From an uncultured bacterium (lineage in GTDB: Bacteria > Planctomycetota > Phycisphaerae > Phycisphaerales > SM1A02): a stretch of 45,542 nt of DNA. This document shows positions 1 through 45,542 of this stretch, in pieces (the stretch's first letter is position 1; each line of letters begins with the position of its first letter). The notes beneath the pieces are model-generated. The model did no database searches. It was not told the DNA's origin and saw only the letters and a program-made list of their open reading frames with translations. A program made the translations under genes and the position numbers. The stretch covers positions 1-45,542 of the forward strand of contig CAIUGT010000154.1 of NCBI GenBank assembly GCA_903898755.1, written 5' to 3'.

Positions 1-618
1 AAAGATCACGTCCTCGGCGATGTTGGTGGTCATGTCGGCAATGCGTTCAAAGCGCTGCGCAATGGTGAGCATTTCAATGGTCTGACCAGACGTTGCCACA
101 TCGCGTGGAATTTCTTGGCGCGCCCATTGCAGAACTTCCTTATGCAAATCGTCCACGCGTTGATCGGCACGGCGCACTTGGCGGCATAGCGACGCGTCTT
201 CGTTGCTCATGGCGGCCAACACATCGCTGAGCATGGTTCGACTTGCAAATGCAAGATCAATCATGGCTGGCGGAAGTGGTGGTCCATCGGCGGCGCCAAG
301 TTTGATTAATTTTTTGGCAATGCCGCGCGCCAAATCCGCGATTCGCTCAAGCTCGTTGCTAATGCGAATCACCGCCAGAATAAGACGCAAGTCGCCGGCA
401 ACTGGTTGCGCAAGCGCAAGGAGGCGCATGCATGTGGCTTCAAGATCAAGCTCCATTTGATCCACTTCGGCGTCGCCAGCGCGCACGACTTCCGCCAGTT
501 GCAAGTCGCCGTCAATCATCACTTCAATGACGCGCGTCACGCGTTGCTCCACCATTGCGCCCATGGCAAGCAAGTTGCGGCGCAAATCAACCATTTCATT
601 TCGTAGATCTACTGCCAT
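1..618 (-). CDS. phoU: Phosphate transport regulator PhoU (3' end cut by window edge)
   Basis: PhoU is a cytoplasmic helical-bundle protein that couples the PstSCAB transporter to the PhoR kinase and keeps PhoR quiet when phosphate is plentiful. Reading from ATG at 618 gives 206 codons with no stop before base 1, so only the last stretch is missing. Both PhoU repeats are visible: the first has ISNELERIADLARGIAK near residues 88-104, the second has RFERIADMTTNIAEDV at the cut end. These E/D-x-x-R-I-A-D motifs are the metal-binding signature of the family. The gene follows pstB after 30 bases, the usual end of a pst operon. The frame is certain; the C-terminus cannot be seen. Confidence 0.93.
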   Translation of the reverse strand, partial: MAVDLRNEMVDLRRNLLAMGAMVEQRVTRVIEVMIDGDLQLAEVVRAGDAEVDQMELDLEATCMRLLALAQPVAGDLRLILAVIRISNELERIADLARGIAKKLIKLGAADGPPLPPAMIDLAFASRTMLSDVLAAMSNEDASLCRQVRRADQRVDDLHKEVLQWARQEIPRDVATSGQTIEMLTIAQRFERIADMTTNIAEDVIF

Positions 619-648
619 TTTATTTTTATGCTTCCGCGCGGCGTTGGA

Positions 649-1473
649 TTATCCAAAGCGCCCGGTGACATAATCCTCCGTTTGTTTGTTCTTGGGGTTG
701 GTGAACATTCCGTCAGTCGCGCCGGCTTCAATGAGTTTGCCTTCAAAGAAGAACGCGGTGAGATCGCTCACGCGCGCGGCTTGTTGCATGTTGTGCGTGA
801 CCACAACAATGGTGAATGTTTGGCGCAACTCGCGAATCAGCGCTTCAACGCTGGCGGTACTGCGCGGATCAAGCGCTGAACATGGCTCGTCCATCAGCAG
901 AACTTCTGGACCAACCGCAATGGCGCGCGCAATGCACAGGCGTTGTTGCTGACCGCCAGAAAGTCCAAGCGCGCTGTTGTGAAGTCTGTCCTTCACTTCG
1001 TCCCAAATGGCGGCGGCGCGCAGGCTTTGCTCCACCAAAGCGTCCAGGTCGCTGCGGTGAAAACGCTTGTGAAGCCGCGGTCCAAACGCGATATTTTCGT
1101 AAATGCTTTTGGGAAACGGATTTGGTTTTTGAAAAACCATTCCCACGCGGCGGCGCAGTTCCACCACATCAAAGTTACGGTCAAGCACATCGTCTTGGTC
1201 CAGTTGCATAACGCCTTCGGCGCGCGCGTTTGGAACCAGATCGTTCATGCGATTAATCCAGCGCAGGAATGTGCTCTTGCCGCAACCCGATGGGCCAATG
1301 AGCGAAGTCACCCGCTGTGACGGAATATCCATGGTGATGTTGTGCAGCGCGTGAAAGGCGCCGTACCACGCGTTGAAATCTTTCACACGAAGGGTGACCT
1401 GTTCACTGACAGGCGACGACGTGGGCAATGTCGCGGAGGCAGGTTGTCCAAGAGTTGGGCGCGTTTCTGGCAT
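649..1473 (-). CDS. pstB: Phosphate ABC transporter ATP-binding protein PstB
   Basis: PstB is the ATPase that powers phosphate import through PstC/PstA at the inner membrane. The 274-residue product has the Walker A motif GPSGCGKST (about residues 60-68), the Q-loop in VFQKPNPFP, the ABC signature LSGGQQQR, Walker B LLMDEP followed by SALDP, and the switch histidine in [14 protein letters not shown] is diagnostic for PstB. About 25 residues before the ABC fold are a Pro/Ser/Thr-rich extension, so a later start is conceivable, but no other ATG lies close to the fold. No clear Shine-Dalgarno precedes ATG 1473. It lies 62 bases after pstA and just before phoU. Confidence 0.96.
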
Positions 1474-1535
1474 GGTGTTTGTTTCTTAATGTAAAACAGA
1501 ATTTTATTTTGTATGGAACATTCAGCTGTGTTCGG

Positions 1536-2537
1536 TCATGCCATTGGCTTGCGCAACTTTTGTCGAAGATACACGGCGACACCGTTGAAGCAGATGAGGA
1601 CAACAAGCAACACCACAATCGCCGACGCGGCGAGTTGGTGGAATGATTCTTGCGGACGTCCCGCCCAATTGAAGATTTGGAATGGAAGCACCGTGAAATT
1701 GTCGTTGAGATTGTCAGGCGTGTTGGCAATGAACACTGGAATGCCAAGCACAAGAAGTGGCGCGGCTTCGCCCATGGCGCGGCTCATGGCCAGAATGGCG
1801 CCAGTCAGAATGCTTGGAATTGCGGCGGGCAAAGTGATTTTTGAAGCGGTCTGCCATGGGGTGGCGCCAATGGCAAGGCTGGCTTGGCGCAAACTGGAAG
1901 GCACGGCGCGCAACGCTTCGCGGCTGGAAATAATCACAATCGGAAGAACCACCAACATCAAGGTTAATCCGCCTGCAAGCAAGCCTTGACCAAATGGAAA
2001 TTGAATGTGCCACCATGCGTCGTCGGGACCAAATGCCAGGGCGCTGTTTTTGTCGCTTCCAAAAAGTCCAAACATGCGCGTGAAGGCGGTCAGGCCAAGA
2101 ATCCCATACACAATGCTGGGCACGCCGGCTAAGTTGCGAATATTGAAATCAATCAATGCGGTCCAGCGATTCTTGGGCGCGAACTCTTCCAAATAAATCG
2201 CAGTTCCAATTCCAAGCGGAAGAGCAAGCAAGGCGCAGATGACGCATACCCACACCGAGCCAATGATGGCGGCGTAAATGCCGGCTTTTTCTGGAAAGCG
2301 GCTGGCGAAGTTCGTTAGAAAATCCCAACGGAATATTTTTGGAATTTGTGAAAGTTCCCCGTGGGCAAACACCGCGCTGAGCGCGTCGCTGTTGAATAAG
2401 AAATGCGAGCCCTGCAATATGATGGACACAATCAACAGCGCCAAAATGAGAATGGTGGCGCTTGTGCTCAGAAGACACAGCGCAAGGAAGGCGCGGTTCT
2501 TTAAAATTCGCTTTGTTTGCAATGAAATATTGCTCAT
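1536..2537 (-). CDS. pstA: Phosphate ABC transporter permease PstA
   Basis: PstA is one of the two permeases forming the phosphate channel. The 333-residue protein opens with a hydrophobic helix (about 16-41) and has several further membrane segments. It carries the binding-protein-dependent transporter loop, seen as LRQASLAIGATPWQTASKITLPAAIPSILTG in two adjoining halves, followed by AMSRAMGEAAPLLVLG, which is typical of PstA. ATG 2537 overlaps the pstC TGA by four bases (ATGA), so translation of the two permeases is probably coupled. Its length is slightly above that of proteobacterial PstA because of a longer first periplasmic loop. Confidence 0.95.
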   Translation of the reverse strand: MSNISLQTKRILKNRAFLALCLLSTSATILILALLIVSIILQGSHFLFNSDALSAVFAHGELSQIPKIFRWDFLTNFASRFPEKAGIYAAIIGSVWVCVICALLALPLGIGTAIYLEEFAPKNRWTALIDFNIRNLAGVPSIVYGILGLTAFTRMFGLFGSDKNSALAFGPDDAWWHIQFPFGQGLLAGGLTLMLVVLPIVIISSREALRAVPSSLRQASLAIGATPWQTASKITLPAAIPSILTGAILAMSRAMGEAAPLLVLGIPVFIANTPDNLNDNFTVLPFQIFNWAGRPQESFHQLAASAIVVLLVVLICFNGVAVYLRQKLRKPMA

Positions 2538-3514
2538 TCATACACCTCGCGGTATCGATTCAGCAGAATGTTCCCAATAATGGAAAGAACCAGCGTCAGT
2601 ATGAATAACACCATGGCCACGGCGTAACTGGAAAGATTTTCAACGCCGAAGGCAGGCGCGTCGCCCAGGAAAATTTGCACCATGTACGCCGTCATGGTTT
2701 GCACTTGGTCGGCTGGGTTCAGCGTCATGTGCGCCAAGCCGCCAGCCGCCAACGCCACAACCATGGTCTCACCAATGGCGCGAGTGATGGCCAAAAAGCA
2801 ACTGGCCAAAATTCCACTGAGTGCGGCGGGCGTGACCACCTTCACGCTGACATCAAATTTGGTGCTGCCTAGTGCGTACGCGCCTTCGCGCAGGGAGCGC
2901 GGCACGGATTGCATTGCGTCCTCGCTTAACGACGCCACGATTGGAAGAATCATAATGCCAACGGCAATGCCCGCCGCTCCGGCGTTGTATCCGGAAAAAA
3001 TTGGCGTGCCGAAAATAAAATTGCACGCGCCTTGAAGCGCTGGTGTGATCACCAACAACGCGAAGAATCCATAGACCACCGTTGGTACGCCCGCAAGAAT
3101 TTCAATCACAGGTTTCAAAAAGGCTCGCTTGGACGCGGTGGCGTACTCACTCAAGTAAATCGCCGTGATCAAACCAAGTGGAATGGCGGTCATGGCGGCA
3201 ACGACCGATACCAAAAACGTGCCGCAAATCAGCGGCCAAATGCCAAAATGTTTTTCCGCGCCAAGCAGGGGGCTCCAAGTGGTGCCGAACAGAAAGTCGG
3301 TCAGTTCAATTTCCGGCAGTTGAATAAACGCAATGGTTTCACGCAGCAGAATTCCAATAATTCCAACAGTGATCGCAATGCTGATGAGAGCCGTGCAACC
3401 AAGCAACCCGCGGATGACAAATTCCCACGCGTTGCGAATTGCATCCGAGCGCGCTACGCCTTTGCGCGCGAGTGCGACCGCGCTTGATGCTGCTTTGGCT
3501 GAAATGGCGCTCAT
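2534..3514 (-). CDS. pstC: Phosphate ABC transporter permease PstC
   Basis: PstC pairs with PstA to form the phosphate-conducting membrane unit. The 326-residue product has about six predicted membrane helices, starting near residues 34-56. It shows the permease landmarks EILAGVPTVVYGFFA and SLREGAYALGSTKFDV, then ITRAIGETMVVALAAG, which is the PstC version of the cytoplasmic coupling loop and the following helix. It is read after pstS (122-base gap) and overlaps pstA by four bases. No good Shine-Dalgarno is visible before ATG 3514, as for several genes in this window. Confidence 0.95.
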   Translation of the reverse strand: MSAISAKAASSAVALARKGVARSDAIRNAWEFVIRGLLGCTALISIAITVGIIGILLRETIAFIQLPEIELTDFLFGTTWSPLLGAEKHFGIWPLICGTFLVSVVAAMTAIPLGLITAIYLSEYATASKRAFLKPVIEILAGVPTVVYGFFALLVITPALQGACNFIFGTPIFSGYNAGAAGIAVGIMILPIVASLSEDAMQSVPRSLREGAYALGSTKFDVSVKVVTPAALSGILASCFLAITRAIGETMVVALAAGGLAHMTLNPADQVQTMTAYMVQIFLGDAPAFGVENLSSYAVAMVLFILTLVLSIIGNILLNRYREVYE

Positions 3515-3636
3515 GGAAATTAGGCTCTCAAGAAAGGACCGAAAAAATATCTTTTGAAAATTGATCCTGCGTTATTCGAAATTTGAATTGACGGAGGCTG
3601 ATGTAGATCGTTGTTCACTTGCTGTGATTCATGGCA

Positions 3637-4635
3637 TTATTTATACACATTCGCAATGGAGCCTTGCACTTTGTTGCCAGAGGCGTCCAGGTATTGCGTG
3701 CCAAGTTTCTTGGATTTCCAATTCGAAGTTGCTCGATCGTTTATTACCGCGGGGAGCGGGGTATATCCAACTTGCTTGGAAAGTTTCGCTGTGTTGGCCA
3801 AATAGAAATTCACAAACGCGGCAATCTCTGGTCTCTCGGCGCTTTTGGCGTTCACATAAATAAACAACGGACGACTGAATGGCGAGTAGGTTCCATCCTC
3901 TATGGTCATGCCATTTGGCGTGATCGCGCCTTTGCCGCCATCGATTGGAACCAGCTTTAATTTGCTTGCATTCTCGGCGAAATAGGCGAAACCAAAGTAG
4001 CCAATGGCGTTCTTGTCGCCAGCGACTCCGGTCACAAGAACATTGTCGTCCTCACTCACGGAAAGATCGGAGCGAATTTTACCGTCCTTGCCAACCGTGA
4101 CTTCCTTGAAATAGTCAAAGGTTCCGCTGTCGGTTCCTGGACTGAACACCTTAATGGTTTCACTTGGCCACGCGGGATTCACGTCCGACCATTTCTTGGC
4201 TGGCGAGTCTGCGCTAAAAATTTTCTTAAGTTGATCGACATTCAGTTGTGTCACCCAAGTATTGGCGGGGTTGACCACAACGGTGAGACCGTCGAACGCG
4301 ATTGGCAGTTCAATAAATTCAATTTTATTTGTCTTGGCGGAGTCAGCTTCGGTCTTGGTGATTGGGCGGCTTGCGTTTGAAATGTCAATTTCGCCGGCGC
4401 AAAATCTTTTAAATCCGCCACCCGTTCCGCTAATGCCAACGGTCGGTCGTGTTTTGGGCGCCGCTGCTTGAAAATCTTCCGCCACTGCTTCGGTGATTGG
4501 ATAGACGGTGGATGAACCGTCCACTTTAATTTGACCGGTCAACTTGCGGAGGTCCGCATCACTTGTTTGCATGGAAGCCGCAAGCGCAATTGGAAGAGCA
4601 AGCAAAGAGAGTGCTAGGGTTGCGATGGATTTCAT
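3637..4635 (-). CDS. pstS: Periplasmic phosphate-binding protein PstS
   Basis: PstS captures phosphate outside the inner membrane and delivers it to PstCA. I place the start at ATG 4635 because AAAGGA lies six bases upstream and the first twenty residues then form a clean signal peptide (KSIATLALSLLALPIALA, cleavage near AAS). The frame stays open 18 codons further upstream, but that would put charged residues before the signal. The mature part has the PstS phosphate-binding elements: IKVDGSSTVYPITEAVAEDF, GISGTGGGFKRFCAGE with DISNASRPI, and PGTDSGTFDYF. This is the long, SphX/planctomycete-like form of about 332 residues. It is first in the pst transcript. Confidence 0.95.
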   Translation of the reverse strand: MKSIATLALSLLALPIALAASMQTSDADLRKLTGQIKVDGSSTVYPITEAVAEDFQAAAPKTRPTVGISGTGGGFKRFCAGEIDISNASRPITKTEADSAKTNKIEFIELPIAFDGLTVVVNPANTWVTQLNVDQLKKIFSADSPAKKWSDVNPAWPSETIKVFSPGTDSGTFDYFKEVTVGKDGKIRSDLSVSEDDNVLVTGVAGDKNAIGYFGFAYFAENASKLKLVPIDGGKGAITPNGMTIEDGTYSPFSRPLFIYVNAKSAERPEIAAFVNFYLANTAKLSKQVGYTPLPAVINDRATSNWKSKKLGTQYLDASGNKVQGSIANVYK

Positions 4636-4702
4636 AGTGATCCTTTGGCAAGTTTGAGAATGAAATTTTCTGGGTATCAACAATTTCAAGAATTGCCGCG
4701 AT

Positions 4703-4721
4703 ACGTTTAGTTTGTGTTAAG
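4703..4721 (-). promoter_or_regulatory. Candidate Pho box upstream of pstS
   Basis: On the minus strand two 8-base half-sites, CTTAACAC and CTAAACGT, are separated by AAA, an 11-base period. This resembles the PyTTAAPyPy(T/A) direct repeats bound by PhoB/SphR-type regulators. It sits 68 bases before the pstS start in the only sizeable gap of the locus, between phoR and pstS. Seen: the repeats. Inferred: PhoB binding. Confidence 0.45.
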
Positions 4722-4798
4722 AACGCCTTTGCATTGCTGCAATTCTGACTGAATTTCCGTGGGTGCGCATGTTGTGTTGCAGTTGAATGCCGGTATTT

Positions 4799-6187
4799 CT
4801 AGCGGTGTGCCAACGGAATCATCAGGCAAAATCGGCTGCCTTGTCCAATCACGCTTTCCGCGCGCACGCTTCCGCCGTGCACCATGGCAATATGTTTCAC
4901 AATGGCCAGGCCCAAGCCAGTGCCGCCGTCTTCCCGGCTGCGCGCGCTATCCACTCGGTAGAAGCGCTCAAACAAACGCGGCAAATGTTTTTCAGGAATG
5001 CCCGGTCCTTGATCCGTGACGGTGATCACCGCCATACCAATTCCAATTTCTCCAATCGTGTTGCTTGAACTTTTTTGGGATGCGTCGCTGGTGCGCGCGG
5101 AAATTTCAATGGAGCTTCCCCGCGGTGAGTAGCGAATGGCGTTGCTGACCAAGTTGCCAATCGCTTGCTCAATCAGCAGCGCGTTGGCGTGCAATTGTAA
5201 ATCACTCTCAATGTTGCGCGTTAATTTCACCCCACGCGCCTCTGCGGCTGGACCAAGTTCCGCGTCAACCCAATCAATCAACGCGTTGACGGGCGTGCTT
5301 GCCATGGTGACTCGCTCCTTGGAATTACTTGACTCTAAAAATGAAATGGAAAGCAAGTCTTCTACCAAAGCGCCAAGGCGCGAAGCATTGCGCGCCACAA
5401 TTTCCAAGAAGCGATTCACTTGCCCCTCGTCGCTCAGGCCAATTTGCTGAATCGTTTCTACATAGCCCTTGATGTTGGTGATGGGCGTGCGCAATTCGTG
5501 GCTGACATTGGCCACGAAATCACTGCGCATTCGCTCCAGTCGTTGCTCGCTGGTGACATCCGCAATCAGCAATAATGCGCCGATGGCTTGCATTGATTCA
5601 TCGCGCAATGTTTCAATGGCGGCGTCCACAATGGAGCCAGGCGCGGTTGGCGGCTCCAACAATCCGTGGCGGCGCTGCCCATCTTTGTAACTCGCTTCCA
5701 ACATTGCGTTCACTTCTGGAATGCGGCTGATTTCCTGGAATAATCGACCGCGCGCGGTCGTCGTGTCAAAACCCAGCAAGCGCGCCGCCGCCGCGTTGGC
5801 CGACAGCACGCGTTGATGCGCGTCCAGCACAACCAGTCCATCGCGCATGGATTGCTCGAATAGTTGACGCTGCAAATGTTCGCTGTGAATCTCGTCGCGC
5901 GCGCGTGTGTGTTGCTCCGTGATCGCGGCGCATTGGCGCGAAAGTTGCGCCAACAACGGTCGCCGAAAAATTGGAAAGCTAGTGGCGTTGTTGCTTGCCA
6001 ACGATTTTTCAAGCGACGCGTTTAGGCGCGACACATCCAGCGCAACGCGCGCTTGATGAATGCCGGCCAAGAACACGGTTCCAATGGCGATCACGGCGGC
6101 GGTTTCGCTTGTGAACGCAATCCAAGCCGCGATTGCTATGAGCGCCGCCACAATCCACGAAAATGAGGTTGAGAAAATTGGTTTCAT
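4799..6187 (-). CDS. phoR: Phosphate regulon sensor histidine kinase PhoR
   Basis: PhoR is the membrane kinase that phosphorylates PhoB when PstSCAB/PhoU signal low phosphate. The 462-residue protein has two N-terminal membrane segments (about 8-25 and 30-46), a PAS-like region (about 105-215), the H-box NVSHELRTPITNIKGY with phospho-acceptor His230, and ATP-binding boxes N (LVSNAIRYSPRG), G1 (DQGPGIP), F (LFERFYRVD) and G2 (GGTGLGLAIVKH). All catalytic motifs are intact. The short loop between the membrane helices suggests it senses phosphate through the transporter rather than by its own ligand domain. ATG 6187 overlaps the phoB stop by four bases. Confidence 0.93.
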   Translation of the reverse strand: MKPIFSTSFSWIVAALIAIAAWIAFTSETAAVIAIGTVFLAGIHQARVALDVSRLNASLEKSLASNNATSFPIFRRPLLAQLSRQCAAITEQHTRARDEIHSEHLQRQLFEQSMRDGLVVLDAHQRVLSANAAAARLLGFDTTTARGRLFQEISRIPEVNAMLEASYKDGQRRHGLLEPPTAPGSIVDAAIETLRDESMQAIGALLLIADVTSEQRLERMRSDFVANVSHELRTPITNIKGYVETIQQIGLSDEGQVNRFLEIVARNASRLGALVEDLLSISFLESSNSKERVTMASTPVNALIDWVDAELGPAAEARGVKLTRNIESDLQLHANALLIEQAIGNLVSNAIRYSPRGSSIEISARTSDASQKSSSNTIGEIGIGMAVITVTDQGPGIPEKHLPRLFERFYRVDSARSREDGGTGLGLAIVKHIAMVHGGSVRAESVIGQGSRFCLMIPLAHR

Positions 6188-6933
6188 TCAGCAAGAGCTT
6201 CGCGGCTCTCGCTGAAACGATACCCGACTCCGCGTACCGTTTCGATCAAGTCGCCGATGGCACCAAGTTTGCGTCGCAAAGCGGTGATATGCACATCAAC
6301 GGTGCGGCTAGACAGCACAATGTCCTTGCCATGCACCGCGCCAATGATTTGATCGCGTGTGCGCACAAAGCCAGGGCGTTTGGCCAGGAATTGAAGAATT
6401 CCGTACTCCGTCAGCGTGAGGTCAATCGGTTTATTTTCAAGCAGTACAACATGACGTCCGGCATCAATCACAAGTTGTCCATCAAGCATGCTCATGCGAT
6501 CGCTATCAATTGGCGCCGCTTGACCTGTTCGGCGCAAGGCGCTCTGCACGCGCGCCACCAAAATGCGCGGGCTGAATGGCTTGGTGATGTAATCGTCCGC
6601 GCCCAATTCAATGCCCGCAACAATGTCGCTCTCGTCGCCTTTGGCCGTCACCATAATAATTGGCATGGATCGTTGATCATGTGTCTGACGAATGCGTCGG
6701 CACACTTCAAGTCCGTCCACGTCGGGCAACATCAAGTCAAGCACGACGGCGTCGGGAACTGATTTTTTAATCGACTCCAAGGCGGTGCGTCCAGATCGCA
6801 TGATGGTGGTGTCAATGCCGGCGCGCTTGAGATGCAGCTCAATCAACTCGGCGATTTCTTTTTCATCTTCAACGATAAGCACGGAGTATTTTTCCATGCG
6901 TGGAAGTTTGATCTGTGATGGATTGCTGCTCAT
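6184..6933 (-). CDS. phoB: Phosphate regulon response regulator PhoB (OmpR family)
   Basis: This DNA-binding response regulator is activated by the adjacent PhoR. Counted from ATG 6933 it has a receiver domain with the acidic pair E22/D23, phospho-acceptor D66 (in VLDLMLPDVDG) and the conserved Lys in DDYITKPF. A winged-helix effector follows, with LTLTEYGILQFLA, SRTVDVHITALRRKLG and IETVRGVGYRF. ATG 6933 is ten bases after the anmK stop. ATG 6897 (twelve residues later, directly before the receiver fold) is equally possible, because neither has a Shine-Dalgarno. Longer in-frame readings would run into anmK. PhoB rather than another OmpR member is inferred from the phoR-pst context. Confidence 0.92.
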   Translation of the reverse strand: MSSNPSQIKLPRMEKYSVLIVEDEKEIAELIELHLKRAGIDTTIMRSGRTALESIKKSVPDAVVLDLMLPDVDGLEVCRRIRQTHDQRSMPIIMVTAKGDESDIVAGIELGADDYITKPFSPRILVARVQSALRRTGQAAPIDSDRMSMLDGQLVIDAGRHVVLLENKPIDLTLTEYGILQFLAKRPGFVRTRDQIIGAVHGKDIVLSSRTVDVHITALRRKLGAIGDLIETVRGVGYRFSESREALAE

Positions 6934-6943
6934 TATGGTTGAG

Positions 6944-8119
6944 TTAAGATTGTGTTTCTTCTGCGGGCAAACACCACAATCCGTCGCGGCATTGCATGGC
7001 GGCGCGCTTGGTGACATTGGGCAGAGTGATGGAAAATCCATCCCACGCCATGACCGCCAACACCGCCATGGCTACGGATTCACGCGCTGAAATATGCACT
7101 TTGCTTGCGACATCCGTGTTGAACACGGGTCGCTGAACCAATTCTTCAATGCGCTTGCACAACGTTGTGTTCATTGCGCCGCCGCCAGCCAAAAGCACTT
7201 CATGCGATGGACTGCTGCTGGTCAAGATGGACTGCGCAATACTTTTTGCCACTGCAAATACAGCCGTCGCAAGCAAGTCGCACGACGTCAGTTGTGGCGC
7301 CCATTGATTGACCCAATCTAGACCCTCATCGCCGCTTCCAAGCGAGCGATTTTGCGCGGCCGCGTTCTTCAACGCCGCGGTCAGCGCGGTTTCCGCAAGT
7401 GGATGCACCGAACCTTTGGCGGCGTTGCTGCCTTCGGGATCAAAATCCAAATCCAGTGCCAACTTCGCCGCGTGATCCAGAATGTGGTTGCACGCGCACA
7501 CATCGCGGCCATTTATTTTCGTAGCGTCGTCCACGCTAGAGGGCAGCCACGTGATGTTGCAGAAGCCGCCCAAGTTCACAATGGCGCGTGGTCGGTGGCC
7601 GCGGAATAAAATCCAATCCGCAAGCGGCGTGATGGGCGCCCCTTGGCCGCCCGTCGCCAAATCCGCGCCGCGCAAATCGCTTGCCACTGGACAGCGCAGC
7701 GCGCGCGCGATTGGAAATGGATTGATGATTTGCCACGACAGCGGGGGCGCGTGGAAAATAGTTTGTCCGTGAATGCCGGCCACATCAATAGCCAGAGTGG
7801 TTGACGCAGCGCTGTTGTGCGCTTTCAACATTTCAAGCGCGCTTGCGGCGTGAAAGTTTCCAAAGTCAAGCGCCAAGCGCGCGAAGTCGCCGGCTGAAAA
7901 AGGTTTGCCCTGCGAAGCCGCGCGCAAGCGTGGACGCAGCGCGCCAAGATCAAATGTGTTGTGGTGCAAAAGTGTGGCGCACGAATGCAAGCCACTCTCG
8001 GTGATTTCTACCAACGCCATGTCAAGCGCGTCCAAACTTGTGCCCGTCATTGCGCCCAAAGCAACGCGCCGATGCGGCCGTGTCGTGTTGAACTTTGAAT
8101 TGGCGAATGAAAGTTCCAT
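6944..8119 (-). CDS. anmK: Anhydro-N-acetylmuramic acid kinase AnmK
   Basis: AnmK phosphorylates and opens 1,6-anhydroMurNAc released during peptidoglycan turnover, giving MurNAc-6-phosphate for reuse. The 391-residue sequence fits the family: [12 protein letters not shown] at about residues 22-33 (phosphate loop with catalytic Asp), [21 protein letters not shown], and GGGAMN near residue 310. It lies directly upstream of phoB with ten bases between, so the cell-wall recycling gene and the phosphate regulators may share a transcript. It starts divergently 68 bases from the UDP-sugar decarboxylase gene. Confidence 0.92.
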
Positions 8120-8187
8120 GCGCGCATCTTCCCCGCCAGCGCCCTTGCCGTCGAGCAGTTTTTCAATGCTTTCGCTACATTTACTTC

Positions 8188-9165
8188 ATGCGAAAACGAA
8201 TTCTGGTCACTGGAGGCGCTGGGTTTCTAGGTTCACACCTGTGCGATCGCCTGGTTGAGGCCGGCCACGAGGTGGTTTGCCTGGATAATTTCTTTACTAG
8301 TCACCGCGGAAACATTGAACATTTGCTAGGCAAGACCAACTTTGAGTTGGTGCGCGCGGACGTGACCAATCCTGTGCAATTTGAAGTGGATCAAATTTAT
8401 AATTTGGCGTGTCCCGCGGCTCCGGGCCACTATCAATACAACCCAATTAAAACCCTCAAGACCAGCGTCATGGGCGCCATGAATGTGCTTGGTCTTGCGC
8501 GCCGCGTGCGTGCGCGCGTGTTGCAAGCCAGCACCAGTGAGGTGTACGGCGATCCCGCGGTGCATCCGCAAGTTGAAAGTTACTGGGGCAATGTCAATCC
8601 AATTGGTCCGCGCGCCTGTTACGACGAGGGCAAGCGCGCCGCCGAAACATTGTTCTTTGACTATCACCGCACGAACAATGTTTCCATTCGCGTGGCGCGC
8701 ATCTTCAATACATATGGTCCGCGCATTCATCCATTTGACGGCCGCGTGGTGAGCAATTTTATTCGCCAAGCCGTCGCGGGTCAGGACATCACGTTGTTTG
8801 GTGATGGCAGCCAGAGCCGCAGTTTTTGCTACGTGGATGATTTGGTCGACGGCTTGATGAAGTTGATGGCCGCGCCCGACGAGTGCACGGGTCCGATCAA
8901 TTTGGGAAACACAAATGAATTCACCGTGAAGCAACTTGCGGAAAAAATTGTCGCAATCGCTGGCACGAAATCCAAAGTGGTCACGGGTCGGCCGCTTCCT
9001 CAAGATGATCCAACGCGCAGGCAACCCGACATTTCGTTGGCCAAGAAATCGCTTGGGTGGGAGCCAAAGGTTGCTTTGGACGAAGGCTTGCGCCGCACCA
9101 TTGACTGGTTCCGCACCATTGATTTGACCGATTACCGGCCGCCCACGCCAAATTTTGTGACATAA
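8188..9165 (+). CDS. UDP-glucuronate decarboxylase (UDP-xylose synthase), SDR family
   Basis: Extended SDR enzymes of this type oxidise and decarboxylate UDP-glucuronate to UDP-xylose, a precursor for surface polysaccharides. ATG 8188 gives 325 residues that begin right at the nucleotide-binding motif [12 protein letters not shown]. Further marks are [12 protein letters not shown] (close to UXS enzymes), the Ser in STSEVYGDP, the catalytic Y-x-x-x-K as [30 protein letters not shown], and [13 protein letters not shown]. The frame is open upstream to 8095, but that part overlaps the anmK start on the other strand and has no fold. dTDP-glucose dehydratase is less likely given the CPAAPGHYQ and GRVVSNF motifs. 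Confidence 0.88.
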
Positions 9166-9493
9166 ATTAAGGCGTAGAAGCGGATTGAGAAAAATCTAAA
9201 TGAGCAGCTTAAATGCTGTCACATTCCATTTTGTTCTGCGTTTGTTAGGTGGGACCGAAGAAAAAAGGCAGTGTTTCCTGGAATGCGGCAAATGCAGGGT
9301 AGAGTTCATACAAGAATTCAACCCTAAAAATTACCGAACAAAGGGTTGACTAGCCGATTGAAATCGGATACCTATCAGATACCGAACAAATGATTTGGCA
9401 TTGGAGCCAAATCAAATGCAAGGAAATATCAACGTTCGGACAGTTTCAAGCCTGTTTCTATAAGAAACAACAACCAAGGAAGGTTACTTACAC
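9166..9493 (+). other. 328-base intergenic control region upstream of recA
   Basis: This holds no convincing gene. It carries, in order, an 11-base direct repeat TACCGAACAAA at 9332-9342 and 9380-9390, a -35-like TTGACT at 9346-9351, a 6-2-6 inverted repeat CCGATT/AATCGG at 9354-9367, an 8-base stem GATTTGGC/GCCAAATC at 9392-9413, a GTTTCT/AGAAAC hairpin at 9454-9468, and the purine-rich ribosome site AAGGAAGG ending ten bases before ATG 9494. Confidence 0.6.
9332..9390 (+). promoter_or_regulatory. Putative recA promoter and operator repeats
   Basis: Two exact copies of TACCGAACAAA, 48 bases apart, bracket a TTGACT hexamer and a perfect inverted repeat (CCGATT, two bases, AATCGG) placed where the promoter spacer would be. 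The matching -10 (TACCTA, 17 bases after TTGACT) is weak. The arrangement suggests a repressor site, possibly SOS control, but it does not match the Escherichia or Bacillus LexA consensus. Confidence 0.35.
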
Positions 9494-10831
9494 ATGGTCG
9501 CATCAACAGATTCAAAAGGTGGCAACGGAGCATTAAGCGCAAGCAAAGATGTCAAAGGTGACGCGCGGGCAACTCCCGCTTCTGGAAATTCCAGAATTTC
9601 ATTAGGAAGTTCAACTTCCGCAGTGGCAACGGGCGCTGTGTCAGCTACAACTCAATCAGTGGCGAAACCAGCGATGACGTCTGGCGCAACAAACGCAACT
9701 GAAAGGTCAAACATGTCCAAGCAAGCCGTCGAGTCCAAGCCAGAAATCAAATCTGACATCAAGTCCGACAAGGCGCTAACCGCCAAGGAAACCGTGGAGC
9801 AAAAATCAAAATTGAAAGCCATTGAGCAAGCCATGGGCCAAATTGAGAAGGCTTACGGCAAGGGCAGCATCATGCGTCTTGATGGTGATTTGCCGGAACC
9901 AATTCAAGGCATCTCAACTGGCGCGCTCAGTTTGGATTTGGCTTTGGGCGGACGTGGTTTGCCACGCGGACGAGTTGTAGAAATCTTTGGTCCAGAATCA
10001 AGTGGTAAAACAACATTGGCGCTCACAGCCATTGCCAACACGCAACGTGAAGGCGGCGTTGCCGCATTCATCGACGCGGAGCACGCGCTTGATCCATCGT
10101 GGGCCAAGCGTTTGGGTGTGAATTTGGATGAAATTCTTGTTTCACAACCAGACACGGGAGAGCAGGCGCTTGAAATTTGCGAGATGTTGGTTCGATCCAA
10201 CGCCGTGAACATGGTGGTCATTGATTCCGTGGCGGCACTTATTCCACGCGCTGAAATCGAGGGTGAAATGGGCGATAGCCACATGGGTTTACAGGCACGT
10301 CTTATGAGCCAAGCGTTGCGTAAGTTGACTGGCGCCATCGCCAAGAGCGATTGCGTTGTGGTGTTCATCAATCAGTTGCGTGAAAAAATTGGCGTCATGT
10401 TTGGCAGCCCAGAAACAACCACGGGCGGTCGCGCGCTCAAGTTCTACGCCACGGTGCGCATTGATATTCGCCGCATTGGGCAGATCAAAGAGGGCGATCG
10501 AATTGTGGGCAATCGCATTAAGACCAAAGTGGTCAAGAACAAAATTGCGCCGCCATTCCGTGAGGCGGAATTCGACATCATGTTCGATGAGGGTATTTCC
10601 ACCTCAGGCGACGTTCTGGACATGGCCACCGCGGATGAGGTGGTGGACAAGAGCGGTTCGTGGTTCAGCTACGGAGCCACGCGACTCGGTCAAGGTCGTG
10701 AAGGCGCCAAGTTGTTCCTGCGCCAGAATCCGGCGTTGCTTGATGAAATTCGCAAGGCCGTCATGGTGAAGCGTTTGGCGAATCCAAATGGAATTCCAGC
10801 CAAGCTTAAGGATGAGTCCGACGACGAGTGA
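9494..10831 (+). CDS. recA: Recombinase RecA with long N-terminal extension
   Basis: RecA polymerises on single-stranded DNA, drives homologous strand exchange and triggers the SOS response. The RecA core runs from about residue 104 ([26 protein letters not shown] split over the first helix) and holds Walker A GPESSGKT at 166-173, DAEHALDP, Walker [10 protein letters not shown], and loop L2 [19 protein letters not shown] 9494 has AAGGAAGG upstream and adds about 100 Ser/Ala/Thr/Lys-rich residues not found in ordinary RecA. A second candidate start, ATG 9713 (Met74), has GAAAGG six bases upstream and would leave about 30 residues before the core. The acidic C-terminal tail (DESDDE) is present. 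Confidence 0.97.
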
Positions 10832-11132
10832 GTTGATATGCCAATGTCTGGTGGTTTCATCGCCTGATTCTGTTTTGAACGGATTCAAAGTGTTGAGCTG
10901 CCATTAGAAAGAAGTTGCCGGGTTGGGCGGTTCTCGACGGAGCCGCTCAGCTTGGAAAACTTATTTCAACATTCAATAGTTGAATGAAGTCCGACATGGG
11001 TCGGACTTTTTCCTTTTTTTTGTGCGATTCCAATGCGAAAAACATATTGCTTGCGTGTGCGCAATTTGTTTTTTCTACAGCGCGCCTGAAAAACTCAATA
11101 CCATATTTCAAGCGGTTCCGTGTGATGCGACT
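10832..11132. other. Intergenic region between recA and the convergent dehydrogenase gene
   Basis: There is no gene in these 301 bases. A GC-rich hairpin (GCGGTTCT/GGAGCCGC, loop CGAC, 10928-10947) is followed by the recA terminator at 10987-11022. The rest, about 110 bases up to the dehydrogenase stop, shows nothing I can interpret. Confidence 0.6.
10987..11022 (+). terminator. Intrinsic terminator of recA
   Basis: A perfect 9-bp stem AAGTCCGAC/GTCGGACTT with loop ATGG is followed by TTTT, CC and eight more T. Its position, 155 bases after the recA stop, fits transcription ending here. Confidence 0.88.
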
Positions 11133-12575
11133 TTATTTGTCCAGCCCGCGCAGCGCTAAATATTGCGTTGTGACATATTCCATCAATCCCCAAACGCCTC
11201 CTTCGCGTCCAAATCCGCTCCATTTTACTCCGCCAAAGGGTGCGCGAGCGTTGCTGGGGACAGCTTCATTTACGCCAATCACGCCGCATTGCAATTGTTG
11301 CGCCGCGTCACGAGCGGTCTTGTCATTGCCGCCAAACACATAGCCAGCCAATCCAAACGGACTTCCATTCGCAACTTCTATGGCCTCCTTTGCGGAAGTC
11401 ACGCTCATAATTGGAATCACCGGACCAAACGTCTCCTCCTCAAAACACAACATGCTGGGATTGCAATTAGAAATTACAGTTGGTTCATAAAAACGGTCGG
11501 GGCGGTCGGGGATTTCCTTTGTACGTCCGCCACACACTAATTTTCCGCCACGAGCTAATGCATCCGTCACATGCGATCGGACTTTGTCAACGGCCGCATC
11601 ATGAATCAGCGGACCGATTTGACAACCAGTTTCCATGCCAGGCGCAATCTTGAATTGCGCCGCCGCCACGGCCACGCGCGCCGTGAATTCGCTGGCAATA
11701 TCTTCATGCACAAGAAAACGATTTGGGCAAATGCATGTTTGACCCGCATTACGAAACTTGGCTTGCATGGCGCCTTGCACCGCCAATTCAAGATCCGCGT
11801 CCGCAAGAACAATGAAGGCCGCGTGTCCGCCAAGTTCCATGGAGCAGCGGACAATTTCCTGCGCGCATTGGCGCAAAAGTAAACGTCCAGTTTCCGTGCT
11901 TCCTGTGAAGCTGAGTTTGCGCACGCGGCCATCCATAAGCCAGGTTGTGGCGATGGATTTAGCGTCGCCTGTCAGCACATTCAAGCATTGCGGGGGCAGT
12001 CCGCACTCCAACAGAATTTCGGCAAGCGCGAAAGCAGAAAGCGGTGTTTCTTCGGCGGGCTTGGCCAGTTGCGTGCAACCCGCGGCAAGGGCAGGGGCAA
12101 TCTTGCGCGCCAACATGGCCAGCGGAAAGTTCCAGGGCGTGATAGCCGCGCACACGCCAACCGCTCTATGGCGCACAACGCCGCTCACGCCTGGTCGATC
12201 AAGGGCGATTTCCATTTCATTTAGCGCGTGCATTTCATTGGCGGCGCATGAAAAATAATCGGCGGAGTACTGAACTTCGCCCGCGGCCTCGGCGAGTGGT
12301 TTGCCGCACTCTTGCGTGATGATGCGCGCCAATGCATCTTTTCTTGCAACCAAAAGTTTGGCCGTGGCGTGCAATACCGCGGCGCGTTGAGCGGGTGGCG
12401 TGGCTTCCCACTGGGGCTGAAATTCATACGCGCTGTTGAGCGCGCTCAACGCCTCGCTTGCTCCGCACATGGGCACCCGCGCGATCACCATGTCGCTTGC
12501 GGGATCAACCACTTCAATCGCGTCACTTGAAGAAATATCCGTCCATCGACCTGCGATCAAATTACGTGTTTCCAT
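11133..12575 (-). CDS. NAD(P)-dependent semialdehyde dehydrogenase (GabD-like)
   Basis: This aldehyde dehydrogenase superfamily enzyme oxidises an aldehyde to the acid with NAD(P). Succinate semialdehyde is the best guess from KFRNAGQTCICPNRF around the catalytic cysteine, which resembles GabD. From ATG 12575 (480 residues) the landmarks are TPWNFPLAMLARKIAPAL (146-163), cofactor Lys172, SFTGSTETG (222-230), general base Glu247 in ELGGHAAF, and nucleophile Cys281. The frame extends six codons upstream to GTG 12593, but ATG 12575 fits the family start and has GGGGA just before it. Only 37 bases separate it from the divergent WXG100-like gene, so the two must share or overlap promoters. Substrate is not provable from sequence. 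Confidence 0.85.
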   Translation of the reverse strand: METRNLIAGRWTDISSSDAIEVVDPASDMVIARVPMCGASEALSALNSAYEFQPQWEATPPAQRAAVLHATAKLLVARKDALARIITQECGKPLAEAAGEVQYSADYFSCAANEMHALNEMEIALDRPGVSGVVRHRAVGVCAAITPWNFPLAMLARKIAPALAAGCTQLAKPAEETPLSAFALAEILLECGLPPQCLNVLTGDAKSIATTWLMDGRVRKLSFTGSTETGRLLLRQCAQEIVRCSMELGGHAAFIVLADADLELAVQGAMQAKFRNAGQTCICPNRFLVHEDIASEFTARVAVAAAQFKIAPGMETGCQIGPLIHDAAVDKVRSHVTDALARGGKLVCGGRTKEIPDRPDRFYEPTVISNCNPSMLCFEEETFGPVIPIMSVTSAKEAIEVANGSPFGLAGYVFGGNDKTARDAAQQLQCGVIGVNEAVPSNARAPFGGVKWSGFGREGGVWGLMEYVTTQYLALRGLDK

Positions 12576-12612
12576 TGTCCCCAAAGCGTACACTTATGAA
12601 AGAGGTAATCCC

Positions 12613-12885
12613 ATGGCCAAAGCAATTGTTGATCCCAATGAACTCCGCCGTTTCGCTGGCGACTTGAAGAAATTTAACAACGATGTGCAAACTCAAATGA
12701 CACGCGTTGGCGCCTCGCTTGGCGGGTTGCAACAGACGTGGCGTGATCAAGAGCAAGTCAAATTCTCCGAAGAGTTTGAGCAAACCATGCGGGCTCTTCA
12801 AAAATTTGTCAAAGCCTGCGACACGCATATTCCGTTTCTTGTCCGTAAGGCGGAGCGCATAGAGGAATATCTCAATCAGCGTTGA
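12613..12885 (+). CDS. WXG100-like small helical protein (type VII secretion substrate or partner)
   Basis: The 90-residue protein is almost all helix, with a central turn around LQQTWRDQEQVKF (residues 39-51), in the place of the W-x-G hairpin of EsxA/WXG100 proteins. Here the motif reads W-R-D. The VDPNELRRFAGDLKKFN start and KFSEEFEQTMRALQKF second helix resemble planctomycete proteins annotated as WXG100 type VII targets (recalled family pattern, not a search). The canonical C-terminal Y-x-x-x-D/E export signal is absent; the end is EEYLNQR. ATG 12613 has AGAGGT just upstream, so longer in-frame starts are rejected. It is first of four same-strand genes. Confidence 0.72.
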   Translation: MAKAIVDPNELRRFAGDLKKFNNDVQTQMTRVGASLGGLQQTWRDQEQVKFSEEFEQTMRALQKFVKACDTHIPFLVRKAERIEEYLNQR

Positions 12886-12908
12886 TCGCGCAGGCAATTG
12901 AACCAAAC

Positions 12909-13538
12909 ATGGATCCGCAGCAAGCCAATCTTCAATCCATTCATGTTCTGGAGAACACTCGCGCCGCGTTTATTCGTTGCCGCGAGGATGTTGGACTTGC
13001 CCTCGCGGAGGCGGACAGCGAAGTGGATCGTTTGGTGACCTGGCTTCAAAATGATCGAGTGATGTATTGGCGTGGCCGCGTGAATCGTCTTCGCGAAGAC
13101 ATGAACAACGCACGCAGCGCGTTGTTTCGTAAGGAAACCGTGACAAGCAGCAAGGATTCCAAGCCAAGCACGGTGGATGAACGCAAGGCGCTTGCCAAGG
13201 TGAAGGACATGCTTGAAGATGCGGAGCGCCGCGCCGCGCGTACAAAGACATGGGCGCTCAATTTCCCTCGCGAACAAGCGTTGTTCAAAGGCGCGACGGC
13301 TTTGACCGCATCCATGCATGAGCGCGAATTACCAGCAGCTATTTTGGCTTTGGGAAGAATGGTGGTTGCAATCGAGCGCTATGTTCGCGATGAGGCTCCA
13401 GACCTTTCCAAAATGCTGGAAGTGGAACTGGCGCAAACCGACAAGACGGCCAACATGAAGCGCGCCGTTGACGAAGAACAGAAGTCTGGCAACGCGGACG
13501 ACTCTTCGCAACAGCAATCCTGGGAGCGACCAACATGA
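12909..13538 (+). CDS. Unrecognised helical protein of the type VII-like cluster
   Basis: I do not recognise this 209-residue protein. It is predicted to be mostly helical and strongly charged, with likely coiled-coil stretches (about 15-60 and 75-115), no signal peptide and no membrane segment. The C-terminal 25 residues are polar, Gln/Ser-rich and probably disordered. ATG 12909 lies 23 bases after the first gene's stop; TTG 12882, overlapping that stop, would add nine residues. Its stop overlaps the next ATG by four bases (ATGA), so it is probably co-translated with the third gene. From position it may be a structural component, chaperone or substrate of the secretion cluster. Confidence 0.7.
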   Translation: MDPQQANLQSIHVLENTRAAFIRCREDVGLALAEADSEVDRLVTWLQNDRVMYWRGRVNRLREDMNNARSALFRKETVTSSKDSKPSTVDERKALAKVKDMLEDAERRAARTKTWALNFPREQALFKGATALTASMHERELPAAILALGRMVVAIERYVRDEAPDLSKMLEVELAQTDKTANMKRAVDEEQKSGNADDSSQQQSWERPT

Positions 13539-13765
13539 GCGTTGAAGGAGGACGACAACGTTTGTATGGTGCGCTGAAAGAATTCCGTACAAAGTGGGCG
13601 GAATCTCAAAGTCAATGGAATGATCAAGCGTCACAGATGTTGCAAAAAAAATATGTGCAGCCACTTGAAGATGGTGGCAAATCAGCTTTGCAAGCCATGG
13701 AAGTCATGCGGGATTTGATCGCGCGCATCCGCAGCGAATGCAATGATCCAAATTCAATTCAATAG
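13535..13765 (+). CDS. Second WXG100-like small protein
   Basis: A 76-residue helical protein with a turn at SQSQWNDQASQMLQKKY (about 24-40). Again it is W-x-D, not W-x-G, followed by a second helix QPLEDGGKSALQAMEVMRDL. The size, helix-turn-helix layout and neighbourhood suggest it is a divergent member of the EsxA-like fold, possibly the dimer partner of the first gene's product, as EsxA pairs with EsxB. ATG 13535 overlaps the preceding TGA, giving translational coupling. The family assignment rests on pattern and context only. Confidence 0.62.
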   Translation: MSVEGGRQRLYGALKEFRTKWAESQSQWNDQASQMLQKKYVQPLEDGGKSALQAMEVMRDLIARIRSECNDPNSIQ

Positions 13766-13808
13766 TCCCGCATGATCACATATCAATACACTTGTACGAT
13801 AGAAAGCA

Positions 13809-16800
13809 GTGAGCAACTCCAACATGGACTCTGAAATTCCAGACCCTCTTGAGGAGTGTGGCGCACGTTGGAAAACGCTGCGCAACGCCTGTCAAGCTCA
13901 CGCTCAAGCGCTCGCTCTTTCCCAAAAAGAAATTCACGCCCTGCGCCAAGCGGAATTATCCCGCCATCAATTGGAAATGAATCGCATTGAAAGCGAGCGG
14001 GAAAAATACTCCGCTCAATGCGAGCGCATTCTCAAAGACGCGCAGGATCAAACAGTTGCTGCCGCAGAATTGGAGCTTCGCAACGCAGATGATCAGTCGC
14101 GAGTTCAACAGGAGGAAATTCAAAATAAATTCAAGGACAACTCCCAATCTGCCAAGCAGCATTTGGAGGAGGCGATTTGGATGGCTGACAGCGTGTTGGA
14201 AACTGGCGAATCCGCTCCGCGGGTTGAATTTGAGGAGGCGCGAACTCGGATTGCGCAAATGCAAATCACGCTCAATGAATCTTTTGAAGCGGCTTGTTTC
14301 CAATTGAAACGGTATCGTCAGTCGCAACCGGCTCCGCAACCCATTGATCGCAATTTGTCTCCAAAGGCTTGTGAAGGAATCTTGTCAATGCAGGCGGCCG
14401 TGGCCATGGATTCATTGGCGCGATTTCGTAAATTAAAATTGGCGGGTTTATTTCGTGGGCCCATCTTGCTTGTTCCTTCCATCATGGTCACAGGAACACT
14501 GACAGGTGTTGCCGCGCTTGCGGGCATTCGAGGCAACGGGCTTGTGGCCGCAGTTGTGGCGGGAATTCTGTTGAGCGCGGTTGGAATTACGGTGTTGTGG
14601 CTCCTTGCCCGCAAGCAAGTGCGCCATGCATGGATTCCAATTTCCAAAGCGCACCAAGTTGGTCTTCTTGCGGGTGAAATGGCAATGCAAGCCGCCGTCG
14701 AACATCGGCGAGCAACAATCGCCGCGGCCATTGCCACACGCGATCACGAAGTCAAAGTCGCCAAGGCAAAATGGACGCCTATTTTAGATGATGTACTCGC
14801 TAAAAGTCGCGGGATGCTTGAGGAAGTCAAGCAGGCACGCAATCAAAAGAAAATTGAAATTGAAAACAGAAAAGCAAATTTATTGCGGCGCGCTCTTGAA
14901 GTGGCGGAAGCCACTCGCCAACAGGTGGCCAGTGCGGCAAGTTCCGCAGAAGCGCATGAGAGAAAAAAAACAAGTGAGAAGAGCGCCGCATGCGACGCGC
15001 TTGAAGCAGCGAGCGCACATGATCGACGCGCCATCTGGCGCACGGAGCGCGATACTTTTTATCAGTGGACGGTGTCCATGGGTGAGAAATTAAATGTTCT
15101 GTTGTCGCCGTGGGAGCAGTCTGCCGTTGCGGCAAATCTGCCGCAACGCATTTCCGAGGGAATGGCTTTTGGTTCACTCGTGTTAGATCTTTCCACAATC
15201 GAAAATTCCACGCCGACAGAGCCAGATTGCGCGTGGCCAAATTTTTCACGGACCGCTCCAGCTTGGACTATTCCCGCCTTTCGCCCTCTTCCAAATGCTC
15301 CGTCCTTGTTGGTGGAGGCCCCATTGCAAGGGCGTGCCCAGGCGCTTGAAATGATTCAAAGCGCGGCGCTTCGTCTTTTAACGCAGACGCCTGCTGGCAA
15401 AGTTCGTTTCTACTTTTTTGATCCAGTTGGACTTGGTCAAAATTTCGCGGGCTTCATGCATCTGGCTGACGAGATGGAGTCATTGGTGAGCGAGCGAATT
15501 TGGAGCGAGTCGCGCCATATTGAGCAAAAATTGACGGATCTCACCGAGTATGTGGAGACCGTCATTCAGAAATATTTGCGTAATGAATTCGCGACCATCG
15601 CTGACTACAACGAGCAAGCGGGGGAGTTGGCCGAGCCTCTTCGCATTATTGTGTTCGCGGATTTTCCAGAGGGATTGACAGATGCTGGAAGTAAACGCTT
15701 TGCCAGTTTGCTTCAATCTGGCGCGCGTTGTGGCGTGCATTTTTTGCTGCTTCGTGATCCAACCAAACCGCTTCCTGAATTGATCAAGGAAAATGAAGTG
15801 CTGCAACGTTGCATGAGGGTTCGCTGGGAACAAGATCGGTTTGTCGTGGATGCCCCTGGTCTTGAAGATGTTCCATTCACTCCAGCCACCATGCCAAGCG
15901 CGGCGGTGTTGCAAACCATTTTGCAACAAATTGGGCGTGCCGCCAAAGCTGGATCCAGGGTGGAGGTTCCATTTCAAGCCATTGAGCCCAAACTTGATCA
16001 GCGCTGGACAAGTTCAAGCGCGAAAATTCTGCGCGTGCCTGTGGGTAGAAGCGGCGCAAATAAATTGCAATCCATTGAAATTGGCGAAGGCACAAGGCAG
16101 CATGTTTTGCTTGCGGGCAAAACAGGTTCCGGCAAGAGCACCTTGCTGCACGCGCTCATCACGAATGTCGCGCTGTGGTATTCACCTGATGAGGTTGAAT
16201 TGTGGTTGATCGATTTCAAGAAGGGCGTCGAATTTAAGGCGTATGCAACCCACGCTTTGCCGCACGCGCGAGCGGTGGCTGTGGAAAGCGATCGTGAATT
16301 TGGACTCAGTGTTCTGCAAGGACTTGATGTGGAACTGAAGCGTCGCGGTGATTTATTCCGCGACGCCGGTGTTCAAGATTTGGCGGCGTGGAGATTGCTT
16401 GGCAAGACGGAGTCCATGCCGCGCACCTTGTTAATCGTTGACGAATTTCAAGAATTATTTGTGGAAGAGGACAAGGTCGCTCAAGATTCCTCGTTGTTAC
16501 TTGATCGCTTGGTGCGACAAGGCCGCGCGTTTGGAATGCATGTCATTCTTGGTTCTCAAACGCTTGGCGGAACATATGCGTTGCCTCGCACCACCATGGG
16601 ACAAATGGGAATTCGCATTGCGCTGCAATGCAACGAGGCTGACTCCGCCATGATTTTGTCAGACGACAACACAGCCGCGCGTCTTCTTTCGCGTCCTGGC
16701 GAGGCTATTTACAACGACGCTGGTGGCTTGATTGAGGGCAATAGTCCATTTCAAGTTGTTTGGCTTACCGATGCGCAGCGTGATGAACGTGTGCGAGAAC

Positions 16801-17693
16801 TGGCCATCTCGGCGCGCGCCAAAGGAGTTTCTGATCGCAAGATGATTGTGTTTGACGGCACCGCCGCCGCGCGCATTGAACAGTGTCAGCCACTTCTTGA
16901 TTTGATTCAGCAGCCGACCACCAAAAGCGTGACCGCGTTGCAGATTTTTCTAGGAAATCCAGTGGCCATTCGCAACGCCAGCGTCATTACCCTTCGCAGG
17001 CAGTCTGGCGCCAACATCATTGTTGTTGGTCAACGAGAAGATGTTGCGATGGGTTTAAGCGTGGCCGCGCTTGTAAGTTTCGCCGCGGTCACGCGCCATA
17101 TTTCTGGCCGCGTGATTCTGCTTGACGGAACCACTCCTGATTCTCCCACGGCTGGAGCGCTTCAATCCACGATTGAAACCCTCAAGCTCAACGCGGAAGT
17201 TCCAAACTATCGCGATTGCGACGCCGCCATTGTTCAACTGGGCCAAGAGGTTGCGCAACGCATCGCCGATGGGCGACAAGATCAGCCGCCTATCTTGCTC
17301 ATGGTTCACGGTCTTCAACGCTATCGCACGCTGCGCAAAGACGAGGACGATTTTTCCATGTCAAGTGATGGTCCGCCCAAACCCGACAAGGTGCTTGGCG
17401 CAATCTTGCGTGACGGTCCCGCAGTTGGCGTGCATGTATTTGCATGGGCTGACACCGCGCCAAGTTTGCAGCGCTGCATTGATCGAAACGCGCTTCGTGA
17501 ATTTGATTTTCGCGTCTTGATGCAAATGAGCGCAAATGATTCCAGCTATCTCATGGACACGCCTGCCGCGTCGCGCTTGGGTGCGGAGCGCGCCTTGATC
17601 TTTAGCGAGGAAAAAGGCGCGACCGAGCGCTTTCGTCCATTTGAGATCGCATCGGCGCAAGTGCTTGCAAAGTTGTTCACTTCACATTCGTAA
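13809..17693 (+). CDS. Membrane-anchored FtsK/EssC-like ATPase
   Basis: This 1294-residue protein has the layout of a type VII secretion motor. A charged coiled-coil N-terminal region (about 15-200) precedes two membrane helices (218-240 and 245-267), a second coiled coil (about 300-430), a linker domain, and then an FtsK/SpoIIIE ATPase. The ATPase has Walker A GKTGSGKST at 770-778, Walker B LLIVDEF (D878, E879) and the downstream RIALQCNEADSAMIL segment. A further ATPase-like module follows near 1050-1290, but its P-loop is degenerate (GQRED at 1074-1078, no GKS/T) and Walker B lacks Asp-Glu. EssC and EccC also have tandem ATPase domains. No FHA domain is seen. Start is GTG 13809; ATG 13824 is an alternative. 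The 3' end overlaps the convergent desulfurase gene by 17 bases. Confidence 0.85.
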   Translation: MSNSNMDSEIPDPLEECGARWKTLRNACQAHAQALALSQKEIHALRQAELSRHQLEMNRIESEREKYSAQCERILKDAQDQTVAAAELELRNADDQSRVQQEEIQNKFKDNSQSAKQHLEEAIWMADSVLETGESAPRVEFEEARTRIAQMQITLNESFEAACFQLKRYRQSQPAPQPIDRNLSPKACEGILSMQAAVAMDSLARFRKLKLAGLFRGPILLVPSIMVTGTLTGVAALAGIRGNGLVAAVVAGILLSAVGITVLWLLARKQVRHAWIPISKAHQVGLLAGEMAMQAAVEHRRATIAAAIATRDHEVKVAKAKWTPILDDVLAKSRGMLEEVKQARNQKKIEIENRKANLLRRALEVAEATRQQVASAASSAEAHERKKTSEKSAACDALEAASAHDRRAIWRTERDTFYQWTVSMGEKLNVLLSPWEQSAVAANLPQRISEGMAFGSLVLDLSTIENSTPTEPDCAWPNFSRTAPAWTIPAFRPLPNAPSLLVEAPLQGRAQALEMIQSAALRLLTQTPAGKVRFYFFDPVGLGQNFAGFMHLADEMESLVSERIWSESRHIEQKLTDLTEYVETVIQKYLRNEFATIADYNEQAGELAEPLRIIVFADFPEGLTDAGSKRFASLLQSGARCGVHFLLLRDPTKPLPELIKENEVLQRCMRVRWEQDRFVVDAPGLEDVPFTPATMPSAAVLQTILQQIGRAAKAGSRVEVPFQAIEPKLDQRWTSSSAKILRVPVGRSGANKLQSIEIGEGTRQHVLLAGKTGSGKSTLLHALITNVALWYSPDEVELWLIDFKKGVEFKAYATHALPHARAVAVESDREFGLSVLQGLDVELKRRGDLFRDAGVQDLAAWRLLGKTESMPRTLLIVDEFQELFVEEDKVAQDSSLLLDRLVRQGRAFGMHVILGSQTLGGTYALPRTTMGQMGIRIALQCNEADSAMILSDDNTAARLLSRPGEAIYNDAGGLIEGNSPFQVVWLTDAQRDERVRELAISARAKGVSDRKMIVFDGTAAARIEQCQPLLDLIQQPTTKSVTALQIFLGNPVAIRNASVITLRRQSGANIIVVGQREDVAMGLSVAALVSFAAVTRHISGRVILLDGTTPDSPTAGALQSTIETLKLNAEVPNYRDCDAAIVQLGQEVAQRIADGRQDQPPILLMVHGLQRYRTLRKDEDDFSMSSDGPPKPDKVLGAILRDGPAVGVHVFAWADTAPSLQRCIDRNALREFDFRVLMQMSANDSSYLMDTPAASRLGAERALIFSEEKGATERFRPFEIASAQVLAKLFTSHS

Positions 17694-18852
17694 TCGCCGC
17701 GCCAGTGCGGGCGCGAAGTTTGCGCACGCAATCGCACACAATTGTGGCGGCTTGAACGACTTCTTCACGCGTTGTGAAGCGCGACAGGCTGAAGCGCACG
17801 CTTCCGTGGGCTAGAACGGGTGGAACCCCCATAGCTAATAGCACGGGCGAAGGATCCAGAGAGCCCGAACTGCACGCCGCGCCTGCGCTGGCGCAAAGAT
17901 TCTCATTGGAAAGCGCTAGTAAAATTGCTTCCGCTTCCAAATGTGCAAACGCGATATTGGTTGTGTTCCATATTCTATTTGTGGCAACGCCATTCATCAT
18001 CGCATCAGGAATTGCCGTTTGTATCAAAGTTTCAAATTGATTCCTGAACTCCGCGGCGTGATTCATATCCGCCGCGTCCAACCACCTACGGGCGGCTTGT
18101 GCTGCCATGCCAAAGCCAATAATCCCAGAAACATTTTCCGTCCCGGCGCGACGATCACGCTCTTGTGGACCGCCCACAAGTTGGGCTGAAATACCAGCGC
18201 CTCGACGCGCGAACAATGCCGCCGCGCCTTTGGGGCCATGGAGTTTGTGCGCGGAGAATGTGGCAAAATCAACTGGGGCATTCGCCACATCAAATGGATG
18301 GCGACCCACTGACTGCGTGGCGTCGGTATGAAATAGAACATTTTTCTCTCTGCACAATTCACCCACGACTTGCAGGGGAAGAATGACGCCAGTCTCATTG
18401 TTCACGGACATCAGCGAAACCAACGCAATGTCATCGCCATGTTTTTGAAGCACCTCTCGCAAGTGATCAAGATGTATTTCGCCGCTGTGCGCATGCTCAA
18501 CCCAAATCACTTCGCACTGGCCCGCGGCTTCAAGGTGTTGCGCCAAAGTTCGCACCGCTGCGTGTTCTAATTTGCTGGTGACAATCACTCGCCGCTTTGG
18601 ATGCGCTTCCAAAACGCCGCGCAATGCCAGCGACGCAGACTCTGTTCCACTGGAGCAAAAAATAATTTCACGCGCCGAGCAGCCGACAAGTTGCGCGACA
18701 TGTTCTCGAGCGTGCTCAAGTTGCGCGCGTGCCGCTTGTCCAAATCGATGAACGCTGCTGGGATTACCCCAATTGTTGGCCAGTGATTCGCGCATGGCTT
18801 CCACAACTTCCGCAAGCGGCATGGTGGTGGCGTTGTTGTCCAAATAGATCAC
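17677..18852 (-). CDS. Cysteine desulfurase (NifS/IscS family)
   Basis: This PLP enzyme takes sulfur from cysteine for Fe-S clusters and tRNA thiolation. The 391-residue protein starts with IYLDNNATT, binds PLP through Lys203 in SAHKLHGPKG, has SSGTESASLALRG (the phosphate-binding turn) and HTDATQSVG, and keeps the mobile catalytic loop with Cys327 in ASAGAACSSGSLDPSPVL. The SSGS loop and length fit the NifS/IscS group rather than SufS. No scaffold gene (iscU or nifU) is adjacent. It is convergent with the FtsK-like gene and overlaps its end. Confidence 0.92.
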   Translation of the reverse strand: MIYLDNNATTMPLAEVVEAMRESLANNWGNPSSVHRFGQAARAQLEHAREHVAQLVGCSAREIIFCSSGTESASLALRGVLEAHPKRRVIVTSKLEHAAVRTLAQHLEAAGQCEVIWVEHAHSGEIHLDHLREVLQKHGDDIALVSLMSVNNETGVILPLQVVGELCREKNVLFHTDATQSVGRHPFDVANAPVDFATFSAHKLHGPKGAAALFARRGAGISAQLVGGPQERDRRAGTENVSGIIGFGMAAQAARRWLDAADMNHAAEFRNQFETLIQTAIPDAMMNGVATNRIWNTTNIAFAHLEAEAILLALSNENLCASAGAACSSGSLDPSPVLLAMGVPPVLAHGSVRFSLSRFTTREEVVQAATIVCDCVRKLRARTGAAITNVK

Positions 18853-18893
18853 ATGTCAAGAGTAGGGTGGCGGCCACTCTTCGCCAATAAATA

Positions 18894-18922
18894 AAAAGCC
18901 CGACCACATGGATCGGACTTTT
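18894..18922 (-). terminator. Terminator after tRNA-Leu
   Basis: On the minus strand AAAAGTCCGA pairs with TCGGGCTTTT (one G-T pair) around a short loop and continues into a T run. It begins four bases past the tRNA 3' end. Confidence 0.75.
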
Positions 18923-18925
18923 CAA

Positions 18926-19009
18926 TGCGGATGAGAGGAATCGAACCTCCATGGGTGTGACCCCACAAGAACCTGAATCTTGCGCGTCTGCCAATTTCGC
19001 CACATCCGC
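18926..19009 (-). tRNA. tRNA-Leu (anticodon CAG)
   Basis: The acceptor stem GCGGATG/CATCCGC, the long variable arm expected of a class II tRNA, the T-loop GGTTCGATTCC and the anticodon arm CAAGA-TTCAGGT-TCTTG are all present. The loop gives anticodon CAG, reading CUG. Discriminator A is at 18926. The CCA end is not encoded. Confidence 0.95.
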
Positions 19010-19062
19010 AGGAAGAACAAGTGTACTTCGCCGCATTGCGTTTTGCATTTCGCAATCAAAAT

Positions 19063-19100
19063 GTAAATAAAACACGGGGTGGTCGTGGGACCACCCCGTG
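19063..19100 (-). terminator. Intrinsic terminator of rpoD
   Basis: A perfect 12-bp stem CACGGGGTGGTC/GACCACCCCGTG (19073-19100, loop GTGG) continues on the minus strand into TTTTATTTAC. It begins 22 bases after the rpoD stop and closes the dnaG-rpoD transcript. Confidence 0.9.
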
Positions 19101-19122
19101 CGAATTCAACCTTTCAAATGCT

Positions 19123-21063
19123 TCAATCCTCGGCGTCGTCTGTGATATCCGTTCCAATGTCAAGCACTTCGCCTTCGCCTGCGTCATCCGCGTCATCTTG
19201 CGAGACTAGGAAACTGGACAGGCGCTGACTTCGCACAGGATGTTGCAGCTTCTTCAACGCCTTGCTTTCAACTTGGCGCACTCGTTCGCGGGTCACCTTG
19301 AAGATTCGACCGACTTCCTCAAGGGTGTAGGTGTAGCCATCGCCAATGCCGTAGCGCAATTTCAAAATTTCACGCTCACGGTAGGTGAGTGTCTTCAACA
19401 CATCATTGATGCGCTGACGAAGCAACTCATTGCTCGCGGCTTCGGACGGACTTGACTGTCGTTCGTCCTCGATGAAATCTCCAAAGTGGCTGTCTTCGCT
19501 TTCGCCAACAGGGCGATCAAGCGAAATTGGATGGCGACTGATCTTCATCACGCGGCGAACTTCTTCGGCTGGCATCTTGGCTTTCGCCGCGATTTCTTCA
19601 CCGGTTGGTTCACGACCAAGCTCTTGAAGCAAATGCTTCTGAATGTTGCGCAACTTGCTCATGGTTTCAATCATGTGCACAGGCACGCGAATAGTTCGCG
19701 CGTGATCAGCGATGGCTCGCGTGATTGCCTGACGAATCCACCATGTCGCATACGTGCTGAACTTGTAGCCGCGTTGATACTCGTACTTGTCCACGGCGCG
19801 CATCAAGCCAGTGTTGCCTTCTTGAATAATGTCAAGGAATGGCAGTCCGCGGTTGCGATACTTCTTCGCGATGCTCACCACCAAGCGCAAATTTCCACCA
19901 GAAAGATCGCGCTTGGCTTGTTCATACTCGCCAAACACGCGCATAATGGCTTTCATACGCGCTTCAAGTTCCTCGGGATATTCAAACACAATGGATCGAA
20001 GACCAACCAGCTCCTCGCGCATCACAATTTGATCCTCGGGGTCAAATCGTTCTGGAAACTTCTCCGCCTTGAGAAGTTGGCGCTTCAAGTCAACCATTTT
20101 TCGATGGATGGACTGCAAGCGACGCATCAGTGGTTGAATACGGCCTGTTCGCAAGCAGCACTCTTCAAGCAGGGTTGCAACTTTTCGGCGACGAAGACGA
20201 AGCTCTTCCTTGATAACAACTTTACGATCTTCCGAAATTTCGGAATCCTCAAGTTGATTCCATTGGCGCTCGTTCATGTCGATCAATTTGGAAATGGTCT
20301 CAACATTTCCTGGAATGCGCGACGCGATCTTGCCCTTGGCATCTTCTTCCGCAGTGGAAATACGCATGGTTCGATCGAACGGCAATTTGCCGTCGCGCAC
20401 TTGCTTGAGAGTCTCAGTGGCCAATCGCGCCACGTAATCACTTTCAAGCGATTTTCGACGGAAGATCATGCGGGTGGTTTCAATTTTCTTAGCCAAGCGA
20501 ATTTCTTGTTCGCGGGTCAAAAGAGGAATTGTTCCCATCTGCGTCAGGTACATGCGAATTGGATCATCAATGCGCTTGCTGCCTTGCTCGGCCAATGCCT
20601 GCGCCACGATGGCCATGGCTTCCTCGTCATCCAAAATTTCATCATCAAGGTCGGCGGCTTCTGGAGCAGCTTTCGTGGAAGGAATTTCCACGACATCTTT
20701 CATCTGCTTGAGAACCTTTGGTTGCGCACCCGCGCTTAAAATTGGCGCTGGTGGCGGGCCTTGAATCGCCGCTGGAACCGAGCACGCATCTTTGCGGTGC
20801 TTGGGATTGTCGCGGTGAAACTTCAAGTTGGTTTGCAATGGCGCGTCCAGTGGAGTGAGCTTGTTGCGCTGCACTTCAATCTCATCCACCATGTCAATCC
20901 CATTTTCACTGAGCAACACGAAGAGCTCATCAATACGATCGGCGTTGACGAACTCATCTGGCAAGCAGGTGTTGAGTTCTTCATAGCTAATCCACTTTTG
21001 CTGGCGACCTTTTTCAACAAGGCGACGAAGAGTGGCTTTCAGATCTTTAATGGCAAGACTCAC
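19123..21063 (-). CDS. rpoD: Primary RNA polymerase sigma factor RpoD (sigma-70)
   Basis: This is the housekeeping sigma factor that directs RNA polymerase to most promoters. At 646 residues it has region 1.1 (first 65 or so residues, including [11 protein letters not shown]), region 1.2 [21 protein letters not shown], a long non-conserved insert, region 2 ([26 protein letters not shown], then [28 protein letters not shown] in adjoining parts), region 3, and region 4.2 with [17 protein letters not shown]. Region 1.1 and the insert mark it as a group 1 sigma. Start is GTG 21063, supported by GGAG eight bases upstream. It follows dnaG by 36 bases. Confidence 0.97.
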
Positions 21064-21099
21064 GGTTCAACTCCAATTCTTTGTAAGAGGGAAAAACAT

Positions 21100-23040
21100 T
21101 CAAGATTGATCCGCAGACGCTTTCGCTACGGTTTCAGTTCGGTTCAAATTCCGCATATTTTGCGCAATTGCAGTGGGGTTATGACCCCCTCGGCGCACTT
21201 GTTCCAATCGAGCAAGTGCATCCTCGGAGTTCATCAAATGGTTCGCATTGTGTTTGATATCGGCGTCATGCAGGAATTTGTCAAAATCAGCGGCGGCGTT
21301 GCGCACAGCTTCTGAGGCGTCCATATGTTCATTGCGTTGACTACCAATGTGAAATAGCTCGCCGCAGAGGGCTTTGAGCGAAGGCTCTTGGCACTCGGCT
21401 TGAATGTCTTGGACATGGAATGAAGAACCAGATTCAAAACGCATGACAAGCAGGCTCCATAGTTGTCGAAGATCGGTTCGTTCGAAGTGTTCTGGTGAAA
21501 AAGCTTCTGAAATGGGCAATAACCCTTCTGTTCCCACTTGCACGCGTACTTGCGCGGCATGTGGATCCGCCATGATGGCCGCCAATAAATTTTTCTCCGC
21601 CATTCGTCGAGCTTTGTGTCGAGGACTTGATGGAGGCTCTTGCACAAGTTGTGGAGCAATGGTTTGGGTTGAGGCTGTCTCGTTCAATTTCAATTCGGCG
21701 CGCGCTTGCGGCATGGCTTGTTCAAGTGTCCGCACTGGAACGCCGGTCAATTTTGAAAGCGCGTTCATGACAAAACTTTTGCGTAGTGGTTCAACTGATC
21801 GAAAACCAAGCTCGCCAAGTTTGCGCAGCAACTCTTGCAAGCGCTGTTGTTTTCCAGACATGCTTTCCACGGATTCAAGATTCGCCTTGAAGCGGCGCAC
21901 CATCCATGACAAAGCTTCTTCACCATTTGCAAGCGCGGCGTTGAAATCATTCAGCCCATTTGGGCGCTGCAATAATTCGTCTGCATCAAGACCATCAGGC
22001 AATGTGGCAATGCGAACATCGACAGGGACGGCCAGGAAAGTTTCCACGGCGCGGTCGGCGGCGCGCTCTCCAGCGTTGTCCGGATCAAACACCACGGTGA
22101 TTCGCTCCGCCATTCGCTGCAATGCCTTAGCATGATCTTTTGTCAGCGCAGTGCCTAAAGTGGCAATGACATTGGTCACGCCAGCTTGATGCAAAGCAAC
22201 GGCGTCCACATAGCCTTCCACCACAATCGCGTGCTTGGAATCAATAATGGATCGGCGCGCCCGATGCAGCGCATACAGGGTGCGTCCCTTTGAAAACAGG
22301 GGGGAATCAGGGCTATTCAGATATTTTGGTTCGTCATTTGGGTCAAGCCGACGCGCGCCAAACGCAATGACATTTCCCAATTCGTCATGAATAGGAAACA
22401 ACAAGCGATTGCGGAAGCCATCAATTGGACCGCGTTGTCCGCTGCGAATGAGTCCAAGCGCCTCGAAACTTTCACGCGCAATTTTGTCTGTGGAATTCGC
22501 GGAGTGCTGAATCAACTTTTCAATGTGACGCGCGAGATGGTCCCAGCCTTCAGGTGCCACGCCAAGTTGAAAATCTTCACGGGTCTGCGCGTTGAGCACG
22601 CGCTCATTCAAGTGCGTGCGCGCCGTGGCTCCAAGAGTCTCATCTTGCAGGCAGCGCTGATAAAATTTAGCGGCCGCTGCCATGGCTTTGCGCAGCGATT
22701 CTTTGCTTGTGGCTGGATCCTTGGGACCTTCTTCGCGCATTGAACGCAATTCAATTCCGCAGCGCTGCCCCAAATATTTCAAGGCCTCGCGGAATTCCAT
22801 CTTGTGGAAATTCATGACAAAGTCAATCGCGTTTCCAGCCGCTCCGCACGCGAAGCAGTTGTAAAAAGCATTTCCTTTGTGCGTCACAACCGCCATGCTT
22901 GGCGATTTGTCCTCATGGAATGGACAAAGTCCCACGTGCTCTCGGCCTCTAGGCTTCAGAGAAACGTGTTCGCCAACAAGGGACACAAGATCAGTTGCGT
23001 CCAAAATGCGATCGCGATCGCTTTGTTGCGATAAAACCAT
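21100..23040 (-). CDS. dnaG: DNA primase DnaG
   Basis: DnaG makes RNA primers for DNA replication and works with the replicative helicase. The 646-residue protein has a CHC2 zinc finger (C39, H42, C62, C65, with CPFHEDKSPS and NCFACGAAGNAIDF), the primase core with the Toprim motifs VVEGYVDAVALHQAG and VFDPDNAGERAADRA, and a C-terminal region that would bind DnaB. All metal ligands are present. It forms the macromolecular-synthesis pair with rpoD; rpsU, often present in proteobacteria, is not in front of it. Confidence 0.96.
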   Translation of the reverse strand: MVLSQQSDRDRILDATDLVSLVGEHVSLKPRGREHVGLCPFHEDKSPSMAVVTHKGNAFYNCFACGAAGNAIDFVMNFHKMEFREALKYLGQRCGIELRSMREEGPKDPATSKESLRKAMAAAAKFYQRCLQDETLGATARTHLNERVLNAQTREDFQLGVAPEGWDHLARHIEKLIQHSANSTDKIARESFEALGLIRSGQRGPIDGFRNRLLFPIHDELGNVIAFGARRLDPNDEPKYLNSPDSPLFSKGRTLYALHRARRSIIDSKHAIVVEGYVDAVALHQAGVTNVIATLGTALTKDHAKALQRMAERITVVFDPDNAGERAADRAVETFLAVPVDVRIATLPDGLDADELLQRPNGLNDFNAALANGEEALSWMVRRFKANLESVESMSGKQQRLQELLRKLGELGFRSVEPLRKSFVMNALSKLTGVPVRTLEQAMPQARAELKLNETASTQTIAPQLVQEPPSSPRHKARRMAEKNLLAAIMADPHAAQVRVQVGTEGLLPISEAFSPEHFERTDLRQLWSLLVMRFESGSSFHVQDIQAECQEPSLKALCGELFHIGSQRNEHMDASEAVRNAAADFDKFLHDADIKHNANHLMNSEDALARLEQVRRGGHNPTAIAQNMRNLNRTETVAKASADQS

Positions 23041-23078
23041 TGTTTGCTTTCAGTGAAAGAACCACCTGCGACGCAAGG

Positions 23079-23166
23079 CCCATCCATGGGATTTGCCGCG
23101 GAACCACCTATAGTTTTACAAGGCCGCGACCTTGCAAAACCTCCGCAGATGAGAATCATCATGCGG
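23079..23166. ncRNA. Candidate structured RNA or leader upstream of dnaG
   Basis: Three consecutive inverted repeats: CCCAT/ATGGG (23079-23090, 2-base loop); GTTTTACAAGG/CCTTGCAAAAC (23113-23140, 6-base loop, one mismatch); and CCGCAGATGA/TCATC-TGCGG (23143-23166, loop GAA, one bulge). None is followed by a T run in either direction, so they are not simple terminators. Strand is undecided; on the minus strand they lie about 40-125 bases before the dnaG start. No known RNA family is recognised. Confidence 0.3.
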
Positions 23167-23419
23167 CAGTTTCCTGTGGAATAAAATCATGAATGCACGC
23201 ATTCAAGACTTACACCACCGGACCAAACGGACCTTCAAATTGGGTCCACAATTCTCTCGGCTGGCAGGTTTGCTTGTGAAACGCGTTCGTGGATCAACCT
23301 TGATCCTGCGTATTCAACGAAGCCTTGTAGCGCCGAGGGACGAGGAAAGTTACGCCAAATTTCTGGGAAGTCAATTGATAATTTCTAATAATCGCTGAAA
23401 TACAGTGATAAATATTAAA

Positions 23420-23451
23420 AATGTAGTAAATACGGCGTTATTGACCGTATT
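23420..23451 (-). terminator. Possible terminator after rpmB
   Basis: A perfect 7-bp inverted repeat AATACGG/CCGTATT (23429-23451, 9-base loop) continues on the minus strand into TTACTACATTTTTAA. It lies 33 bases past the rpmB stop. The stem is short and the T run is delayed, so it may be weak. Confidence 0.45.
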
Positions 23452-23483
23452 CAAGGCTTAAGAGTGCGGGCGAAGTTGAAAGG

Positions 23484-23762
23484 TCAACCAGCAGCGGCGG
23501 CTTTTCGTGGACGCGTATAAACGAACTTGCGACGCAATGGTTTCTCAACAAGTCCAGAGCGAATAGCTCGAACGCTTGCTTTGACGCGCGTTGGTTTGCC
23601 ATCAATGACAGCCGTGACATTTTGCAAATTAGGCTTGAAAGTGCGCTTTTTTACGCTGGTTGTCTTAATACCAACACCACCAAGGTATTTCGCTTTGCCG
23701 CGACGCTTGAGAACATTTCCAGAAGTTGTTTTTGATCCGGTGAAATAGCAGACGCGTGGCAT
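23484..23762 (-). CDS. rpmB: 50S ribosomal protein L28
   Basis: L28 is a small basic protein of the large ribosomal subunit. The N-terminus [16 protein letters not shown] is typical, and [12 protein letters not shown] matches the conserved R/K-x-F-x-P-N-L-Q stretch. The protein has 92 residues, longer than common L28 (about 63-78), because of a basic Gly-rich segment (about 19-34) and an Ala-rich tail. Only one cysteine remains of the zinc ribbon, so it is the C-minus form. ATG 23762 has GAGGAGA eight bases upstream. Confidence 0.9.
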
Positions 23763-23853
23763 GGTTCAATCTCCTCAGTTGGGTGGATCATTCTACAAAT
23801 AAAGGCACTTTTGCGCAAGGGCAAGAAGATATTTTGCGCTCAACATTGCAGAT

Positions 23854-24360
23854 TTACTCGCTCAGGCGGGCAATCTTGAGCAAGTTGGCCACATTCAGAG
23901 CGTCGAACGCGTCAAAGCTGCCAACATCAAAGCTGTCCAGGTCAATCACTCCCCAAGCATTTCCGGCGGAATCAAAGCAGGGGACAACCAATTCGCTTCT
24001 GTCCCGCGGATCGCAAGCTATGTAGTCGCCGCCAAGTTCAGCCACGTCGCGCACCACCAATGGCTTTCCAGATTTGAAGGAATTTCCGCATGCGCCATGC
24101 AAGCCAATTGGGCTGCAAGCCGGTTTGGGTTCGCGCGCCGCAAGCAGCATGCAAGTTGTGTTTGGCAACGGGAGATCAGCTTGGTAAAAACCAATCCAAC
24201 TGACTCCGTGTTCTTGCAGGCGAGGCCAGACCGCTTGGATGAACAAGTTCATAGAGCCCAGTCGCGCTTGCGCAGGATCCGTTGCATCAGCAATATGAGT
24301 TTGAATCCGCTCTTCAAGCAGTTCTTGAATTTCTTTCCACGGACGCTTTGACTGCACCAT
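23854..24360 (-). CDS. msrC: Free methionine-(R)-sulfoxide reductase, GAF domain (fRMsr)
   Basis: This enzyme reduces free methionine-R-sulfoxide. The 168-residue protein is a single GAF domain and keeps the three cysteines of the family: Cys82 (EPKPAC), Cys91 (LHGACG) and Cys116 (YIACD), followed by RSELVVPCFDSAGNAWGVIDLDS. The first spacing (9 residues) is one shorter than in the better-known enzymes. ATG 24360 begins two bases after the clpX stop, so the two genes are almost certainly co-transcribed. That joins protein quality control to oxidative-damage repair. Confidence 0.85.
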   Translation of the reverse strand: MVQSKRPWKEIQELLEERIQTHIADATDPAQARLGSMNLFIQAVWPRLQEHGVSWIGFYQADLPLPNTTCMLLAAREPKPACSPIGLHGACGNSFKSGKPLVVRDVAELGGDYIACDPRDRSELVVPCFDSAGNAWGVIDLDSFDVGSFDAFDALNVANLLKIARLSE

Positions 24361-24362
24361 AC

Positions 24363-25820
24363 TTACGCGGTTTCTTTTGACAAGTGGCGAATCGCTTTCA
24401 GCGACGACTTGTCCAAGATTGCCTTGGCAGTGATGGTGTAGACAGCATTCACATTGTCCATTTCTGGCAAGTGGTACATCAACTCAAGAAGGATTTCATC
24501 CAGTACGGCGCGCAGGGCACGTGCTCCAGTTTTTCTCTGCAAGGCGCGATCGGAAATGAGTTCCAGCGCGTCTTGCGTGAACACAAGGTCCGCGCCCTCA
24601 AGCCTGAAGAAGTGTTGAAATTGCTTAATGAGCGCGTTCTTTGGCTCCGTCAAAATATTGATCATGGCCTTGCGATCAAGCGGCATGAGTGGGCAAAGAA
24701 TTGGAAGACGGCCAACAAGTTCGGGAATCATCCCATATTCAAGAATGTCATCAGGAGTGAGTTGCGTTAATAGCGTGGCAACCTCGGCTTCATGATTGGT
24801 GCTGGCGACATCATTGGAGAAACCAATACGGCGTTGGCCGATTCGCTTCTTCACGATGTTTTCAATGCCGTTGAAACTGCCGCCGCAAATAAACAGAATG
24901 TGCGTGGTGTCCATCTGAATATATTGTTGCTCTGGGTGCTTGCGTCCGCCTTGCGGAGGAACATTGGCCACCGTGCCTTCGAGCATCTTTAGCAAACTTT
25001 GTTGCACGCCTTCGCCGCTGACATCGCGGGTAATGGAGACATTTTGATTGGTCTTTCCAATCTTGTCGATCTCGTCAATATAAATAATTCCGCGCTGAGC
25101 GCTCTCCAAATCAAAGTCTGCGGCTTGCAAGAGTTTCAGCAGAAGATTTTCAACATCTTCGCCCACATAGCCGGCCTCAGTCAATGTTGTGGCATCGCCG
25201 ATTGCAAATGGAACATTCAAAATGCGCGCCAGGGTGCGCGCCAGAAGCGTTTTTCCGGTGCCGGTTGGACCAACCAACATCACGTTGCTCTTGTCTAATT
25301 CAACGGTGGCATTCTCCGCGTCAATTTGCGTTAGGCGCTTGTAATGATTGTGCACCGCGACGGCAAGCGAACGCTTGGCCAGATCTTGTCCAATGACATA
25401 TTGATCCAAAAATTCCTTGATGGTTCGCGGGGTTGGAATTTGTCCGAACTGCGGTCGTGATCCGCGCACACGTCGCGTTTCTTGTTTGAAAATATTTTGG
25501 CACAGGTCCGTGCAGTTGGAGCAAATGTAGACATCGCTTGGACCTTCAACCATGGGGCCAACTTCGCGGCTGGTTTTTCCACAGAAACTACACGTGGTGA
25601 CCTTGCGGCCTTTGAAGCCAGATCCGTCGCCGCCAGTAGGGCCTCCAGAACCACCGCCTGAGTTTCCGCCGGGACCGCCAGAAGACCCACCACCGGAGTT
25701 TCCGCCAGAGCCGGAACCAGATGTTAAATCCATTCCATCTCTTTTATTGCGGCCAGAACCGCCAGCGTTTGTAGGTTCAAGTTGGGAACGAGACGATTGT
25801 GGTTGTGATTTTGAATTCAT
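24363..25820 (-). CDS. clpX: ATP-dependent Clp protease ATP-binding subunit ClpX
   Basis: ClpX is the AAA+ unfoldase that feeds proteins to ClpP. The 485-residue protein has a C4 zinc-binding domain (C77, C80, C100, C103), Walker A GPTGTGKT at 184-191, Walker [12 protein letters not shown], the pore loop GYVGED and the ClpP-contacting IGF loop (RRIGFSNDV). The first 75 residues are an unusual extension: a polar Gln/Ser stretch followed by a Gly/Ser run rich in [10 protein letters not shown]-type repeats. ATG 30 would remove only part of it. The usual partner clpP is not in the window. No Shine-Dalgarno is seen at 25820. Confidence 0.96.
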
Positions 25821-26007
25821 TTTTGTTTATGCAAAGGGCGTGTCTGGATTATGTCACAAGAGTCTACTAGGTCAATGAAACTTCATCGGAAATTAAATTG
25901 AAAGACGGAATGAACGGAACAGGGCGCCCTTATTGGACTGAGTGATTGGAAGCAATTTGTTGATCGCGGAAATTGATCGCGGCATGCACGCGCAGATTTT
26001 GGCGCAT

Positions 26008-26349
26008 TCATTTGCCTGGTGGAGGCGGCGATTGAAATGGCTTTTTACGTGGTACTTTCATGGTTGATTGAGTCTGTGTTATTGCAGAAAGATGTCCCGC
26101 CATTTCGGGGGATTTCATCAGCGAAGCTTTTGCGCGCTCATATTGAGATTGGTCCATTTCGCCGTTCTCTTTGAGGCGACGCAAATCCGCAAGTGTGAAA
26201 CCGATCGAAGGAGTATCCGCCGACTTGTTGGTTGCATTTCGACGTGCCGCAACCATGATCAAGCCACCAATGACTGCGACCACAACAAGACCACCAAGCC
26301 ACGGGGCAATCTGATTGAACAAATCACTCGCGGCCAAGGTCAAGAACAT
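26008..26349 (-). CDS. Small membrane protein with SHOCT-like domain
   Basis: A 113-residue protein with one membrane helix (about 15-35, APWLGGLVVVAVIGGLIMVAA), a short linker, a SHOCT-like two-helix motif FTLADLRRLKENGEMDQSQYERAKASLM (about 51-78) in two parts, and a proline/lysine-rich tail. The motif is common in planctomycete membrane proteins of unknown role, where it may mediate oligomer formation. It starts 17 bases after the tig stop and is probably in the same transcript. The 187 bases between it and clpX hold only a 10-base palindrome AGGGCGCCCT near 25922. Function unknown. Confidence 0.7.
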   Translation of the reverse strand: MFLTLAASDLFNQIAPWLGGLVVVAVIGGLIMVAARRNATNKSADTPSIGFTLADLRRLKENGEMDQSQYERAKASLMKSPEMAGHLSAITQTQSTMKVPRKKPFQSPPPPGK

Positions 26350-26366
26350 GATTTATGCCGCGAGAA

Positions 26367-27821
26367 TTATTTCTTCGCTTTCGATGTTTTGGCAGGCTTG
26401 TCGCCCGAGGCAGCGCTCTTGCTGGAGGTTCGCTTGGCGGCAACTTCTTTGTTCTGCTGCTCGTTCCATTCCTCGGCGGGCACATCAATAAACTTCGCCT
26501 TTTCCAGAATTCGATCGGCGGTCTTGTGCTCACGGATGGAGTGGGCGAGTTCACCCAGTTTGCCGGCTTTGTCAATTTCATTGCGAAGTTGATCAGGACG
26601 CGTGCCGCGTTGCATGGCAATGCCAGCGATGCGGCCGTTCAGTTCGGCTTCGGTCACATCAATCTTCATCTCTTCCGCAAGGCGGGCAAGAATGAAGAAC
26701 AATTTCAAACGTCGACGTGTGTTGGCGTCGCTCTCGCCGCGAATCTCGGCGAGTTTGGTCTCGACATCGTTTGGATCAACGCCGCGTTGTAGCAAATCCA
26801 TGCGCGCCATTTCCACATTGCGGGTGCTCTGGGCTTGGCTCATTTTTTCCGGAAGCGGGAAATCAACGGCCTCGGCTAAGAATGTGTAAACCTGCTCTCT
26901 TTCGGCGGATTTCTGCTCAGAATCGCGTTGACGTTCAAGCGCCAAACGGACTTGACCCTTCAGATTGTCAACCGTATCAAGTGAAAGTTTTTCGGCCAGG
27001 CCTTGATCATTCAGTGGCTCAATTCGATCCGCATCTTTGACAATAAGTTCAACGCGAATCTTCGCGCCGCGCAAATCCTCGCGCTCGTGCTGCTCTGGAC
27101 CAGTTGTCTCAACGGTGATTGCATCACCGACTTTTTTGCCTTCAACGCGTGGGCCAAGGTCTTCAACCAAAAGGCCAAGAAGTTGACCCTTGCCTTCATC
27201 GGCGGTATCTGGCACAACCACAAGCGCGCGATCATTGGTGAAAAACGGTTCAGCGTCCGCGTTCTTGAACGCCTTCACTTCGCACAACATTCGATCAAGC
27301 GGTTGGAATGGACCTGTGATGCGGGTCGCGTTGCCAAAGCGATAGCCTTGGCGGCGAATTTCAAGGTCAACGTGCTCATCCTTAATTTCAAATATGGGGC
27401 GCTTGACTTCAATGCCGTCAGTATTTGGAAGCGTGAATTCAGGAGCGACTTCAACTTCAATGCTGAAGATGAAAGGCTTTCCAACTTCAAGCGCCACGTC
27501 GCGGCACTCCGGAGTCATCTCTGGATTGCCAACGGGTTGCAACTTGTTGGCTTCGATGGCTTGCCCATAGGCCTCCGAAAGAATTTGATCGCGAGTTTCT
27601 TTGAGCAGTGCGTCGCCGAAGCGGCGTTGCAGAAGTTCACGCGGCGCGCGGCCTTTGCGGAAACCTGGAAGGGCGGTTTCATTTTTCAATGAGCCGAAAC
27701 CGGTCTCAAGCCGAGCCTTCACGGCTGCGGCCGAAACAGTGACCGTGATTTTTTTGCGGGCTGGACCCGCGTCTTCAATTTTGACCTGATTGGATTCGAC
27801 GGTTGCTGCTGATGTGCTCAT
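26367..27821 (-). CDS. tig: Trigger factor (ribosome-associated chaperone)
   Basis: Trigger factor binds the ribosome exit site and shields nascent chains. The 484-residue protein has the N-terminal ribosome-binding domain, including the signature loop GFRKGRAPRELLQRRFG (about residues 54-70), a central PPIase-like region with ARITGPFQPLDRMLCEVKAF-type strands in a diverged form, and a long helical C-terminal domain (about 265-440). The Lys/Ser/Ala tail (last 30 residues) is low-complexity. The gene is in the cluster with clpX, as in many bacteria, though two small genes intervene or flank. AGAGAG lies before ATG 27821. Confidence 0.93.
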   Translation of the reverse strand: MSTSAATVESNQVKIEDAGPARKKITVTVSAAAVKARLETGFGSLKNETALPGFRKGRAPRELLQRRFGDALLKETRDQILSEAYGQAIEANKLQPVGNPEMTPECRDVALEVGKPFIFSIEVEVAPEFTLPNTDGIEVKRPIFEIKDEHVDLEIRRQGYRFGNATRITGPFQPLDRMLCEVKAFKNADAEPFFTNDRALVVVPDTADEGKGQLLGLLVEDLGPRVEGKKVGDAITVETTGPEQHEREDLRGAKIRVELIVKDADRIEPLNDQGLAEKLSLDTVDNLKGQVRLALERQRDSEQKSAEREQVYTFLAEAVDFPLPEKMSQAQSTRNVEMARMDLLQRGVDPNDVETKLAEIRGESDANTRRRLKLFFILARLAEEMKIDVTEAELNGRIAGIAMQRGTRPDQLRNEIDKAGKLGELAHSIREHKTADRILEKAKFIDVPAEEWNEQQNKEVAAKRTSSKSAASGDKPAKTSKAKK

Positions 27822-27872
27822 TGGTATCTCTCTTTGATGAATTCAAGCGAAGGCTTGAGGGTGGGAAAGTAT

Positions 27873-27906
27873 ATGAAAACGAACCCGTCTTGAGGGACGG
27901 GTTCGT
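27873..27906 (-). terminator. Intrinsic terminator of glnN
   Basis: An 11-bp perfect stem ACGAACCCGTC/GACGGGTTCGT (27879-27906) continues on the minus strand into TTTTCATAT. It lies 57 bases after the glnN stop and before tig, so it separates the two transcripts. Confidence 0.8.
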
Positions 27907-27962
27907 GCAAGAATTCATGGAATGTTCTGAAAAACTTGAAATCAGCGCAAAATAATTCTGCT

Positions 27963-30125
27963 TTAGCGATTCAGCAACATCTCGGCGTAGGTTGGAAGGG
28001 TCCAAAGCTCGTTTGGAACCCATGGTTCAATGGCGTCACAAGCTAGGCGAGTTTGCGCCATGGCGGGCACGACTTCGTCTCGAACTTGGCGCATGTGCTT
28101 AGTGAAATCCGCAACATGTTTACATTCCGCTTGCTCAAGTTTCTCAAGAGCGGCGCGTAAGTTGGAGACGTTTTTCATCCAGGATTTCAGCGCGGCCTCA
28201 TCTTCAGGGCATTCAACACCGGCCGCGTGGCAGGCGCCAACATTGTCGGCCAATTCCGCTTGCCATTTGCTGGCGATTGGCAACACGCTTTTCTTCACCA
28301 TGGTGATTAGCGTTCGCGCTTCAATGCGAACAACCTTGACATAGGTTTCCATCAACACTTCAGAGCGGGCGTTCAATTCAACGCTTGAAAGCACATGGTA
28401 TTTGGCGAACAAATCGCGCGCCTGTTTGGTTGCGAAACATGGAAGCGCTTCGGCGGTGCTTTGCATGTTTGGCAAACCGCGCTTGGCGGCTTCCTTGTGC
28501 CAGGCTTCTGAATAGCCATCGCCGTCAAAACAAACGCGACGGTGCTTCTGCACGATGTCTTTCAGCACGTTGCGCACTGTGCTTTCCATTTTGGCTTGCG
28601 ATGGATTTTTGCCGGCTTTCTTCTCTAGTTCTGTGGCGACAAAATCCAAGCTCTCAGCGATCATGGTGTTGAGAACCGTGTTTGGCCATGCAACGCTCTG
28701 GCTACTGCCCACGGCGCGGAACTCAAACTTATTGCCCGTGAACGCAAATGGACTGGTTCGATTGCGATCACTTGCCGCGCGTGGAAGAAGTGGCAGCGTC
28801 TTCTCGCCTAGATCCAGGTTGCCTCCACGAATTGTTTTCTTTGGCGCACCAGAATCAAGTTGATCCAAAATGTCCGTGAGCATGGAGCCCAGATAAATAC
28901 TCATGATCGCTGGCGGCGCTTCATTGGCACCCAAGCGGTGGTCGTTGGCGGCCGTTGCAATACTGGCGCGCAGCAGATCGGCGTGCGTGTCAATAGCGCG
29001 GATGACGGCGCACAAGAATGTGAGGAATTGCAGATTGTTGTGTGTTTCCTCGCGTGGATCAAGCAGATTTACGCCCGTGTTGGTGGACAAACTCCAATTG
29101 TTGTGCTTGCCGCTGCCGTTGACGCCGGCGAAAGGCTTCTCGTGAATCAAGCACTCAAAGCCGTGCTCGCGCGCGGTCATGCGCAAAATGTGCATGCACA
29201 ACATTTGATGGTCGGCGGCAATGTTCGCGTTTTCGTATGTCGGCGCAATTTCATACTGACCCGGCGCGACTTCGTTATGGCGCGTCTTCACTGGAATGCC
29301 AAGTTCAAACAGGCGCGTCTCGGCGTCGGTCATGAAACTAATCACGCGATCTGGAATGGCGCCAAAGTAATGGTCATCAAGTTGATGACCCTTGGGCGCA
29401 GGCGCGCCAATGAGTGTGCGGCCAGTGATGACCAAGTCAAGACGCTCGTTGAACAATTCTCGGTCGACCAAAAAATATTCCTGTTCACAACCAAGCGTGG
29501 TGATGACTTGCGTCACGCCGGTGTCGGTGCCGAAAAATTTCAGAACGCGCAGCGCCTGATTGTTTACCGCGCGAATGGAACGCAGCAGTGGAGTCTTCTT
29601 GTCCAGCGCTTCGCCGGTCCAACTGACGAACGCGGTTGGAATGCACAGCGTGGTGACGCCGCTTGGATTTCGCAGCAAAAAGGCTGGACTGGTTGCGTCC
29701 CACGCGGTGTAGCCGCGGGCTTCGTAGGTGTCGCGAATTCCACCAGATGGAAAACTGCTGGCATCTGGTTCACCTTGGATCAGTTGTTCGCCGGAGAGTT
29801 TTTCAATCGCCGTGCCATCTCCTAAAATGGACAGGAAGGCGTCGTGCTTCTCAGCCGTCATGCCGGTGAGTGGTTGGAACCAGTGGCAATAATGCGTGGC
29901 GCCATTTTCAACCGCCCAATCTTTCATTGCAACGGCAACAGTGTTTGCCACGGCGGGATCAAGCGAGCGACCATCATGAATGGTTCGCTGAATGCTTGCG
30001 TACACATCGCTGGGCAAACGCTTGAGCATGGTGTCGCCGCAAAATGTCAGCGTTCCAAAAACATCGCTGGCGCGGACATTGTTGATCATGGCTGAATTGT
30101 GATTCGACGTGCGCATTTGGGACAT
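27963..30125 (-). CDS. glnN: Glutamine synthetase type III (GlnN)
   Basis: This enzyme joins ammonia to glutamate and is the main nitrogen-assimilation step. The 720-residue length and the marks of the type III family are clear: [22 protein letters not shown] near residues 67-88 (in two parts), [27 protein letters not shown] across two stretches, [17 protein letters not shown], and [14 protein letters not shown]. All five metal/substrate motifs of GSIII appear intact. ATG 30125 has AGGA seven bases upstream. The 170 bases before it contain AT-rich TATATA-like sequence near 30221-30232 that may be part of the promoter. It appears to stand alone as a monocistronic unit. Confidence 0.96.
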
Positions 30126-30295
30126 GTCATTTCCTAATTTCTGTTGATGTTCATTTCAATCCAAATTGGCCACCAAAGTGGGAGCCACATGGATTGAGAG
30201 AATAGCAATGTTGGCAAGTGAATTGATATATAAAACAAGCGTATTTGTTGAATAGTGCGCAGTGGAAGCGGCTGAGTGCCCCGCAATGAATGGAC

Positions 30296-32044
30296 TTAGC
30301 CCAAGATACTGCGCCGCCGATTCACATAGTCCCACACTACAAATCGATCCAAGTCTTCACCGCCGGCGAACATGACTCGGCCTCCGGTGCTTTGCGCCAT
30401 ACGTTGTGCGAATGAGACATCTTCTTCTGTTTGGCTCCATGAAGGCAGCAAAATAATGTTGATGGTTATTCCCTCGCGCTGGCAGAGCATGGCTTCGCGC
30501 ATGGTTGCTTTTTCCGTGCGCGGGTCTGGCGGATAAAGAAGGAATAACGTGCTGCCTTCAAAGTGCGCGGTTGGAAGTCCATCAGTGATGAGAATGATTT
30601 GCTTGTTGGGGGTGTCTTGCGCAGAAAGAAATTGGCGACCCAGTTGCATGGCGCGCTGAATGTTTGTGAAGTGAAGCGGCAGATCTGATTCCGTGACGCG
30701 TGGGTCGGATAGATCGGCTTTCAGCCTGACCACGGAACTATTGATTGAGACCACTTTGGGCATGAGCGCGGGCACATCGGAAATTGCGACGGCTTTGGCC
30801 AGTGAATACATCTCGATCAGTTGTAGAAAGTCGCCGGGATATTCGCTGCGAATCAGTCCGTCCAAGGCCAGCGCCATTTTCTTGCAAGCCACGTATTGCC
30901 CGCCATAACGCATGGATCCCGACATATCCATGAGCACGGCTGTGGCCGCCTTGGGCGAACGGCGAGTGCGATGCACTTCAATGTCCTCGCTGCGAATATG
31001 CAGCGGGCCAGGCGTGCGCGGGCCAGTTTGATTGGCGCGTTCACGCAGCAGCGCGTTGATGAATGTTTGCGGCACATCCATTGCGGCGGGGGAGTCTCCA
31101 AATTCGTAAGCGCGTGTTGACGGAAGTTCAACCGCTCCATCATTGGTCAACACGCCTTCGTGTCGACCCGAGCGCGCGGCTTGCAGTGAAGAAAAAATTG
31201 TTTTCAACAGGCGGCTTTGATAAATACGCATGGCCTTGGGAGAAAGTTTGAACCCTTTGCCGTCTTGTTCCAGACCTTGTTGCTCAGCCAGTAGTTTGGC
31301 TTGCTCCTGAATTCGCTTGGCAATTTCGCGCAAATCACTCATGTCTTGTTCTTGTGCGAAACGACTCAGCGCTTCCATGTCAATCTTCGCAACCTTGGCG
31401 TTCTTCATGGCCTCTTCGATTTGTGCAAGCAGGCGATCGATGGTTTCCAATTCCTCCTTGATGGCCAGCGCTTTCTCCACATTCATTGTTGTGGCGCCGG
31501 TGAACGCGTACTTGGAGGCCAGTGATTCCACTTGATAGCGCTCGCCAAGGCGTTCAATAAGTTGCAGTAAACGCCGCGCAAACAAGCTCTTTTCCTCCAC
31601 GCGGTACCAAAGTTTTTCCAAGTCGCGCAGTTGCTCTTCTTTCACCAGTGATCGGAACTTTTTTTCAAGCTCTGGAGGCGGTTGGATTTTCGCAGCAAGC
31701 TCTTGAAAAATATTCGCTGCCCCTTCGCGCACTGAATCCGTCTGATAGGTGGCCAGAATTTTTGCTTTGCGCTCCTGCAACATGCGTCGCAGTGATTCCA
31801 AACTTGGACCAAGGCCATTGATTGAAGCGGGGTCAATCTCGATCGCGTCGGCAAGTTCTTCGGGCGTGAAGCGGCGCATCGAACCGTACATCATCATGTG
31901 ATTGAAGGCCGCTCCAACCGCGTCGGGCGCTTCTGATCGCGGTGGCGGAAATTGAATCGGATCAAATTTTAAATAGGTGTGCAATACGCCGCCGAGAGAT
32001 TTTTGCCCTGCGTCATGATCACTCACTGGTTTCTTGGCGGGCAC
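30296..32044 (-). CDS. VWA-domain protein (AAA+/VWA pair)
   Basis: The 582-residue protein has a helical N-terminal two-thirds and a C-terminal von Willebrand A domain with an intact metal-ion site: D-x-S-G-S at about residues 373-377 (VLMDMSGSM), and LITDGLPTAHFEG further on. Such VWA proteins work with a MoxR/ChlI-type ATPase in metal insertion or complex assembly. I choose GTG 32044 because GAGGTG lies about ten bases upstream and it begins two bases after the AAA+ stop; the frame extends further upstream only inside that gene. The N-terminal part contains a likely coiled coil (about 150-270). Substrate unknown. Confidence 0.82.
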   Translation of the reverse strand: MPAKKPVSDHDAGQKSLGGVLHTYLKFDPIQFPPPRSEAPDAVGAAFNHMMMYGSMRRFTPEELADAIEIDPASINGLGPSLESLRRMLQERKAKILATYQTDSVREGAANIFQELAAKIQPPPELEKKFRSLVKEEQLRDLEKLWYRVEEKSLFARRLLQLIERLGERYQVESLASKYAFTGATTMNVEKALAIKEELETIDRLLAQIEEAMKNAKVAKIDMEALSRFAQEQDMSDLREIAKRIQEQAKLLAEQQGLEQDGKGFKLSPKAMRIYQSRLLKTIFSSLQAARSGRHEGVLTNDGAVELPSTRAYEFGDSPAAMDVPQTFINALLRERANQTGPRTPGPLHIRSEDIEVHRTRRSPKAATAVLMDMSGSMRYGGQYVACKKMALALDGLIRSEYPGDFLQLIEMYSLAKAVAISDVPALMPKVVSINSSVVRLKADLSDPRVTESDLPLHFTNIQRAMQLGRQFLSAQDTPNKQIILITDGLPTAHFEGSTLFLLYPPDPRTEKATMREAMLCQREGITINIILLPSWSQTEEDVSFAQRMAQSTGGRVMFAGGEDLDRFVVWDYVNRRRSILG

Positions 32045-32046
32045 GC

Positions 32047-33492
32047 TTATTTCACCTCGTAAGAAGTCCGTCCATGTTTCTGTGAGCGTGAAATTCGATC
32101 GGTGGCATGCAATCCCGCAAGCACAAACTCCACACAACTGGCGCGCACGGCGGGGTCCTTTGATGCGTTGACTTCAAAGGCTTTGTCCCACGCCGGCGGA
32201 ACGCGTTGTAGACGCTCGGCGTAGGTGGAGCTTGGAATCAAATCGCCAACCTCAATCTTCACGCCTTTGGCGAAAATCTCGGCAATTTCGCCCAATCCGT
32301 GCTCATCCACATACTCCTGAAATACAACTCCCACGGCCTCTGCAATGATGGAGTCCAACACTTGCTTTTCGTTCATTTGGTGGCTGCCCATGAGATCAAG
32401 TTCAAGTTTGCCAGCCGAACTTGAATACAGATGCGCAAGGTCACTGATGCGCGGCACCGCTGGAGTTTCGCCAAGTTGAATTGCGCGGCGACGCGCGTTG
32501 GCAACCATGGTGCGCCAATTGCTGGAAGAAAATCGCGCGCTTACTCCGCTGGAAGAATCAATGAAACGGCTGGCCCTAGCTTGGATGGAAATCTGCTCGA
32601 TGATTTCATCCATGAATGGTGGAACCACAACTGGATACGCGCCGCCCAAATCAATATCGGCCTCTTGGCGGGTGATTTGAATTCCAAGCGCTCGCTCGCG
32701 CGGGTAGTGCGTCTGAATGACGCTTCCAATTCGGTCCTTCAATTGTGGAATGACTTTTCCCGAGCGGTTGTAGGTACTTGGATTTGCCGAGAACAAAACC
32801 AAAACATCCAGATCAAACCGGATGGGGTATCCGCGAATTTGCACGTCGCGTTCCTCAAGCACATTGAACAAGCCAACTTGCACCAACTCATCCAAGTCGG
32901 GCAATTCATTCATGGCAAAAATTCCACGATGCGTGCGTGGAATTAAGCCAAAATGAAGCGCGTCTTCGCTGCCCATTCCGGCTCCAAAAGCCATTTTTGC
33001 TGGATCGATCTCGCCCACCACGTCGGCGAATTTTGTTCCTGGTGCCAAACGCTCAGCGTAGCGGTCCTCGCGTCTCCACCATGCGATTGGAATCTTGTCG
33101 GCTGGCGTGTTGGCCAACATGGCGCGGCCCATTTGTGTGATGGGCTTGGTGGGATCTTCGTGAACAGGGCAGCTTGGAATATCCATGTAAGGAAGTTCAG
33201 CATCTAGAAATCGAATCAGCGAGCGCATGAGTCGACTCTTGCCCTGACCCTTCTCGCCAAGGAACAACATGTCGTGGCCAGCAATCATTGCGTTGACAAT
33301 TTCTGGAAGCACCGTGTCTTCGTAGCCCACAATGCCGGGGAAAAGATTTTCTTTGGCCGCCAACATGCGGGTCATGTTTTCGCGCAACTCTTCTTTCACA
33401 GTGCGGCTGCGCCAGCCAGACTTCATCAATGCGGAAAGTGTGCGGGGAAGATCTTTCGAGTGTGTTGAGGCGGCGGGTGTGGCTGTTGTCAT
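32047..33492 (-). CDS. MoxR/ChlI-like AAA+ ATPase
   Basis: The 481-residue ATPase has Walker [10 protein letters not shown] at 79-87 and a Walker B region reading [13 protein letters not shown] (190-202), with Asn195 where most AAA+ proteins have Asp. [25 protein letters not shown] and [25 protein letters not shown] give sensor 1 and the arginine finger region as in magnesium-chelatase I subunits. The Asn form with NELPDL is, to my recollection, usual in this long ChlI-like subfamily. It is followed after two bases by the VWA gene, so both products probably form one machine. No chlorophyll or cobalamin genes are nearby, so chelatase activity is not implied. Confidence 0.85.
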
Positions 33493-33616
33493 TGGTGTGT
33501 GCTTGTGTTGATGGTCAAGGGATCAAATAAAATGCATCTGCATGCGGGAATGTGTCTTGCATCCTAGGCACGCATGTCGACCAGTGGTTATATAAAATAG
33601 ATTGCAAAAAGCGGTG

Positions 33617-34747
33617 TTATTTGCGTTTTCGCTTATGGCCGTCAAATTGGTTGCCGAGCCACCCGCGGCGCCAAAAAATAATCAGAAAGATTGCTGCAAC
33701 AGACGTCATCAATCCCAAAGCAAAGGGATAACCGTAAGTCCATTTTAATTCCGGCATGTTCCAATCGCTTTTTTCCATGTCGAAGTTCATTCCATAAATA
33801 CTGGCTATGGCGCCAACAGGAATGAAAATAGTTGCGACGACGGTCAGAAATTTATTGACCTCGCCAAGGCGATTGCTGGCGGAGTTGAGATACAACTCCA
33901 TCAAGTCGCTGGCCATCATGCGGTCGGTCTCGATTAAATCCATCAAGCGAGCGACATGATCCGCGGCATCGCGCAAGTAGGGGCGCAAGTCTTGCCCCCA
34001 CACATGCTCCATGGTGGTCATATTCAAAATAGCGTCGCGCATGGGCCAGACGGCGCGGCGCACCCGCATTAAATTTACTTTCACGGCGCGTATGTCAAAG
34101 ATTTGTGAATTCTTTGATTCCTCCATGATGCGAGCCTCCAACGAATCAAGCGAATCACCCATGTTGCTGACAATTGGAAAGAAGGCGTCAATGACCGTAT
34201 CCACCAAGGCGTACGCCAAATAGGCCGCGTTGCTAATGCGCACACGGCCCTTTTTTTGGCGGATTCTATTGCGAATGACCTCCAAGCAATCTCCGGGGGC
34301 GGTTTCCTGAAAGCTGACCACGCAGCGTTCGCCTAAATACAAACACAATTGCTCGGTCGTGAATTCATGTTGATGTTCGACGGGGTGCGGCATGGGCACA
34401 ACAATAAATGTCGCATGGCCGTCGTACTGTTCAACCTTCGCACGTTGGGAAGTGTCGGCAATATCCTCCAGAGCAAGTGGATGAATATTAAAAATTTGCG
34501 CGATCGATCTCAGCGTTGATTCGTCACCAAGGCCATCTACATTTAGCCAGACCAGCGGCCACTTCTGCATGAACTCTTTCACCTCATCAGGGTGCTGCAG
34601 TGTTCGCTCCTCAAAACTTTCAGGCGAGTATCCAAACACCGTGAGGACCGGCTTTGGGGACTCTGGATCAATGATCAGCGTGCCCGGAGGAAGATTGAGA
34701 TTGGGCATTGCCAATTCGTTTTCACTTCTTTTGGAGAAGATCTGCAT
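33617..34747 (-). CDS. corA: CorA family magnesium/cobalt transporter
   Basis: CorA proteins are pentameric channels that import Mg2+ (or Co2+). The 376-residue protein has the long cytoplasmic domain with coiled-coil stalk, then two C-terminal membrane helices (about 305-325 and 340-362). The signature YGMNF is present in SIYGMNFDMEK, right after the first helix. A Lys/Arg-rich tail ends the protein. ATG 34747 has no clear ribosome site. ATG 34708 (MPNLNL), thirteen residues on, is an alternative. It follows the small membrane-protein gene by 27 bases. Confidence 0.92.
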   Translation of the reverse strand: MQIFSKRSENELAMPNLNLPPGTLIIDPESPKPVLTVFGYSPESFEERTLQHPDEVKEFMQKWPLVWLNVDGLGDESTLRSIAQIFNIHPLALEDIADTSQRAKVEQYDGHATFIVVPMPHPVEHQHEFTTEQLCLYLGERCVVSFQETAPGDCLEVIRNRIRQKKGRVRISNAAYLAYALVDTVIDAFFPIVSNMGDSLDSLEARIMEESKNSQIFDIRAVKVNLMRVRRAVWPMRDAILNMTTMEHVWGQDLRPYLRDAADHVARLMDLIETDRMMASDLMELYLNSASNRLGEVNKFLTVVATIFIPVGAIASIYGMNFDMEKSDWNMPELKWTYGYPFALGLMTSVAAIFLIIFWRRGWLGNQFDGHKRKRK

Positions 34748-34774
34748 GGTGGCAGGCTAACTCCGCAAATGAAT

Positions 34775-35227
34775 TCACTCAATCACTTGGGCTGTGAATT
34801 TCCAAAACAAATAAATCATGCCCATGGCGACCGCGGCTCGCGCGCTCCATGCCACTGTTCGAATCCAATTTGTCGCAACAAGTTGAGCGTGCGTATCCGC
34901 ATCAAAACCCTGCAAAAGAATCGTATGACAGGGCACTTGTAGCAAAAACGTGCTCAACCAAATCACCACCACCAAAGCCAGTCCACACCAAGTGAGCCAT
35001 GCGGGAATAGCCGGCGGACGATTCACCACCAAAAGAATGCAGCACGCAAGTTCCATCAACATGGGAATAGCCACGATGGGCGTGATCCACCGCGAATGCA
35101 GTTGTTCGTACTGCGCAAAGGCCTCGCGGCTCACATGGCGCATGAGTGGATAGTGCACGATTTGAATCAGCCAAATTAAGCCCATGAGATAGAGCGAAGC
35201 GGAGGCTTGAATAAGAAGAAGCGTCAT
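34775..35227 (-). CDS. Small integral membrane protein, four helices, unknown function
   Basis: From ATG 35227 the 150-residue protein has four predicted membrane segments: about 1-24 (ASLYLMGLIWLIQIVHYPL), 48-68, 76-95 and 125-145. The IVHYPLM motif at the end of the first helix and the LHSRWITPIVAIPMLMELA segment recur in a widespread family of bacterial membrane proteins without assigned function (recollection). Six upstream codons to TTG 35245 are open but unnecessary. It reads into corA with 27 bases between, so the two may be co-transcribed. Confidence 0.75.
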   Translation of the reverse strand: MTLLLIQASASLYLMGLIWLIQIVHYPLMRHVSREAFAQYEQLHSRWITPIVAIPMLMELACCILLVVNRPPAIPAWLTWCGLALVVVIWLSTFLLQVPCHTILLQGFDADTHAQLVATNWIRTVAWSARAAVAMGMIYLFWKFTAQVIE

Positions 35228-35380
35228 GGAAATGGATTTCGTCAAATGATACGCTTTTGATTGAAATGAATTTGAAAGAGATGCACGGTCTAGCCAAAGT
35301 AATTCACTCTCGATTGTGTTCGACGCGATAATCGTTGATCCGCAAAATCCTACGCACGCAACTCGGCGCGCGCAAAGTCC

Positions 35381-35863
35381 TCATGCCACCACCAAGAATT
35401 GCAATTCATCCGTTTCCGTGTCCAGCAAAGCAACAGTGAACTCACTTGCGCGATGTAGCGCCCCCGGATTAATAATGCGAGTGGCCCCGTGGCGTTCGTC
35501 GCGGCACACATGCGTGTGTCCATGTAGCAAATAATCCACGCCCTCATTCAACGCCGCCGCGACGCAATCCGAATCATGGCCATGCGTCATGGCAAATCTG
35601 CGGCCGCCACATTCAAAACGCGCCAGGGGATGCTTCACAAGCACGCCTAATCCAAGCGCATATCGGCTAAGAACACGCCAATCTGGATCGCAATTGCCAA
35701 ACACCAAATGCGCTGTGATTCCTGCCAGTTGATCAATGACCTGCTCAGTTTCAATGTCGCCGCAGTGGGCGAGTTGGTTTGCGCCCTTGGCAAGCAGTAA
35801 TTGCACGGCTTTATATGTGCGCTCGTGCCGACCGTGACTGTCTGAGAGAATTCCAAGTTTCAC
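35381..35863 (-). CDS. YfcE/MJ0936-type metallophosphoesterase
   Basis: This 160-residue calcineurin-like phosphoesterase keeps all metal-binding motifs: D-x-H in LSDSHG (7-10), GDIE at about 35-38, GNCD at 56-59, THGHDSD near 93 and GHTHV near 114. The short single-domain form matches YfcE and MJ0936, Mn2+-dependent phosphodiesterases that hydrolyse model substrates; the true substrate is not known. It is divergent from gltX with 53 bases between and is separated by 153 bases from the membrane-protein gene downstream. Confidence 0.88.
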   Translation of the reverse strand: MKLGILSDSHGRHERTYKAVQLLLAKGANQLAHCGDIETEQVIDQLAGITAHLVFGNCDPDWRVLSRYALGLGVLVKHPLARFECGGRRFAMTHGHDSDCVAAALNEGVDYLLHGHTHVCRDERHGATRIINPGALHRASEFTVALLDTETDELQFLVVA

Positions 35864-35916
35864 GCATGCATGGTGGCGTCAAAGTAGGTGTGTGGCAAGT
35901 TGGTTAGGATTTGCAC

Positions 35917-37587
35917 ATGATTCAAACGCCTTCGCTACGAACACGTTTTGCGCCAAGTCCCAGCGGCCATCTTCATGTGGGTGGCGCGCGCACAGCGCTT
36001 TTTAATTGGGCCTACGCGCAAGGTCGCGGGGGAAAATTTATTCTTCGTATTGAGGACACGGATCAAAAGCGCTCCAGCGACGCGGCCAGTGTTGGATTTC
36101 TGAAAGACTTGAAGTGGCTCGGCATTGATTGGAATGAAGGACCCAAATTTGAAGGTTGCGGTGGCGGGGACTTTGGTTCCTACTTTCAAAGTGAGCGTCT
36201 TGATATTTACAACAAGTATTTGGATCAACTTGTTCAGCAAGGGAAGGCCTATTACGCCTTCGATACCGCTGCGGAACTGGACGCGGCGCGCAAGGAATCC
36301 AAGTCGCGCAACGAGGCCTATCGCTATGACCGAAGTCGCACGGATGGGATTTCGCCGGCGCAAGTGCAAGCCTGGTTGAAAGAAGGCAAGCCCGCGGTGA
36401 TTCGCTTTCAAACTCCAGCGGGGGCCATCACCATTCATGATGAAATTTTGGGTGATGCAACATTGCCAGCGGGCGAGGTGGATGATTTTGTCATTCGCAA
36501 GGCCGACGGTTTTCCAACCTATCACTTTGCTGTTGTGGTGGATGATGAATTGATGGGCGTGAACACTGTGTTGCGTGCGCAAGAGCATTTCAACAACACC
36601 GCCAAGCATATTGTGTTGCAAGATGCGCTTGGATTTCGCCGTCCGACCTACGGACATTTGCCGTTGATCTTCAATCCTGATGGAAGCAAAATGAGCAAGC
36701 GCGATAAAGACAAGGCATTGCGAAAGGCGGCGCAGGATAAAAAATTGACCTCGCCCCCAGCCAATACCGTTGACGCCGCGCGATTTACAGCATGGATGGG
36801 CGACAAAAATTCCCAACTTGATTTCACCGAAGCGACCGCCATGGCCGCCGCATTGAACATTGAATTGCCCGAGATCAATGTGGACGATTTTCGCCGCTCC
36901 GGCTATTTGCCGCAAGTCATGTGCAATTTTCTTGCCTTGAATGGGTGGGGTCCTGGCAACGACTTGGAGAAATTTGATAACGCGTACTTGTGCGCCAACT
37001 TCGCACTAGACCGCGTGCAAAAAACCGCCGCCAAGTTTGACCGCGTCAAGCTTCTTGCGTTCAACTTGGACGCCATTCAAAAACTTTCACGCGAACAATT
37101 TAGCGCTCTTGTGAAAGCGCATGGCGAGGAATATCACCCCGCGTTCATGAAAAAAATCACGGCGGCGCAATTTGATCTCCTTGTGGCGGCAAGCCATGAG
37201 CGCAGTAAAACGTTGGATGAATTATTCCGCGGCAATCGCTGGCTCGCCTTGGGCGACGAAGAATTGATATGGGAAAAATCAAAGCAAGTTGAGAAGGCGT
37301 TGCTCTCTGGAACTCCAAGCGGGCTTGATCGACTCAAGGAATTGCGCGGCGTTCTTGAAGCGGTGGCGACTTGGACGCCAACTGGCATTGAGGAATCAAT
37401 TCGCCAATGGGCCACCTCTGTGGGGCTTGCGGAGCAAATAGGTCAGATCGCGCAACCTTTGCGTGTTGGAGTGACTGGTTCCACAATTAGTCCGCCTATT
37501 TTCGACACTCTTGCAATTCTTGGAAAATCCAGCACGCTGCGAAGAATTGATCGCTGTTTGCAAGATTTTGCAACGGCAAAAACTTGA
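35917..37587 (+). CDS. gltX: Glutamyl-tRNA synthetase with an insertion after KMSKR
   Basis: GltX charges tRNA-Glu (and tRNA-Gln in many bacteria, for later amidation). ATG 35917 has TAGGA upstream; TTG 35911 is less likely. The 556-residue protein has the HIGH-type motif PSGHLHVGGARTALFNWA (16-33), FILRIEDTDQKRS, and KMSKR at 258-262. Between KMSKR and YLPQVMCNFLALNGW (from residue 330) there are 67 residues, where Escherichia GltX has about 15, so a lysine-rich segment of some 50 residues is inserted (from KDKALRKAAQDKK on). The C-terminal anticodon-binding domain is complete. No glnS or gatCAB is in view. Confidence 0.94.
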   Translation: MIQTPSLRTRFAPSPSGHLHVGGARTALFNWAYAQGRGGKFILRIEDTDQKRSSDAASVGFLKDLKWLGIDWNEGPKFEGCGGGDFGSYFQSERLDIYNKYLDQLVQQGKAYYAFDTAAELDAARKESKSRNEAYRYDRSRTDGISPAQVQAWLKEGKPAVIRFQTPAGAITIHDEILGDATLPAGEVDDFVIRKADGFPTYHFAVVVDDELMGVNTVLRAQEHFNNTAKHIVLQDALGFRRPTYGHLPLIFNPDGSKMSKRDKDKALRKAAQDKKLTSPPANTVDAARFTAWMGDKNSQLDFTEATAMAAALNIELPEINVDDFRRSGYLPQVMCNFLALNGWGPGNDLEKFDNAYLCANFALDRVQKTAAKFDRVKLLAFNLDAIQKLSREQFSALVKAHGEEYHPAFMKKITAAQFDLLVAASHERSKTLDELFRGNRWLALGDEELIWEKSKQVEKALLSGTPSGLDRLKELRGVLEAVATWTPTGIEESIRQWATSVGLAEQIGQIAQPLRVGVTGSTISPPIFDTLAILGKSSTLRRIDRCLQDFATAKT

Positions 37588-37616
37588 TTCAGAATTGCGT
37601 ATACTGTTTCTTTCAC

Positions 37617-37690
37617 GGACTGTTGGCGCAGTTGGCTAGCGCGTCTCCATGACACGGAGAAGGTCACTGGTTCGAGCCCAGTACAGTCCA
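37617..37690 (+). tRNA. tRNA-Val (anticodon GAC)
   Basis: The acceptor stem GGACTGT/ACAGTCC, D-arm GCGCAGTTGGCTAGCGC, anticodon arm TCTCC-ATGACAC-GGAGA and T-arm CTGGTTCGAGCCCAG all pair. The seven-base loop places GAC as anticodon (reading GUC/GUU). The CAT-like reading one base off would break the loop size. CCA is not encoded. A TATACT box at 37600-37605, 11 bases upstream and partly within the spacer after gltX, may be its -10. Confidence 0.94.
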
Positions 37691-37741
37691 CTTTGATAGT
37701 TCAACCCCTTCGTATTCACCATTATTTCTAGGAACTCACAC

Positions 37742-38011
37742 ATGTCACACGCTCAACAAACGCTAAAACAATTGTTCGCGCACCCAACTTCTCACAACAT
37801 TCATTGGCGCGACATTGTCCACATGTTCGAGGGTCTTGGTGGCACCTGTGACGAAACCAAACACGACCACTTGAAGGTGAAACTCGCGGGCAAGGAAATG
37901 TCTTTTTCCATTCCCAAGGGCGGCAATCACACGCTTGATAGTGACGACGAAATTGGCGCCATTCGCCACTTCGTTAAAGACTGCGGTCTTGCCCCAGAAA
38001 AAACACATTAA
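37742..38011 (+). CDS. HicA-like small protein without visible HicB partner
   Basis: The 89-residue protein begins TLKQLFAHPTSHNIHWRDIVHMFEGLGG and continues with a strand-rich middle (HLKVKLAGKEMSFSIPKGG) and a final helix EIGAIRHFVKDCG. This pattern matches short proteins annotated as HicA-type (dsRBD-like fold), judged by recollection. In toxins the key His sits in a G-S-H motif; here the strand reads TKHDHLKV, so RNase activity is doubtful. No antitoxin gene follows. Start ATG 37742 has AGGA nine bases upstream. It stands between tRNA-Val and the giant secreted-protein gene. Confidence 0.6.
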   Translation: MSHAQQTLKQLFAHPTSHNIHWRDIVHMFEGLGGTCDETKHDHLKVKLAGKEMSFSIPKGGNHTLDSDDEIGAIRHFVKDCGLAPEKTH

Positions 38012-38187
38012 ATCTTGTTGGACAATGTAAAAACCTAGGCGATTTTTAAAAATTTCCTCAGGATCATTCCTTTTGCTCGTGGCTATAACAAAGGGGCTTT
38101 GAACGCCATATGTGTTTATTTGCAAATTTTTTGTGAATTGTGGCATATAAACGGATCCTGCTTGCCGTATTCTCTTTTGAGCCCTTC

Positions 38188-41100
38188 ATGGAGAACAAAG
38201 TAAGCATGTTTGCACAGGCGAAAACCCAATTTCGAGACGCTTTCCTTAGTTTCACATTGCTCTGTTTGTTGGTGGTCGTTCAGGTTTCTGGCGCACCAAC
38301 AACTCAACAAAAAAATTCTGTGGGAGCTGTAAATACTTCCACGCGGGCCGCGACAAAAAATTCGACGCAACTATCCGCTGATCAAATTCCACTTTCCATT
38401 CCTGTGGATTTGGCGCCTCAGCAAATGGGCATGTACAGCGTGGGCGACCTGAACGGCAACGGGGTCATTGACAGTGCTGATTTGGGATTACTGCTTGTTC
38501 GACTTGGCACCAACGGAAGTGATATTGAAAACACAACAAGTAACGCGCCCGCTTCAGTGACGGCCGTGACTGGCACAGGCATGCAAGGTTTGCATGCCAA
38601 GAATTATTTGGTGACCGATGGCGCCACGACATACTCCGTGATGGATGTCTATGTGCGCTTTGGTTCCGCGGTTGGTGTTGGCGCTTCTGGTGAACGCATT
38701 GTGAGTAATTACGGCCAAGCGACAACTGATGCCGCATCGGGCAATGTTTCAAAAATTTCTAGAGGCGAAAATTATTCTTCATCAGGCTTACCAATTTCAA
38801 AAATTATTGTGAACGCTGGCGGCAGCTATCTCACTGCTCCAACGGTCACTATTACAGGTGGTGGCGGAACAGGCGCATTGGCAACTGCGGTGCTAACTGG
38901 AACCGCGGTCACAAGCGTCACCCTTACTGACCCAGGCAGTGGCTATACATCTATTCCAACGGTGACTTTCAGTGGCGGCGCAGGTACAGGCGCCATTGCG
39001 ACCGCAAGCTTCTTAAATTTTCAACACAGCAACGGAAGTTGGATGCCGGGTCCAAGCGCCACTGGTGGTCAGGGCAACAATACATGGGACTCATTTGTGA
39101 CAGTGGGTTGCCGAACTCAAGGCGCGGGCAACACAGGCAATGTGAACGCTGACACTTCATTTGCCAATCCAAACGGCCCCAATCTGGGTCAGTTGGTTGG
39201 CTTGGCTAACAACTCTACGCCCCCTGGATATGTCGGTCCAGGCTGGTATCAAGCTGCTCCCACTGATGCTGGCTTTGAAACCAATGCAAGCGCCAACGCG
39301 GATCACATGGTCTTGGTGGCTCGCTTCTCATTGAAAGTGAGCGACATTGTTGCGTCGGGATCCACAGAGCAAGTGTTGAAATATTGGTGCACCACCACAG
39401 GCAAGTCCACGGATCAAGCTGGTGGAACAACCATGTACACCATTGCTGGCGCAACATTAAAGAGCGACGTTGCCACGACCTACACCACCAGCAGCAAGGT
39501 TTGGAATTTCAGTTCAACATTTGAAGGCAAGCCAGGACAAACTCCTTGGACATTCACCACGAATACTGAATCCGCGCCAAGCAATCTGGTTGCCAGCAAC
39601 GGATTATTTGATGATCGCATTCAACTGACTTGGACCACGTTCGCCGGCGCAACGGGATATAGCGTCTGGCGTTCAGATGATGACGGCGCCACGTACGCGC
39701 AAATTGCAACCGTAGCCACCAACACGGGCTCTTACAGCGATTTTACTGCTTCATCCAACACGCTGTACTACTACAAGGTTCGCGCCGCAGGTGGAACTTT
39801 GTTTTCCAATGTGGCCACAGGCATAACCACCATCTCCGCGCCAACAGGCGTAGCGGCAACCGATGGAACATTCACTGACAAAGTTCAGGTTTCTTGGAAC
39901 GCGGTCGCCGCCGCGGGTTCATATGACATCTTCCGCGATGCGCAAGACAAAGTCAGCTCCATAGTTGTGACCAATGGTGGCTCTGGCTACACGTTTGCCA
40001 ACATTAGCTTTACTGGTGGCGGCGGTACTGGTGCCAGGGCGACAGGTGTTGTTTCTGGCGGAGCGCTAGTTTCCGTCACCATTGATAGTCAAGGCAGTGG
40101 CTATACATCAGCCCCAACAATTACAATCGCGGGACCGTCTTCCGCAAGTGGCGCGCAAGCCACGGCCAAACTTTCTGTTGGTTCAGTGACCGCGCCCGCG
40201 ACCACATACAACGACACCACTGCGGTTCCTGGAACCAACTACACCTACTTTGTCAAAACAGTTTCTGGCTCCGCCTCAAGCGGAACCAACGGCAGCGATA
40301 CGGGCTATCGCAAGCTTGCAACTCCTGCTCCACCATCGGCCAGCACTGGCAATTACACGGCGGGCATACTTGTGAATTGGTCAGCTGTGACGGGTGCCAC
40401 TGGTTACAACATTTATCGTGATAGCGACACAGCCACGCCAGTCGGTTCAACAACAACCGCGCTCAGTTACAACGATACAAGTGCGCCGCTTGCGGGAACT
40501 CACACGTATAGAGTGAAAGCCACCACCGCGGCAACAATGAGTCCACTCAGTGGATTGTCCAATGCCGGTTGGGTTGGCATGACGTCGCCTGCTTCAGGAA
40601 CTGTCTTGGCCACTTATGGAACCTACGCCGACAAAGTTGTGGTGTCTTGGGATGCGGTGCCAGGCGCGCTTGGATATCGAATTTACAGAGGTGGAACAGT
40701 TGGCGATGGCGCTGTGATTGGGAATGTTTCCGCTTCGGAACTTTCATTCAATGACACCACCGTGGCGGTTGCGGCGCAGTATTCCTATTCCGTCGCCGCA
40801 AGCAATGCGCAAGGATTTGGTCCCGCCATGTCAAGCAAGGTTGGCGCGGGCATTCGCAATATCAGTCCGCCACCAAATGTGGCGGCTAGCTTGTCGACAT
40901 TCACGGATAAAATTCAAATCACGTGGGACCCCGCGCCAAGCGCCACTGGCTACGACATTTACCGCAACGATAGCGCGGTTAAAATTGGATCCACTTCTGG
41001 AAATGGTTCAACCACATTTGACGATGTCTCAGCGGTGAGCGCGACAAATTATTCCTACTTTGTGTGCGCGACCAACAGTGGCTTCAAGTTGATCAGCGCC

Positions 41101-44100
41101 GCAAGCTCAAGCGTTGCTGGCTTGCGCGGCGCGGTTGTGCCAACGCCAACCATTACATCGGTGAATCCAAACACGGGTGCGTTGGCGGGCGGAACACTGA
41201 TCACCATCACTGGAAAAAATCTCACAAGTGCAAGCGCGGTCACCGTGGGCGGCGTCACCGCAACAGGCGTGACTGTTCTTTCACCAACGCAAATCACCGC
41301 GATCACGCCTGCCGGAATCGCTGGCGCCAAGGCTGTCGCCGCAACAACTCCTGGTGGCATTGCATCGCTTGCGAGCGCATTCAACTACACCAATACTTCG
41401 CTTCCGACTATTGCCGCCGTCAGCCCAACTTCCGGCACCACGGTTGGTGGAACGCCAATCACAATTACGGGAACAAATTTAACTGGTGCTGTTGTGACCG
41501 TTGGCAGCGCCGCGGTGACCAGCGCGACCGTGACTGACACTCAGATCACCGCACTGACGCCCGCGGGCGCGGCGGGTGTTACGAATATTGTGGCAACCAC
41601 TTCTGCGGGCGCGGCTACAAGCAACGCGTTTACATTTGTCTCCCCACCAACCATCGCTTCGCTCACGCCAAGCTCGGGATTTATTGCGGGTGGAGTGAGC
41701 ACGGTCATCAACGGAACCAATTTGCTTGGTGCGTCGATAACGATCAACAACGCAGTAGCCACAATCACGAATAGTTCCGCAACACAGATCACATTTGTAA
41801 CGCCTTCAGGAAACGCAGGCGCCAACACGCTGATTCTCAATACGGCTGGTGGTACGGCGAACGCCACGTACACCTATCTTTCGCCTGCAACAATTAGTTC
41901 TATCTCGCCAAACACAGGACCGTTGGCTGGTGCGACGCAGATCACGATTAATGGAGCGAATTTCACGGGCGCAACCGGCGTGACCGTTGGCGGTGTTGCC
42001 GCAACTGGATTTGTGTTTGTTTCATCAACGCAAGTCATTGCCACGGTTCCCGCCGCGTCAGCTGGCGCGAAAGATGTTGTGGTTGTCATCGCAAGCGGAT
42101 CAGCAACATCAACAGGTGGCTACACCTACGCCAATCCTTCAACTGCGCCAACACTTTCATCCGTTGCTCCCGGCAGCGGACCCATGACAGGCGGAACCGC
42201 TCTCACATTAAGCGGAACCAATTTCACAGGCGCGACCAGCGTGACTGTTGGCGGAGTTCCAGCGACAAGTTTTGTTGTGGCTTCCGCAACTTCAATTGTT
42301 GCGATAGCGCCAGCTGGAACTGTGGGTGACAAAGATGTCGTCGTGACCACTCCAAGTGGTTCTGACACCAAGCTTGCTGCGTTTACAAACATTGACATGT
42401 CGGTACCAACGCTCACATTGGTTTCGCCAACATTGGGAACCACACTTGGTGGAACCGCCATCACCATCTCAGGAACAAATTTGCTTGGTGCTAGCAGCGT
42501 GAAGTTTGGTGGAGTTGCCGTGGCCAGTTTCACAGTGGTCTCATCCACAAGCATCACCGCGGTCATGGCTGCGGGAACAGCAGGCGCGAAAGATCTTGAG
42601 GTTGTCCTTCCAAGCGCGACGGTCACCAAAATCAGTGGTTTCACCTACATAGAACCCACGATCCCAGCGCCAACCATCACGGGTGTGAGCCCAGTATCTG
42701 GTCCAGTTGGTGGCGGCACGTCAATCACCATTACGGGAACTAATTTCACAGGCGCCACTGATGTCACTGTTGGCGGAGTTGCGGCGGCAAGTTTCACTGT
42801 TGTGTCGCCAACATCGATCACCACGGTGACACCTGCGGGAACATCAGGCTCGCAAACGGTTGCGGTGACTACCGCAGGTGGAACCGCATCCAAAGTAATC
42901 GCCTTCACCTACAACACATCGCTTCCAACTTTTGCGTTGGTCAGTCCAAACGCTGGACCACTTGTTGGCGCGAGCGCGATCACCATCACAGGAACCAATC
43001 TTGCCAATGTCGTCAGCGTGACCATTGGTGGATACGAATCCACAAGCGTGGTGGCCACGGCAACACAAGTGACCGCGCTCACTCCAGCTAACAGTGCTGG
43101 CGCTAAAAATATTGTGCTGACAACGTCCGATGGTTTGACCGTGACCGCGCCAAGCGCGTTCACCTATTTGGCCGTGCCTTCCATCACATCGGTGAGTCCA
43201 TTCACTGGACCAACCGCGGGCGCGACCACGATCACAATTACAGGAACAAATTTTTCCGGCGCGACAAGTGTTTCCTTTGGTTCGGTTCCAGCGGCCAGCT
43301 TCACTGTGGTGTCGGCGACTTCCATCACGGCGGTTTCACCCGCCGCAAGTGCAGGCGTTGTATCTGTTGTGGTGACCACCGCTGGTGGAATCGCCACCAA
43401 AGCCAACGGATTCACCTATTCAAACTTGGTGCCAACCATCACATCCATTTCGCCAAACTCTGGACCCAGCGTTGGTTCAACCGAGATCACAATCACAGGC
43501 ACCAATTTGGACGGCAGTGTCACCGTGACCATTAACGGCGTAGACGCGCCGGTGATTGACAACACTGCGACTCAGATTTCATGCAGTTCGCCAGTTGGTT
43601 CTGCTGGCGCCAAAGATGTTGTGGTGACTACGCCCAATGGGGTTGTCACTAAGACCGCTGGTTTTTCTTATTACGTTACAAGCCCCATACCAACCATCAC
43701 CACAGTTGCTCCAGCCACTGGAATTCTCTTTGGTGGAACTCCATTCTCCATCACTGGAACGTTGTTGGCCAACACCACTGGCGTGACCATTGGCGGCGTT
43801 GCGGCGACAAGCGTGGTCGCTGTTTCCGCCACGAATGTCACTGCCGTGTCGCCCGCTGGAATTGTTGGAGCGCAACCCGTTGTTGTGACAACGCCCGACG
43901 GTTCTTCTGTCACCGCAAAGACATTCACCTACACCGATTTTGGTTTGAGTCCAGTCTTTGGACCAACAGCTGGTGGAACTGCAATCACGATCACTGGCAG
44001 CAACTTTGCCAGCAACACAGCCGTCACTGTTGGTGGTGTTGCGGTGACCAACAAGATTGTGGTCTCTTCAAGCAAGATTGTCGCGGTCACTCCAGCTGGA

Positions 44101-45542
44101 ACTGGCGATCAAGATGTTGTTGTATCCATCAGTGGATTTCCAAGCATGACCAAGTTTGCTGGATTTAAATTTATTGACACGTTGCCAACGATTACTTCGA
44201 TCACGCCCAATTCCGGTTTACTTGTTGCCGGAACATTTGTCACCATTCGCGGAACCAATCTTTCGGGTGCAACAGTGACAATTGGTGGGTCGGCTGCAAC
44301 CAACGTCAATCCAATTGACACGCAGATCACGTTGAACGCGCCTGTGGGAACCGCCGGCGCGAAAGATGTGAAAGTGACCGCATTCGGCGCCTCAACAACG
44401 GTGACCGGTGGCTACACCTATTACGGCATTCCAACATTCGGAGCAACGAGTCCAGTGAATCCCAAAACTGGTCCAAGCACTGGTGGAACGGTGTTCACCA
44501 TTACAGGCACGAATTTGATCGGCACCAGCAGCGTGACGATTGGTGGCGTTGCGGCAACGATCGTCGCGGTCACTGACACGTTGATCACAGCGATCACGCC
44601 TGCGCAAGCCGCAAGCGCAACCGCAAAAGATATTGTCATTGTCGCGCCAGGTGGCACGGCGACTAAGACTTTGGCATACACCTATGCAGCTATCCCAACC
44701 ATCACAAGTGTGAGTCCAGCTTCTGGTTCAACCGATGGTGGCACGGCGATCACGATCATTGGGACAAATTTGACGGGCGCGACAAATTCCTCAATTACAG
44801 TGGGTGGCGTCGCGGTGGTGGGCGCTGTTGTCAATGGCGCTGGCACGCAGATTACGGCGAACACTTCGCTTGCAAGCGCGGGCTTGAAGGATGTTGTTGT
44901 GACCACGCCAGGCGGCGGGTCTGTGACCAAGACTGGGGCGTTCACATACGTCATTCCAGCTCCAACCATTTCTGATGTGAGCCCAGCGACTGGATCGACC
45001 AGTGGTGGAACCACCATCACGATTACGGGAACAAGTTTGGATGGCGCCACCAGCGTGCTTGTTGGTGGTTCGTTAGCCAGCATTACAAGCAAAGTGGAAT
45101 CACAAATCACGGCGGTGACGCCAGCTGGAACGGCGGGCTTGAAAGATGTTGTCGTAAATACAATCAACGGCAACGTCACTAAGACTGGGGCGTTTACCTA
45201 TATCGCTTCATCTGCTCCAACCATCGCCAGCATTTCACCAACGTCTGGTTCAACATTGGGTGGCACGGCTTTCACAATCACGGGAACAAATTTGACGGGC
45301 GCAAGCAGCGTGACCGTTGGTGGCGTTGCGGCGACAAGCGTTGTCGTTGTAAGCGCAACATCGATTACTGCGGTGACACCAGCTGGAACTGCCGGCGCGC
45401 AAAGCGTTGCGGTGACAACTGCGGGTGGAACATCAACCTTGCCAAGCGCGTTTACGTATGTTGTTCCAGCGCCAACCATCACCAGCATTTCACCAACGTC
45501 TGGTTCAACATTGGGTGGCACGGCTTTCACAATCACGGGCAC
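38188..45542 (+). CDS. Giant secreted multidomain protein with Fn3-like and IPT/TIG repeats (3' end beyond window)
   Basis: The frame is open for 2451 codons to the window edge. In order: a signal peptide (hydrophobic 18-36, cleavage near SGA); a Thr/Ser-rich linker; one dockerin-like Ca loop D-L-N-G-N-G-V-I-D-S-A-D at 87-98 followed by LGLLLVRLG; a domain of about 130-440 with DVYVRFG and GSWMPGPS...DSFVTVGC marks, interrupted by a Gly-rich module (203-275); five Fn3-like domains from about 39574 to 41128, each with a SW-D/N-A-V...Y-x-I-Y-R core; then at least eighteen IPT/TIG repeats (41138 to end). Composition is Thr/Ser/Ala/Gly-rich with few cysteines, as for exported adhesins or matrix proteins. 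ATG 38206 (Met7) is an alternative start. Role as surface adhesin is inferred. Confidence 0.85.
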   Translation, partial: MENKVSMFAQAKTQFRDAFLSFTLLCLLVVVQVSGAPTTQQKNSVGAVNTSTRAATKNSTQLSADQIPLSIPVDLAPQQMGMYSVGDLNGNGVIDSADLGLLLVRLGTNGSDIENTTSNAPASVTAVTGTGMQGLHAKNYLVTDGATTYSVMDVYVRFGSAVGVGASGERIVSNYGQATTDAASGNVSKISRGENYSSSGLPISKIIVNAGGSYLTAPTVTITGGGGTGALATAVLTGTAVTSVTLTDPGSGYTSIPTVTFSGGAGTGAIATASFLNFQHSNGSWMPGPSATGGQGNNTWDSFVTVGCRTQGAGNTGNVNADTSFANPNGPNLGQLVGLANNSTPPGYVGPGWYQAAPTDAGFETNASANADHMVLVARFSLKVSDIVASGSTEQVLKYWCTTTGKSTDQAGGTTMYTIAGATLKSDVATTYTTSSKVWNFSSTFEGKPGQTPWTFTTNTESAPSNLVASNGLFDDRIQLTWTTFAGATGYSVWRSDDDGATYAQIATVATNTGSYSDFTASSNTLYYYKVRAAGGTLFSNVATGITTISAPTGVAATDGTFTDKVQVSWNAVAAAGSYDIFRDAQDKVSSIVVTNGGSGYTFANISFTGGGGTGARATGVVSGGALVSVTIDSQGSGYTSAPTITIAGPSSASGAQATAKLSVGSVTAPATTYNDTTAVPGTNYTYFVKTVSGSASSGTNGSDTGYRKLATPAPPSASTGNYTAGILVNWSAVTGATGYNIYRDSDTATPVGSTTTALSYNDTSAPLAGTHTYRVKATTAATMSPLSGLSNAGWVGMTSPASGTVLATYGTYADKVVVSWDAVPGALGYRIYRGGTVGDGAVIGNVSASELSFNDTTVAVAAQYSYSVAASNAQGFGPAMSSKVGAGIRNISPPPNVAASLSTFTDKIQITWDPAPSATGYDIYRNDSAVKIGSTSGNGSTTFDDVSAVSATNYSYFVCATNSGFKLISAASSSVAGLRGAVVPTPTITSVNPNTGALAGGTLITITGKNLTSASAVTVGGVTATGVTVLSPTQITAITPAGIAGAKAVAATTPGGIASLASAFNYTNTSLPTIAAVSPTSGTTVGGTPITITGTNLTGAVVTVGSAAVTSATVTDTQITALTPAGAAGVTNIVATTSAGAATSNAFTFVSPPTIASLTPSSGFIAGGVSTVINGTNLLGASITINNAVATITNSSATQITFVTPSGNAGANTLILNTAGGTANATYTYLSPATISSISPNTGPLAGATQITINGANFTGATGVTVGGVAATGFVFVSSTQVIATVPAASAGAKDVVVVIASGSATSTGGYTYANPSTAPTLSSVAPGSGPMTGGTALTLSGTNFTGATSVTVGGVPATSFVVASATSIVAIAPAGTVGDKDVVVTTPSGSDTKLAAFTNIDMSVPTLTLVSPTLGTTLGGTAITISGTNLLGASSVKFGGVAVASFTVVSSTSITAVMAAGTAGAKDLEVVLPSATVTKISGFTYIEPTIPAPTITGVSPVSGPVGGGTSITITGTNFTGATDVTVGGVAAASFTVVSPTSITTVTPAGTSGSQTVAVTTAGGTASKVIAFTYNTSLPTFALVSPNAGPLVGASAITITGTNLANVVSVTIGGYESTSVVATATQVTALTPANSAGAKNIVLTTSDGLTVTAPSAFTYLAVPSITSVSPFTGPTAGATTITITGTNFSGATSVSFGSVPAASFTVVSATSITAVSPAASAGVVSVVVTTAGGIATKANGFTYSNLVPTITSISPNSGPSVGSTEITITGTNLDGSVTVTINGVDAPVIDNTATQISCSSPVGSAGAKDVVVTTPNGVVTKTAGFSYYVTSPIPTITTVAPATGILFGGTPFSITGTLLANTTGVTIGGVAATSVVAVSATNVTAVSPAGIVGAQPVVVTTPDGSSVTAKTFTYTDFGLSPVFGPTAGGTAITITGSNFASNTAVTVGGVAVTNKIVVSSSKIVAVTPAGTGDQDVVVSISGFPSMTKFAGFKFIDTLPTITSITPNSGLLVAGTFVTIRGTNLSGATVTIGGSAATNVNPIDTQITLNAPVGTAGAKDVKVTAFGASTTVTGGYTYYGIPTFGATSPVNPKTGPSTGGTVFTITGTNLIGTSSVTIGGVAATIVAVTDTLITAITPAQAASATAKDIVIVAPGGTATKTLAYTYAAIPTITSVSPASGSTDGGTAITIIGTNLTGATNSSITVGGVAVVGAVVNGAGTQITANTSLASAGLKDVVVTTPGGGSVTKTGAFTYVIPAPTISDVSPATGSTSGGTTITITGTSLDGATSVLVGGSLASITSKVESQITAVTPAGTAGLKDVVVNTINGNVTKTGAFTYIASSAPTIASISPTSGSTLGGTAFTITGTNLTGASSVTVGGVAATSVVVVSATSITAVTPAGTAGAQSVAVTTAGGTSTLPSAFTYVVPAPTITSISPTSGSTLGGTAFTITG
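38791..39012 (+). repeat. Gly-rich GSGYT..P module, copy 1 (in the giant protein)
   Basis: Residues 202-275 read as a two-fold repeat: I-I-V-N-A-G-G-S-Y-L-T-A-P-T-V-T-I, then G-G-G-G-T-G-A, then V-T-S-V-T-L-T-D-P-G-S-G-Y-T-S-I-P-T-V-T-F, and again G-G-A-G-T-G-A. This is a beta-rich pattern seen in many secreted bacterial proteins. It sits within a domain whose two halves continue on either side. Confidence 0.7.
39949..40185 (+). repeat. Gly-rich GSGYT..P module, copy 2, nested in an Fn3-like domain
   Basis: Residues about 588-666 repeat the same pattern (V-V-T-N-G-G-S-G-Y-T, GGGGTGARA, V-T-I-D-S-Q-G-S-G-Y-T-S-A-P-T-I-T-I). It separates the SYDIFRD strand from the TYNDTTAVPGTNYTYFVKT strands of the second Fn3-like domain. 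Both copies share the 17 bases GGCAGTGGCTATACATC. Confidence 0.7.
41138..45542 (+). repeat. At least eighteen tandem IPT/TIG repeats
   Basis: Each unit is 80-90 codons and starts with a P-T-I-x-S-V/I-S-P-x-x-G-x-x-x-G-G-T block, then ITITGTNL/FTGA, V-T-V-G-G-V-A-A-T, T-Q/S-I-T-A-V-T-P-A-G, and A-K-D-V-V-V-T-T. Starts lie near 41138, 41401, 41641, 41884, 42145, 42406, 42667, 42922, 43174, 43429, 43690, 43942, 44182, 44425, 44692, 44962, 45217 and 45475 (the last cut off). Unit 12 has lost the leading P-T-I. TIG domains are Ig-like and common in adhesins. Confidence 0.9.
45229..45539 (+). repeat. Near-identical DNA repeat of the last two TIG units
   Basis: Bases 45229-45284 and 45484-45539 are identical over 56 positions, spaced exactly 255 bases (85 codons). 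Earlier TIG units share protein pattern but only short stretches of identical DNA, so this copy is recent. Confidence 0.9.

Follow-up and report, generated by a model that had tools for sequence, protein, structure and literature searches.

A planctomycete four-gene cluster pairs W-x-D WXG100-like proteins with an EccC/EssC-like ATPase and belongs to a little-noticed type VII-like branch

Type VII secretion has been described mainly for Bacillota and Actinomycetota, the two phyla covered by the survey of T7SSa to T7SSj, and employs several membrane subunits (PMC11217815), and a 2016 survey omitted it for LPS diderms as absent (PMC4793230). The W-x-G motif has been called almost invariant in one WXG100 subfamily (PMC3935865), and W-R-D is already in print for HP0062 of Helicobacter pylori (PMC3397514, PMC4978471). 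Footnote 6 to Table 1 of a 2012 paper records planctomycetes with a 'solo WXG' and a YueA-like ATPase of three HerA/FtsK domains, the middle one alone active, and calls these mobile T7SS versions (PMC3482391). Here, we analyze a four-gene cluster from the draft genome (154 contigs, 91.6% complete) of an uncultured planctomycete, located in a window of 45,542 nt, the whole stretch of DNA under study. The unit belongs to a little-noticed branch that had earlier been glimpsed in print.

Two hairpins, a long helical protein and a three-domain ATPase

The original prediction was a compact four-gene cluster of an ATPase and small helical proteins, and the open reading frames, the protein families and the gene order all agree with it. 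The features are as follows.

12613-17693, + strand: four-gene cluster A-B-C-D (open reading frames)
12613..12885, + strand: gene A (P0001), WXG100-fold protein, 90 aa (Pfam PF06013 match)
12739..12747, + strand: W-R-D codons of A (W43-R44-D45; T-W43-R-D45)
12909..13538, + strand: gene B (P0002), predicted long helical hairpin with an acidic tail, 209 aa from ATG 12909 (AlphaFold2)
13535..13765, + strand: gene C (P0003), predicted WXG100-like hairpin, 76 aa (AlphaFold2 and profile matches)
13616..13624, + strand: W-N-D codons of C (W28-N29-D30; Q-W28-N-D30)
13809..17693, + strand: gene D (P0004), EccC/EssC-like ATPase, 1294 aa, GTG start (PF01580, 103.9 bits)
14463..14519, + strand: predicted transmembrane segment 1 of D, residues ~219-237 (hydropathy 1.95)
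14541..14597, + strand: predicted transmembrane segment 2 of D, residues ~245-263 (hydropathy 2.64)
15216..15953, + strand: D1, degenerate ATPase-like domain without Walker A, residues 470-715 (profile match to D3)
16116..16139, + strand: Walker A GKTGSGKS of the middle domain D2, residues 770-777 (sequence motif)
16428..16445, + strand: Walker B LLIVDE of D2, residues 874-879 (sequence motif)
16821..17690, + strand: D3, degenerate ATPase-like domain, residues 1005-1294 (profile match to D2)

A scored 44.9 bits against the Pfam WXG100 family PF06013, above the gathering cut-off of 27.3, and is the sole WXG100 match in the draft genome. Its best solved relative is HP0062 (3fx7/2gts, E 1.1e-12), followed by EsxB and EsxA, and the A family profile aligns nearly full length to the 3fx7, EsxB and EsxA chains; by homology to these solved chains, A is predicted to form a helix-turn-helix hairpin. 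The W-R-D seen in the first small protein is present as W43-R44-D45, W-x-D is kept by 96 of the 97 A homologues, the exception being truncated ahead of the motif, and none of the 97 carries W-x-G at the hairpin turn. As had also been noted for this protein, the C-terminal Y-x-x-x-D/E motif is missing, being found in the last 40 residues of 0/97 A homologues.

For C, whose first 4 bp lie within the end of B, AlphaFold2 returned a hairpin (H3-27/H31-70, pLDDT 92.9), in line with the helical hairpins expected of both small proteins, with the anticipated W-N-D (W28-N29-D30) at the turn. W-x-D occurs in all 101 C homologues and at the aligned column in 99/99, and Y-x-x-x-D/E in the last 40 residues of 2/101. 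C had no match to Pfam PF06013; its profile scored 32.3 against that of A (maximum 17.7 in 100 column shuffles) and matched S. aureus EsxA with E 0.0016, and Esx-type chains made up 11 of the 32 Foldseek hits of the C model (EsxA highest, TM 0.79), with no E-value reaching significance. The profile-profile comparison and the EsxA match suggest that C is a distant WXG100 paralogue.

The 209-residue protein between them, which was expected to be helical, was modeled by AlphaFold2 as all-helical (H10-77, H89-160, H166-180; mean pLDDT 88.4), and its homologues occupy the same operon position. A domain scan of window B recognized none, and the fold search yielded coiled-coil-type matches, none at E<=0.001. 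B exceeds 300 aa in 12 of 101 homologues, most of these 12 with an Imm33-like match, and no nuclease match was obtained among these 12 or in window B, the one scanned out of the other 89. The Y-x-x-x-D/E motif is found in the last 40 residues of 7/101 B homologues; further in, window B has Y158-x-x-x-E162, of which the tyrosine is invariant (66/66) and the acid kept in only 7/66. Mean column identity, in row sets of different size, is 66% for A, 52% for D, 37% for C and 30% for B.

D was described from the start as a two-helix membrane FtsK/EssC-like ATPase, which holds as a prediction: it combines an FtsK/SpoIIIE domain with two hydrophobic segments, and two predicted transmembrane segments are present in 103 of the 105 D homologues, out of 130, whose N-terminus is complete. 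In NCBIfam, D scored 115.1 bits with EccCa (cut-off 509), 96.3 with EssC and 22.2 with FtsK PRK10263; because these scores lie below the equivalog cut-offs, D is best regarded as a relative of EccC and EssC, not as either one proper. Among solved structures, 4nh0 (titled FtsK/SpoIIIE), EccC5 7np7 and YukB 9qks outrank the FtsK chains. In PADLOC, the ATPase domain scored 94.9 bits with SspH and 81.2 with mads_8, near the NCBIfam EccC/EssC values; both belong to DNA-modification-linked defense systems. The D3 profile matches D2 (96.6%, score 71.4, maximum 21.9 in 30 shuffles) and that of D1 matches D3 (68.3, maximum 19.8 in 30 shuffles), the direct D1-to-D2 score (20.2) not being above the shuffle maximum (20.9). 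The corresponding positions of D1 and D3 have no Walker motifs, and only D2 is intact, with G773, G775, K776, S777, D878 and E879 invariant in the compared set, four plasmid relatives included. From these comparisons, D is predicted to consist of three FtsK-like domains, of which the middle one alone has intact motifs.

Conservation, neighborhood and relatives

Adjacency of the ATPase to such small-protein genes proved regular, with A-B-C preceding D at 67 of the 71 non-plasmid loci that offer at least 1500 nt of upstream sequence. Among 392 Planctomycetota genomes, D is encoded in 62 (about one in six, a patchy distribution) and a WXG100 protein in 63; the two occur together in 60, D only in 2 and WXG100 only in 3 (Fisher p 1.8e-64 for A/D co-occurrence, with genomes that are not independent). 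Given this gene order and co-occurrence, the cluster is not a chance arrangement. In stretches fetched from loci away from D, A was present in 11 of 12, with B nearby in 5 and C in 3; thus, A persists where separated from D. No fifth recurring gene of at least 90 aa was found near the operon, neighbor clusters spanning at most 11 of 77 D groups once two clusters mostly antisense to A-B-C (75/83 ORFs) were set aside. The flanking genes on both sides, judged from their sequences, look like housekeeping genes, as originally proposed, and no CnuB/CnuC, TerY-P or helicase genes, the setting of the Type III-A CoCoNuT extension, were recognized by eye in the window flanks (6944-23040).

In the phylum sample, all 10 genomes of the own family carry the D-bearing unit, and the 20 listed negatives include none of that family. 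In the D tree, a single clade is mostly planctomycete; it includes a Planctomycetia subclade and a Lentisphaerae/Verrucomicrobiales pair. For these two reasons, the family-wide presence and the clade, the planctomycete unit looks mainly old and vertical. On the side of mobility, relatives of the unit sit on plasmids.

In four of five plasmid relatives (Caballeronia, Rhodococcus AH-ZY2, Deinococcus and Helicobacter), W-x-D occurs beside the same type of ATPase; in the fifth, R. pseudokoreensis, no A or C was recognized. The proposal of a planctomycete-specific minimal variant is not supported, W-x-D being found also in HP0062 and these plasmid relatives, and the kind having been in print since 2012. 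Four plasmid relatives of D have no transmembrane pair. Such a D adjoins TerD in Rhodococcus AH-ZY2, VWA, PP2C, kinase and CARF genes in Caballeronia, and Hsp70/GrpE genes in R. pseudokoreensis. The Helicobacter plasmid has the order A-B-immunity-small-D, with a coiled coil and a WHH/HNH nuclease domain (44.6 bits, cut-off 25.1) in slot B, followed by a SUKH-1 protein (29.1 bits, cut-off 25.4), the gene arrangement of effector and immunity protein that exported toxins have. This nuclease is not picked up by the planctomycete B profile, and the correspondence of slot B is by position and shape, not by sequence.

Export motor or another membrane machine

Starting from the observed families, motifs, gene order and co-occurrence and the predicted folds of B and C, we propose, at even confidence for and against, that the four genes specify a minimal type VII-like motor of diderm bacteria that exports helical clients. 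D would sit in the inner membrane via its two-helix hairpin and extend a long coiled coil into the cytoplasm; it is probably hexameric, with one active ATPase ring (D2) between two degenerate ones. A probably dimerizes as HP0062 does and would contact D as its constant partner. C, presumably made together with B given the 4-bp gene overlap, is probably the small partner of B, as Lap proteins are for LXG proteins (PMC11217815). B would be the client, its slot in relatives holding a coiled coil with a nuclease domain, and ATP hydrolysis by D2 would drive the B-C client together with A through the inner membrane.

This reading draws on the EccC-like score of D2, far over that of FtsK, on the WXG100 folds of A and C, on the separate FtsK-like gene of the genome, on the A/D co-occurrence and the persistence of A away from D, on the transmembrane pair, on the lack of a recurring fifth gene, and on the Helicobacter nuclease and SUKH-1 layout. 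Against it stand the export motif, missing from A and rare in C and B, and the failure of the subunit searches of the draft and the recurring-neighbor analysis to find a channel, outer-membrane or accessory component; window B is free of recognized domains, and the SspH and mads_8 scores come close to those of EccC/EssC. The neighbors of the three plasmid ATPases, together with the missing transmembrane pair, fit a cytoplasmic role in stress or defense.

The same neighbors also speak for a serious if less probable alternative, a membrane-tethered, non-secretory machine in which A, B and C would serve as adaptors or clamps of D as it remodels, disassembles or positions proteins at the inner membrane during stress or conflict, with no export. 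The planctomycete form has no recognized channel or toxin, and A, the most conserved of the four proteins, resembles a machine part more than cargo. The near-universal transmembrane hairpin of D argues the other way, as do the immunity-type protein adjacent in Helicobacter and the export of known WXG100 proteins with EccC/EssC motors (PMC11217815).

A DNA-handling device, with an FtsK-family motor translocating DNA at the membrane and the hairpins as regulators, would account for the FtsK/SpoIIIE domain and the PADLOC matches; we consider it improbable, as a second FtsK-like protein is encoded elsewhere in the genome (C26:15410-16195, 936-aa open frame), NCBIfam places D with EccC, not FtsK, and D closely co-occurs with WXG100 proteins. 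Least probable is an ordinary T7SSa or T7SSb with its other genes elsewhere or missed. In its favor are the fragmented draft and the EccB and EccE searches, which had no positive control (none of the 14 control genomes reached the cut-off). Against it, YukC/EssB, YukD, EccB and LXG had no match at E<=1 in the 91.6% complete genome, EccE gave only sub-cut-off noise (15.2 bits, cut-off 23.7), Walker motifs are kept in the middle domain of D alone, and the unit recurs without further genes of at least 90 aa. The predicted lack of accessory subunits accordingly stands for YukC/EssB, and for EccB and EccE to the extent of those uncontrolled searches; the set is type VII-like, without the phylum-specific core subunits among EccB, YukC/EssB, YukD and EccE.

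Returning to the export motor, we raise tentatively, as a rather doubtful extension, that W-x-D is the signature of an old branch of its own among type VII-like machines, in which a one-active-ring ATPase and its helical hairpins are the whole inner-membrane translocase. In planctomycetes, a soluble nuclease-carrying form would have become chromosomal and membrane-anchored, its client would carry no toxin, and the result would be the smallest known protein exporter of the type VII kind. The hosts of such a branch would be mostly diderm (Planctomycetota, Campylobacterota, Pseudomonadota, Deinococcota), in addition to an actinomycete plasmid.

Comparison with described systems

A four-gene form conserved across these planctomycete genomes would supply a parts list for a minimal motor in a diderm and would join H. 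pylori HP0062/HP0066, the CoCoNuT extensions and planctomycetes in one branch, with W-x-D plus a middle-only active ATPase as a checkable signature.

HP0062 is a helical-hairpin dimer that also carries W-R-D, clustered with an FtsK/SpoIIIE protein (HP0066) (PMC3397514, PMC4978471). The 'solo WXG' set shares three FtsK-like domains with an intact middle one, a WXG100 partner and planctomycete hosts; its footnote calls it mobile, whereas the operon described here looks mainly vertical, and in what that paper says of 'solo WXG', W-x-D, C, B and the transmembrane hairpin go unmentioned (PMC3482391). T7SSa, T7SSb and T7SSc-T7SSj share an EccC/EssC-type ATPase and a WXG100-fold protein (PMC11217815). 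In contrast to these, the planctomycete set has W-x-D in place of W-x-G, one intact ATPase domain, an A without Y-x-x-x-D/E, no detected YukD, YukC/EssB or EccB, and planctomycete hosts.

The Type III-A CoCoNuT extension is alike in having a coiled-coil protein, two WXG100-type proteins and an ATPase with an N-terminal coiled coil and three domains, of which only the central one is active; those versions are described without transmembrane segments and with a nuclease domain on the coiled coil (PMC11090510). The planctomycete operon, in contrast, is a stand-alone unit, its D is predicted to span the membrane with a hairpin, and no nuclease was recognized in window B. Plasmid NZ_CP049321 of Caballeronia seems to be a case of this EssC-like ATPase/WXG100 extension. 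New here are the fixed four-gene form, the predicted transmembrane hairpin, an inheritance that looks mostly vertical, and the correspondence of slot B to a coiled-coil nuclease encoded next to an immunity protein on a Helicobacter plasmid.

Gene order and co-occurrence across Planctomycetota

The four open reading frames lie where the original prediction placed them:

12613-12885 (+): A, WXG100-fold protein with W-R-D
12909-13538 (+): B, long helical hairpin with an acidic tail
13535-13765 (+): C, short hairpin with W-N-D
13809-17693 (+): D, EccC/EssC-like ATPase with three FtsK-like domains (D1, the middle D2, and D3) and a GTG start codon

Because A and B are 23 nt apart, C starts within the last 4 nt of B (ATGA) and 43 nt separate C from D, the genes look like a single operon. 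The prediction had also placed the ATPase beside genes for small helical proteins, and this arrangement recurs widely: A, B and C are upstream of D on the same strand in 67 of 71 non-plasmid loci with at least 1500 nt upstream (128 D loci unique by their last 300 amino acids, minus 53 with less than 1500 nt upstream and 4 on plasmids). In the four exceptions (L071, L072, L076 and L088), A-B-C do not adjoin D. Twelve stretches from genomes in which the survey had placed WXG100 away from D contained A in 11 cases, B beside A in 5 and C in 3, so A, sometimes with partners, survives separation from D; in L176, fetched for a WXG100 match below the cut-off, no A, B or C was found. A conserved fifth operon gene was rejected, since in the clustering of open reading frames of at least 90 amino acids members of the leading two clusters mostly run antisense to A-B-C, with 57 of 65 and 18 of 18 overlapping these genes, and no other cluster occurred in more than 11 of the 77 D groups.

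Within the genus, family and order, 40 of 41 genomes gave a match at E<=0.001, which for 13 of the 16 order-level genomes was a separate FtsK-like gene only. At E <1e-80, D was matched in 14 of 16 own-genus genomes (G004 has a weaker fragment only, G008 nothing), in 9 of 9 other family members and in 3 of 16 order members. Across 392 Planctomycetota genomes, D (E<=1e-30) was present in 62, representing 49 of 266 genera and including 10 genomes of the host's own family, which is absent among the 20 D-negative genomes listed, starting at order level (310 further negatives). WXG100 proteins (E<=0.001) were found in 63 genomes, together with D in 60 and alone in 3, and two genomes, 80% and 61% complete, had D only; 53 of the 63 passed the Pfam cut-off, and the three WXG100-only genomes were all below it. 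The Fisher test for this co-occurrence (p 1.8e-64) overstates the association because related genomes are not independent.

No WXG100 match other than A was found in the draft genome carrying the operon (2.59 Mb, 91.6% complete). A cysteine-desulfurase-like gene runs convergently into D and shares 17 nt with its 3' end (17677-17693), and a RecA-like open reading frame at 9494-10831 (+) has, by eye, a Ser/Ala/Lys-rich N-terminal stretch of about 100 residues preceding the usual RecA sequence.

The small proteins, slot B and the W-x-D motif

Protein A scores 44.9 bits against Pfam WXG100. When its family profile (A4, 73 rows) was compared with solved structures, the best matches were to HP0062 of H. 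pylori (3fx7, E 1.1e-12; 2gts, 3.4e-12), whose W-R-D aligned with that of A, followed by EsxB chains (from 8.2e-10), from B. anthracis according to a structure title, and S. aureus EsxA (7.8e-6). The helical hairpin anticipated for C was recovered by AlphaFold2 (76 sequences, mean pLDDT 92.9), with helices 3-27 and 31-70 and W28-N29-D30 at the turn. Esx-type chains made up 11 of 32 Foldseek hits to this model, the best being EsxA at TM 0.79, with E-values that were not significant. The C profile matched EsxA at E 0.0016 and scored 32.3 against the A profile, compared with a maximum of 17.7 for 100 column shuffles and 10.5 for the reversed profile; with W and D masked, the score was 20.7. The hairpin model, the EsxA match and the A-C score above shuffles together identify C as a distant WXG100-like paralogue missed by Pfam. 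At least 90% of 76 rows retain Cys69 of C (13739-13741), and 89 of 101 homologues have a cysteine in the final 35 residues; this near-terminal residue could form a disulfide or be modified outside the cytoplasm.

At the hairpin turn, where EsxA-like proteins have W-x-G, W-x-D was found in 96 of 97 A homologues (the remaining one starts past the motif at a contig end) and in all 101 C homologues, with W-x-G in 0 of 97 A homologues. These counts cover letter-different homologues at E<1e-8 in the fetched loci, including own-genus near-copies and two plasmid-borne A proteins. The motif had been proposed as the trait of a planctomycete variant, a reading we abandon, as plasmid-encoded A proteins carry it in Caballeronia and Deinococcus (W-Q-D), Rhodococcus AH-ZY2 (W-K-D) and Helicobacter NHP19-012 (W-G-D), as does HP0062. 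Across phyla, W-x-D thus tends to accompany this type of ATPase. The plasmid loci of Rhodococcus AH-ZY2 and Deinococcus also have W-x-D in the second small protein, which lacks it in Caballeronia and Helicobacter, where the protein before D scores a mere 0.7 and 5.9 bits as C, so that the correspondence there is one of position and size. A fifth plasmid, from R. pseudokoreensis (L029), encodes the ATPase and gave no A or C match.

For B, AlphaFold2 (66 sequences) predicts a pair of helices, each about 70 residues long, with a short third helix and a weakly predicted tail; in 89 shorter homologues, the final 35 residues average 22% acidic and 8% basic. A known fold was rejected for B, as Foldseek returned coiled-coil-type matches only, none at E<=0.001. 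Y158 is invariant (66 of 66), but the acid four residues later in the window's B recurs in only 7 of 66 sequences, so this is not a conserved export signal (Y-x-x-x-D/E).

Among the B proteins of planctomycete-type loci, 12 of 101 exceed 300 amino acids. Eight of these pass the cut-off for the Imm33-like Pfam family PF24719, three fall below it (15.0, 19.5 and 23.0 bits) and one has a weak Imm33 match (PF09951) alone; a Pfam scan of these twelve and the window's B found no nuclease match. The eight domains over the cut-off (L042, L041, L062, L097, L136, L139, L115 and L075) are C-terminal. On the plasmid of Helicobacter sp. NHP19-012, the order is A, a coiled-coil nuclease protein, a SUKH-1 protein (Pfam, 29.1 bits), a 77-aa protein and D, with the occupant of slot B, the operon position of B, combining a coiled coil with a WHH/HNH-type nuclease domain (Pfam, 44.6 bits). 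The Caballeronia locus comprises A, proteins of 436, 113 and 76 amino acids and D, followed by CARF, VWA, PP2C and kinase genes. For loci like this one, excerpts of PMC11090510 describe a coiled-coil nuclease alongside two WXG100 proteins and an EssC-like ATPase, but the 436-aa protein gave no Pfam domain match. We take slot B as the client slot. A toxin paired with an immunity protein speaks for delivery from cell to cell among kin, though such a pair could also act as a toxin-antitoxin system or in defence.

The ATPase and its history

D2 is intact, with EccC as its nearest relative, and Walker motifs were seen in this domain only. D3 scored 71.4 against the D2 profile (maximum of 30 shuffles, 21.9) and D1 scored 68.3 against D3 (shuffle maximum, 19.8); because the direct D1-D2 score of 20.2 was not above shuffles (20.9), D1 is called ATPase-like solely via D3. 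Two hydrophobic segments lie in the expected region in 103 of the 105 D homologues (of 130) with a complete N-terminus, and one segment in the other two. The pair was not found in four plasmid relatives; the Helicobacter plasmid D has a single stretch, with peak hydropathy 1.71. Separate small coiled-coil proteins in two plasmid loci, those of Deinococcus and R. pseudokoreensis, perhaps serve the plasmid ATPases as a membrane anchor in trans.

Three plasmid features were noted by eye:

L030 7168-7596 (+): small coiled-coil protein with a C-terminal hydrophobic stretch, adjoining the ATPase
L029 10451-11062 (+): the same
L027 6111-10460 (+), Rhodococcus plasmid: TerD-like stretch near the ATPase N-terminus; two annotated TerD genes adjoin

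Membership in a defence system was rejected, as PADLOC matched the ATPase domain only (best SspH and mads_8). A viral origin of D was likewise rejected: a single-protein scan of viral_contigs, reaching close relatives only, found none, and none of the ten phage-collection matches listed of 110 spans more than half of D. The longest of these ten lies in L182, an unverified faecal scaffold filed as phage (MT836827), in which 2037-7371 (+) encodes a D-like ATPase and then a 349-aa protein with a W-x-D hairpin-like stretch at its start and a C-terminal part without recognised identity.

In a FastTree phylogeny of 82 D rows, with order labels from MAG titles, the root on four plasmid branches is weak because these are long; the remaining 78 rows fall together on one side (support 99). 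Among them, a 31-row subclade (support 100) includes titles of Pirellulales, Gemmatales, Isosphaeraceae, Planctomycetaceae and Kuenenia and no row titled Phycisphaerae or Phycisphaerales; rows so titled are in the rest of the tree, together with some of other titles. A Lentisphaerae MAG and a Verrucomicrobiales MAG pair inside the tree. This topology speaks for an old planctomycete gene that has been lost in places and, to some extent, transferred. The D of L082 (contig PBMH01000006), from a MAG titled Alphaproteobacteria, is very close to a Phycisphaerales D, and the bin is probably mislabelled.

Relation to known type VII systems

The operon does resemble type VII secretion, as proposed, but only in part. 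Since the tested core subunits and W-x-G are absent and A has no export signal, the operon is a member of neither T7SSa nor T7SSb; for export by the operon, we see the chances as about even. Among the matches listed in the open-access literature, we found no description of the planctomycete four-gene form. New here are this fixed form, its second W-x-D hairpin and predicted transmembrane hairpin, the statistics on co-occurrence and the argument for slot B as a client slot. HP0062 is stated in excerpts of PMC3397514 to have WRD and to cluster with a gene for an FtsK/SpoIIIE protein, and an excerpt of PMC4978471 names HP0062, HP0066 and a WXG100 secretion-system cluster. The operon shares both structural features of the class defined in a 2012 footnote, as excerpted from PMC3482391, namely three domains and Walker motifs in the middle one only.
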